Shown here: positions 1 through 64,000 of the stretch, one piece after another
Numbering within the stretch: position 1 is the first letter of the stretch
How the letters are laid out: the number at the start of each line of letters is the position of its first letter
Assembly (NCBI GenBank): GCA_032622095.1
Contig: CP136068.1
Location: 125,369,989-125,433,988 of the forward strand
Direction: 5' to 3'
DNA length: 64,000 nucleotides
DNA from: Siphonodentalium dalli
Lineage: Eukaryota > Mollusca > Scaphopoda > Gadilida > Siphonodentaliidae
Program-made: the position numbers and the translations under genes
Notes under the pieces: generated by a model
What the model saw: only the letters and a program-made list of their open reading frames with translations
Told to the model about the DNA's origin: nothing
Databases searched by the model: none

Positions 1-165
1 ACTGACGGCGCGCCAACCGAGCCACCGTCGAGTCGACGACGGGGTCGGACGTTGACACATGCAACGTCGAACCAACGGCAATGGCCAATGTTGGCCCAAC
101 GTCGGATATCAAAGTTGGCACAACGATGGAAATGACATTGGACCAACTTTGGTGTGCTATCTGGA
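1..165. repeat. Word array, CCAACGTTGG type, cut by the window start
   Basis: The first ~165 bases contain many degenerate, alternately oriented copies of a short self-complementary word (ccaatgttgg, cccaacgtcgg, aaagttggc, ggaccaacttt). This is not a simple tandem repeat, because spacing and orientation vary. The left end lies outside the window. It resembles the other word arrays here (11202, 12414, 62440, 63180) in design but not in word. I see no coding potential. Confidence 0.5.
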
Positions 166-384
166 TTAAAACTAACATAGGAATTATTGCAACATTTTAC
201 AGTATATGTGGTTTTGAATGTTTTCTGCAAATAACTTTTCATTCCTTCGTTCAGATTAGCCAGATTCGGTACTTGTTCTGCCCACCAGCAACAATCGCAA
301 TACAACAGGACCCACTGATATATCAACTAATCAGAGACTTAACACGGGTGGTACCCTCAGCTAATGTGGGTGAAATGATTGATA

Positions 385-641
385 TTAAGCCTTTTGTGAC
401 GGGAATGATTGGTGCAGCATTAAAGATCCTGTGTCAGTGCATTCTCTTATATAATTATGCGAGTCTCCCATAGGGAGTGAATGCACTGACTTCTAGTTCA
501 AGGTCAATATTGTTAGCCGATGCATTGTCTTAATGTAAATATATATGTGAGGATCTCTATGTGAAATTAGCATATATAAGAGACGTCGTTGGCACAGGGT
601 TTTCGCAAAATTTCACGAAGCTCCAGTCACGAAAGAGTTAA
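385..641. mobile_element. piggyBac-type MITE, copy A
   Basis: A 257-bp non-coding element bounded by TTAA on both sides (385-388 and 638-641). The terminal inverted repeats are imperfect: the left reads ttaagccttttgtgacggga and the right is its near reverse complement, ending cacgaaagagttaa. The centre has palindromic hairpins around gcgagtctcccataggga. The element at 11947-12211 is the same family in the opposite orientation. TTAA targets with CCYT-type ends are the signature of the piggyBac superfamily. No transposase is present, so it would have been mobilised in trans. Confidence 0.7.
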
Positions 642-772
642 GCATGATATATAGGCTTTATTGGCCAGGTGTTTATTGCATTATTATCATTATTTTGTAT
701 TTGACTATACAAGCACATGTCTTGAACAATAAATATATACCTCTCTCTATATATACATGCGTATAAACTCAC

Positions 773-910
773 TTAGCGCAGCGGGTGAACCGAACATTTT
801 GAAATTTGTACCAGGGTAGAAAGCACCAGCCAGTTTTATGGTTCACTGCATACATAAGGTATTCTCTATGAGGGCAATCTTCGGCGACTGGAGTGACACC
901 CGACAATTTG
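773..910 (-). CDS. Candidate internal exon of a secreted Cys-containing protein
   Basis: On the - strand a 138-bp open segment is bounded by a polypyrimidine-AG acceptor (ttgttctatctttttactag) and a GTGAGT donor. It encodes a short peptide with three cysteines and aromatic residues (DCPHREYLMYAVN, then TGWCFLPWYKF, then TRCAK). No partner exon was identified and I do not recognise the family. The splice signals are the main support; a chance open frame with fortuitous signals is quite possible. Confidence 0.28.
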
Positions 911-1035
911 CTAGTAAAAAGATAGAACAAACATATTATGATACACATGTCTTGCACAGACACGCGTGCGGGTACCGCACAAGTCATTGGATTGCGACAG
1001 GGTTAGTTTGAGTTACAAATTTCATAAAACGTCGA

Positions 1036-1178
1036 AAACTATTGGCGGTAAGCATTTCTATCAATATGTTGACCTTCAGCCGGTTTGAACACTCACCGGA
1101 GTTCATAAACTATTGGCGGTAAGCATTTCTATCAATATGTTGACCTTCAGCCGGTTTGAACATTCACCGGAGTTCATA
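1036..1178. repeat. Recent 71-bp tandem duplication
   Basis: Two head-to-tail 71-bp copies starting aaactattggcggtaagc differ at one position (cactcacc against cattcacc). This is a young duplication in non-coding DNA and shows no coding potential. Confidence 0.9.
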
Positions 1179-1562
1179 GTTGAACACGAATCTGCCAATT
1201 ACACATTTTTGTACAATCGCATTTGCGTTGTTTAAAGTGGCCTATACGTATAGCCATGTCGAAGATAATTGCAAGGAAAAATAAATGACACGTTCGCGAT
1301 ATTCTGCTGCAGTCTTGTTCACAACCAAAGAAGTGGTGTTCAAAATGTCGCTGTGCATATCGTTCATATATATTTGTTATTGATTACCCAATCCACAATG
1401 CAAGTGTATGATATGTGTGTATGGTTTACATATTAGTGAGTTATTGAATATGTATTCCTGACTCCAAGTTGAAACATTTACTCTTGTGTGATTTCACTTG
1501 CACATAGCTTATTATTCATCGCACATATATATATAAATATATATGTAGAACCAAAATCGGAC

Positions 1563-2073
1563 CCTACTCCATTAGTTTCCACACATAACCCACATCAATA
1601 TGGCCATAGTTGCAAAACAACTATTCCCCACCCAACATAAATGTGAAATAATGAATGCCGTAGTGAAATCAGATGATATTTTACCGAGCAAACGTCAGCC
1701 GAAACACTTGAAAACGATTCTGACAAATTTAGTTCATAAATGTGGTAACAAACTGAAAATTTATCCGAATATTTCTATGGACTGTGGGACAAGGAATTTA
1801 AATTACTGTATCGTCTGCCATGGATGTTCAGAAAGTTACATCGGCGAAGCGGGCAATACACTGCGAGAAAGAACGAAAATTCATAAGCAGCAAACTAAAC
1901 AACCATAATATTGAAAATTTATGCTCAGTGGACACTTGGATGAATACGGGGGTGGGAAATTTTTTATTTTCCCGTTCCAAAAACTACAGTCCGACAGTAA
2001 AATACTCAGAAATAAAACAGAAGACTTTTATATGAAACATTTCAAGTGTAAAGTTAATGCACTCAGGAAATGA
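1563..2073 (+). mobile_element. Penelope-like element remnant: GIY-YIG endonuclease end
   Basis: The conceptual product is the C-terminal end of a Penelope-like retroelement. Visible in order are a PLVSTHNP segment, KRQPKHLKTIL, then a Cys-containing GIY-YIG core (YCIVCHGC, ESYIGEAGNTLRER), and finally the downstream part of the nuclease domain ending FYMKHFKCKVNALRK. These pieces lie in different frames: at least one frameshift occurs near 1590-1600 and another near 1890-1930, so the copy is dead. The reverse transcriptase half, which should lie upstream, is not visible. In this family the reverse transcriptase and the nuclease together integrate the element. Stop at 2071-2073. Confidence 0.75.
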
Positions 2074-2147
2074 CGTTTTCTCTAAATTGAATTATTTTCC
2101 TTGATGCTATGACGTCACAATCATTATTGTCTTCTATTTAAAAGTGG

Positions 2148-2149
<2 letters not shown>

Positions 2150-2186
<37 letters not shown>

Positions 2187-2187
2187 T
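2150..2187. repeat. (TA)n/(CA)n microsatellite
   Basis: About 29 bases of alternating TA followed by a short CACACA run. It explains the Ile-Tyr run in the reverse frame, which is not a gene. Confidence 0.95.
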
Positions 2188-2721
2188 CCCTTTACTGCGT
2201 TACACACACGCACATTTGCGTTACACACACGATCCAATCGTTTGGACTTCTGCCCTTTGTTGTGCCATTGCATAGCGATTGAAATGACGTTAAACCACAA
2301 TACATCAGTCAGACAAAACAATAAGAGCCTGCGTTATTAAAACAATACACGACAGTCAATCGCGTAACTAATATGATGTAACTTCCAGCCACAAATGTAT
2401 AAATCGATCTGATACGTGTTGCTTGTTCAGAACAAGGTGTTGACAGACCATCAGCCTTTCAGATTTAATTGCGAATATACATCCATAGCATAGGAGTGAT
2501 AACTCTATATTTGTTCAGACTCTGGCTTTGACAAGACAAGTGTGTGTACATTTTTCAATGTTTAAGACAAAGCAATTTTAATCAGCCACGCTGTTGGACT
2601 AGATTAACAAAACACAAAATAAGACCATGAAGAACACATATCACACAATAGAACAACAACCAACTCAAATAAAATGTTAAGCATCATTGTGGTTTGAATT
2701 CCAAAATTACTCTTGTTTTTG

Positions 2722-3096
2722 TTAGGACTTTCTTTCGTTTACACAGAACATTGGCAAGTTTGAACGACAATTTTCTCATATAAAAACATTTGTTACCATA
2801 CTATAAACGGCAACATGCATATAAAATGAATACTAACCAAAGCTAACGACATGTGCAGTAATGTTTCGATAGTTCCACATGTAACGGTGCTACTGACAAT
2901 TGAATGTTATTTACATGCAAACGTCGGTAACACAGCTACAGGTGGAGCTACATAGTTTTTACTTAGGATGTATTTAGCTGTGGTACAGACGCATTTTATA
3001 AGTATGTTCGTATTCTGTTTCTGGCACATAGTAGCTATCTATGCCGAAATACCTGCACAATAATGCTTGGAAAATTTGCGAGTGAACGCACCCTTA
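2722..3096. mobile_element. hAT-like MITE, older copy
   Basis: It begins gttaggac and carries acattggcaagtttg near the left end. The right end reads aaatttgcgagtgaacgcacccttaa. Both ends and an internal inverted pair (gttccacatgtaacggtgct against a later ggtggagctac) match the better preserved element at 57372-57790. Divergence is high and no target-site duplication is visible, so the exact ends are uncertain. No coding capacity. Confidence 0.5.
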
Positions 3097-3639
3097 AATC
3101 CCGGTCCGCATTGGAAATTATAATTGGTCGATCGATATGTTACATAATATTGTTTGAACATTTGTATTACCAATAAGTATATTACAACACATATTGGTAA
3201 TTGCATTGGAGGACACGTGCGATCCGCTTCTGTATACCCTCGTCTCCCATGCAGTTGCCTTTATACAGAGTGATACTAATCAAGGTTGTCAACGCAATAG
3301 GTATTACATAATGTGTAACACATTTGCAAGGGCACATTATATATAATTGATACAATTTGTAGATAATGTGTGGTCTCACCACACCACACATTCTTCATCA
3401 CAACCCCACCCATTCTTCGTAATGGCACTAAGCTTATTTTTGAGCTGTCATAAATGAGATACATCAATGTGCATGCTTTTACAATTTGTATTATTACCAT
3501 TATTCGAACTTAACATAGATATGCCACGTGCCCAATGTTGCTCACGGGCTTTACAATGTTGTGAACTAATCATGAATACAACGAAATAAATACATATTGT
3601 CCATGCACACTATTTACATTTGGATTTACCCCAACATTT

Positions 3640-3790
3640 TAAGGCTTGGAAAAATCGTTCGGACAGATTGCTCTTCAATCCGGATTTGAAACATTCAAAT
3701 GGTAGATGGATCTTATCTTATCCGGGAGACGGTTCCATAAGAAAGGACTTACAACAGAAAAGGCATGCACTCCACATTTGAGATTATATA
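3640..3790 (-). mobile_element. LINE reverse-transcriptase C-terminal scrap
   Basis: Reading the - strand gives LKCGVHAFSVVSPFLW followed by NRLPDKIRSIYHLN, then a frameshift into FKSGLKSNL. The pattern FSV..P.LWN.LP..IR and FKS.LK..L is the conserved extreme C-terminus of many CR1/L2/RTE-type LINE second ORFs. Only ~50 residues survive. No 3' tail is visible to the left. Confidence 0.65.
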
Positions 3791-4799
3791 ACTTGATCCA
3801 CAGCCGACTACTGTAATATGCTGTCAGTAATCATACATGTAGTAGAACAACCAGAAAGTAAAATTCAAATGTTTTATCAGGGATAAAACAAGTTTTGACT
3901 GAGCCAGTGGTGTTACTTTTTGACACAAGTTGAAACTGTGGGGACAAAGTGTTTGCGCATGTAAATCCGATGTTGCCAAAACCAAAACAACTGACTTACG
4001 TCCTTTTTACTGTAAAGCGACGATATTAGGGCATTAACATAAATTATGTAATGACCATTGCATTTTGAAGTTTCAAGTTTGACACATCCTGAATTATGTA
4101 CAGTACTTACTAGAAAGATGGCACCGCAACTTTTTCTAAAGCTGAATCTGACGTTGCGCGCTGTCGCAGAGCATTCAGATCCGACCTTGCTTCACTATCT
4201 TGACGTAACGCTCTATTAATTCCAGGCCTGAAAAACATATGTAGTGACCATGATCACACCGTACTCACAATTTCAATTCTTTAATCTCAATAAATCAACA
4301 ATCATGATATATGATATATACAAAATTCAAATACAATAATATATGACAAAAGCACATTTAACAGGTACATACTTATATTATAGTATATGTAATATTAATG
4401 CTGATGCATTCATTGAAGGAACATCCACCCAAAACAGGGTGGATGTGCCCATTACTATATAATACTATCTATGTATTTGATACACTCGCGTCATTTACAC
4501 AGGAATACTGTCATAGCGACATGCATATACATAAATTTTGACTTGAGACGATGGGGCACATGAGCTACAGATGTAACTTTGAATTTGAAAAAAAAAGTTG
4601 TATGGACAAAATCTGCATGGTATGTTTTAATCATCATATAACTTGAGGTCAAAGTTGTGTGTGTATTCGAATAATGTTTAGAATAAAGCGTGGCGTGACA
4701 GAGACACCGTTGCTAATAGACCCCATCGCAGCAAGTGCATGTCCACATCAAGTAGATCCTGCGTACTCAGTAAGGATCAAGCGAACCATGTCAAAATCA

Positions 4800-5060
4800 T
4801 ACTCCAAACCACGCCCTGCGTATGATATATCCGCACACATAGAGAGGACGGAACTAAAGAAAGTTAAATGTGTTTATTCCACGATCACGTACTTTCTATT
4901 AATTTCAAACCTGAAAAAAATATGTCGTGACCATGACACCACAAACCACGCCCTGCATATATGACATCTCCGCACGGAGTACACACATAGTGATGCTGGG
5001 GCGAAAGAAAGTTAAATATGTTTTATACCATGATTACGCACTCTACTAGAGAATTAACGG
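4800..5060. repeat. Degenerate tandem pair, about 135 bp
   Basis: Two diverged copies share ccaaaccacgccctgc, a ccgcac block and agaaagttaaatgtgttt followed by a c-a-c-g-a-t-c-a-c-g-like stretch. A further fragment (cctgaaaaacatatgtagtg) sits at about 4227. The region is non-coding. Confidence 0.6.
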
Positions 5061-5524
5061 TTATTGTGAAAAAAAAGTTCTCAAACGCCATTGTAGGTAT
5101 AAAGGAACGTCACACGTTTCCCATACGTTTTGAACGGCAAAGTGATATACATACGTACATTATGGACTGCAATGATCGTGACCTCGTGTGACCTCCACAC
5201 AGTGAGGTTCTATCTATTTATAGCGATTGCATGGTGACGGAAGATATAGTTCCAAGTTGACGTTAGTTTAATTTCATATATCTGTCATATTATGTGATAT
5301 TTGTGATGTTATGTGACCACACAAATGTTATCATAAATTTAAGTAGCTTTTTATATACTTTCACAATTCCCTCCGATTGCATATCGCTTCGTTAATAACA
5401 GTACTAATGTACTGAGTTGCACGGGGTCCACGGACGGTTGCCCTGTTGACAAATTTCTGCGATTTTTTAAGTTCTAACTTTCTAATATTATTCTTATCGG
5501 TAGGATAAATTTTTCACCACTCAT

Positions 5525-5576
5525 GGGATTGGTGATTTAACACACTCGCTAAACTCGTGTGGTAAGTCACCAATCC
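5525..5576. repeat. Imperfect hairpin
   Basis: The arms gggattggtgatttaacaca and tgtggtaagtcaccaatccc can pair with a few mismatches around a short loop. It is followed by a cccccggggg run. It may be a foldback remnant. Apart from this, 5080-6590 holds no gene or repeat that I can identify. Confidence 0.5.
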
Positions 5577-6599
5577 CCCGGGGGTGTAAATTTGGTATTC
5601 AGAAACACTGTACATGTGTATTCTATATGTATCTCTTACCTGCGCATTTTGTATATGGGTGGGTACAAAATGTAAACTTTGAGTCAGATATAACAGGAAA
5701 CATGAGCTTTTGTCAGCAGGAAATGTTTTTTCTCCATGCATGTCTTTGGCATCATGTCATAACAGATGCCTATTTTTAGAATATTATAGCATTTTTATTA
5801 GAACTCTAGCTTTTAACGAACTTTTAAGTAATATATGCGCTACACAAGTTGTTTCTTATGCGTTTTTGATAATGATTGTTCAACCGTGCATTAAAGAGGC
5901 GATCAATATAATTGTTTTTGTTACTTAGCTTATAAAACGGACGCCATGCTTTTAAGGGGGAGACGCACGTTTTGCATAAATCCTGCAAAAATGGCAAGAA
6001 ATTTTCAACAAAGAATTTCTCTGGATCTATTTGGCAAAAAATCTTGAATTTCAGATATCATCATATTCTTTGTATGTATAATCTGAACAATTATTAAGAG
6101 AAGATAAACAATGGATTTTTAAATGTTTGAGAGGTTGAAAATTTTAATTTATTTTTTGACCCGTTCGATACCAAGAACAGCTGGAATAATTAATTATTTC
6201 ACACAAAATTCCAATCACCAAATAGCTTATTATCTTGGCGCTCTATGAGAGGAGGTTTCCTTTGTATCATAATGTTGAGTTAGATTTTTAATTATATAAT
6301 ATAGCATCATAACCACATATATTATTTCACTGTTTTCATGTACCAAGAACTTCTGTAGAATATATTTTTTTCAAGAGTGCAGTTCATATATTCATGATAT
6401 CATATCATATGGGACCGGATTAATGGTCCATGAGCGACACTTGTTTCTCAATGAATAAATCCAATGAGCGTGCACTCGTTCGCGATCATTTGGTCTTTTG
6501 GTCCGATTGGTAAGAGTGTAGTTTGACAGCATGCCCAAATCACCGAATCGAGTTGTCAATTAGCTGGCAACTGAACACCATCCATTAGACCCGGTTTGG

Positions 6600-6680
6600 C
6601 TGGACCGTCAATACAGGTTTAAACAGGTTTAAACTCGGATGTTTAAACCGGAGATGACGAATCCGGACCAGGGGTTTGGT
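6600..6680. repeat. Small word array, AAACCGGTTT type
   Basis: Repeated caggtttaaac and gtttaaaccgg words end in a block reading ggagatgacgaatccggacc. A very similar closing block (gggatgccgattcggaccc) ends the larger word array at 62440-62660, which suggests that both come from one element family. Confidence 0.45.
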
Positions 6681-7060
6681 AAGATATGTGTGGTCTATCC
6701 GTACACTATCAAACGATTGACTTTACGTATTTGCCACGACGCGTCGCCTCTCTGCACTCAAAGTCGCTACGTCTTTGCATTTGCTTGTTGTAAGAAAACT
6801 TGATGTCAAAGCCCATATTTGTAACGCTTACATGCGGAGCAATCTTTTAGTTTACTGATCCGAGTGGATAATTGATAAATCGGTAAGTGTGGCTCAAATA
6901 CAATGTCTAGGCCTATTGTAATCACTGCAGACAATTTTACAGCGCAGGCGACGACTTAAAGATCTTTACAGTAAATAAAGGTCGGTCATTGGACTTCAAA
7001 AGATAGCTCGATGGTTGATTGGCGTGTTATAAATTGGTACATTGACCTGATTATACTTAC

Positions 7061-7266
7061 GATTGTTTGGTGTATTCTTCAGGGTCTTCACCGTCTTTAC
7101 TATCGACATCAATCCCTTTGATAGTATTCCATAATTGTTCTCCATCGTGCCGCTCGATGGCGGACTTGGGATCTGTACAAACCGCCGTAAATCGATCTTT
7201 CGCCGCAATGCTTCCGCTGGTCCGTGCAGCCACTAAAAGCATCACGACCGAGAATACGATGAACTT
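7061..7266 (-). CDS. Candidate exon with a signal-peptide-like start
   Basis: On the - strand a polypyrimidine tract ending tctctttatag precedes a 206-bp open segment that ends exactly at a GTAAGT donor (ggtgtattcttc side, 7055-7060). The peptide starts KFIVFSVVMLLVAARTSG, a typical hydrophobic signal core, then a polar, acidic tail (KDGEDPEEYTKQ) with one Cys. The open frame enters in phase 0, compatible with an upstream exon supplying the Met. The family is not recognised. The intron upstream (higher coordinates) would contain the 32-bp minisatellite. Confidence 0.38.
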
Positions 7267-7286
7267 CTATAAAGAGAGGAGAGAAT

Positions 7287-7900
7287 ACGAGAGTATTAGT
7301 GTTAACGATGTCCCGTTACGACTAAATAATGTCCCATACACGCGATTTTAGTGTTAACGATGTCCCATTACGACTAAATAATTACCCATACACGGGAGTG
7401 TTAGTGTTAAAGATGTCCAATTACGACTAAATAATGTCCCATACACGGGAGTGTTAGGGTTAATAATGCCACATACACGATAGTCTTAGGGTTAATAATG
7501 TCACATACATGAGAGTGTTAGGGTTAATAATGTCACATACACGAGAGTGTTATGGTTAATAATGTCCCATACACGGGAGTGTTATGGTTAATAATGTCAC
7601 ATACACGAGAGTGTTAGGGTTAATAATGTCACATACACGACAGTGTTATGGTTATTAATATCACATACGCGAGAGTGTTAGGGTAAAATAATGTCACATA
7701 CACGAGAGTGTTAGGGTTAATAATGTCACATACACGAGAGTGTTAGGGTTAATAATTTCACATATACGAGAGTGTTAAGGTCAATAATGTCACAACAACG
7801 AGAGTGTTATGGTTAATAATGTCCCATATTCGAGAGTGTTAAGGTTAATAATGTCCCATATACGAGGGTGTTAAGGTTAATAATGTCCCATACACGAGAG
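7287..7900. repeat. 32-bp/52-bp minisatellite carrying TTAGGGTTA
   Basis: Three longer units of about 52 bp (agtgttaacgatgtcccgtt, then acgactaaataatg) are followed by about 14 units of 32 bp (gtgttagggttaataatgtc, then acatacacgaga). The short unit looks like the long one with ~20 bp lost. Many units contain TTAGGGTTA, but single copies separated by other sequence are not telomeric arrays. Confidence 0.9.
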
Positions 7901-8151
7901 ATATCCCGTCCGATTTGGCACAAAAATTGACAAATGTCCAATTCCAATATTCACCTTTACCGTGAAAAAGACGAATTTAAAATACTTGAAACCCTCATCA
8001 CCATTCACTAGCGGAGGCATCGCGAAAATCCACACCACAATCCATAAGTAATACGTCGAAAGCAATCACAGCAGCTCATTGTTAACAAGAAAACCATAGT
8101 CAGAAATGGTAACGCCACCAAGATCATATTATTAGCCATAAATGTAAATCA

Positions 8152-8202
8152 TAATATAAAATATATTGGTTACATGAATGGACCGCCTCAGAATTCCGTT
8201 AA
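8152..8202. repeat. Direct repeat, left copy
   Basis: About 51 bases (taatataaaatatattggtt ... cagaattccgttaa) recur in the same orientation at 9410-9459, on the other side of the long foldback. They may be two ends of an older element into which the foldback inserted, or a local duplication. Confidence 0.65.
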
Positions 8203-8596
8203 GAAAAGTAATTCTTCAAATTATTACAATGAACTACGGCTTATAAATTACTGCAGGTTTCTCAGTCGCCACACCAGAATGCTTCTAAATGCGGATCAAA
8301 GCTAAGAGTGCATGGCACAGCCATTGTTCATAGATATTTTACAGATAGCGAGAATGATGCATGCTGGGAACGAAAGTATCCACAGCAAAGCAATGTGCTT
8401 ACGGCCGCATGCGTTTATTATAGGGGATTTATGGTGGGCCTATAAAACTAATTATAACTTTGTTATCTGTCATAGTTTATGCGTGAAATTTTAAACATAT
8501 ATACCATGGACATATACCCCTTCCAGAATGTTGAAAAACATTTTCAGTTGCTCATCGTATTTTTATAGACGAAATAGTCCGAAATTTCAGAAAATT

Positions 8597-9300
8597 GCGC
8601 TAACTGCTCAATGTTTTAATGTGTTACAAAACGTCTGATAAAAAGAGTTCTATCGGGAATATTCACACAATTTTTTTTCAGAGAACATAGAGTAAACATA
8701 GTCCTATCGGGATATCGTAAAGGAGATTAATTAAAACCCTCAGACTGCCGAAACTGACGACATTAAATTCGCTTTTTCGTGTCCCACGGAAATGAAACTT
8801 GTCTGTCCATTGATCACGTTATTTATTTGACATAGTATTTTTTTTTCTGTTGTATTTGAACACTTGTTGCACGTGCAGGCTGCACGATTATAATAACTTC
8901 AACCGATAAGCGCCGACTGATACCCGCGCAACAGTTTGTCTCAAATAAATTGTTATCAAAACGCAGGTTTATGGCCGCGGACATAAGCCGATTAAGTGTA
9001 ATGTAATTTATCCATGAACTTGACTGAAAAATTGTGATTCTATCACCATTAGCCACGAAAATGGGACCTCTAAACAGGCAAGTTTGATTTTCGAGGGACA
9101 TGAACAAGCGAATTTATTGTCGGCAGTTTCGGCAGTCTGAGGGTTAATTAATCCCGAATTAAACGGAACTACTTTACGATAGTCCGATAGTACTATGTTT
9201 ACTCTATGCATGTTCTCTGAAAAAATAGTGTGAATATTCCAGATAGAACTCTTTTATCAGACGTTGTGTAACACCTTAAAACATTGAGCAGTTATAGCGC
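8597..9300. mobile_element. Long foldback element with internal TTAATTAA
   Basis: The left arm (8597-8808) and right arm (9070-9300) are imperfect reverse complements over more than 200 bp, sharing actgctcaatgttttaa, acgtctgataaaa, gttctatc and ccctcagactgccgaaactg. Within each arm a TTAATTAA abuts the ccctcag end (8727-8734 and 9144-9151), as if a TTAA-target element sat inside a larger inverted duplication. The ~260-bp centre has no recognisable coding sequence. Confidence 0.7.
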
Positions 9301-9409
9301 AAACCGAAATGTGTTGTCTTGCAAGATATCCCACCGCTTTAGCTAAATTTACCTTCCTACAATATCCATAAAGAGGATCATATATTATATACCCACGGTT
9401 TTAATTATA

Positions 9410-9459
9410 GAATATAAAATATATTGGTTTCGCGAATGACCAACTCAGAATTCCGTTAA
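9410..9459. repeat. Direct repeat, right copy
   Basis: Right-hand partner of 8152-8202. The copies differ at several positions (gguttacatgaatggaccg-like in the left, gtttcgcgaatgaccaa in the right), so the duplication is not recent. Confidence 0.65.
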
Positions 9460-9821
9460 AATAACAATAACAACCAGCACCTATAACGAACCGTTTTACT
9501 GGACTTGGCCTACTGGTCGCGTAGTTCCGACTTTTAAATAAACGGAATTTCCAACTCTATAAATAAAAGCCCCACAAGAATCCTGTCCACCACGCAATAT
9601 CAAAATATCAGCCGCTAGATACACCACAGGTGGCGTAATAACGCTATTTATTATCTACCGCGTTTGTGCGACAGAGGCATGAACGCTCCATATAATAGTC
9701 GATCGTTGGAAATTTTGGAAGGCTGACAAAAATTCATTTGAAAGTTGATATATGGCCACCAAAACCTCCTATTAATGGGCGCATGTGTCCGATTGAATTA
9801 TTTTCCGGGGTTGAACACACA

Positions 9822-10000
9822 CATATTGATTGATTGATTGTTTATTTGTACAATATTTACAAACATAATTCTAACAGAGAAATATTCAGAAATAAACATG
9901 ATTATATTGTACAGGAGCGGCATGGCCAAATAGGCCGTCTTCCCACCGCCCCTGTATGGAAAAGAAACTTTTTAGTAAAAATTATGACAACGTGAATTAT
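9822..10000 (-). mobile_element. LINE 3' end with a nested hairpin and (TGAT)n tail
   Basis: The left edge is a ttgattgattgattg microsatellite followed by an AT-rich stretch. Then comes a nested hairpin: outer arms acaggagcgg (9911-9920) and ccgcccctgt (9946-9955), inner arms ggcc and ggcc around aaata. The same architecture sits at the 3' end of the LINE remnant at 16682-17760. Since the tail lies on the left, the element reads on the - strand. No coding sequence remains. Confidence 0.6.
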
Positions 10001-11201
10001 AGTAACATCTAAATACACGGAAATAATATGAACAAAATATGTATGAATGGCGTATCCAAACCATTTAAAGTGTACATAGTATGTTGGTATATGTAATGGT
10101 TTTATGTACTGGTTGAACCAAGCACTGGGCCAATATTACTGTATCATAAGTGAAGTGAGTATGGCTGAAATATAGTTTTAGACTATATGACCAAAATGAG
10201 AGCATTTTAAAGATCGCTGTTCGTTTTGTTCATATCCATCAGTTCTGTTCATAAAGGGCAAGGTTACATATAATCCAGCCAATATAAAAGGTGAACGCAC
10301 ATAGGTTGATTTTATGGCGTCAAATCGGACACGGAATCTTTAATAGAACTCAATGTCTGCGCAGTGAAAAAATGAAACCATCCTTATCAACAAGAACTTG
10401 AAAAAATAGATGTTCATTGTTAATAATTAATAAAAACGAGATGTAGCATGTTGAAATGTTATGTCAACATTATCTATTACACTGTTGTCAACAAAATTTA
10501 ATATCACCATTGACAGTTGGGATTCAAAACATTAGTTGAAAATCTCTATTTTGCAGAATATTTTTAAATGCTGTGACCTTTTCTAATGTTCTCTTTCGTC
10601 ATTTACTCCTCTTATTTGAAAAGAATGGTGCTCTTAATGCAAAAATTCACTATCACATTTGGATTTGATGTTTACATAATGGCTTCAACACACGCCAGCT
10701 CGTTATTCAGCATATCCTCATGCAACTAGGTTCATAATGGGCGTACATATTCACATAGGTTCATATTGGGCGGGTTTTATTCTGAAATAAGCTCACTGCG
10801 AGCGTGTACCCGTTATTCCGTTGAATGGTGCGGCCGTGCGGGCCGAAGTGAAATCAAAAGTCCATGCGTCGTGTAAGTCTTGTCGATGAAAAATGCCAAT
10901 ATGGGCGTATTTGTTATGGAAATATAGTCCCATATTGGACAGTTTAAACAAAACGCGTCGCACGTCCAAAAAGAGCGTATATATGAGGCTAAATAATGCC
11001 AATATGAGTATTTCGCTCATATGAATACGCCCGTCATGTGATTGTTTGTTTTCAAGAGAACAGGTTGCGCATATTGGAAGATTCTTGGTATTGGAAATGA
11101 TATTTGATTGCACACCATCAACTACCATTAATTTGTATGGTGTTTCTATCGTAGCATAATTAGATCATACCCTCGATCATATAGGAGGTTTTGGAAGTCA
11201 G

Positions 11202-11925
11202 CTACACTCTTAAAACAATAGGTACTTCAGAGTACCTACGTAGGTACTAAGCTTTGTCCCAGGGGGAGTACCAACGTTTTGGTACTCTGGAGTACCAAAA
11301 GTTTAGGTACTCTAGAGTACCAAATTGTTGGTACTCTGGATTACCTACTACTTATTTAAGTTCTACCCGGGCATTGTGCATATAATACCCACCCCGCTCA
11401 CGATATGAAGTGCCAAGAAATAGATGTTTTCATGTTACGCCCTATATATTATATGAAGTACCAAAATATCAAGACAGGTATTCTGAAGTATTTAGGTCCA
11501 ACGCGTAGCTCCAGCAATTTGGTACTCCAGAGAACAAAACAGCCCAGATACCGGCAAATTTAACAATGTGACATGTTAGACTCCAAATGATGCTGCCGCG
11601 TTTAAACATCGAATTAAGTACAAAACCACAAAGACTCCCTTGCATAGTGCTAAATGAAATAATCCGACAGATCTATGACCGCGAGTCGACGGGCGGCCAT
11701 TTTTTCACGTAATTTGATCGTTTGCACATGGCACTCGATATTGACACACCCACGGTCTCACCCAATCAGCATAGAGCCAACGATTGGCCCTCTGTGGAGT
11801 ACCAACTCATCTGGTTCTATAACGCTAAACAGGCTCTAAAGGCTTATAGTACCAAACTGTCTGGTACTATCGCGGCTTTTGGTTCTATGGGGTACCTAAA
11901 TCAATTGCTTTATTTGAGAGTGTAT
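11202..11925. mobile_element. Word-array element, GGTACTC/GAGTACC type
   Basis: It starts ctacactcttaaaac, a 15-base end identical to that at 12414. It is filled with short palindromic modules (gagtacc, ggtactctggagtacc, gtacctacgtaggtac) in variable spacing, densest at 11220-11350. It closes near tttgagagtgta, the approximate inverse of its start. The word modules also recur at 11795-11900. The open frame across its right part (11722-11961) is a by-product of the modules. Confidence 0.6.
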
Positions 11926-11946
11926 CGACTTTCAAACGAGGAGATG

Positions 11947-12211
11947 TTAACTCTTCCATGACTGGAGCTGTCTGAACTTTTGCAAAAGCCCTGTGCCAAT
12001 GCATTCTCTAATATATGCGAGGCTCCCATAGGGAGCCTCGCATATATAAGATTATTTATTGGCCTAACAATATTTACTTTGTCCTTTTAAGCCAGTGCAT
12101 TGTCTTATATATAAGCGAGGCACCCTATGGGAGACTCGCATATATAAGAGAATACACTGACACGTGATTTTTAATGCTGCACTAGCGCGGCTCCCGTCAC
12201 GAAAGGGTTAA
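11947..12211. mobile_element. piggyBac-type MITE, copy B
   Basis: A 265-bp element between TTAA at 11947-11950 and TTAA at 12208-12211. The left end is ttaactcttccatgactgga and the right end ctcccgtcacgaaagggtta(a). Internal palindromes (gcgaggctcccatagggagc and a second gcgaggcaccctatgggaga) could form two strong hairpins. It is the same family as 385-641, inverted. Confidence 0.75.
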
Positions 12212-12413
12212 TTCCTTTTGAATTGTTTCAGGCTAACCAACGAATATCTTATGTGTTCTAAAAATAGGACGCGTTGACTTGCGTCGTTCGACGATACAAA
12301 TACATTTTAGCTGAAACTAGACCTGATCAACATCGGAGTCCAGGAACGCCACCATCGTATTCTGGTCTCGTGTTAGACCATGCCATGAATACTACCCTGT
12401 CTACGCCCGTAGA

Positions 12414-13022
12414 CTACACTCTTAAAACGACTGTGTGGTAGAACCACACAGTTACCACACAGTTTGTGTAGCCATTTGATCGACAACAACATTGTGTGGT
12501 GAATTGTGTGGCAAATGACCACACATCTGTTGTGTGGTGGTGGCGAACATACTGTGTGGATCGACCAAAACAACTTGTTCTTTGTAGACACACATTAAAT
12601 GTGTGCTAAGTTGCGCACAAGAATGTGTGGATGCAGATGAAAAGTTTATGTGTGGTTACTGACCTACAAAGTTGTGTAGTTGACACACACAAAGATGTTT
12701 GGGTCCAGCACATTTATTTGTTCGTTGAATGGACACAAATATGTTTGCACTAAGGAAACAATATGTTCGCCGCTACCACACACGTTTGTGTTGTTGTTGG
12801 GCGAGACTACACATATGTGTTAATCACATGCGTACACATTTGTGTGGTTGATCCAAACAATAGTGTTCACCGCCATTACACTATTTTGTATTGTTCTTGT
12901 ACACAATGCTGTTGGGCAAGACAACACATATGTGTTCATTACATCTGTACAAAAGAGTGTGGTCGATCCAAACAATAGGCTGCTAATCCTGCAAAAAAAA
13001 AATCATATTCAACGAAGAGTGT
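12414..13022. mobile_element. Word-array element, ACCACACA/TGTGTGGT type
   Basis: It opens with the same 15 bases as the 11202 element, then carries dozens of gtgtggt, accacac and acacatatgtgt words in both orientations. The right end is uncertain; cgaagagtgt near 13010-13020 is a candidate inverse of the start. The open frames across it are rich in Cys, His and Val because of the words and are not genes. Confidence 0.55.
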
Positions 13023-13029
13023 TTACCGA

Positions 13030-14340
13030 TATTTATTGGCCAAACATATAGTTCGGCTATCGTTGGACCTTTTTTCCCCGCCATACATATGAAATGTTAT
13101 AGTCTACTGATGATTGACGTGCTGCGCTGGACGTTTTCGAATATTAACTTATCAAACAGCAAACATGCATATCCCGGGGGTCCGCGGCCTTCTTTTGTGT
13201 ACACAGCAGAAATCGTGATTGTCGAATGATATAGTATAGCTATAGTCTTTAATTTCAATAATACAAAGACACAAAACAAACAGACGTTTAACACATTCAC
13301 GTAATATTTTGGTCATCCTTTAAACTATAAGCGTGCATGTTTCAGTTCCATTAATGGGTTTCACATCAATAACTAGAATTTTCCTTCAACTTGAATGTAT
13401 TGGAACAATTCGAAAGTCAGTCTCTGCTATATATACATATATATTGCTACTGGTTGGCTGTCTTACATCAGACTCACCCTCACGTGTGTAGAAGAACAAG
13501 CTCTAAAACTAACTGAAGCTTTCTGAGATCCCTTGAACTATACAAGAAAATTAAGGGCTCCAAAGAGGATAGTCTTTTTGAATGTAATCGCCTCTTGCAC
13601 AGAAACCAAATTACAGCACATGACATCATATGTATACCAAAATCATTGATTGTGGAATTTGTGTCTAACTCATACATTCCACCGTGGTTCTTGGTTGGTT
13701 GATTATAGTTTATCTGCGTCGTTGCCAAGGCAGCCTTGTCCATATCTTGTTATTTACATCGACGTTACACCGCGTGACCGCCATGATTTCACCATTGAAC
13801 CTGTAAGCAGAGAAGTTATTTTGTTTATAACATGCCATTGGGAATATTATTTACAGTATACATTGTATGTACATCTATAACAGTATTATCATTCATACAT
13901 TAAAGAGCGCATTTTCAGAAAGGAATATAGTTTTTGAATGATACTAAATATATACATGTACTACTCATTATAGCTTCACATAATGAATGTTCGGACAATT
14001 TATAAATATATTTTACTTTATCTATATGGCCAGATCGATGCCTCATTAAGCGCAATCTTGACACGGGAAATTTGCAATTTTACATAAGGAATTGTAGCTA
14101 TATATAACACAATACATTCATAGCCCCCCCACCCCTTTTTTTATAGTATAAACGATAACTCTTCACCATGTACGTCACTTAGTCCAAATGCTAATAATAC
14201 TTTAATGACACATCTCACTATTCTGCAGTATTTATAATTTTAGATTATTTCTAAGTTCATTATTTGCTATGACATTTATTGAATGACATAATATTCTTCA
14301 CAATTTAAAGTTTTGGACACAAACGGTGGCTACATATGTA
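13030..14340. other. No recognisable feature
   Basis: AT-rich sequence with short chance frames only. I found no repeat, splice-bounded exon or RNA gene that I can support. Confidence 0.5.
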
Positions 14341-14357
14341 TTAGATATACGACATCA

Positions 14358-14375
14358 CCCCCCCCCCCCCCCCCC
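14358..14375. repeat. Poly-C tract
   Basis: Eighteen consecutive C. A G15 run with a G8 extension (14738-14761) lies ~380 bp away on the same strand. The two tracts could pair or be assembly-prone. Confidence 0.95.
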
Positions 14376-14737
14376 GGGCCCCTCCCTCGGTAACCAAATT
14401 TACGCAAGTTATACATAGCAGAGGAGCCAAATTATGCATGTTAATTTTTCACATCCTCTTGGTAAACCACCAATATAATTGACAAATAAATACCCCACCC
14501 ACCCACCCAACAATTTGTTTCCCTTGGTACATTGATCGTCCATTGTGGTATTTCAAGGTTTATTGCAACAGTGATGCTCATCATATTCAAATTAAATTAA
14601 TTTGAAACACCAATTTCACACATTTTGTGTGATTCCGGGTGCCTCATGTCATATAGAACTTCGTAGTATGCGACTAGGGCATTTCAGTGACAGCCACAAG
14701 TCTCATTCATGGACGCGGCTCAGTGGTCGCCGTTGAT

Positions 14738-14768
14738 GGGGGGGGGGGGGGGAGGGGGGGGCGTGGGG
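14738..14768. repeat. Poly-G tract
   Basis: G15, then A, then G8, then cgtgggg. Tract length in such runs is often unreliable in assemblies. Confidence 0.95.
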
Positions 14769-14859
14769 TGTCCACATTCAAATGTCGAAGTACACCCCAC
14801 CATCCCCCTTGAACCATATTTGTAGAATTATATTTGCACACCCCCCTCTCGTTCTGAAT

Positions 14860-15135
14860 TTTCCAATTGGTACCTCAAGCTTTCGAACTATTAGAATTTC
14901 CAACCAAATGGAAGTCTTCCACCCGATGGCCATTTGAGGCCATTTTTGTTTTACCAAAAGTAGAAAAATATGCTAGTTTGTCTAAAAAAAACTAAAAATT
15001 TCCCACTAATTACTGGTTGAAAAATCAAACAAAGAGAACAATTTCAACCTATTATAATGCATGTGGTGTAAAACTTGTAACTTTGCGTCAGGCATGAAAT
15101 TTCCAACTGTTGGAATTTTTAGTAAATTTTACCGA
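14860..15135. repeat. Dispersed repeat, copy 1 of 3
   Basis: Shares ttccaattggtacctcaa, a tggccatt-like block, agtagaaaaatatgc, caatttcaacctatt and atgaaatttccaactgttg with 21500-21735, and its first part with 29545-29625. Probably a dead transposon whose ends I cannot define; each copy has C-rich DNA beside it. Confidence 0.5.
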
Positions 15136-15789
15136 GGTTTGGGATAGGGTTATAGACACACCCTTCCCAATATCCGCCCTGTCGCCACGTCACTGGTCTC
15201 AGTATATATTTCCTCTCATCTGCATTCCATATAAACACAAAAAATGTCGTTACTTTATCAACATGAGAACCTTACCGTGCAAAATAATAAAATTGTGGTT
15301 CTGGTTTAAAGCACGCTGTATAATATATAGTGTGTATGTGATGAACACACATTTGTTCAGTAAATGTCTTCACCACACAGTTGAATTTGTCAATTTACAT
15401 AAAGACAATTTTCGAGCAGGTTTTGTGCTTCGGAAAGATGTGTATCATATATACTACAGAAACAACAGATAAACCCAGATAAACGCACAACTCTAAAATG
15501 TAAATATATGACTATGCGACAGGGAATTGATGAATCAGAAAATCCAAATCAAGTTTATTATTTCGTTCAATCATGTTTTATACAAAAAAGATACGGAAAT
15601 TCTCACAAAGGTGAATATCTTGCCAATTTAAATATAATCTTACCTTAACTATAGAAATAATCGAAGAGACCGACCAATATATCGAATTTCGAGATCCACC
15701 ACAATCAACAAGACTCCATGTGTACACTTTACGGCAGCCTGTGAGCCTGTACGAAACAACGACGAGCGCGTGACCACCACGTGAAATTT

Positions 15790-15954
15790 AAAAAAACCGA
15801 CGTCACATACAAATATGTGTGGTGATGTACACATATATGTGTGGATATTGGGTGATACACACATATGTGTGTATTGTGTACACATTTATGTTCAGATAAT
15901 GCCTCCACACAGTCATTGTGTGGAAGCTGCCACACAGTCCTTTTTACAGTGTAG
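15790..15954. mobile_element. Word-array element, ACACATATGTGTG type
   Basis: Multiple acacatatgtgtg and ccacacagtcattgtgtgg palindromes close with cctttttacagtgtag, which resembles the inverse of the ctacactcttaaaac start of the 11202 and 12414 elements. The left boundary is unclear (near 15640-15790). The reverse-strand frames are made of these words. Confidence 0.5.
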
Positions 15955-16118
15955 AGATCATATTCTATCAGTTAAAATCTTTGAAACCTTTTGATGATCT
16001 GACAGGGCAGTTTATGACATCGAACAAACAGTCAAGCTACTATATAATACATTTTGAGTTGACAATGTTCGTTAGTAATTTATTCCATAGTATAGGTGAG
16101 GATCCCTGCTCGATGTAG

Positions 16119-16440
16119 AATGATTTGGGGGACTTTGTTGAGTTGATGTAGATGTGTATCGCTTACAATCATGGAAGTTTTCCCGGCTAATCAATTAAAT
16201 GTTTATAGCAATATCGATTCACAAAAGTCACAATAAATATGCAACCTCGAGTTATGATCGATGGTATAGCTAATTAAGGTACGATGAAATAGCCTTTTAA
16301 GGAACAAGTGTTAACAAAGACATTTATTCCCTGTGTTGTTTATTCATTGTTAGAAAGTTCCCCGTAAAGCAGGTCAGAACATCAAATAGTTCGCAGGTTT
16401 TGATTGGTTGGAATGTGATCTCTACTGACGTATTTAATTA
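16119..16440 (+). repeat. Copy of the satellite-associated dispersed element (element E)
   Basis: From ttcacaaaagtcacaa to gtgatctctactgacgta this matches the unique segment after each satellite block (49670-49875 and 54480-54687), sharing gaacaagtgttaacaaa, tttattcattgttagaaagt and tccccg...aacatcaaa. Upstream, gcttacaatcatggaagttt and ggctaatcaattaaatg recur at 22691-22744. This shows that the satellite's neighbour is an interspersed repeat. Confidence 0.75.
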
Positions 16441-16469
16441 CTTCTGGTATAGCATATAGAATACTAGCA

Positions 16470-16615
16470 GGGTTACCCGGCGTTGCCCAGGTTAAAGTGA
16501 TGTGAAACCCTCTGTTTTTTGTGGATATATGGTGGGAATAGAGGATACTATTGTTCAAAGTATTACACATATTCTCATAAATTATATGTCCAAATAGCAT
16601 CACAAAACATGATTC
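16470..16615. repeat. Dispersed repeat starting ctagcagggttacccggcg
   Basis: ttaaagtgatgtgaaaccctc, a tgttcaaagta block and ccaaat...catcac recur at 28300-28430 with moderate divergence. The ttacccggcgttgcc motif is common at retroelement junctions, but I cannot assign the family. Confidence 0.45.
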
Positions 16616-16681
16616 TTACACATGGAATATAAGTAGTAGCTCACCTTGTCGGATCAGAGTGATTGTCATTTTGTTTATCGC

Positions 16682-17760
16682 GATAGGATAGGATAGGATA
16701 GGATATTTTATTTCAATATACACATATTAATGCATAATACATTTGACAAATATTATATTGTATATTCGAGGGGGTGGCATAGTCAGGCTAGACTGTCTTA
16801 CTGCCACCCCATTAAAGATGAAAAGATGTTACGATAGATTTCTTGTACAATGCACGGCTATATAATTATGTATCATACAATGGTTGCATTTAACTGGATT
16901 ATATACATGGAGGGTATACGTCTAGATAAATCGCTTAATGGTTACTCGATGGTTTGTCTCTTTCTTGTCGGTGGGATGTTCCTTGGCAGTCGAGTAGGAA
17001 TGTGCTGAGTGAGGTTGTGTATTGCGATATAGGGGAAGTCACTTATCGACGAGCTACCACACAGTCGGGACATCTTTGATTGTTGCATTTAATTGTTGCA
17101 GCATATTTTTTAATGCAATCGGCATGTAAACGCCGTTTGAATGTGTGTCTAGTTTGGTATGATGTAAATTCGTTATCTAAGTTGTTCCATATAGTTGGAT
17201 AAGAATGGAATGGTAGTTGTTGGGACCAAGATGTTCTTGGTTTAAAACAAAACAGTGGGTGCTTTTGCCGGGTGTCTGGTCCGGTTTTGCGTTTGGTAAA
17301 CATGTCGGTGAATGATTCTATTAAGCGCACATGATACCAATCATGCATGAAAACAACCGCTTGTACTTTGTGGATGTCGTAGATTTTGAGTATATTTTCT
17401 TTTTTAAAAAGAGGTTCTGTGTGGCTTCTATATTTCTTATTACATAAAACTCGTATCGCGCGTTTTTGAAGCATGAAAATTTATTTTGACCACAGGGACG
17501 TGTCCCCATATTTGAACACCGTAGACAAGATGGCTTTGTATTAGAGCATAATATAATGTTTTAAGTGCGCTACCAGGAAAAAAGTGTTTAACTTTATTGA
17601 TGTGATATATATGGCATTCACCATTTTAGAACAAACAGAGGACACATGTTTTTTGAAAGTCAGGTTTTCATCTATATGGATTCCTAAGAATTTTGTGGAG
17701 GATTCGTGCTAAAGATTCCCTATCTTGTTTAGTTCCGTATTATTTAAGTAAACCTTTATA
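16682..17760 (-). mobile_element. LINE remnant (CR1/L2/Jockey-like) with 3' end
   Basis: Reading the - strand from ~17760: RT C-terminal region KFLGIHIDENLTFKKHVSS, then a segment equivalent to ALIQSHLVYGVQIWG in another frame, then the 143-codon frame 17474-17043 starting LQKRAIRVLCNKKYRSHTE and ending in a Cys-rich CNNQRCPDC. At least one frameshift near 17470-17560 breaks the ORF. The 3' UTR ends in a nested hairpin (16770-16810) and a (GGATA)n tail at 16682-16704. Such elements reverse-transcribe their own RNA at the target; this copy is inactive and the RT catalytic motif is missing. Confidence 0.85.
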
Positions 17761-18465
17761 AAGTTCCATTTGTCATCATTGTTATCTGGGTGTATTAGCA
17801 TATTAATTAGCGAATTAGCGATTATTCCGTCCCACCAATAAAGAACTATTTATTTATTTACAACTGCGTATACTTCAGACGTTATAACATGAACATCATA
17901 AACACATTAGTTCGCAAAAATAAAAGACGACAATTGGGTTTTACATAGAGATGTATACAGCCAATCTAGTGTGTTTGACTAAGATTTTGATGACACCTGG
18001 TTATCATATATCCATGAAGATATAGATGTTTTAAAGAAATGTCCAGGTGCTCCTCTGTTCATTGTGCTATATTCTGGCTAATTATTCTCAGTTTAAAAGA
18101 AATGTTGCCATGCAACTATATCAGCTACACGTTCCCGACACATAGCGAGATTTTGAGTTGTTTATGTTAGGCGATGAGTATGTTCTAACAAATGAAAGAT
18201 ATCCTCTGTATATTGGGCAGATACAACCTTGTCAGATGTCAGTATTGGAGGATCATGACAAGTCATGTGCCACTGACCCGTTTTCTTTTATCTCAGAAGA
18301 AATTATACATGACGGCACACTGTGACCACTATTGTTGAACAGGCCTTCTATACAATCCATATCTCTTGTAACTTTTTTTATGGAAATTATGTTGAATGGG
18401 GCAGTCACAATTGTGTTGTAATATTAACATGAGCTATTCTAATATTTTAACATGCACCAAATGTT

Positions 18466-20665
18466 ATCTTCCTCGTAAAAAGTTACCACTGTTAGAACGC
18501 CTTGGTGCCATCTCAAGTGTACCCCGTGAAGTTATATATAGAACACATACAGACATACATATATTTGCAAATATATCTAGGCACCAAATGTGACGTTTAT
18601 AACACGCTCAATATGATTCCTCGTATCATTTGAGAAGAATGTGTATGAATTTGATGTTAGTTGGCACTAAACATATTTCTATCAGTTGTGGTGACCGCCC
18701 GTCCCTATTTCAGACTCAAGCGGCGCCACATTTGACATCATTAAACCACAAAATTAGACTCATTATGGAGATGAATATATATAAAACAATGGCAAGTATA
18801 CAAATTTGTATCCCATTTAGGGTCCCCATATCTCCCACCCAAACGGTACCAATTTGGCGTATTTAAACCACAAGATAAGATTACTCGTATCACGGAGAAA
18901 AATATGTATCAGTCTGGTGGAAATCTAAACATATTGTTTATCTATGTTTGTGTCTCTCTCACCCTATGTGGAGCCCTCTCTCTCTCGAGTGGCACCATTT
19001 TTGACATCTTTAAACCACACAATTAGACTCCCGATATCACGGAGATAAATATGTATTAGTTTGGTGCTAATCGGCGACTAAACAATTTTTTTTATATATC
19101 AAATTTAGTGCCCACCACACACCCACACCATCTCTCACACAAACAGCACCAATATAGCGTCTTTAACTGACATGATTTGATTCCTCGTATCATGGATAAG
19201 AATGTGCAGCAATTTGGTGGAAATTGGGGCTAAAATTATTTGTATCAATGTTGGTGCCCCTCTCCATTTCAGTGCACCCCTGAATCGAATGATGCCACGT
19301 TTGACACCTTTAAGCCACCCCATTAGACACCAGGTCCTCATACCGTGTGGATGATTTTGTATAAGTATTTGTATACAATTGTCGAGTATACAAATTTGTA
19401 TGAAATTTATGGCCCCCATATCTCTCATCCAAACGGCACAAATTTGGCTTTTCTAAACCACACGATTAGATTTGTCGTACCACGGAGAATATGAATCAAT
19501 CTGGTGGAAATCAGCGCTAAAAATATTGTTCATCGTGTTTGTGTTCCTCTTACCCTCCATGAATCCTGACTTGAATGGTCCCACTTGTGACAGATTGTGA
19601 CATCCCTAAACCACACAATGAGACTCCTGATATCATGGAGATAATTATTGATAAGTTTGGTAAACCAATTTTGATCAAATTTAGTGCCCACTAACCCCCA
19701 TCTCTCACCCAAACAGCACCAACATGGCGTCTTTAAATCACACGATTAGACTCCTCGTATCATGGATAAGAATGCATATCATTTGTTGGAAATTGGCGCT
19801 AAAATTATTGCGTATCAATTTTGGTGCCCCTCTGCCTTTCAGTTCAAAACTGACTCGAATAACGCCACTTTTGACAGATTTAAGCCACACCATTAGACTC
19901 CTCATACCATGGGGATGATATTGAAAAAGTGTGGTGGCAATCGGCGACTAAGCACATTCTTATCAAATTGAAAATGCCCCTCCCACAATCTTTTATCCAA
20001 ACGACAGATTGGAGTCTTTAAATTGCACAATTAGATTGCTTGTATCATGGAGAAGAATATATATCAATTTGGTGGAAATCGCCGCTAAAATTAGTTTTAT
20101 TAATTTTGGCCCCCATCTCCCGTTCCGTGCAACCCTGACGCGAATGATGCCACGTTTGACATATTTAAACAACACTATTAGATTCTTCATATCATGGGCA
20201 TGATTATATAAAAGTTTCGTGGCAATCGGAGGCAACATTTTTTCTACCCCTCCCCCTTTTCTGTCCCTGACAACGGCGTCACTATAGAAAGTTCTAACCC
20301 ACACCATTATCAAAAGTTACCCCTAGTATACCGTTTTGTGACATCTAGATGGTCCCTCGGCGCTAAACTTAGTTGATCAATTTTTGGTGCCGCTCTCCCC
20401 TTCCGTGCATCCCTGACTCGAACGGCGCCACTCTTGACATATTTAAACCACACCATCAGATTCTTTATATCATGTGGATGATTATATATAAGTTTTGTGG
20501 CAATCGGCGACAATTTTTTTTCTGCCCCTTCCCCTTTTCTGCCTTTGACAACAACGGCGTCATTTTAGAAAATACTAACTCTCACCATTATCTTTCTCGT
20601 AAAAAGTTATCCCTAGTCGACCCATTTGGTGCCATCTAGATGGTCCCCTGTGGATTTCTATAGAA
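18466..20665. repeat. Degenerate ~145-bp tandem array, about 14 units
   Basis: The landmark tttaaaccacaccattagac recurs near 18742, 18866, 19010, 19161, 19311, 19455, 19605, 19732, 19880, 20023, 20168, 20290, 20445 and 20575. Spacing is mostly 143-151 with occasional 122-130. Alternate units resemble each other more (atcatggagaagaatatgta against ccatggggatgat), giving a dimeric ~290-bp period. Both outer edges carry tcgtaaaaagtta and a gaacaca...cagacatacat-like block followed by gcaaatatat, i.e. long direct repeats at the two ends. No protein coding. Confidence 0.75.
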
Positions 20666-20691
20666 CACAGACAGACAGACAGACATTCGCA

Positions 20692-20713
20692 AATATATAT
20701 ATATATATATAGC

Positions 20714-20742
<29 letters not shown>
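20692..20742. repeat. (AT)n microsatellite after (ACAG)n
   Basis: acagacagacagacattcgc leads into ~45 bases of AT repeats. A diverged version of the same tail is at 18541-18580, so it probably belongs to a retroelement or array end. Confidence 0.9.
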
Positions 20743-20745
<3 letters not shown>

Positions 20746-21016
20746 GCTAGTGTCGTCGCTTAAACGGTTTATGTGTGTGAGGGGGGTTTGAGATCTATTG
20801 GGCGATGCTCTGCCGAGTCCAATATATGCCAAATCCCCCGAGCGGACATATAGGGTGCATTTACACTGATATAGAACTGTATACAGATATGTATGAAGTC
20901 ACGTGTCGCGCATCACTGTGATCACAATATGATTACTAATAGTGAACGCGCGCTGATCAGTACTCTAGTAATTGGCAATTCACTACGAGTCGTTTCAGTT
21001 TAGGCCAGACATAAAA

Positions 21017-21049
21017 ATGGATCTACCATCAGCAGACAACAGCGATATG
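21017..21049 (+). CDS. Candidate short first coding exon
   Basis: ATG in a good context (ataaaaATGG) opens 11 codons, MDLPSADNSDM, ending at a GTATGT donor. No downstream exon was identified. It may be chance; it is listed because start context and donor coincide in a stretch that is not repetitive. Confidence 0.2.
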
Positions 21050-21299
21050 GTATGTGCCGCATGTATTTAAAGTGTATCCTTATACCACTTGACAATGGTT
21101 CGAAGAAAGAATGAAAATCGCACAGGAATATACAATAAACAACAGTATACACAAATAGAGGCTAGAGAGCACACATATATCTTTAGATGGAGATTCACCA
21201 ATATTTAGGATTTCAGGTGATCAACTATATATATATATATATATAGGCCTCCTGTTTGACATCATCTGGGGCATACTGGGCGGTGGTCATTTTGGATCT

Positions 21300-21740
21300 G
21301 TATGGAATGGGTATCCAATCTACAACACCCTTTATTTGACCAAATGTAGTAAAATTTCCAACTGATGACAATTTCAATGACAATGTTGACCAAATGTAGG
21401 ACAATATTGTTTTATTAAATTAACTAGCAGTTTTTGACTGGCCACGGGGAGGGATCAGGACACAATCTTTCCAAGTGTCTGACATTTCCAACCTGACACC
21501 CGCCCCCATGATAAGGTTGGAAAATTTCCAGCTGATGGCCATTCCAGCCCAATTTTTTTTTATAAAAGTAGGAGATTATGCAAATATTGGTCCGAAAACA
21601 ATAACTCCCCCCCCCCAATAAAATGTTTGAAAATCAAACTACAAGATCATTTTCAACCTATTGTTGGTTTGGAAATTACAGCTAATGTCGTGTCAGGTAT
21701 GAAATTTCCAACTGTTGAAAATTGTGACCAAAGTTGCCAC
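21300..21740. repeat. Dispersed repeat, copy 2 of 3
   Basis: Partner of 14860-15135: gatggccattcc, tttataaaagtaggagatta, tttcaacctattg and atgaaatttccaactgttg all recur in the same order. An internal poly-C run (21606-21616) replaces unrelated bases. The flanking 20743-21300 and 21740-22660 hold nothing that I recognise apart from the short exon candidate, a small (AT)n at about 21226 and a CRE-like tgacgtca at 22341. Confidence 0.5.
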
Positions 21741-22807
21741 GTCCCTGTCCGTGTTCAATATTCGAAATACACGGGTTGAAATGACAACGAAACTAAAACA
21801 CATTCGCCAAGCCCGAGTAACAATTAATCAAAACTGATTTGCCTGTCGCAGTGCTTCGGCGTTGACCGTGACGTATAGCGGACACGATTTTTCCTCACAC
21901 GAACTTATACCGTTTTCTTTCTGTGTGCATTTCTATATCAACCCGTTTACACTAGTCTGCGTGTAGATATATGTGCAGTTCTATAGCAATGTAAATGCAC
22001 CCTAACCGTTTAAGTGACAGCATTAGCTACATATTTTATTTATCCATCGCTCAAAACTTGCCTTTTGTGGGGGTATTCTGTCATTTTTGTAAGTTTTTCG
22101 TTCATTACTTCGATGACCGCATTACATTTATGAGGTCAAGCAAACTAATTAGTATTCATGACATGGCAAAACGAAGTGTAGCTTAGAGCGAAATAGTTCG
22201 TTAGCTTATTATACAGTTATTCTAAGCCGATCTTGTTCTGATGATTTATATAATTTTTATAGCTAAAACATATATTCTTTTACTAAAATTTGTACCAATA
22301 ACAGTGCATTATGAACGATATAAACGTTCTCAAATCCCAATGACGTCATTTAGGCCAGTTGACGACCCTAGTTACCTGCGCAATTTGAATATATAATTAC
22401 GTCATGAAAGTAGTACTAACCTAATTAAAGCTACGTTGACCTAATAAAGCTACATTGACTTAATAAACGGCTTTATGTAGTCAATAGAGGTAGGGAGTGG
22501 TGGATAAATATTGGGCATGCGAGCTTATTAAGAAACAAACTTTCAAACGCTATAGTGACTCTTCGTGGCCTTTTATATTATAAACGCCTCGATCAAACAT
22601 AATTAGTTAACACGTTTCTTAAAAATGTGTTCCACAGTAGGTGAAGGTTACAGCTCGAGATTGCGTGATTGAGTGGACTTTTTGAGCCGAATGAGATGTA
22701 AATCGCTTAAAATCGTGGAAGTTTTCGCGGCCTATCAATTAAATGGGGTTTATCATAACCCATTAACTGTACAATCCAGTACACGTCCCTCTCTCTTTGA
22801 AACCCAA

Positions 22808-23045
22808 CTCTACACTACCTTATCTCTGCTTTATTCATCTCCAAACGCTAATATAATTACCAATTTTATTCATCTTTCAGTTATTTTATTCACTCAAATT
22901 CAATTCCAGTACATCTCTCTCTGATCCCCCCCCAAAATATCTACCTATACTACCTTACCTCTGCTTTTACATATCTAAATACTATACTATATTTATCAAT
23001 TTTGTTTATCTTTCAGTTATATATTATATTCACTCAAATTCATAC
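22808..23045. repeat. Diverged ~136-bp tandem pair
   Basis: tacactaccttatctctgct, ccaattttattcatctttc and tattcactcaaattca recur in order about 136 bp later. Non-coding, pyrimidine-rich. Confidence 0.6.
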
Positions 23046-23409
23046 ACAATTATTGTTATATATTTATACACTAAGTGTTGTCATCACTAAATCCAGCATT
23101 CTGATTGGTCGGCGCCCACGTGGCTAGTTGCAGTTATTTCTCGGTGAATGCGCAACGCCTAATAACACCAAGCTAATAACACCATCGATACGTCATTAGG
23201 TTTGGAAAGACAAACGCGTAATGCCTTGGGCGCATTTTGACTCGCGCAGGATTGACTTAATACATAATCGGGTTTCAACATGAAGAGAAATTGTTCCTAT
23301 TAACTTTTGCCAAGGGTGCTATTGGGTATTTTGGGCTGATCTTGTCACGATACACTTTTCGATTTAAATATATTTACAAAAGTGGCTTTATCGCTAAATG
23401 AATATAAAT

Positions 23410-23570
23410 ATAAGGATTAACTGTCATGTGGACTATTTTGATGGAGATGTAACGGTGAGATAAGTGAACATAACTTGTATGTAAAACCCTTCGGGTTTTA
23501 CACAAGTTATGTCCACTTACCTCACCGTTACATCTCCATAAAAACAGTCCACATGACAGTTAATCCTTAT
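23410..23570. mobile_element. 161-bp foldback element
   Basis: Near-perfect inverted repeat: ataaggattaactgtcatgt at the left, acatgacagttaatccttat at the right, arms ~76 bp, with centre aaaacccttcgggtttt. The RNA or DNA could form one long hairpin. A MITE with the interior reduced to nothing is likely; no clear target-site duplication. Confidence 0.8.
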
Positions 23571-23832
23571 GTATAACCTGACGTAATTGGTTCATCCCAT
23601 CTTACGAGAAACCAGAAATATAAATATACCATAATTACATAATCATTGCTTGGTGCATAAATCTCTGAACACCTAATCATAAAAATCGACCATTTAGAAA
23701 GAAAACACTAACATGTATAAAATATAGACAAAACTATATTAACTGTTTGCAAGTTTATTTGATGCACTGTTCTCTGCTTGGACCTGTCCTGGTGGGCGGA
23801 TTGCCGTTTGCAAGACTAGTTAATATGTCAAG

Positions 23833-24007
23833 TTCACGATGAACTGTTCGCGGGATGAGGTGTTATGTATATATATACCTTTATTTCCTCCAATTTCGGA
23901 GAGCAGTATTAACATAATTACAGGTTACATGTATATATATATATATACATACATACTAATATAGCAAAATGCTTGATGTCGAATCCGTTCCATAACAACA
24001 TAATAGC
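23833..24007 (+). repeat. Single-monomer copy of the satellite plus its right flank
   Basis: 23833-23869 matches one 40-bp satellite monomer (tcacgatgaactgttcgcgg, then gatgaggtgttatgta; about 32 of 37 bases). After ~85 bases of AT-rich sequence, 23955-24007 (actaatatagcaaaatgctt, gatgtcgaatccgttcc) matches the segment that follows both satellite blocks (49551-49603, 54363-54415). Thus monomer and flank occur together, unamplified, ~10 kb from the array and just upstream of the P2X7-like gene. Confidence 0.75.
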
Positions 24008-24114
24008 AACCACCAAGGGTGCTTATACCTAAGGCATGTGAATGACGTCATATAATTTTTTCTATATCCATCAGTGATTTTTCAAGATCGAAGGGTATAG
24101 ATTTTGGAGAAATT

Positions 24115-24341
24115 GTCACGTGACTTCCGGTTAGCAACCGTGTGGAGATTGCAAAAAAAAATATTCAATGTTATACGGCTAGTTTGGTGTGAATAAGGTT
24201 CAAATATAACATCCAATAAAAACTTAGATATAATTTTATCAATAAACGTGTTTTTAGCGACTTTTAAAAATCGATTATTATTTCTAAGGTGATTTTGCTC
24301 GAGTCACGTGACCGCAAAACCCGTGACGTCAAAGTGGGAAC
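24115..24341 (+). promoter_or_regulatory. Candidate promoter of the P2X7-like gene
   Basis: Two GTCACGTGAC E-box palindromes (24115-24124 and 24303-24312), an ETS-type cttccgg next to the first, and a full CRE TGACGTCA (24324-24331) precede the ATG at 24371. The 21-bp block 24321-24341 (ccgtgacgtcaaagtgggaa plus c) recurs with one mismatch, inverted, upstream of the THAP exon. No clear TATA box sits at a fixed distance. Confidence 0.5.
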
Positions 24342-24370
24342 TGCCACTGCAGACGAACTGTTTACGAAAA

Positions 24371-26608
24371 ATGGCTTCGGCACACAGCATTTCCGCGTCT
24401 GAAAGTGACTCTGATCGCGAAAGTGACGACGATTTACGTATTGGGGAGGATCCTACATCTATAGCAGATACCGAAGACGCCTTTGGTGGCTTGGGTTTAA
24501 ATATTGGTCCACATTTGCACGAACCAGAGGCCGACGAAGACGAGTCACGACGGGGACCCAGACCTGAATCTGACGACCCAAGTCGATTGGATCCTCAAAG
24601 AATCAACGAATGGTAAATAGGACTATCTTGTCTTTTAAAAAAAAGTTTATAAGCTTTTAAAATCATTGCTAATTCGTTTGATCCGCGGGTGGTGAATATT
24701 AATTGTGTGTCTTCAACTTGTATTTTTCATTTGTTTACCTAATCATTAACAAGCTTGAAATTGTTTATAAAAAAATGCAAAAAAAGCCAAAATGACAAAT
24801 CTTGTCAAATTCTTTCAAATAAGGACACACCTTAATTTAAAGAAAATAAACATATAGGCCTACATGTGCCCACTATCATTTGTTTAGTAATCACACAGGG
24901 CCATAGTGGTAAATTATAATGTATACAGGTAAATTATAACCCTGTGATGACTCCTGTAGCTTGTAAATTGTAATGGCACTAGTCTAATGGCAATGCTGTA
25001 TTTACGTTCTTTAAACAGACTGACTCTGAGGTGTGTATACAGGTCAACCAGGGATCGCAACCTATCAGCGTATTCTGAATAAAATCAGAACTCGGTCAGA
25101 TACCGTACCAAGTTTGTCAGGCTGAAAAGTCTCATTCGAGATCACTTAATAAAAATGCCGACTTCCTCCCATTACAACACTTGTCCAGGTATGTTGTCGT
25201 GGGTGCAGTAGCTGTCCAATCTGGCGCGGACATTAATTGCTGACCCGTGGACACGCCTCGGTGTGTGCACGTTAAAGAACGCTACTGGAGTCACCACAGG
25301 GTTATAAAGTTACTCGGCCATGGTAGCACTTGCATCTCCACATAATCCTCAGCACCTTGAGGGCGATGGAATATCAAGTAGATAGATAGATATATAGATC
25401 TTGAATAAGATGTACTTTTCTGCCTGACCAACTTGGTACTAGTATCTGACTGAGTTCTTTTTATACGATTATGTCAGATTGAAATTGAAAAAAAATAATA
25501 ACATATTGACTGAAATAAGCTTATACAGGGCGGCAATTTTCATGAAAAAAAATAAACATACATGTATGTTTATTCGGGACACTAGGGTGGCATGAGAGGC
25601 CATTATGCTACCGACTTCCACGATAGCTACTAAGTAGGCTATTATTGTTACTAGTAGGTTATCAATTGGTATTCATGAAGAACCTTGGATTAATTATAAT
25701 ATAATAAAAGAATACTCAGATTTTCTGATTGGCACTAGTACCAAAGAGGTTTAGTAAATAGTGCCTAGTGGTATCAACATTATGGATAAATTAATGTAAA
25801 ACAAAACAAAAAGAAAGTTGTTTTTAATTTTTATAATATTAGCCCAAAAAGTATGAGTCAGTAGTTTCGGACATGGGTCGGTCGTGTTAGCATAAAATCA
25901 GATAATTTTGTTTGGCACAATAAGCAATGCTGTGGGAAATTCTGTAGCAACATGTGGAATCTAACATGCCACAGCATTAAGTTTGCTGTGAGACATTTTG
26001 GGACATTTTTCCTAATTTTAGGGCTGCATAGATACAGTAATAAAACTAGAATGGACTTGAAACGAAATAGATTTATTTTATCGTTTTCGTTATTAGGGCA
26101 CGATACTTGAACAAAAATACAAGTACCAAACATAATTATAACAGTGATAAATGAAAAACTTGTGCTCTATCTGTTTCTTCTACATTTCAGGTGTACCTGT
26201 AACCATTGCCAAATTTTGCAAACTGACCCAGAGTGCGTTTGCTGTTCTGAGATAGAGAAGGTTGCAGCTATGATATCAGAAGCTGGTGAGCTGGATGATC
26301 ATATTTACAAATGTATCACCGACTGTCCTGGATTTAAGACAGTTTGTCTTGATCGGAACGTTTTGCGTGTTGCTTGGCTGGGTTTTCGACAACAATATGG
26401 AAGCAAGGCATTTGAAGGTCCACAGGCAGCCAAGTACAGACATACAGCATATAGACAGCTGCAGAGATGGTGTTGGGGATATTGTGGGAAATATTTCAGA
26501 GTGATACTTCCATCATGTGCAGTGTCGTGCATACGGGCCCACTTTCCAGAACCAGGAGATGAGGATACTGCAGTGTATACAGGATTCAGATTGCCAGTAT
26601 TAGAATAG
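24371..26608 (+). CDS. P2X7-type C-terminal (P2RX7_C-like) domain protein, two exons
   Basis: Exons 24371-24612 and 26191-26608 join through a GTAAAT donor and a ttcttctacatttcag acceptor, phase 2, giving 219 residues and TAG at 26606. Start chosen at MASAHSIS, with a good context; the frame is open upstream only to a GTG. Residues 1-80 are polar and acidic (SESDSDRESDDD) and look disordered. The splice reconstructs INEW|CTCNHC exactly at the domain start. The domain then shows ECVCC, YKCITDC, YRHTAYRQLQRWC and YFRVILPSC followed by IRAHFPEP and YTGFRLPV, matching the Cys-rich, zinc-binding cytoplasmic ballast of vertebrate P2X7. No transmembrane or ATP-binding ectodomain is encoded. Stand-alone proteins of this kind are common in invertebrates; their role is not established. 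Probably intracellular. Confidence 0.88.
25078..25470. mobile_element. Intronic element with inverted ends and a (GATA)n stretch
   Basis: Arms 25078-25141 and 25399-25463 are imperfect reverse complements (tcagataccgtaccaagttt against acttggtactagtatctga). The interior contains a cacgttaaagaac motif often seen in invertebrate SINE/LINE tails, and agtagatagatagatata. It lies wholly in the intron of the P2X7-like gene and looks like a nested insertion. Confidence 0.55.
25551..25574. repeat. Perfect 24-bp palindrome
   Basis: aataaacata joined to its reverse complement through catg, inside the intron. Small cruciform or chance; no known site assigned. Confidence 0.7.
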
Positions 26609-26824
26609 GTTCAATCTGTCTATGCTACCTTTTATGTGTTTCGGATCCTGGTGGCATTGTAGCATTCATCGTGGTTATTATTTTAAGATGGCCTATCTCT
26701 TTCTATAACAAGATTTATGTAGTTTTCTGGGTATAAAATTATAAATATGATTTGAAGACCCCAGCCCGGAAACCCTTCTATCAATGAATATTGTTTTTAT
26801 TTTGAATATTCTGATAATACATGC

Positions 26825-26969
26825 AATCAATTGGGACATACATGTAGAGTTCTCCAGCTTGCTATGCTTGGGCACAGCAAGCAGGAGAACTCTATCTCTG
26901 TCTGAGATCGCCTGAAGTTTCATGCCGGATCTGTTCTAAAGGTAGCCCTTAAAAATGTCCCAATTGATT
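26825..26969. repeat. Nested inverted repeats just downstream of the P2X7-like gene
   Basis: The inner hairpin pairs agagttctcc (26846-26855) with ggagaactct (26884-26893), with additional pairing of cttgct and agcaag. The outer arms are aatcaattgggaca (26825-26838) and tgtcccaattgatt (26956-26969). It lies ~220 bp after the stop codon, so it may be transcribed in the 3' UTR, or it is a small foldback element. Confidence 0.6.
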
Positions 26970-27096
26970 ATAGCAGAAAATTTTAAATCAAATCAATATT
27001 AATTGATACTTTGATAGGGATCTTTGATTCATATTTTTTATTTTATACACAGAACACTATATAATATTTGTAATAGTTATAGGAAGTATTTTGTTG

Positions 27097-28170
27097 GAAA
27101 TGTTCTAAGTCAAAATGATTATGCATTAGCACTTTTCCAACTCCAGAGATATCCAAATGGTACTAGAATGACAATTTTTCAGCCAAATGGTTTGAAATAA
27201 CATATTTACAGAAAACAATTAAAGACATAGCAAGGAGTTGTTAAGTTGCTTTAAAGCATTTGTCACTTTTAACGATAGAACTTGGAAACTTATAGGTTTG
27301 GAAATGTTCTAAGTCAAAATGATTCTGCATTAGCACCTTTCCAACCCCAGAGATTTCCAAACGTTACTAGAAAGACTATTTATTAAGCAAATGGTTTGAA
27401 ATAACAAATTTACATGAAACAGTTAAAGACATTGCAAGGAGTAAAGATGCTTGAAAGCATTTGTAACTATAACGATAGAACTTGAAAACTTGCAGGTTTG
27501 GAAATGTGAATGATCCTGTCTTAGCACATTTCCAACCCCGGAGATTTTCAAACGTTACTAGAATGACCATTTTTTAGGCAAATGGTTTGAAATAACATAT
27601 TTACATAAAACAATTACTCTCAGGTGCCTAATAATCGTGATGGCCTAATAATAGTGATGGATGGTGTTTTAGGCTGAAAATAATAATAGTGATGGCAATT
27701 TCACTCTATGTCTCAATGCCAAATAATAGTGATCATTGGAAATATTCTCCAAAATTAATATTCGTGCTGACACTATTATTAGGCACCTGAGAGTAAAGAC
27801 ATAGCAAGGAGTTGTTAAGTTGCTTTAAAGCATTTCTAACTTTTAACGATAGAACTTGGAAACTTATAGGTTTGGAAATGTTCTAAGTCAAAATGATTCT
27901 GCATTAGCACCTTTCCAACCCCAGAGATTTCCAAACGTTACTAGAATGACCATTTTTTAGGCAAATGGTTTGAAATAACAAATTTACATGAAACAGTTAA
28001 AGACATTGCAAGGAGTAAAGATGCTTGAAAGCATTTGTAGCTATAATGATAGAACTTGAAAACTTACATGTTTGGAAATGTGAATGATCCTGTCTTAGCA
28101 CATTTCCAACCCCGGAGATTTTCAACCGTTACTAGAATGACCATTTTTAAGGCAAATGGTTTGAAATAAC
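27097..28170. repeat. ~200-bp tandem repeat, five units, interrupted by a MITE
   Basis: The landmark tttggaaatgttctaagtc or its variant tttggaaatgtgaatgatcc recurs at about 27097, 27300, 27500, 27875 and 28074. Units alternate between the two variants, so units 2-3 and 4-5 form a duplicated ~400-bp pair. Reverse frames such as MVILVTFENLRGWKCAKTGS occur twice only because the repeat does. Confidence 0.85.
27617..27793. mobile_element. TA-target MITE (Tc1/mariner-like)
   Basis: 177 bp with inverted ends ctctcaggtgcctaataat and attattaggcacctgagag, flanked by TA on both sides (27615-27616, 27794-27795). The homologous position in the neighbouring repeat unit (about 27218) reads caattaaagacatag without the insertion, which shows the empty site and the duplicated TA directly. 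The interior repeats aataatagtgatgg. No transposase. Confidence 0.85.
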
Positions 28171-28299
28171 ATACCACAGAGAAGCAATTATTCAATGAAA
28201 TTGACAAATTTATGAAGTATTTGAGAAACAACTTTACAACTGAGTTTACTTTGGAAAAGTCAGCAACCACCGAGATAAAATACTAAGATATCAGATCAG

Positions 28300-28430
28300 T
28301 AACATGCCATGTTAAAGTGATGTGAAACACTCTGGTAGGGAGATCAGATATAAATGGAGAATAATCTTGTTCAAAGTAGTAATGTTTACCAATATTATAT
28401 CCAAATTGACAACACACAGCATCATTCTTA
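28300..28430. repeat. Second copy of the 16470 dispersed repeat
   Basis: gttaaagtgatgtgaaacac, tgttcaaagtagtaatg and a catcattcttata end recur in order relative to 16490-16615. Ends not defined. Confidence 0.45.
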
Positions 28431-29177
28431 TATATTAATTAACTGCAGTGACTCTCGATGCGAAATCATTTTCGTTAGTTTATCGCCGATAGATGCGTCC
28501 CGAATCGAGTACCTAGTAGAAGAGGAATAATACAAGTTGTAAATATAGCACCTTTAAGAAGCATTTAGACTGCTAAAATTTCAAAATTAGCAGATTAACA
28601 ATTTTCTGAAAACTGCTGTTGTGATCAGATATAATAGCGAACAACACTAACGTATCAATGAGTTATTCAGTAACCTGACTGGTGTTTGGATGAAAGATAA
28701 GAAGAGCGTTCGCTGTCCATACAGCTTTGGAAAATAATACAAAGTTTGTTTAACCATTATTACCAAGAAGAACATGTATAAATAGAAGGAATTTGTTCTT
28801 ATTTTCATTGTTAATAATCCTCCAGTGATGAGATTCCACATGTTGAAATCATTGCATGGTTTGTAAATACAAACTCTAACAGTCAGCAATGTGTACTGTT
28901 TCGGTGGGCTGCATATTTCATCATAAAATAAATAGAAAATTTAAATTTGTTTGCTGATGGGACTGTAACAGTCAACTTAATGTTTACATAACAATCGTCT
29001 CAACATGCAAAATCTCATTATTGGACAATTATTAATAATCAAAATAAGAACAGTTCACATTTTTTGTATGGTTTTACAGACTTTTATTTATGAGTTCTCA
29101 CATCTACTATGAGTGCTTTACACCCCTTTAACAGGATCATGTATAACAAAGGCTTTAGGAATAGCAATCAAGTACAG

Positions 29178-29384
29178 TAATGCCCTAAATAATCGACTCC
29201 TTAACCGCATCAGAATTATGGGTAATTTTTCAGGATTTAGTCAGAAATATGGCTTGTTACCATTCATCGGAAAGCTCTCAGTGAGAGCTTTCCGATGAAT
29301 GGCAACAAGCCATATTTCTGACTAAATCCTGAAAAATTACCCATAATTCTGATGCGGTTAAGGAGTCGATTATTTAGGGCATTA
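29178..29384. mobile_element. 207-bp near-perfect foldback MITE
   Basis: The arms of ~103 bp are almost exact reverse complements: taatgccctaaataatcgac on the left, ending gagtcgattatttagggcat on the right. The centre is ctctcagtgagag. The inner core (atggcttgtt, cattcatcggaaagct) recurs in shorter hairpins at 54981-55054 and 55537-55640. The near identity of the arms suggests recent formation or gene conversion. Confidence 0.85.
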
Positions 29385-29544
29385 TTGTAGCTTCAATCGT
29401 TCTGAATAAAAGTGCTATTTTCTCAGAGGCCTCTTCCTGAATCGTGTCTGCCTTGCTGCCAGAGCATCCTTCAACGAAACTTTCTGCTTTTTATGTGTGA
29501 GACTGTACATGTGTGGCACCACTACAAATACCATTTGCAGTATG

Positions 29545-29625
29545 ATGCACCCCCCCACCCCATTGGTTGGAACTTTCCAACTGGTACCTCAAACTTTTAT
29601 GGTAAAAATTTCATGATTGGCGTGT
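29545..29625. repeat. Dispersed repeat, copy 3 of 3 (fragment)
   Basis: ccccattggttggaactttc and aactggtacctcaaactttt match the start of the 14860 copy, again next to a poly-C run. Confidence 0.4.
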
Positions 29626-29920
29626 CTGGTTCAAGGCAGTAGAGCGCAGCTTAAAATTCTAATTTACCCCCAGTCACCAATTTGTACCAACTATTTTACT
29701 GAATACACCACCCTCGCAAAATTGTAGGCCTATTGATATTAAAAAGGTTCGATGTGGATACTTTAGGAATTGTGCTTACAATACCCAGATCGGGAGAAAA
29801 TACGACCTGTTTTTTGTGTGTGACCTGTTTTAGTTTTTTCTGTGGGTGGGTATATTTTCAACTGGTACTTTTATATTCTGAGAAACTAAGTATCCTCAAA
29901 AACTCAGTTGTTGGACAAAG

Positions 29921-30010
29921 CTTGGGTGGCCGCATGGTATTATTGACGTCGGACTGAGTCGCAAGTCGCACTCGCCGTCATGGGCCGGGGTTCCAATCCC
30001 ACCCCCCCCA
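29921..30010 (+). other. tRNA-like / SINE head fragment
   Basis: A plausible A box (tggccgcatgg, 29927-29937) and B box (ggttccaatcc, 29989-29999) lie 51 bp apart, as in tRNA-derived SINEs. The acceptor and T stems do not pair well, so it is not a functional tRNA. A poly-C run and an A-rich stretch follow. Confidence 0.35.
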
Positions 30011-30094
30011 CCAAAACAAAATTTGTCTCATAATTACACGGTTCTAAAAAAAAAAATAGGCGCCTTAATAATTATGTGTTGTATAGTCCCAGGC

Positions 30095-30216
30095 TAGATC
30101 ATGCCATGAATCTCTACTCTGGCTGACGCCCGTAGGGATGATATTCCACCAGTACAAACCCGGGAACTTTTTAAAGTTTTGACATCAGCCAGAGTAGAGA
30201 TTCATGGCATGATCTA
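30095..30216. mobile_element. 122-bp inverted-repeat element
   Basis: 32-base arms (tagatcatgccatgaatctc ... and its exact complement ending ggcatgatcta) flank a ~58-bp centre containing gacgcccgtaggg. A one-sided relative, tagaccatgccatgaat followed by tacgcccgtag, is at 12375-12412, and catggcatggtcta occurs at 49890. Confidence 0.7.
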
Positions 30217-30262
30217 ATTCCTAGGCATGTTCAAAGAGCAATGCTCAACATGTCTTGGAGAC

Positions 30263-30263
<1 letters not shown>

Positions 30264-30299
<36 letters not shown>
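30264..30299. repeat. (AT)n microsatellite
   Basis: About 36 bases of alternating AT just left of the 849-bp element. Confidence 0.95.
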
Positions 30300-30300
<1 letters not shown>

Positions 30301-30331
30301 CATGCTACTATGCCACATATATCTATTATAT

Positions 30332-31180
30332 GAGGGTATCACCCCCTGAATCCTGAATACCAGTTAATTTTGGGGGGTGAATCCTGAATACCAGTTAATT
30401 TTGGACAGAATTCTGTTTCCTAGGCCCCAGAAAAAAAATGGACAGCATTTAGTTTATATGCGCTTGCCAGGATATCTTGTTGCCCCACCGTTCCCAAACA
30501 AAACCCCCCCCCAGAAACATTGGACACAATTTTGTATCCTATATAGGCCCCAGAAAAAATTGGACAGCATTTTGTTTCCTAGGCGCTTGCCAGGATATCT
30601 TGCCCCACCAGTTCCCAAACAAAATCACCCCCCCCAGAACAAAATTGGACAGAATTCTGTTTCCTAGGCGCTTGCCAGGATATCTTGCCCCACCCATTCC
30701 TTTAAAATTTATTCAACCCTTCCCCACACCTAAATTTGTTTACAGCACTCCGCTTCCCAGGATATTTTGCCCCACCCGATTCACCAGAAAAAAAATTCAC
30801 CCCCCCCAGAAAAATTTGACATAATTCTGTATCCTAGGCCCCAGAAAAAAAATGGACAGCATTTTGTTTCCTAGGCGCTTGCCAGGATTTCTTACCCCAC
30901 CTGTTCCCAAACAAAATATCGCGTTATGGGCGTTATGAGGCCGTTACGATACGATTAATGCTACTTTTTGATGGCATGGTGGTCGAATATGCCCAATAAG
31001 CTATTCTACCCACCCATTCATACAGATAACTAGCACAAAATATTATTTTGCGCCATCAAAACCTGCGTCCAAGATGTTTTTGTTGAACCTGAATACCAGT
31101 TAATTCGGGGGTATGAATCCCGCGTACGGCTTCAAAACACCCTGAATCCCGCGTACCGAAGGGGGGGGGTTGACACCCTC
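30332..31180. mobile_element. 849-bp DNA element with TIRs, TTATAT duplication and inner tandem repeat
   Basis: Left end gagggtatcaccccctgaat, right end gggggttgacaccctc (inverse), flanked by ttatat on both sides (30326-30331, 31181-31186). The interior holds about six imperfect units with ttctgtttcctaggc, gcttgccaggatatcttgcc and a poly-C block; subterminal copies of tgaataccagttaatt occur near both ends. The Pro-rich forward frames are repeat products, not genes. No transposase, so non-autonomous; superfamily not assigned. Confidence 0.7.
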
Positions 31181-31189
31181 TTATATATC

Positions 31190-33270
31190 AGTATCCGCAA
31201 TTGATTAAACTGTGTACATGTGTCATATTTTCCTGATTTACCGAACTTCGGAGTCTGCTCTGCTAATTAAGATCAAATGGCTTCATTTTATTGGACCATA
31301 GACTGTCATAGATATGTTTTTTGTGCTTCCAATAATACACTATGCAAATCTTTAATTTAGTTCCGATTGTCAAAACGCATTAATTCCACTATATACTAAT
31401 AGCAATGGAACTGATATATATTCCATGGATCATTGTGATCATGTCCACCCGTGTGGCCAACACAAAACTACATTGATAAATTTGTTCGATAAATTATAGG
31501 TCCATATATATAATATGTGTATTTATGACAAAGGGAAGATGCTTTACATGTGTTCCAATGTACTTATATAATCTTTCTTCCCTTGTGAAATCTAGTTTTG
31601 CCATATCTTGTAATAGGGGGACAACTACATGTAGTGTTGACACGGACTGTATCTCCACATAAGGCGTATTGTGCGCGCCCACGGGATACTTCGATTAGGA
31701 CCAGTTTACTCCCTTTAAGTTCACAATGCGCTGTCCGCAATATATCGCATGTTTATGTGTTCGATTGCAACATATGCATGTATTAAATTGTGGTGCTGAT
31801 ATCATGTCATGATGTGTTGTGTACGAGAGAACGAATGTTATTACGAATTGATAAATAAATCAGGGACTTTTTGAAGAAATTCTGAAAATCGAGTCATGTC
31901 GTCACGCGCAATAATACGAGCACCTGTTCAATAGTCGATCGCGTTAGTTTCACTTGTGCATCAATTCGAAGTTGTGTACATCATGCTCGTTCTGTTTTAT
32001 GTGAATTGTTTGGGTGAATTGTGTTCAAATTTGGAGTTACACTTGTTGGATATCTATACTTTGTCACCAGGAACGTGTACAATACGCGAGTTTCATATGA
32101 TTTGTTGTGTTTTATCGGATTAATTATTCTGGATTTATCTTAGGCCTGTTGTGTAGGCAATATTTAGCACGTGCTTCTCGCCAATCTCGGATTCTCATGT
32201 GTTGTGATTTGGAATTTGAAGTTAAATTGTGAGACACGTGCGATTATGGATATAACTATTTGATGAATTGAAATCAGGAATGCTAACAAAATGTCAATAT
32301 TCTCCCGCATTTGACGTCAGCTCGATTCACTACTGTACTAGTATAGGCACATAAGTCGGCCAAGTTGAAGACTGGTGAGTCACATTTTTTCATTCATATT
32401 CTTTATTTAGACTGTTTAACACGGTTGTTGAACTTCTCAAGACCGAAACAAACACATACATGTGACTTACTAGAAATGTTTTTTGCAACAGTTTACTTTC
32501 GTGATTTTTATTTATTATATAAATTCTGTGATTGCATGTGTCCAACAACTGAGTTTTTTGGCATCATTATTTAACAATTACTTTATTACTTATATAAATT
32601 GAATACTATTTAGCTGTCGATATACCACCTATATACTATACAATAGCCATATCTTCATTATTATTATAATTTATAGGCTATACTACTACTAGTACTCATA
32701 TATAGTATATCAATGTAAGACGGAGTGGGTTAACCCTGAGCCCCGACAGGTAAATGGGAATGGGTGTCAGACGTAGGCCTACGTGGTTACTCATGTACAG
32801 GCTATATGCCTACCTGTAGTATGCACACACTAATTTAATTAGGCCAACAAAAAAAAAATGCCTGTGTTTAGTGTTTCCCTACCCTAGAAAAGGGTGCCTA
32901 CCAAAAACCTTTTATTGGACTGTAGACACATTTTGTTTTGCTCATTGTGAAGGGCATCGAAAGGTATCTTACCTATTTTCGAAATTCTCCTATTAAAAAG
33001 ATTTAGAAGTTTTATTAGTCTAGTGCTCTGACTAATTCAAGATAACAATATTTATTATTGAACCTTTCAATTAATCTGAATTGTGAAGCTTTCTATATTG
33101 AATTGTCTATAACCAAATGGAATTTTGAATAAACAAAAAATTCCTTCCTACCTACACCTACCATAATTATTTTTTACCATGTAAGTTGTAACCCTAAACA
33201 CAGGTTGTTTTTTTTGCCTTATATATATCATATAAATGTAACCACTACAGTAGTACTAGTATTGGTTTGC
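31190..33270. other. No confirmed feature; possible THAP-gene intron
   Basis: AT-rich DNA with several chance frames. It would be intronic to the leftward THAP gene if its next exon lies beyond. A GTGAGT donor-like site at 32372 (+) has no coding context. Confidence 0.4.
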
Positions 33271-33280
33271 TCTGACTTAC

Positions 33281-33495
33281 ATCTTAGAAAACCCCATTTC
33301 AAATTTCATTAAATTTTTGAAACAGACAGCTTCAAAATGTCTGTAGCATAGCCGACTCCATGGTGATGCCACAAAGTGTTTTCTTCTGTTCTTCACGAAA
33401 GCCGTCCATTTCTTCCCCATCAGGTTGTCATTAGGCCACTTAAACAGCTGGCCGCCCGTATGGCTGCAGCCTTGTGCCACACAACGAGCAACCAT
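33281..33495 (-). CDS. THAP-domain zinc finger, first exon (partial gene)
   Basis: 215 nt starting at ATG (MVARCVAQGC) and ending at a GTAAGT donor after GFSKM. It shows C-x4-C near the start, a Phe-x-Trp-Pro (FKWP) segment, KKWTAFVKNR and RLCYRHF, the C-x2-H of the C2CH zinc module, i.e. about 70 of the usual ~90 residues. The domain's C-terminal AVPTF-type box and the rest of the protein should lie in leftward exons that I could not find. THAP fingers bind DNA in a sequence-specific way and also occur in P-element-type transposases, so a host regulator or a domesticated or transposon gene are both possible. The gene runs toward the P2X7-like gene. Confidence 0.8.
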
Positions 33496-33600
33496 CACGC
33501 CAAACGCAAAAATAAAGTAAATGTCAAATCGAAAAAAATGACAGATCAGTCAAGCGCGAAAATGTAAACAAAGTCAAAATCCGCGCGTCAAAAAAGTTGC

Positions 33601-33621
33601 GTTCCCACATTGACGTCACGG
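33601..33621 (-). promoter_or_regulatory. CRE-containing promoter block of the THAP gene
   Basis: On the - strand this reads ccgtgacgtcaatgtgggaa plus c, about 105 bp before the THAP ATG. It matches 24321-24341 at 20 of 21 positions and includes a full TGACGTCA. Confidence 0.5.
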
Positions 33622-34090
33622 TTCTTGGTGCACATAAATGTCGCTAGTGGCTTTTTGCTTTTGGGATGCAAATTTTCGACGTCAAAACTGCTTTAAAAAC
33701 ACGATTTTGACGCTATGAGTTGGTGTTTTCGAATAAGTTTCGTTTTTAGTGACCTTAATTCTATGTAATGACACTGGTATAGTTTATTTTGCTGAACAAT
33801 TATGTTTATTAACAGTTCCCTTTTAAGTCTATTAAATTTATTTAGACCAATTTCGTTGGTCAGCTTAATGAAAACGAAAAATAAAGAACTCATAACGATA
33901 ATCCAGACAAGATTTTACAATCCACGACACGTCTTGCCAATTTGGCATGTCGTCTCCATCGTGACCATGATGTTACATAAATTATTCTTAGCGTTAAATT
34001 ATATGTCGCCGAAAAAAGGTAAATTTGAGGCACATGTGTGGTTGCTCCACAACGTGTCACGCACGATTCATAATATTAGTATTATTTATG

Positions 34091-37000
34091 TGTTATGTAA
34101 TGTTCTCGATGTACCGTTGGCGGGATGGGGTGTCATGTAATGTTTTCGATGTACTGTTGGCGGGATGGGGTGTCATGTAATGTTTTCGATGTACTGTTGG
34201 TGGGCTGGGGTGTCATGTAATGTTCTCGATGTACTGTTGGCGGGATGGGGTGTTATGTAATGTTCTCGATGTACTGTTGGTGGGATGGGGTGTCATGTAA
34301 TGTTCTCGATGTACTGTTGGTGGGCTGGGGTGTCATGTAATGTTCTCGATGTACTGTTGGTGGGATGGGGTGTCATGTAATGTTCTCGATGTACTGTTGG
34401 TTGGATGGGGTGACATGTAATGTTCTCGATGTACTGTTGGCGGGATTGGGTGTCATGTAATGTTCTCGGTGTACTGTTGGTGGGATGGGGTGTCATGTAA
34501 TGTTCTCGATGTACTGTTGGCGGGATGGGGTGTCATGTAATGTTCTCGATGTACTGTTGGTGGGATGGGGTGTCATGTAATGTTCTCGATGTACTGTTGG
34601 CGGGATGGGGTGTCATGTAATGTTCTCGATGTACCGTTGGCGGGATGGGGTGTCATGTAATGTTCTCGATGTACCGTTGGCGGGATGGGGTGTCATGTAA
34701 TGTTCTCGATGTACTGTTGGCGGGATGGGGTGTCATGTAATGTTCTCGATGTACCGTTGGCGGGATGGGGTGTCATGTAATGTTCTCGATGTACTGTTGG
34801 CGGGATGGGGTGTTATGTAACGTTCTCGATGTACTGTTGGTGGGATGGGGTGTCATGTAATGTTCTCGATGTACTGTTGGTGGGCTGGGGTGTCATGTAA
34901 TGTTCTCGATGTACTGTTGGTGGGATGGGGTGACATGTAACGTTCTCGATGTACTGTTGGTGGGATGGGGTGTTATGTAATGTTCTCGATGTACTGTTGG
35001 CGGGATGGGGTGTTATGTAATGTTCTCGATGTACTGTTGGTGGGATGGGGTGTTATGTAATGTTTTCGATGTACTGTTGGTGGGCTGGGGTGTCATGTAA
35101 TGTTCTCGATGTACTGTTGGCGGGATGGGGTGTTATGTAACGTTCTCGATGTACTGTTGGTGGGATGGGGTGTCATGTAATGTTCTCGATGTACTGTTGG
35201 TGGGATGGGGTGTCATGTAATGTTTTCGGTGTACTGTTGGCGGGATGGGGTGACATGTAATGTTCTCGATGTACTGTTGGTGGGATGGGGTGTCATGTAA
35301 TGTTCTCGATGTACTGTTGGCGGGATGGGGTGACATGTAACGTTCTCGATGTACTGTTGGTGGGATGGGGTGTCATGTAATGTTTTCGGTGTACTGTTGG
35401 CGGGATGGGGTGACATGTAATGTTCTCGATGTACTGTTGGTGGGATGGGGTGTCATGTAATGTTTTCGGTGTACTGTTGGTGGGATGGGGTGTCATGTAA
35501 TGTTATCGATGTACCGTTGGTGGGATGGGGTGACATGTAATGTTCTCGATGTACTGTTGGTGGGATGGGGTGTCATGTAATGTTCTCGATGTACTGTTGG
35601 CGGGATGGGGTGACATGTAACGTTCTCGATGTACTGTTGGTGGAATGGGGTGTCATGTAATGTTTTCGGTGTACTGTTGGCGGGATGGGGTGACATGTAA
35701 TGTTCTCGATGTACTGTTGGTGGGATGGGGTGTCATGTAATGTTTTCGGTGTACTGTTGGTGGGATGGGGTGTCATGTAATGTTATCGATGTACCGTTGG
35801 TGGGATGGGGTGACATGTAATGTTCTCGATGTACTGTTGGTGGGATGGGGTGTCATGTAATGTTCTCGATGTACTGTTGGCGGGATGGGGTGTCATGTAA
35901 TGTTATCGATGTACTGTTGGTGGGATGGGGTGTCATGTAATGTTCTCGATGTACTGTTGGTGGGATGGGGTGTCATGTAATGTTCTCGATGTACTGTTGG
36001 CGGGATGGGGTGTCATGTAATGTTCTCGATGTACTGTTGGCGGGATGGGGTGACATGTAATGTTCTCGATGTACTGTTGGTGGGATGGGGTGTCATGTAA
36101 TGTTCTCGATGTACTGTTGGCGGGATGGGGTGTCATGTAATGTTCTCGATGTACTGTTGGCGGGATGGGGTGTCATGTAATGTTCTCGATGTACTGTTGG
36201 TGGGATGGGGTGTTATGTAATGTTCTCGATGTACTGTTGGTGGGATGGGGTGTCATGTAATGTTTTCGGTGTACTGTTGGCGGGATGGGGTGACATGTAA
36301 TGTTCTCGATGTACTGTTGGTGGGATGGGGTGTCATGTAATGTTCTCGATGTACTGTTGGCGGGATGGGGTGTCATGTAATGTTCTCGATGTACTGTTGG
36401 CGGGATGGGGTGTCATGTAATGTTCTCGATGTACTGTTGGCGGGATGGGGTGTCATGTAATGTTCTCGATGTACTGTTGGTGGGATGGGGTGTCATGTAA
36501 TGTTCTCGATGTACTGTTGGCGGGATGGGGTGTCATGTAATGTTCTCGATGTACTGTTGGTGGGATGGGGTGTTATGTAATGTTCTCGATGTACTGTTGG
36601 TGGGATGGGGTGACATGTAACGTTCTCGATGTACTGTTGGTGGGATGGGGTGTCATGTAATGTTTTCGGTGTACTGTTGGCGGGATGGGGTGACATGTAA
36701 TGTTCTCGATGTACTGTTGGTGGGATGGGGTGTCATGTAATGTTCTCGATGTACTGTTGGCGGGATGGGGTGTCATGTAATGTTCTCGATGTACTGTTGG
36801 TGGGATGGGGTGTCATGTAATGTTTTCGATGTACTGTTGGCGGGATGGGGTGTTATGTAATGTTCTCGATGTACTGTTTGCGGGATGGAGTGTCATGTAA
36901 TGTTCTCGATGTACTGTTGGTGGGATGGGGTGTCATGTAATGTTCTCGATGTACTGTTGGTGGGATGGGGTGTCATGTAATGTTCTCGATGTACTGTTGG

Positions 37001-40000
37001 TGGGATGGGGTGACATGTAATGTTCTCGATGTACTGTTGGTGGGATGGGGTGTCATGTAATGTTTTCGGTGTACTGTTGGCGGGATGGGGTGTTATGTAA
37101 TGTTCTCGATGTACTGTTGGCGGGATGGGGTGACATGTAATGTTCTCGATGTACTGTTGGTGGGATGGGGTGTCATGTAATGTTTTCGGTGAACTGTTGG
37201 CGGGATGGGGTGTCATGTAATGTTCTCGATGTACTGTTGGTGGGACGGGGTGTCATGTAATGTTCTCTATGTACTGTTGGTGGGATGGGGTGTTATGTAA
37301 TGTTCTCGATGTACTGTTGGCGGGATGGGGTGACATGTAATGTTTTCGGTGTACTGTTGGTGGGCTGGGGTGTCATGTAATGTTCTCGATGTACTGTTGG
37401 TGGGCTGGGGTGTCATGTAATGTTCTCGATGTACTGTTGGTGGGATGGGGTGTCATGTAATGTTCTCGATGTACTGTTGGTGGGTTGGGGTGTCATGTAA
37501 TGTTCTCGATGTACTGTTGGCGGGATGGGTTGTCATGTAATGTTCTCGATGTACTGTTGGCGGGATTGGGTGTCATGTAATGTTCTCGATGTACTGTTGG
37601 TGGGATGGGGTGTCATGTAATGTTCTCGATGTACTGTTGGTGGGATGGGGTGTCATGTAATGTTCTCGATGTACTGTTGGTGGGTTGGGGTGTCATGTAA
37701 TGTTCTCGATGTACTGTTGGCGGGATGGGTTGTCATGTAATGTTCTCGATGTACTGTTGGCGGGATTGGGTGTCATGTAATGTTCTCGATGTACTGTTGG
37801 TGGGATGGGGTGTCATGTAATGTTCTCGATGTACTGTTGGTGAGATGGGGTGTCATGTAATGTTTTCGATGTACTGCTGGTGGGCTGGGGTGTCATGTAA
37901 TGTTCTCGATGTACTGTTGGCGGGATGGGGTGTCATGTAATGTTCTCGATGTACTGTTGGCGGGATGGGGTGTCATGTAATGTTATCGATGTACTGTTGG
38001 CGGGATGGGGTGTCATGTAATGTTCTCTATGTACTGTTGGTGGGATGGGGTGTCATGTAATGTTTTCGGTGTACTGTTGGTGGGATGGGGTGACATGTAA
38101 CGTTCTCGATGTACTGTTGGTGGGATAGGGTGTCATGTAATGTTCTCGATGTACTGTTGGCGGGATGGGGTGTCATGTAATGTTCTCGATGTACTGTTGG
38201 TGGGATGGGGTGTCATGTAATGTTCTCGATGTACTGTTGGTGGGATGGGGTGTTATGTAATGTTCTCGATGTACTGTTGGCGGGATGGGGTGACATGTAA
38301 TGTTTTCGGTGTACTGTTGGTGGGCTGGGGTGTCATGTAATGTTCTCGATGTACTGTTGGTGGGCTGGGGTGTCATGTAATGTTCTCGATGTACTGTTGG
38401 TGGGATGGGGTGTCATGTAATGTTATCGATGTACTGTTGGTGGGATGGGGTGTCATGTAATGTTCTCGATGTACTGTTGGTGGGATGGGGTGTCATGTAA
38501 TGTTCTCGATGTACTGTTGGTGGGATGGGGTGTCATGTAATGTTTTCGATGTACTGCTGGTGGGCTGGGGTGTCATGTAATGTTCTCGATGTACTGTTGG
38601 CGGGATGGGGTGTCATGTAATGTTCTCGATGTACTGTTGGTGGGATGGGGTGTCATGTAATGTTCTCGATGTACTGTTGGTGGGATGGGGTGTCATGTAA
38701 TGTTCTCGATGTACTGTTGGTGGGATGGGGTGTCATGTAATGTTCTCGATGTACTGTTGGTGGGATGGGGTGTCATGTAATGTTCTCGATGTACTGTTGG
38801 TGGGATGGGGTGTCATGTAATGTTCTCGATGTACTGGTGGTGGGATGGGGTGTCATGTAATGTTATCGATGTACTGTTGGTGGGATGGGGTGTCATGTAA
38901 TGTTCTCGATGTACTGTTGGTGGGATGGGGTGTCATGTAATGTTCTCGATGTACTGTTGGTGGGATGGGGTGTCATGTAATGTTTTCGATGTACTGCTGG
39001 TGGGCTGGGGTGTCATGTAATGTTCTCGATGTACTGTTGGCGGGATGGGGTGTCATGTAATGTTCTCGATGTACTGTTGGTGGGATGGGGTGTCATGTAA
39101 TGTTCTCGATGTACTGTTGGTGGGATGGGGTGTCATGTAATGTTCTCGATGTACTGTTGGTGGGATGGGGTGTCATGTAATGTTCTCGATGTACTGGTGG
39201 TGGGATGGGGTGACATGTAATGTTCTCGATGTACTGTTGGCGGGATGGGGTGTCATGTAATGTTCTCGATGTACTGTTGGTGGGATGGGGTGTCATGTAA
39301 TGTTCTCGATGTACTGTTGGCGGGATGGGTTGTCATGTAATGTTCTCGATGTACTGTTGGCGGGATGGGGTGTTATGTAATGTTCTCGATGTACTGTTGG
39401 CGGGATGGGGTGTCATGTAATGTTCTCGATGTACTGTTGGTGGGATGGGGTGTCATGTAATGTTCTCGATGTACTGTTGGCGGGATGGGGTGTCATGTAA
39501 TGTTCTCGATGTACTGATGGCGGGATGGGTTGTCATGTAATGTTCTCGATGTACTGTTGGTGGGATGGGGTGTCATGTAATGTTCTCGATGTACTGTTGG
39601 TGGGATGGGGTGTCATGTAATGTTCTCGATGTACTGTTGGCGGGATGGGGTGTCATGTAATGTTCTCGATGTACTGTTGGCGGGATGGGTTGTCATGTAA
39701 TGTTCTCGATGTACTGTTGGCGGGATGGGTTGTCATGTAATGTTCTCGATGTACTGTTGGTGGGATGGGGTGTCATGTAATGTTCTCGATGTACTGTTGG
39801 CGGGATGGGGTGTTATGTAATGTTCTCGATGTACTGTTGGTGGGATGGGGTGTCATGTAATGTTCTCGATGTACTGTTGGTGGGATGGGGTGTCATGTAA
39901 TGTTCTCGATGTACTGGTGGTGGGATGGGTTGTCATGTAATGTTCTCGATGTACTGTTGGCGGGATGGGGTGTTATGTAATGTTCTCGATGTACTGTTGG

Positions 40001-43000
40001 CGGGATGGGGTGTCATGTAATGTTCTCGATGTACTGTTGGTGGGATGGGGTGTCATGTAATGTTCTCGATGTACTGTTGGCGGGATGGGGTGTCATGTAA
40101 TGTTCTCGATGTACTGTTGGCGGGATGGGTTGTCATGTAATGTTCTCGATGTACTGTTGGTGGGATGGGGTGTCATGTAATGTTCTCGATGTACTGTTGG
40201 CGGGATGGGGTGTCATGTAATGTTCTCGATGTACTGTTGGCGGGATGGGGTGTCATGTAATGTTCTCGATGTACTGTTGGCGGGATGGGGTGTCATGTAA
40301 TGTTCTCGATGTACTGTTGGCGGGATGGGGTGTCATGTAATGTTCTCGATGTACTGTTGGCGGGATGGGGTGTTATGTAATGTTCTCGATGTACTGTTGG
40401 CGGGATGGGGTGTCATGTAATGTTCTCGATGTACTGTTGGCGGGATGGGGTGTTATGTAATGTTCTCGATGTACTGTTGGTGGGTTGGGGTGTCATGTAA
40501 TGTTCTCGATGTACTGTTGGCGGGATGGGTTGTCATGTAATGTTCTCGATGTACTGTTGGCGGGATTGGGTGTCATGTAATGTTCTCGATGTACTGTTGG
40601 TGGGATGGGGTGTCATGTAATGTTCTCGATGTACTGTTGGTGAGATGGGGTGTCATGTAATGTTTTCGATGTACTGCTGGTGGGCTGGGGTGTCATGTAA
40701 TGTTCTCGATGTACTGTTGGCGGGATGGGGTGTCATGTAATGTTCTCGATGTACTGTTGGCGGGATGGGGTGTCATGTAATGTTATCGATGTACTGTTGG
40801 CGGGATGGGGTGTCATGTAATGTTCTCTATGTACTGTTGGTGGGATGGGGTGTCATGTAATGTTTTCGGTGTACTGTTGGTGGGATGGGGTGACATGTAA
40901 CGTTCTCGATGTACTGTTGGTGGGATAGGGTGTCATGTAATGTTCTCGATGTACTGTTGGCGGGATGGGGTGTCATGTAATGTTCTCGATGTACTGTTGG
41001 TGGGATGGGGTGTCATGTAATGTTCTCGATGTACTGTTGGTGGGATGGGGTGTTATGTAATGTTCTCGATGTACTGTTGGCGGGATGGGGTGACATGTAA
41101 TGTTTTCGGTGTACTGTTGGTGGGCTGGGGTGTCATGTAATGTTCTCGATGTACTGTTGGTGGGCTGGGGTGTCATGTAATGTTCTCGATGTACTGTTGG
41201 TGGGATGGGGTGTCATGTAATGTTATCGATGTACTGTTGGTGGGATGGGGTGTCATGTAATGTTCTCGATGTACTGTTGGTGGGATGGGGTGTCATGTAA
41301 TGTTCTCGATGTACTGTTGGTGGGATGGGGTGTCATGTAATGTTTTCGATGTACTGCTGGTGGGCTGGGGTGTCATGTAATGTTCTCGATGTACTGTTGG
41401 CGGGATGGGGTGTCATGTAATGTTCTCGATGTACTGTTGGTGGGATGGGGTGTCATGTAATGTTCTCGATGTACTGTTGGTGGGATGGGGTGTCATGTAA
41501 TGTTCTCGATGTACTGTTGGTGGGATGGGGTGTCATGTAATGTTCTCGATGTACTGTTGGTGGGATGGGGTGTCATGTAATGTTCTCGATGTACTGTTGG
41601 TGGGATGGGGTGTCATGTAATGTTCTCGATGTACTGGTGGTGGGATGGGGTGTCATGTAATGTTATCGATGTACTGTTGGTGGGATGGGGTGTCATGTAA
41701 TGTTCTCGATGTACTGTTGGTGGGATGGGGTGTCATGTAATGTTCTCGATGTACTGTTGGTGGGATGGGGTGTCATGTAATGTTTTCGATGTACTGCTGG
41801 TGGGCTGGGGTGTCATGTAATGTTCTCGATGTACTGTTGGCGGGATGGGGTGTCATGTAATGTTCTCGATGTACTGTTGGTGGGATGGGGTGTCATGTAA
41901 TGTTCTCGATGTACTGTTGGTGGGATGGGGTGTCATGTAATGTTCTCGATGTACTGTTGGTGGGATGGGGTGTCATGTAATGTTCTCGATGTACTGGTGG
42001 TGGGATGGGGTGACATGTAATGTTCTCGATGTACTGTTGGCGGGATGGGGTGTCATGTAATGTTCTCGATGTACTGTTGGTGGGATGGGGTGTCATGTAA
42101 TGTTCTCGATGTACTGTTGGCGGGATGGGTTGTCATGTAATGTTCTCGATGTACTGTTGGCGGGATGGGGTGTTATGTAATGTTCTCGATGTACTGTTGG
42201 CGGGATGGGGTGTCATGTAATGTTCTCGATGTACTGTTGGTGGGATGGGGTGTCATGTAATGTTCTCGATGTACTGTTGGCGGGATGGGGTGTCATGTAA
42301 TGTTCTCGATGTACTGATGGCGGGATGGGTTGTCATGTAATGTTCTCGATGTACTGTTGGTGGGATGGGGTGTCATGTAATGTTCTCGATGTACTGTTGG
42401 TGGGATGGGGTGTCATGTAATGTTCTCGATGTACTGTTGGCGGGATGGGGTGTCATGTAATGTTCTCGATGTACTGTTGGCGGGATGGGTTGTCATGTAA
42501 TGTTCTCGATGTACTGTTGGCGGGATGGGTTGTCATGTAATGTTCTCGATGTACTGTTGGTGGGATGGGGTGTCATGTAATGTTCTCGATGTACTGTTGG
42601 CGGGATGGGGTGTTATGTAATGTTCTCGATGTACTGTTGGTGGGATGGGGTGTCATGTAATGTTCTCGGTGTACTGTTGGTGGGATGGGGTGTCATGTAA
42701 TGTTCTCGATGTACTGGTGGTGGGATGGGTTGTCATGTAATGTTCTCGATGTACTGTTGGCGGGATGGGGTGTTATGTAATGTTCTCGATGTACTGTTGG
42801 CGGGATGGGGTGTCATGTAATGTTCTCGATGTACTGTTGGTGGGATGGGGTGTCATGTAATGTTCTCGATGTACTGTTGGCGGGATGGGGTGTCATGTAA
42901 TGTTCTCGATGTACTGTTGGCGGGATGGGTTGTCATGTAATGTTCTCGATGTACTGTTGGTGGGATGGGGTGTCATGTAATGTTCTCGATGTACTGTTGG

Positions 43001-46000
43001 CGGGATGGGGTGTCATGTAATGTTCTCGATGTACTGTTGGCGGGATGGGGTGTCATGTAATGTTCTCGATGTACTGTTGGCGGGATGGGGTGTCATGTAA
43101 TGTTCTCGATGTACTGTTGGCGGGATGGGGTGTCATGTAATGTTCTCGATGTACTGTTGGCGGGATGGGGTGTTATGTAATGTTCTCGATGTACTGTTGG
43201 CGGGATGGGGTGTCATGTAATGTTCTCGATGTACTGTTGGCGGGATGGGGTGTTATGTAATGTTCTCGATGTACTGTTGGTGGGATGGGGTGTCATGTAA
43301 TGTTCTCGATGTACTGTTGGCGGGATGGGGTGTCATGTAATGTTCTCGATGTACTGTTGGCGGGATGGGGTGTCATGTAATGTTCTCGATGTACTGTTGG
43401 CGGGATGGGGTGTCATGTAATGTTCTCGATGTACTGTTGGCGGGATGGGGTGTCATGTAATGTTCTCGATGTACTGTTGGCGGGATGGGTTGTCATGTAA
43501 TGTTCTCGATGTACTGTTGGTGGGATGGGGTGTCATGTAATGTTCTCGATGTACTGTTGGCGGGATGGGGTGTTATGTAATGTTCTCGATGTACTGTTGG
43601 TGGGATGGGGTGTCATGTAATGTTCTCGATGTACTGTTGGCGGGATGGGGTGTCATGTAATGTTCTCGATGTACTGTTGGCGGGATGGGGTGTCATGTAA
43701 TGTTCTCGATGTACTGTTGGCGGGATGGGGTGTCATGTAATGTTCTCGATGTACTGTTGGCGGGATGGGTTGTCATGTAATGTTCTCGATGTACTGTTGG
43801 TGGGATGGGGTGTCATGTAATGTTCTCGATGTACTGTTGGCGGGATGGGGTGTCATGTAATGTTCTCGATGTACTGTTGGCGGGATGGGGTGTCATGTAA
43901 TGTTCTCGATGTACTGTTGGCGGGATGGGGTGTCATGTAATGTTCTCGATGTACTGTTGGCGGGATGGGGTGTCATGTAATGTTCTCGATGTACTGTTGG
44001 CGGGATGGGGTGTCATGTAATGTTCTCGATGTACTGTTGGCGGGATGGGGTGTCATGTAATGTTCTCGATGTACTGTTGGCGGGATGGGGTGTCATGTAA
44101 TGTTCTCGATGTACTGTTGGTGGGATGGGGTGTCATGTAATGTTCTCGATGTACTGTTGGTGGGATGGGGTGTCATGTAATGTTCTCGATGTACTGTTGG
44201 CGGGATGGGGTGTCATGTAATGTTCTCGATGTACTGTTGGTGGGATGGGGTGTCATGTAATGTTCTCGATGTACTGTTGGCGGGATGGGGTGTCATGTAA
44301 TGTTCTCGATGTACTGTTGGTGGGATGGGGTGTCATGTAATGTTCTCGATGTACTGTTGGTGGGATAGGGTGTCATGTAATGTTCTCGATGTACTGTTGG
44401 TGGGATGGGGTGTCATGTAATGTTCTCGATGTACTGTTGGTGGGATGGGGTGTCATGTAATGTTCTCGATGTACTGTTGGCGGGATGGGGTGTCATGTAA
44501 TGTTCTCGATGTACTGTTGGCGGGATGGGGTGTTATGTAATGTTCTCGATGCACTGTTGGCGGGATGGGGTGTCATGTAATGTTCTCGATGTACTGTTGG
44601 TGGGATTGGGTGTCATGTAATGTTCTCGATGTACTGTTGGTGGGATGGGGTGTCATGTAATGTTCTCGATGTACTGTTGGCGGGATGGGGTGTCATGTAA
44701 TGTTCTCGATGTACTGTTGGTGGGATGGGGTGTCATGTAATGTTCTCGATGTACTGTTGGTGGGATAGGGTGTCATGTAATGTTCTCGATGTACTGTTGG
44801 TGGGATGGGGTGTCATGTAATGTTCTCGATGTACTGTTGGTGGGATGGGGTGTCATGTAATGTTCTCGATGTACTGTTGGCGGGATGGGGTGTCATGTAA
44901 TGTTCTCGATGTACTGTTGGTGGGATTGGGTGTCATGTAATGTTCTCGATGTACTGTTGGTGGGATGGGGTTTCATGTAATGTTATCGATGTACTGTTGG
45001 CGGGATGGGGTGTCATGTAATGTTCTCGATGTACTGTTGGTGGGATGGGGTGTCATGTAATGTTCTCGATGTACTGTTGGTGGGATGGGGTGTCATGTAA
45101 TGTTCTCGATGTACTGTTGGCGGGATGGGGTGTCATGTAATGTTCTCGATGTACTGTTGGTGGGATGGGGTGTCATGTAATGTTCTCGATGTACTGTTGG
45201 CGGGATGGGGTGTCATGTAATGTTCTCGATGTACTGTTGGCGGGATGGGTTGTCATGTAATGTTCTCGATGTACTGTTGGTGGGATTGGGTGTCATGTAA
45301 TGTTCTCGATGTACTGTTGGTGGGATGGGGTGTCATGTAATGTTCTCGATGTACTGTTGGCGGGATGGGGTGTCATGTAATGTTCTCGATGTACTGTTGG
45401 TGGGATGGGGTGTCATGTAATGTTCTCGATGTACTGTTGGTGGGATGGGGTGTCATGTAATGTTCTCGATGTACTGTTGGCGGGATGGGGTGTCATGTAA
45501 TGTTCTCGATGTACTGTTGGTGGGATGGGGTGTCATGTAATGTTCTCGATGTACTGTTGGCGGGATGGGGTGTCATGTAATGTTCTCGATGTACTGTTGG
45601 CGGGATGGGGTGTCATGTAATGTTCTCGATGTACTGTTGGTGGGCTGGGGTGTCATGTAATGTTCTCGATGTACTGTTGGTGGGATGGGGTGTCATGTAA
45701 TGTTCTCGATGTACTGTTGGCGGGATGGGGTGTCATGTAATGTTCTCGATGTACTGTTGGCGGGATGGGGTGTCATGTAATGTTCTCGATGTACTGTTGG
45801 TGGGCTGGGGTGTCATGTAATGTTCTCGATGTACTGTTGGCGGGATGGGGTGACATGTAATGTTCTCGATGTACTGTTGGCGGGATGGGGTGACATGTAA
45901 TGTTATCGATGTACCGTTGGTGGGATGGGGTGTCATGTAATGTTCTCGATGTACTGTTGGTGGGATGGGGTGACATGTAATGTTCTCGATGTACTGTTGG

Positions 46001-49000
46001 CGGGATGGGGTGTCATGTAATGTTCTCGATGTACTGTTGGTGGGATGGGGTGACATGTAATGTTCTCGATGTACTGTTGGCGGGATGGGTTGTCATGTAA
46101 TGTTCTCGATGTACTGTTGGCGGGATGGGGTGTCATGTAATGTTCTCGATGTACTGTTGGTGGGATGGGGTGACATGTAATGTTCTCGATGTACTGTTGG
46201 CGGGATGGGGTGTCATGTAATGTTCTCGATGTACTGTTGGCGGGATGGGGTGACATGTAATGTTCTCGATGTACTGTTGGCGGGATGGGGTGTCATGTAA
46301 TGTTCTCGATGTACTGTTGGCGGGATGGGGTGTCATGTAATGTTCTCGATGTACTGTTGGTGGGATGGGGTGACATGTAATGTTCTCGATGTACTGTTGG
46401 CGGGATGGGGTGTCATGTAATGTTCTCGATGTACTGTTGGCGGGATGGGGTGTCATGTAATGTTCTCGATGTACTGTTGGCGGGATGGGGTGACATGTAA
46501 TGTTCTCGATGTACTGTTGGCGGGATGGGGTGACATGTAATGTTCTCGATGTACTGTTGGTGGGCTGGGGTGTCATGTAATGTTCTCGATGTACTGTTGG
46601 CGGGATGGGGTGACATGTAATGTTCTCGATGTACTGTTGGCGGGATGGGGTGACATGTAATGTTCTCGATGTACTGTTGGTGGGCTGGGGTGTCATGTAA
46701 TGTTCTCGATGTACTGTTGGCGGGATGGGGTGTCATGTAATGTTCTCGATGTACTGTTGGCGGGATGGGGTGTTATGTAATGTTCTCGATGTACTGTTGG
46801 TGGGATGGGGTGTCATGTAATGTTCTCGATGTACTGTTGGTGGGATGGGGTGACATGTAATGTTCTCGATGTACTGTTGGTGGGATGGGGTGACATGTAA
46901 TGTTCTCGATGTACTGTTGGTGGGCTGGGGTGTCATGTAATGTTCTCGATGTACTGTTGGCGGGATGGGGTGACATGTAATGTTCTCGATGTACTGTTGG
47001 CGGGATGGGGTGACATGTAATGTTCTCGATGTACTGTTGGTGGGCTGGGGTGTCATGTAATGTTCTCGATGTACTGTTGGCGGGATGGGGTGTCATGTAA
47101 TGTTCTCGATGTACTGTTGGCGGGATGGGGTGTTATGTAATGTTCTCGATGTACTGTTGGTGGGATGGGGTGTCATGTAATGTTCTCGATGTACTGTTGG
47201 TGGGATGGGGTGACATGTAATGTTCTCGATGTACTGTTGGTGGGCTGGGGTGTCATGTAATGTTCTCGATGTACTGTTGGTGGGATGGGGTGTCATGTAA
47301 TGTTCTCGATGTACTGTTGGTGGGATGGGGTGACATGTAATGTTCTCGATGTACTGTTGGCGGGATGGGGTGACATGTAATGTTCTCGATGTACTGTTGG
47401 CGGGATGGGGTGTCATGTAATGTTCTCGATGTACTGTTGGTGGGATGGGGTGTCATGTAATGTTCTCGATGTACTGTTGGCGGGATGGGGTGTCATGTAA
47501 TGTTCTCGATGTACTGTTGGCGGGATGGGGTGACATGTAATGTTCTCGGTGTACTGTTGGCGGGATGGGGTGACATGTAATGTTCTCGGTGTACTGTTGG
47601 CGGGATGGGGTGTCATGTGATGTTCTCGATGTACTGTTGGTGGGATGGGGTGTCATGTAATGTTCTCGATGTACTGTTGGTGGGCTGAGGTGTCATGTAA
47701 TGTTCTCGATGTACTGTTGGCGGGATGGGGTGACATGTAATGTTCTCGATGTACTGTTGGCGGGATGGGGTGTCATGTAATGTTCTCGATGTACTGTTGG
47801 TGGGCTGGGGTGTTATGTAATGTTCTCGATGTACTGTTGGTGGGCTGGGGTGTCATGTAATGTTCTCGATGTACTGTTGGTGGGCTGAGGTGTCATGTAA
47901 TGTTCTCGATGTACTGTTGGTGGGATGGGGTGTCATGTAATGTTCTCGATGTACTGTTGGTGGGATGGGGTGTCATGTAATGTTCTCGATGTACTGTTGG
48001 CGGGATGGGGTGTCATGTAATGTTCTCGATGTACCGTTGGCGGGATGGGGTGTTATGTAATGTTTTTGGTGTACTGTTGGTGGGATGGGGTGACATGTAA
48101 TGTTCTCGATGTACTGTTGGCGGGATGGGGTGTCACGTAATGTTCTCGATGTACTGTTGGCGGGATGGGGTGTCATGTAATGTTCTCGATGTACTGTTGG
48201 CGGGATGGGGTGTCATGTAATGTTCTCGATGTACTGTTGGCGGGATGGGGTGTCATGTAATGTTCTCGATGTACTGGTGGTGGGATGGGGTGTTATGTAA
48301 TGTTCTCGATGTACTGTTGGTGGGATGGAGTGTCATGTAATGTTCTCGATGTACTGTTGGTGGGATGGGGTGTCATGTAATGTGCTCGATGTACTGTTGG
48401 CGGGATGGGGTGTCATGTAATGTTCTCGATGTACTGTTGGCGGATGCGGTGTCATGTAATGTTCTCGATGTACTGTTGGTGGGATGGGGTGTCATGTAAT
48501 GTGCTCGATGTACTGTTGGCGGGATGGGGTGTCATGTAATGTTCTCGATGTACTGTTGGCGGATGCGGTGTTATGTAATGTTCTCGATGTACCGTTGGTG
48601 GGATGGGGTGTCATGTAATGTTTTCGGTGTACTGTTGGTGGGATGGGGTGTCATGTAATGTTCTCGATGTACTGTTGGCGGGATGGGGTGTTATGTAATG
48701 TTCTCGATGTACTGTTGGCGGGATGGGGTGTCATGTAATGTTCTCGATGTACTGTTGGCGGGATGGGGTGTCATGTAATGTTCTCGATGTACTGTTGGTG
48801 GGATGGGGTGTCATGTAATGTTCTCGATGTACTATTGGTGGGATGGGGTGTCATGTAATGTTCTCGATGTACTGTTGGTGGGCTGGGGTGTCATGTAATG
48901 TTCTCGATGTACTGTTGGCGGGATGGGGTGTCATGTAATGTTCTCGATGTACTGTTGGTGGGATGGGGTGTCATGTAATGTTCTCGATGTACTGTTGGCG

Positions 49001-49546
49001 GGATGGGGTGTCATGTAATGTTCTCGATGTACTGTTGGTGGGCTGGGGTGTCATGTAATGTTCTCGATGTACTGTTGGCGGGATGGGGTGACATGTAATG
49101 TTCTCGATGTACTGTTGGTGGGATGGGGTGTCATGTAATGTTCTCGGTGTACTGTTGGCGGGATGGGGTGTCATGTAATGTTCTCGATGTACTGTTGGCG
49201 GGATGGGGTGTCATGTAATGTTCTCGATGTACTGTTGGTGGGATGGGGTGTCATGTAATGTTCTCGATGTACTGTTGGCGGGATGGGGTGTCATGTAATG
49301 TTCTCGATGTACTGTTGGTGGGCTGGGGTGTCATGTAATGTTCTCGATGTACTGTTGGCGGATGCGGTGTCATGTAATGTTCTCGATGTACTGGTGGTGG
49401 GATGGGGTGTCATGTAATGTTCTGGATGTACTGTTGGCGGGATGGGGTGTCATGTAATGTTCTGGATGTACTGTTGGCGGGATGGGGTGTCATGTAATGT
49501 TCTCGGTGTACTCTTGGCGGGATGGGGTGTTATGTAATGTTCTCGG
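34091..49546. repeat. 40-bp satellite, block 1, about 386 monomers
   Basis: Head-to-tail monomers run from tgttctcgat (first ten bases) through gtactgttgg, ygggatgggg and tgtcatgtaa. From 34101 to 48420 the 40-base register never slips (358 monomers). Then three 39-base monomers with cggatgcgg occur (48441, 48560, 49359). Common variants: ggc/ggt, tact/tacc, gtcatg/gacatg/gttatg, tctcgat/ttcggt. The + strand is G- and T-rich (15 G, 14 T, 5 C, 6 A per monomer). Since 40 is not a multiple of 3, the reverse strand reads a 40-residue cycle; those frames end wherever the common gtcatg variant supplies TGA and are not genes. Confidence 0.97.
37661..43260. repeat. 2.8-kb higher-order duplication within the satellite
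   Basis: Blocks 37661-40460 and 40461-43260 carry the same sequence of monomer variants at an offset of 2800 bases (70 monomers), for example tgggttgggg at 37681 and 40481, gtactgctgg at 38551 and 41351, and tgggataggg at 38121 and 40921. At least one difference exists (tgttctcgat at 39861, tgttctcggt at 42661). Shorter duplications of 5, 9, 10 and 11 monomers are also visible. Confidence 0.85.
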
Positions 49547-49875
49547 AAACGACTAATATAGCACGATGCTTGATGTCGAATCCGTTTCCATGACAACATA
49601 ATATTAGTATTATTTGCTATGCTAACATAATGCAATAGTTCATGGAATAAATACTGTTTAAACTAATGTTTAATGAGATGTTGACTCACAAAAGTCACAA
49701 TATATAATATGCAACATCGAGTTATGTTCGATGAAATAGCTAATTAAGGAACAAGTGTTAACAAATAGATATATTCCATGTGGTCGTTTATTCATTGTTA
49801 GAAAGTTCCCCGTTAAAACAGGTCAGAACATCAAACATTCTCAATGGTTGTGATGTGATCTCTACTAGCGTAGCT
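49547..49875 (+). repeat. Satellite right-flank segment, copy 1 (element E)
   Basis: About 330 bases from gaaacgactaatatagcacg to gatctctactagcgtag follow block 1. The same segment follows block 2 at 54359-54687 with about seven differences including one 1-bp indel. Its right half also occurs at 16210-16440 and its left 50 bases at 23955-24007. Confidence 0.95.
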
Positions 49876-50001
49876 GTAGTTTAGAGACGCATGGCATGGT
49901 CTATAGTCTCGAGTCTATACCGGATATTTAGCAATCAATCCGTGTTTTTCTCAAACCCGGATTTAAACTGGAACTCGTGCGTTAATTTTCACGTCATGCA
50001 T
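49876..50001. other. Unique spacer between satellite blocks
   Basis: Contains catggcatggtctata (related to the 30095 element) and ends with the 28 bases 49973-50000 (actcgtgcgttaattttcac then gtcatgca), which recur at 61752-61779. The satellite restarts immediately after this word. Confidence 0.7.
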
Positions 50002-53000
50002 ACTGTTGGTGGGATGGAGTGTCATGTAATGTTCTCGATGTATTGTTGGTGGGATGGGGTGTCATGTAATGTGCTCGATGTAGTGTTGGTGGGATGGGGT
50101 GTCATGTAATGTTCTCGATGTACTGTTGGTGGGATGGGGTGACATGTAATGTTCTCGATGTACCGTTGGCGGGATGGGGTGTCATGTAATGTTCTCGATG
50201 TACTGTTGGTGGGATGGGGTGACATGTAATGTTCTCGATGTACTGTTGGTGGGATGGGGTGTCATGTAATGTTCTCGATGTACTGTTGGTGGGATGGGGT
50301 GTCATGTAATGTTCTCGATGTACTGTTGGTGGGATGGGGTATCATGTAATGTTTTCGGTGTACTGTTGGCGGGATGGGGTGTCATGTAATGTTCTCGATG
50401 TATTGTTGGTGGGATGGGGTGTCATGTAATGTGCTCGATGTACTGTTGGTGGGATGGGGTGTCATGTAATGTTCTCGATGTACTGTTGGCGGGATGGGGT
50501 GTCATGTAATGTTCTCGATGTACTGTTGGCGGGATGGGGTGTCATGTAATGTTCTCGATGTACTGTTGGCGGGATGGGGTGTCATGTAATGTTCTCGATG
50601 TACTGTTGGTGGGCTGGGGTGTCATGTAATGTTCTCGATGTACTGTTGGTGGGATGGGGTGTCATGTAATGTTCTCGATGTACTGTTGGTGGGATGGGGT
50701 GTCATGTAATGTTCTCGATGTACCGTTGGCGGGATGGGGTGTCATGTAATGTTCTCGATGTACTGTTGGTGGGATGGGGTGTTATGTAATGTTCTCGATG
50801 TACTGTTGGTGGGATGGGGTGTTATGTAATGTTCTCGATGTACTGTTGGCGGGATGGGGTGTTATGTAATGTTCTCGATGTACTGTTGGTGGGATGGGGT
50901 GTCATGTAATGTTCTCGATGTACTGTTGGCGGGATGGGGTGACATGTAATGTTCTCGATGTACTGTTGGCGGGATGGGGTGTCATGTAATGTGCTCGATG
51001 TACTGTTGGTGGGATGGGGTGTCATGTAATGTTCTCGATGTACTGTTGGCGGGATGGGGTGTCATGTAATGTTCTCGATGTACTGTTGGCGGGATGGGGT
51101 GTCATGTAATGTTCTCGATGTACTGTTGGTGGGATGGGGTGTCATGTAATGTTCTCGATGTACTGTTGGTGGGATGGGGTGTCATGTAATGTGCTCGATG
51201 TACTGCTGGTGGGCTGGGGTGTCATGTAATGTTCTCGATGTACTGTTGGTGGGATGGGGTGACATGTAATGTTCTCGATGTACTGTTGGTGGGATGGGGT
51301 GACATGTAATGTTCTCGATGTACTGCTGGTGGGCTGGGGTGTCATGTAATGTTCTCGATGTACTGTTGGCGGGATGGGGTGTCATGTAATGTTCTCGATG
51401 TATTGTTGGTGGGATGGGGTGTCATGTAATGTTCTCGATGTACTGCTGGTGGGCTGGGGTGTCATGTAATGTTCTCGATGTACTGTTGGTGGGATGGGGT
51501 GTCATGTAATGTTCTCGATGTATTGTTGGCGGGATGGGGTGTCATGTAATGTGCTCGATGTACTGTTGGTGGGATGGGGTGTCATGTAATGTTCTCGATG
51601 TACTGTTGGCGGGATGGGGTGTCATGTAATGTTCTCGATGTACTGTTGGTGGGATGGGGTGTCATGTAATGTTTTCGATGTACTGTTGGTGGGATGGGGT
51701 GTCATGTAATGTTTTCGATGTACTGTTGGTGGGATGGGGTGTCATGTAATGTTCTCGATGTACTGTTGGTGGGATGGGGTGTCATGTAATGTGCTCGATG
51801 TACTGTTGGTGGGATGGGGTGTCATGTAATGTTCTCGATGTACTGTTGGCGGGATGGGGTGTCATGTAATGTTCTCGATGTACTGTTGGCGGGATGGGGT
51901 GTCATGTAATGTTCTCGATGTACTGTTGGTGGGATGGGGTGTCATGTAATGTTCTCGATGTACTGTTGGTGGGATGGGGTGTCATGTAATGTGCTCGATG
52001 TACTGTTGGTGGGATGGGGTGTCATGTAATGTTCTCGATGTACTGTTGGTGGGATGGGGTGTCATGTAATGTGCTCGATGTACTGTTGGTGGGATGGGGT
52101 GTCATGTAATGTTCTCGATGTACTGTTGGTGGGATGGGGTGTCATGTAATGTTCTCGATGTACTGTTGGTGGGATGGGGTGTCATGTAATGTTCTCGATG
52201 TACTGTTGGTGGGATGGGGTGTCATGTAATGTTCTCGATGTACTGTTGGTGGGATGGGGTGTCATGTAATGTGCTCGATGTACTGTTGGTGGGATGGGGT
52301 GTCATGTAATGTTCTCGATGTACTGTTGGCGGGATGGGGTGTCATGTAATGTTCTCGATGTACCGTTGGTGGGATGGGGTGTCATGTAATGTTATCGATG
52401 TACTGTTGGTGGGCTGTGGTGTCATGTAATGTTCTCGATGTACTGTTGGTGGGATGGGGTGTCATGTAATGTTCTCGATGTACTGTTGGTGGGATGGGGT
52501 GTCATGTAATGTTCTCGATGTACTGTTGGTGGGATGGGGTGTCATGTAATGTTCTCGATGTACTGTTGGTGGGATGGGGTGTCATGTAATGTGCTCGATG
52601 TACTGTTGGTGGGATGGGGTGTCATGTAATGTTCTCGATGTACTGTTGGTGGGATGGGGTGTCATGTAATGTGCTCGATGTACTGTTGGTGGGATGGGGT
52701 GTCATGTAATGTTCTCGATGTACTGTTGGTGGGATGGGGTGTCATGTAATGTTCTCGATGTACTGTTGGCGGGATGGGGTGTCATGTAATGTTCTCGATG
52801 TACTGTTGGTGGGATGGGGTGTCATGTAATGTTCTCGATGTACTGTTGGCGGGATGGGGTGTCATGTAATGTTCTCGATGTACTGTTGGCGGGATGGGGT
52901 GACATGTAATGTTCTCGATGTACTGTTGGTGGGATGGGGTGTCATGTAATGTTCTCGATGTACTGTTGGCGGGATGGGGTGTCATGTAATGTTCTCGATG

Positions 53001-54358
53001 TACTGTTGGCGGGATGGGGTGTCATGTAATGTTCTCGATGTACTGTTGGCGGGATGGGGTGTCATGTAATGTTCTCGATGTACTGTTGGCGGGATGGGGT
53101 GTCATGTAATGTTCTCGATGTACTGTTGGCGGGATGGGGTGTCATGTAATGTTCTCGATGTACTGTTGGTGGGCTGGGGTGTCATGTAATGTTCTCGATG
53201 TACTTTTGGCGGGATGGGGTGTCATGTAATGTTCTCGATGTACTGTTGGCGGGATGGGGTGTCATGTAATGTTCTCGATGTACTGTTGGCGGGATGGGGT
53301 GACATGTAATGTTCTCGATGTAATGTTGGTGGGATGGGGTGTCATGTAATGTTCTCGATGTACTGTTGGCGGGATGGGGTGTCATGTAATGTTCTCGATG
53401 TACTGTTGGCGGGATGGGGTGTCATGTAATGTTCTCGATGTACTGTTGGCGGGATGGGGTGTCATGTAATGTTCTCGATGTACTGTTGGCGGGATGGGGT
53501 GTCATGTAATGTTCTCGATGTACTGTTGGCGGGATGGGGTGTCATGTAATGTTCTCGATGTACTGTTGGTGGGCTGGGGTGTCATGTAATGTTCTCGATG
53601 TACTGTTGGCGGGATGGGGTGTCATGTAATGTTCTCGATGTACTGTTGGTGGGATGGGGTGTCATGTAATGTTCTCGATGTACTGTTGGCGGGATGGGGT
53701 GTCATGTAATGTTCTCGATGTACTGTTGGTGGGCTGGGGTGTCATGTAATGTTCTCGATGTACTGTTGGCGGGATGGGGTGTCATGTAATGTTCTCGATG
53801 TACTGTTGGTGGGCTGGGGTGTCATGTAATGTTCTCGATGTACTGTTGGCGGGATGGGGTGTCATGTAATGTTCTCGATGTACTGTTGGTGGGATGGGGT
53901 GTCATGTAATGTTCTCGATGTACTGTTGGTGGGATGGGGTGTCATGTAATGTTCTCGATGTACTGTTGGTGGGATGGGGTGTCATGTAATGTTCTCGATG
54001 TACTGTTGGCGGGATGGGGTGTCATGTAATGTTCTCGATGTACTGTTGGTGGGATGGGGTGTCATGTAATGTTCTCGATGTACTGTTGGCGGGATGGGGT
54101 GTCATGTAATGTTCTCGATGTACTGTTGGCGGGATGGGGTGTCATGTAATGTTCTCGATGTACTGTTGGTGGGATGGGGTGTCATGTAATGTTCTCGATG
54201 TACTGTTGGCGGGATGGGGTGTCATGTAATGTTTTCGGTGTACTGTTGGTGGGCTGGGGTGTCATGTAATGTTCTCGATGTACTGTTGGCGGGATGGGGT
54301 GACATGTAATGTTCTCGATGTACTGTTGGCGGGATGGGGTGTTATGTAATGTTCTCGG
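50002..54358. repeat. 40-bp satellite, block 2, about 109 monomers
   Basis: Same monomer and orientation as block 1, with an unbroken 40-base register. The variant tgtgctcgat is frequent here (from 50069) but in block 1 appears only near its right end (48381, 48501), so block 2 is closest to the distal part of block 1. The last monomer in both blocks is a gttatg variant truncated at gttctcgg and followed by aaacgac. Confidence 0.97.
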
Positions 54359-54687
54359 AAACGACTAATATAGCACGATGCTTGATGTCGAATCCGTTTC
54401 CATGACAACATAATATTAGTATTATTTGCTATACTAACATTATGAAATAGTTCATGGAATAAATACTGTTTAAATTAATGTTTAATGAGATGTTGACTCA
54501 CAAAAGTCACAATATATAATATGCAACATCGAGTTATGTTCGATGAAATAGCTAATAAAGGAACAAGTGTTAACAAATAGATATATTCCATGTGTCGTTT
54601 ATTCATTGTTAGAAAGTTCCCCGTTAAAACAGGTCAGAACATCAAACATTCACAATGGTTGTGATGTGATCTCTACTAGCGTAGACT
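54359..54687 (+). repeat. Satellite right-flank segment, copy 2 (element E)
   Basis: Partner of 49547-49875, roughly 98 percent alike by eye. It stops at the same base (ctactagcgtag), after which the two flanks are unrelated, so this point is probably an element terminus. Confidence 0.95.
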
Positions 54688-54980
54688 AAACATTCAAGGC
54701 AGCGTCAAATTAAGGTAAATGCAATTATGTTTGGATCTATTTAGAATGTTACGAGATGTGTTGCCTATAATAGATCCCGATCCAAAGATTTTGAGTTTCT
54801 ATCTAAACCTGACATGGTTGTTATGGTTCACCATGATTGTGATATTGAGGAATTCGTTGTTCAACAAAATCTCTACAAAGATATCGTGTAGCTCCACACA
54901 TGCCAATGGAATTGAAACAGTACCTCCTATCCAAGAAGATCACAGGGCTGAATATCGATTTTTTTTTATGGCTTCAGTTT

Positions 54981-55054
54981 CAAATATGGCTTAATGTCAT
55001 TCATTGGAAAGCTTTCTCCAGAGCTTTCCGATGAGTGGCATCAAGCCATATTTG
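54981..55054. mobile_element. Short foldback related to 29178-29384
   Basis: caaatatggcttaatgtcat and its approximate complement ending catcaagccatatttg pair around aaagctttctccagagcttt. Diverged member of the same MITE family. Confidence 0.65.
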
Positions 55055-55536
55055 ATACTAAAACGATAAAATTATAAACCCAAATACAATTGTTGAATCG
55101 CTTAAAGGACATCTTATTCGGATTTCAACTGCCTTGGTGTGAATATTGTTTGCGCACTGAGTAAACAGAAGGAACAGTCAACTTTACATGTATAAACATC
55201 GCGAAGAGAGAAAGAAAACTAAAGGGAGAAACCCATACCTAGTAATACGCCACATGCGCACACTGCGGTCATAATCACAATCAACGTAAGAACTAAATGG
55301 AAGTGAACACCAACACACGCCAAGCATAATTCGGAGGTGGGTTGTACATAACATCTTTAACAGTCATATTCACGGACCTGTGCCACTAAACTGTGTTGTC
55401 AATGAAGACAAGATTAATGGCAAAGAAATTGGAAAAGTTCTATATAAATTTTAGACCATCCCGCTAAACCGATTTGAGTACATACTGTTGTAGTCATAAT
55501 AAGGGACCCATTAAGCGATGGAATGTTGATTATTTG

Positions 55537-55640
55537 TATGGTTTTAGTAGTCTCAAATATGGCTAGATGCCATTCATTGGAAAGCTTTCCCGAGAGCTTT
55601 TCTATGAATGGCATCAACCACATTTGGGACTTAAACCATA
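55537..55640. mobile_element. Third foldback of the 29178 family
   Basis: tatggttttagtagtctcaa at the left pairs with gggacttaaaccata at the right; the core is cattcattggaaagctttcc and its complement. No target-site duplication assigned. Confidence 0.65.
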
Positions 55641-55649
55641 AAAATGAAC

Positions 55650-57360
55650 CAGAAATCCGCGAAATAGTCAGTGCTAAAGTGTTCTATCTCCTTGAGGGTT
55701 GAATAATGGCCTAAATTGCGACACATACTCAATCAATACAATCAATTGTACTGTCGCGCGATAGTTAATTCTATTCGGGGAATAATAAATCACAAAATGA
55801 ACGAAAATGAACGGATATCGAAGACTTTTATCACCTGTACCGTTTTTTTGGTTTCAGTACGCACGTCATTTGCTGATACTTTGTCACGTGACATTTTTCG
55901 GACTCGCCATTGGATTAGAAGATAGAACAATATAGCATTGCCAGAAAATGAAATTTTGGACATAGAATAGATTTGCATGGCCTCTCATTCACATTTAGTG
56001 CATACCGTGCACGATATCGGAAATTTGTCGAATAGAGAATTGCGAGACAAATCTAACGATACCAAAAACTCATTTCCCGCCAAAATGGACACAGAACAAA
56101 ATAGCACTCAGCCGACGATAAAGACATAAATTAGACGCAGAAACTAATTGCTGTGTATATTTATTTCTATTGGCTGTGGCAATTGTTTTATATTTATCTG
56201 CATTTGTATCGATAAGAGCGATGCTGATAATTGAGGGACTATATTTCATCCTGGCAATTAAAATAAGTCGTGAATTGGCTGAGAGTTTTCTATGGCGGAA
56301 CAATTCGTTGATAATTACAAGGCAAGTGTGTTGAAATCACGTTTTAAGTTCGAAGAAATTTAGAATGGGGATAACAATGTGGTGTTAGGTGATTTCGTAA
56401 AGGTACGTACATGTCGAATATTCTGTGGCAAATACCCGTTAATCCGCCGTCGCCGATTAACTATATTTGCAACAGTATATTTGCCCTGTACCTTTCAGAA
56501 ATCACAAAACACCGCACCGTTACCACCTAAGCATAAAACGCGAGCCTTGTGCATTACATACATGTATTTTAGTGTGAGCATAGCATAGACAACAAACGGC
56601 GAACATAATTAGTCTATGTAGAAAATGTGTGTAAATATATTGGTAAGTAGAAATAGACATGTTATTATGATTAAAATATATAAGACTTACCATTGCACTG
56701 TTTACTTAGGTATTTTGACAAAATCGGAAACACCAACTGAGAAATCCATCGGCACTATCAGGTTTATATACACATTATCAAGCGGTTCTTAGACCAATCA
56801 TATCACCGCATTATCCATGGATTAATTAAAAGAATCCAAGCCGGATATTTACTTCCATCGCCGACCCAATCAGAAACTCACTTTCTGAAATTAGCATACG
56901 TCTACCGGATTTCGAGACGGACGTTTATTTTCCACAAAGCCTAAAATATCACGCCCAGCAGTGAATTATTAATAGTTCATAATAAATTCACATTCCTTTG
57001 CGCCAGATAACATTTCAATAGTCCACGGGATGATATATAAATAATCACCAGAGCAAAGACTATAATGGAATAATAAGGATAAAAGATGAGATGGGATGCT
57101 GACACTAATGATTTAATCTCAGCTAATACGCAGCCCATATATTACAAACTATGTAACACACGAACAATAAGGTTCACACAAATCCGATCTCCCCAAAAAC
57201 ACACCATCTATCGCGTTCGTCATATATTATCAAAAATCCGTCATATGAGTCGCTATATATTTCAATGCCTCTTAATGGCCTTTCTTTTTATTTGTAACCG
57301 CTTCAACAGAACCAAACAAATATATTTATTGTTGTTCGCCAACGTGTGCATAGTGCACGG
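55650..57360. other. No recognisable feature
   Basis: AT-rich DNA with short chance frames only. Confidence 0.5.
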
Positions 57361-57371
57361 CCGGTAACGAG

Positions 57372-57790
57372 TTAGGGTACGTTCATACACTGGCAAGTTT
57401 GCACGGTATGGTTTGCAGGCATTTTGTCGTAGAAAACGATATGGCACCATAACATGAACGGAAAAATGCACATAAAGTGCATATGTGCACAGCTAACTAC
57501 GCGCGAAGTCAAATCTCTGTAGTTCCACTAGTAACGATGCTACCGGAATTTGCCTGTAAATATCATGCAATTATCTGCAAGAATAAATCATACAGGTATT
57601 TGATGGCAAATTCCAGTAGCAATGTTACAAGTGGAACTGCAGAAATTTTACTTCTCATGTCGCTAGCTTTGGTAAAGATGCATGTTATATGTATGTTTCC
57701 GTACATATTCTGGCAACATGTGGTTTTTTATGACGAAATGCCCGCAAAAGCATACAGTGCAAACTTGCCAGCGTATGAACGTACCCTTAA
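57372..57790. mobile_element. hAT-like MITE
   Basis: Ends ttagggtacgttcatacact and agcgtatgaacgtaccctt(aa) are inverted, with longer imperfect pairing through ggcaagtttgca and tttgtcgtagaaa. Flanks aacgagt and aacgaagt look like an 8-bp target duplication with one base lost. A second inner inverted pair (gtagttccactagtaacgat and gttacaagtggaactgc) is present. Same family as 2722-3096. The 135-codon frame across the right half is an artefact of the element. Confidence 0.7.
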
Positions 57791-57799
57791 CGAAGTTGT

Positions 57800-59090
57800 C
57801 CAGTTTGTTTTGGTTATTCAAACTGGGTCAATACTGCGCCGTCTGAACGATGTTCAAGGCAATCGTAACAGCTTATTCACATGACTGATTTTGCATTAGT
57901 TTAACTTGTTTGACACGGCGGTCAAGCTTCACTCAAATCTTGAAGTTCCACGTTGTATCCCCCCCCCCCCATCACCCCATGATTGGGATATCGCGACCTG
58001 ATTTCCAGGTTGTCCTAAGTGCATTTTTTATGTTTTCGAGATAATCGATTTTGAAAGATATCCTATGCGGGTCAACTATTAAGACTATGGATATACTTCT
58101 AACATTGTCCGATTGGAAAATCATTCCTTTATTAGAATAAATAAGCATCACAATTCATAAATTAAATATAATCCTGTTTTGTGAAGAATACTGCAGGTAG
58201 GGTGCATATTTTGGTACTTAGCACATACTGGATACATACATACAAAACTTAATTATACTATGAATAGTTCAAATGACATCAATGAACTGAAATTCGTTAG
58301 AATGACCACGTTATTGGTATCGTTGACACCAGAATTTCATAACGCTTCTAATGGTGGAAACGGGAAGTTCGTATTTTCACTTCTCGTGAAGATATCAGGC
58401 ATTCTTTTTTGTCCGTTGTACTTGAAAACACTGTATTTAACTTCCAGGTTGTCACATCTCATTTTAAGCATTATATGTGTCCTCCGTTTCGGAGCGAGTG
58501 TCAGGTTAGTCCGTTTCAGGTTTATATATAGGGGACACGACAATGTGTCATGTCAACGCTCTAGTTGTCCAAATTCCGACATACATACCAAAGTTAGACA
58601 ATACCTTAATTGAAATGAAAAAAGCATCGTAGAATATCATCAGGGTTAGCTCACATAGAACAGTTATATGTCATAACAGGTGCTCCGTAGTCTGTTTTAG
58701 TCCTGAATGGTCAATTTGACTAATATATATCGCATGGTTTTATGTCATATGGTTCGAACAAACGTGGCAGTGTTGGGTTGTGTATGCCAGCCGAATGTTT
58801 CATGTTGCTAACCAACTGACTCACCATTGCCACAAACAATAGTTCGATTCGGTGGGGATAAATTTGAGGTGTACAATCCACACATCCAAAGATGCCCAGA
58901 TTCTGTCCGACAGTAACGAAATTTGGCGTGTCAGATGCAAAGTAAGCTAGTGCAAAGTTGTATATATAAAGCATGTTGGGGATTTTGAAAATTCTGTCAG
59001 TTTCGGATTCTGTACCTTTTAGTAGTTTTGATGGTGGAGGAACAACCGCACAGTGTGTTAATTGTACTATGGAGGTAGAGACAGATGCAA
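57800..59090. other. No confirmed gene
   Basis: Includes a poly-C run at 57960-57970 and chance frames of 117 codons (+, 58260-58613) and 128 codons (-, 58720-59106) that show no domain, no codon-bias cue and no convincing splice context. Confidence 0.45.
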
Positions 59091-59099
59091 GTTTTTCCG

Positions 59100-59830
59100 A
59101 AAACATGGGACTTTAGAGAGAGTCTGAATAAAAACAACTGGATTAAATATCGGCTAAACCGCGTTCGTTGGAATCTGCTGAACTGTAACCGATTAATTGC
59201 TGAACGGGATTTTGAACTGTTGAACCGGGGTTGGTGTCCGCCAAATTGTGTTCCCTCTCTGTCACTTCAATAACATATTCATCACTATCTTAGTACAAAT
59301 CGGATAAGCTACGTTCGGGGGAATCTGTTGAACTGTAATCTGTGACGTGATAAACGGGATTTTGAATTGGGTGGAGGTCGGGGAAATGGTTTTCATTCCA
59401 AGTATTTGGTTATGGTCCATCGATTACAATTCATTTGCACTATCTATATCCGACCATCTTCGTTAACAATATGTAAATCTGCGTTCGGGGGAATCTTCTG
59501 AACTGTACCCGATACAGTGCTGAATGGGATTTTGAACTGTTTTACTGTGGTGGATGGTCAAATGGGTTTCCCTCCCTGTACTTGGCCCATCGATTACAAG
59601 TCATTTGCACAACCTATACTCTACTGATATCGTTGTGATTGAGTCAAACTGCGTTCGCGAGAATCTGCTGAACTGCAGCAGTTGAACTGCTGAACGGGAT
59701 TTGTAACTATACTGAACGGGCAGGGCGGGCTGTCAAACGGTGTCCCAACCCTGTATTGGGATATAACACATATATTAGGCACCATTTGCACAACCCACGA
59801 CCAACTACATCGTTACGTCGTTACAATTGA
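59100..59830. repeat. Degenerate ~170-bp tandem repeat, four units
   Basis: gcgttcgttggaatctgctg, or a close variant, recurs near 59162, 59311, 59481 and 59650, each followed by gaactgtaa, gctgaacgggattttgaact and a ccct(c/g)tgt block. Non-coding. Confidence 0.75.
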
Positions 59831-59834
59831 GTTG

Positions 59835-62430
59835 AATGGTACTCATGAACTATTCTTTTGTGTTGTAACCTGTTGTCAGAAGCTGATTCATCATTTTAGG
59901 TGCATCTAATAATGTGTGCGCACTGAGATTGGTGCAAAGGTAGCGTGACATGTCTGACGAATATAAACTGACAGGCGTGGATGCATAAGTTCTTATTTCA
60001 AAGGCCAGGGACATTTTATTCGAATTGGAGTGGAGCGTGGCCAATGGAGGGGAAACAGGAAGCACGGACAGCAAATTATATATGTCGATAGTGTATACGA
60101 AACCATCAATAGTGGTTTAGTCTGAGAAAAACGCTTTTGTGATGCTATATTATTCACAGTGTTGTAAATTCACATCGTCCATGAGTCAGGAAACATACAC
60201 TACTTATTTCCAAGAACTAAATACTGGCAGTTGTAATGTAAAACGTTTTAACTGTGACAAACTTGCAAAATGGGGTTTTAATTGAAAATGGGGAAAGTAT
60301 AGCCCAAACTATTCAGCATATTTTAATGTAAAAAAAATGAGCCATGCCAGCTTTGTGCAGTTTTCATGCTGAATGGTCATGGTCCACTACATATAGATAA
60401 TATAGCTACCATTTATAGCCGGTTTTATTTTTGGCGTTCTGCGAAAGAATGGCGTTCATGTATTTGTTTTTTTTTCTCTTCGACCAGAACGATTCATGTC
60501 TACGCCGGTTTATGGAATATAAACCGCACACAAATAAATAACAGCATACGATGCTATTAACAATAATTCAATGTCCCGCAAATGCTAAATGTAGCTAATA
60601 GTTATACATAATTTTATGTGGTATCAATATAGGTAAAGACATTGGGCTCAGAGAAATATCAGGTGCGAAAATTAGGGTACGCTAGAACCTGTATAGATAG
60701 AGCATACATATAGTGGACATGGACCATGACCCAGTTATTCCGCATATACATAAACAGTAGCACCGAGCAAAATACAAATGTGTGTGGGGCGTTATTGCCG
60801 CGTTAACTCAATTGAGTGGGCGCTGTTGTCTCATGGGCGATATATAGGAGGAATCGCCGAGAAATTTCGTGTGCATTTATAGTGGTAAATGTTTATGTCA
60901 ATACCATGGGGCAGGTTTTTGGGTGCGTCTAAAATTCACCGAGTACGATATTATGTCGGAGAAATGATCACCTCAGAAAAATAACATCGAGTTGTCATCG
61001 CGGGATGATTTCAGATTTTCTGACATTTAAATCTAAGATTCTGCTTCTAAATGCAGAAATTAGTCAATAAATCTGATAAAATGTATTAAAACTTAGAAAT
61101 AATTAGTATTTATTCAGTTCATTATGAAATAATAATAGCACAAATTTGAGCGGGTTTTGCAACTTCAGTTTAAACTGTAATGCATATCTCAGAAATGATT
61201 GACGTTAGAATGCCATTAGTGAAAGAGCCGACACTTTGTACCCACTTCGTACCCAACCTGCCCCACGGTATTGACAAAAAATGCCAACCATTTATAGTGG
61301 TCCAATTGTATTTATATCTGACTCAGGCTCCGCTCAATTATCTATTTCAGAAAGAAGCTAAAACCAGAAGAAATAGAGCCCGATCCAGATGAATCTTTGT
61401 GTTAATTTTCTTATATTGAGCAGTGTGTAGCCCATACAATATCTTTACCAACGTATTCAACACGTATACAATACGGAAAACGTCGACGTCACGAGTCACA
61501 AAATTACGTCAACTTTATCTTTTGAACAAGAACTACAAACTTTATTAATAAAGTCGCCTATCAGTTTGATAAAAATGGCTATAAATTACGACAGAAACGA
61601 ATCAATAAACGCTAAATCTCGATGTTGAATAGTTCTAGTGGGTGTGTAATAAAACACAACCACACATTATGTTTGCGTGGTGAGAAACTTAAATTATGCA
61701 AGTTACAACTCGCGAATCATCATTGTAACGTTGTAACATTCCGCGTAACAAACTCGTGCGTTAATTTTCACGTCATGCACACATATGTGTGGTTCTGTCT
61801 ATTTTATATGAATGAATAATCATTCCAAGGTGTATTTATAAAATAATATATGCCAGAAGTTGCATATTGTTGGCTTTAAAGTGCTAAATTGGAGCTTGGT
61901 CAATATTTACCACGTGCCAATCAACAATGCCACTTGCCTATCATAACAAGTTTGTGCTTTGCCATGAGCCTATCTGCGGAGGCAATATGCCTGTCATAAA
62001 TTTGTGATATGACACTCAGGAAATTCGATATTTTTCCACGAAAAATATGTCTTTTATTGTGGATTTTGGTTTCATTGTATCAATGGAATGTGCATCTAGT
62101 GACATGTGTACATGAAGCCTACATATCGAGATTTCTACCATTTATATTAGGTAGTTTCTTTGATAAACAACAAAAACCGGTTGTAAAATTCGACAAATTA
62201 AGTAATAAAAAATATATCTAAAGGCACACGGCTATCAAAAATGGTGTATGAATACACCAGTCTGGTCCTATCTAATGCCATAAGCGTTCTCGCCGGGTGG
62301 ATTCAAAAATTTATGATTTTCCTCAAATTCTGAGCACACGTGTGAAAACCGCCAGACAATATCACTACAGCAATATGCCTACCCACAGCCACCAGCCTAT
62401 AGGGTTATCGGGCGTGGTTATTATCATAAC
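59835..62430. other. No recognisable gene
   Basis: Short chance frames. At 60672 attagggtacgctagaac resembles a left end of the hAT-like MITE, and at 61752-61779 there is the 28-base word shared with the satellite spacer. Confidence 0.45.
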
Positions 62431-62439
62431 TTTATCATG

Positions 62440-62660
62440 CCAATAAAACCTAGTTTTAATTGAGATCGAATTCTAAAAACTAAAACTGAGTTTATCACAA
62501 AACTGGGTTTAATTACGCTAAAACCAAGTGTAAGTCCCGTAAAACCTAGTTTTACTGCAGTAATACCAAGGTTTACTCCTGCTGAAACCTAGTTTAAACT
62601 AGAGTAAAACCAGGTCTAGAATAAAAACCTAGTCTAAACCAGGGATGCCGATTCGGACCC
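62440..62660. mobile_element. Word-array element, AAACCTAGTTT type
   Basis: At least eight modules such as aaaacctagttttaa, aaactgggttta and gtaaaacctagttttact alternate in orientation. The right end (gggatgccgattcggaccc) matches the end of the small array at 6600-6680. Confidence 0.55.
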
Positions 62661-63179
62661 TAGAGTTTATACGAAATTGAAGCCAGTGTAGTTTAGTATC
62701 AGACGTGCACTGGAATGGGGCACTGAGGCAAATATCCCACGTAATATATTTTACTCCCCTAGTTTGGATTCCCATTTCGAGCAAACGTCAGGTTTCTTGT
62801 TTATCGACACTAGACAGTTGTAACAATCGCGCCCACCTTTCCCATTGCGTAATAATATGTAATTACTTAGGAGGATTGGTGCCATCGGGGGATGATTCGG
62901 TTGTTCAAGGGTTTTGGCACTTTTTTTCTGCCTGTCGAAGAAGCGCATGTAAGGTGGTGAAATCTGTTCTGACATTAAAGGTCGATAAGAGGGAATGTCT
63001 AGTGTGAAATGTGCCATCGAGGATATATTGATGTATCAGCCCCCCCCCCCACGATGCGGAGTAAAGGCACAATAAGGGAGCCCACATGTTTCAGATAGTA
63101 GAACATATTACTGTGATAGGTCTTTCATTGGTTGTACATTTATCAGTGCACAGTACCACCCACCCCAAGACGAAGCAGC

Positions 63180-63400
63180 CTCATTCCGCTCATTCCGCTC
63201 ATCGCGGCAATCGCGGCAATCGCGGCGACTCGCCGCAATACACAGACATCTAAACGCGGCGACGTCGCCGAGATTTTGAGTGGAAAAGATTAGTAACCAA
63301 TGACCATCGCTACCTTCGTCGCCGCAGATCGCCGTGGATCGTCGCGAATCGCCCGCTTTCGCCGCGAATGTTGCTAACGCTTCAACGGACTCGGGATACC
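63180..63400. repeat. GC-rich word array, CGCGGCGA/TCGCCGCG type
   Basis: cattccgct twice, then caatcgcgg repeats, then scattered tcgccgcg and cgcggcgacgtcgccg words in both orientations. Strikingly GC-rich and CpG-rich within AT-rich DNA. Beyond 63420 I see nothing except a tgacgtca at the window end. Confidence 0.6.
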
Positions 63401-64000
63401 CCGGCGGATGTTATAACACCGTTATATTTTCTTTAAATTTTAATTAAAAACAATCTGTGTTTAAGTTGTTGTTACATTGAGCTAGATTTGTCGATCTAAA
63501 GGAAAATAATAATAATTAAATTTAGGTTTTTTAAATATTTTTGTTTCAATGAAAAATTTTAAAAGATCAAATTATATAGAGAAAACGTAGGCACTCTTTA
63601 TCGTTTAGAACTTTTATGAAAGGGTCTGAGAAACCATGAATAGGTTCGATCTCATTTTCTGCATACATAAAAATGTTCTATACATGTATACCAATATATC
63701 TTGCAGTCCTTAGATTCAATACATGTATTTGTGGAAAAATAGAGCAAGTAATGTAATCTAAAGAAACAAAACCAAAAATTTAATCAACTAGCTTTTGTTC
63801 TGAATATATTTGTTTTTAATCTAAAGTTTTAAAGATCAAAATGTGACAAAACGCACTGGCACTTTGGCTGAGGCATGATTGTGTAAAATTGATATTGTCG
63901 GTGTGTGTTTATTAGCACTCTCCTCGGTCGCCTTACTGGTTCAATTCACACCGAACACAGGGGTGCCCTATCTACAATTAAAACATGGCTTTGACGTCAC

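Follow-up and report, generated by a model that had tools for sequence, protein, structure and literature searches.

How did about 20 kb of a 40-bp satellite arise in the window (the whole stretch of DNA analysed, 64,000 nucleotides), and is a lone monomer-like piece outside the satellite related to its origin? The sequence-only reading had placed a degenerate monomer together with the segment that follows both satellite blocks near 23833-24007, and both matches were reproduced. The piece at 23825-23869 was identical to the array monomer at 39 of 45 positions without gaps (E ~2e-10, BLAST inside the window), compared with at most 28/45 for 200 shuffled monomers and 25/45 for the best reverse-strand match outside the array. 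The segment at 23955-24005 matched 49552-49603 and 54364-54415 with 92.3% identity over 52 bp (E 2.5e-15, BLAST inside the window). The 85 bp between the two pieces (23870-23954) were considered to be an insertion because other copies have about 15 bp at that spot; this stretch was also present in the paralog of the 23.8-kb copy, 75 kb downstream.

Table 1 Features of the window that bear on the satellite and the dispersed element.
Position	Strand	Feature	Basis
16193..16432	+	second-family copy without LINE 3' end or satellite	74%
22743..23064	+	probable LINE 3' UTR, 5' part, CT-rich, imperfect repeats ~120-140 bp apart	alignment to other copies
23065..23566	.	~500-bp insertion breaking the 23.8-kb copy	flanking pieces contiguous in L025 (1430/1432)
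23567..23869	+	probable LINE 3' UTR, middle part, unit at its end	alignment and genome search
23825..23869	+	single unamplified monomer-like unit	39/45 ungapped; with its paralog, closest of 32 sequences compared
23870..23954	.	85-bp TA-rich insertion, also in paralog	~15 bp in other copies
23955..24005	+	probable LINE 3' UTR past the unit; similarity of this copy stops at 24005	92.3% to 54364-54415
34069..34087	+	19-bp LINE 3'-end piece, left array edge	identical to 49597-49615 and 54409-54427
34090..49551	+	satellite block 1, 40-bp monomers, 386 full	tandem repeat scan, monomer count
49552..49663	+	LINE 3' end after block 1 (end approximate)	family of query 1-115
49660..49874	+	second dispersed family abutting LINE 3' end (start approximate)	family of query 107-323
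50001..54363	+	satellite block 2, 108 full monomers	monomer count
54364..54475	+	LINE 3' end after block 2, terminating TGTTTAAATTAA (end approximate)	copy alignments
54471..54684	+	second dispersed family (start approximate)	family of query 107-323

The satellite arrays and their flanks

The tandem scan gave one array at 34090-54357, and the block limits were set by alignments within the window. With the paralogous array included, 840 full monomers were counted (386 + 108 + 346 in the paralog), 90 of them distinct, and their mean identity to the consensus was 0.973, indicating a long homogeneous tandem array of the kind called a satellite. A 29-base pattern with three or fewer mismatches had 874 matches in the genome (839 + 35; none for a control pattern), of which 813 fell in the window or within 60 kb beyond it, i.e., in the two paralogous arrays. 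Elsewhere there were 61 matches; among the 35 listed, 12 belonged to an array on C2 and 23 were single places, and further small arrays may be present among the 26 unlisted ones.

The 321-323 bp after the blocks were composed of two dispersed families with a junction near 54471-54478 (query 1-115 and query 107-323), and 41 matches (40 scored of 1353 candidates) were obtained when the 327 bp following block 2 were searched against the genome. The right part of this flank had been reported to occur without satellite at about 16 kb. The match itself was confirmed (Table 1), but it belongs to the second family only, a separate repeat, and is uninformative on the satellite. Inverted arms of 72% identity (15951-16003 and 16373-16425) surround this 16-kb repeat, and two further second-family loci, L014 and L018, show inverted matches too; the second family may be a foldback element.

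The paralog array carried the identical 19-bp LINE piece at its left edge, and 50001-54684 was 96.7% identical to its right end and flank. Target-site duplication was rejected as the source of the 19-bp repeat at both array ends, as the right copy was continuous with its family on both sides. Each of the two arrays opened with a monomer of the GTGTTATG form seen in the dispersed copies. Block 1 and the paralog, however, had at most six identical monomers in succession in common, and the best self-match of block 1 was found at a lag of 70 monomers (0.965 vs a mean of 0.957). This order would fit a continual turnover by unequal exchange.

The unique flanks of the two paralogs, offset by about 75 kb, had an identity of 98.3-98.9%. 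Such values lie within the allelic divergence range of some invertebrates, and an artefact of assembly, namely a retained haplotype or a mis-sized array, might account for the paralog array or for some of the array length. We consider this improbable, since 124 kb contained zero N and the paired regions differed by 1.5 and 3.5 kb in length and included stretches of 84-92% identity; the LINE origin of the satellite would stand even in that case.

The duplicated region had some further features. Positions 15952-32466 formed a segmental duplication with C8 sequence ~75.03-75.06 kb downstream at the flank identity given above. Positions 64-8085 also aligned to this downstream stretch, at different offsets and for the most part with 84-92% identity, 7296-8085 reaching 99%. 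The right flank of the paralog tracked that of block 1 for about 20 bp (49875-49894) and then matched 60031-60108 at 100%, a switch that represents a rearrangement junction.

Unit copy number and periods across the genome

A search for the first family that used a natural copy as the query found 45 matches, spread over all nine contigs (40 scored of 359 candidates), and one with the middle part gave 43 (40 scored of 133 candidates). The flank of this LINE family stood without a long array on nine of nine contigs and is thus not confined to the neighbourhood of long arrays. In the aligned copies, the unit occurred once, with native sequence on either side. It was counted once in 32 of 36 loci, twice in two (L046 and L048) and 13 times in one (L039), one locus (L015) being truncated before the unit; these 36 are no census, as L039, L046, and L048 were fetched for their tandem appearance and two near-duplicate pairs (L021/L022 and L024/L027) are among them. 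Counting monomers per copy, a check proposed along with the idea that the monomer belongs to a dispersed element, accordingly bore that idea out. L025, one of the 32, had a single unit that carried a deletion.

Excluded from the 36 were array or second-family loci (L001-L005, L009-L011, L014, L016, and L018), downstream stretches (L033-L038), extra cuts of the C2 array (L040-L045), and near-identical loci (L007, L008, L013, L020, L026, and L047). The unit scan skipped L022 and L027, and the core pattern was empty on the kept strand of L025, L053, and L061; the one-unit counts of these loci were taken from the alignments.

Tandem forms were also found away from the C8 array. At C2:151.41M, 13 tandem units of 63 bp had LINE sequence on both sides. 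Two units of about 63 bp were present at C2:207.48M and 207.19M with the same junction as in the 13-unit locus, and these loci, sharing one junction, may go back to one event. At C6:155.30M there were two 53-bp units, a form seen at two identical places only (40 scored of 42 candidates). The periods were hence 40 bp on C8, 63 bp on C2, and 53 bp on C6, the C2 and C6 junctions differing from that on C8, and by eye the units of all three periods began near ATATGTCRAYTTCACG. A gapped pattern for other periods (495 + 886 matches, controls 16 + 2) was discarded as too loose. Its listed places, all on C1, were mostly an unrelated G-rich minisatellite of ~68 bp (GGGATGGGGTGGTGGGTGGGTACTACC...).

Wherever a repeat forms arrays and is carried by a mobile element as well, the reverse direction can be proposed: the satellite would be older, and the LINE would have captured one monomer and then spread it, a course that is discussed for plant Ogre elements (PMC7004042). 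We regard it as very unlikely in the present case, as each of the nine contigs had diverged copies of the single-unit form (mostly 74-87% identity), the long array was at one locus and its monomers matched their consensus at 97%, and periods of 63 and 53 bp are not expected from a captured 40-bp monomer.

Identity of the dispersed element

The dispersed copies had a common 3' end (AATAAATACTGTTTAAACTAA), 27 of the 36 loci ending within ten bases (427-436 of the reference copy), whereas the 5' starts took 29 distinct values from 1 to 310, which is the pattern of a LINE. Most copies read were 5'-truncated with the unit present once. Copies on C9, C3, and C7 began matching at query 104-109 of window:22640-23064, and L025 and L073 extended farther 5' than the copy starting at 22743. 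Flanking duplications in 17 copies, out of 28 copy ends listed, had a mean of 4.3 bp vs 2.8 ± 0.5 bp in 500 shuffles (maximum 4.4), at least one shuffle exceeding the observed mean. The longest was 11 bp, in one copy, and three of the 17 lacked a duplication of at least 4 bp.

Coding remains were found upstream of the 3' UTR. The frames of L069 (the L025 locus) and L078 were 57% and 62% identical, respectively, to the C-terminal part of the L082 frame, and the preceding frame of L082 matched Pfam RVT_1 (1.6e-14). The 125-aa C-terminal piece alone gave no match in a Pfam search. The upstream frame has a cysteine-histidine motif, which is typical of LINE ORF2. In L025, a decayed frame was followed by the 3' UTR with the unit and then by the 3' end, and L081, which stops at the edge of the unit, repeated this order that far. 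The stretch of L078 that was read ended in the first part of the 3' UTR, and among the copies read none had an RT domain and this 3' UTR together. Identity of the dispersed element as a LINE is well supported by these results. From the order of frame, UTR, and unit in L025 and the 57% match to an RVT_1-bearing LINE, the 40-bp unit is probably a segment of the LINE 3' UTR.

The sequence-only reading had brought up Helitron/Helentron and pearl-type elements as precedents, with CTRR ends as a mark of Helitrons. Helitrons end in CTRR, followed by T. Among 28 ends inspected by eye, 14 copies ended in CTRR (13 CTAA and one CTGA) and only two of these had T next, and the end shared by the copies was the 3' one; neither a T after CTRR nor a fixed 5' end was a regular feature of the copies. 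An element of this type, its central repeats seeding the satellite, has precedents in oyster and Drosophila (PMC7492417), and the 3' UTR, whose 5' part contains a CT microsatellite and imperfect ~120-bp repeats, would suit it, but it is hardly credible given the variable 5' and common 3' ends, the 12 of 14 CTRR-ending copies without the following T, and the LINE-type frame remains upstream.

Growth of the arrays and related systems

We consider it very likely that the ~20-kb satellite grew from a normally single segment of the LINE 3' UTR that was duplicated and expanded in one C8 copy. Amplification in one copy had been proposed before, and the single-unit family and the native 3' end after the array speak for it; two further periods and paralogous arrays were observed besides. 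In the proposed course, the LINE, a non-LTR retrotransposon, would at the start have had a single 40-bp unit in its 3' UTR. In one C8 copy, the segment would have been duplicated, probably between two imperfect direct repeats with a spacing of 40 bp (ATGTCAAGTTCACG / ATGTAATGTTCTCG type). Replication slippage or unequal exchange would then probably have raised the number of full units to 494 and, in the paralog 75 kb away, to 346. In other copies this segment is tandem with different junctions, as 13 units of 63 bp on C2 and two of 53 bp on C6. Self-similarity at lag 40 ranked fourth of 70 lags in 24 unamplified copies and therefore points only weakly to the direct-repeat step. The C8 array lacks the LINE 5' side on its left, which makes growth in place less evident than on C2.

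The relationship of the 23.8-kb copy to the array was examined with both pieces of the unit region. This copy and its paralog scored 0.897 against the array, and the next of 30 other copies scored 0.859; with the right piece alone, L025 was marginally closer (49/53) than the 23.8-kb copy (48/52). A missing A in AATATAGC and a CTGTT variant were shared by the 23.8-kb copy and the array and occurred in none of the 30 others. The lag and seed comparisons were made with 30 of the 36 loci (without L022, L027, L039, L046, L048, and L054). A tree was discarded, the 23.8-kb copy having been misaligned owing to its insertion, and the comparison given above was used instead. Of the earlier proposal that this copy is the progenitor, close relationship to the seed is supported but identity with the seed is not: it is a sister of the array's seed, closer to it than any other unamplified copy found.

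Satellites from LINE 3' ends are already known. Those listed in a review are the common cetacean satellite (from the L1 3' UTR), a CR1-related satellite of chicken, and 18HT of HeT-A/TART (PMC9659126), which resemble the present case in that a non-LTR retrotransposon supplied the monomer from its 3' part. Here, a 40-bp unit forms a long array at one locus and its paralog, with other periods elsewhere, which may set it apart from the listed cases. In pea and grass pea, according to another account, long arrays arose from 3' UTR repeats of the Ogre LTR-retrotransposon, whose 3' UTRs are hypervariable, with monomers differing in sequence and length; stages of expansion are described as well (PMC7004042). 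Retroelement 3' UTR repeats are thus the array source in both systems, whereas Ogre is an LTR element with short tandem arrays already in its 3' UTRs and the present copies have mostly one unit. A Helentron of Crassostrea gigas carries satellite-like repeats and is similarly a mobile element spreading potential satellite units in an invertebrate (PMC7492417); it is, however, of the rolling-circle type and non-autonomous, and its central repeats are mostly 140-180 bp long, unlike the variable 5' ends and LINE-type frames found here.

The interest of this genome lies in several periods and sizes occurring together, and a limited literature search, covering titles and abstract openings, found no report of several periods from one LINE segment. 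The beginnings of satellites are usually lost, whereas here the source, intermediate copy numbers, other periods, and two long arrays coexist. Seeding and turnover could be measured, because the two paralogs have their monomers in different orders although the flanks are still 98-99% identical.

A tentative possibility is that a ~60-bp segment of the LINE 3' UTR is an intrinsic satellite-seeding hotspot, the period being set by which imperfect internal repeats recombine. By eye, the 40-, 63-, and 53-bp units start within about twenty bases of one place, and unit numbers in this one genome form a series of 1, 2, 13, and ~350-490. If the hotspot existed, this series would represent satellite birth within one genome.

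Other repeats in the window were tandem arrays of 53-bp and 32-bp units with common sequence at 7287-7900, and a short palindromic repeat family with several copies (54964-55071, 55521-55644, and 29223-29339).
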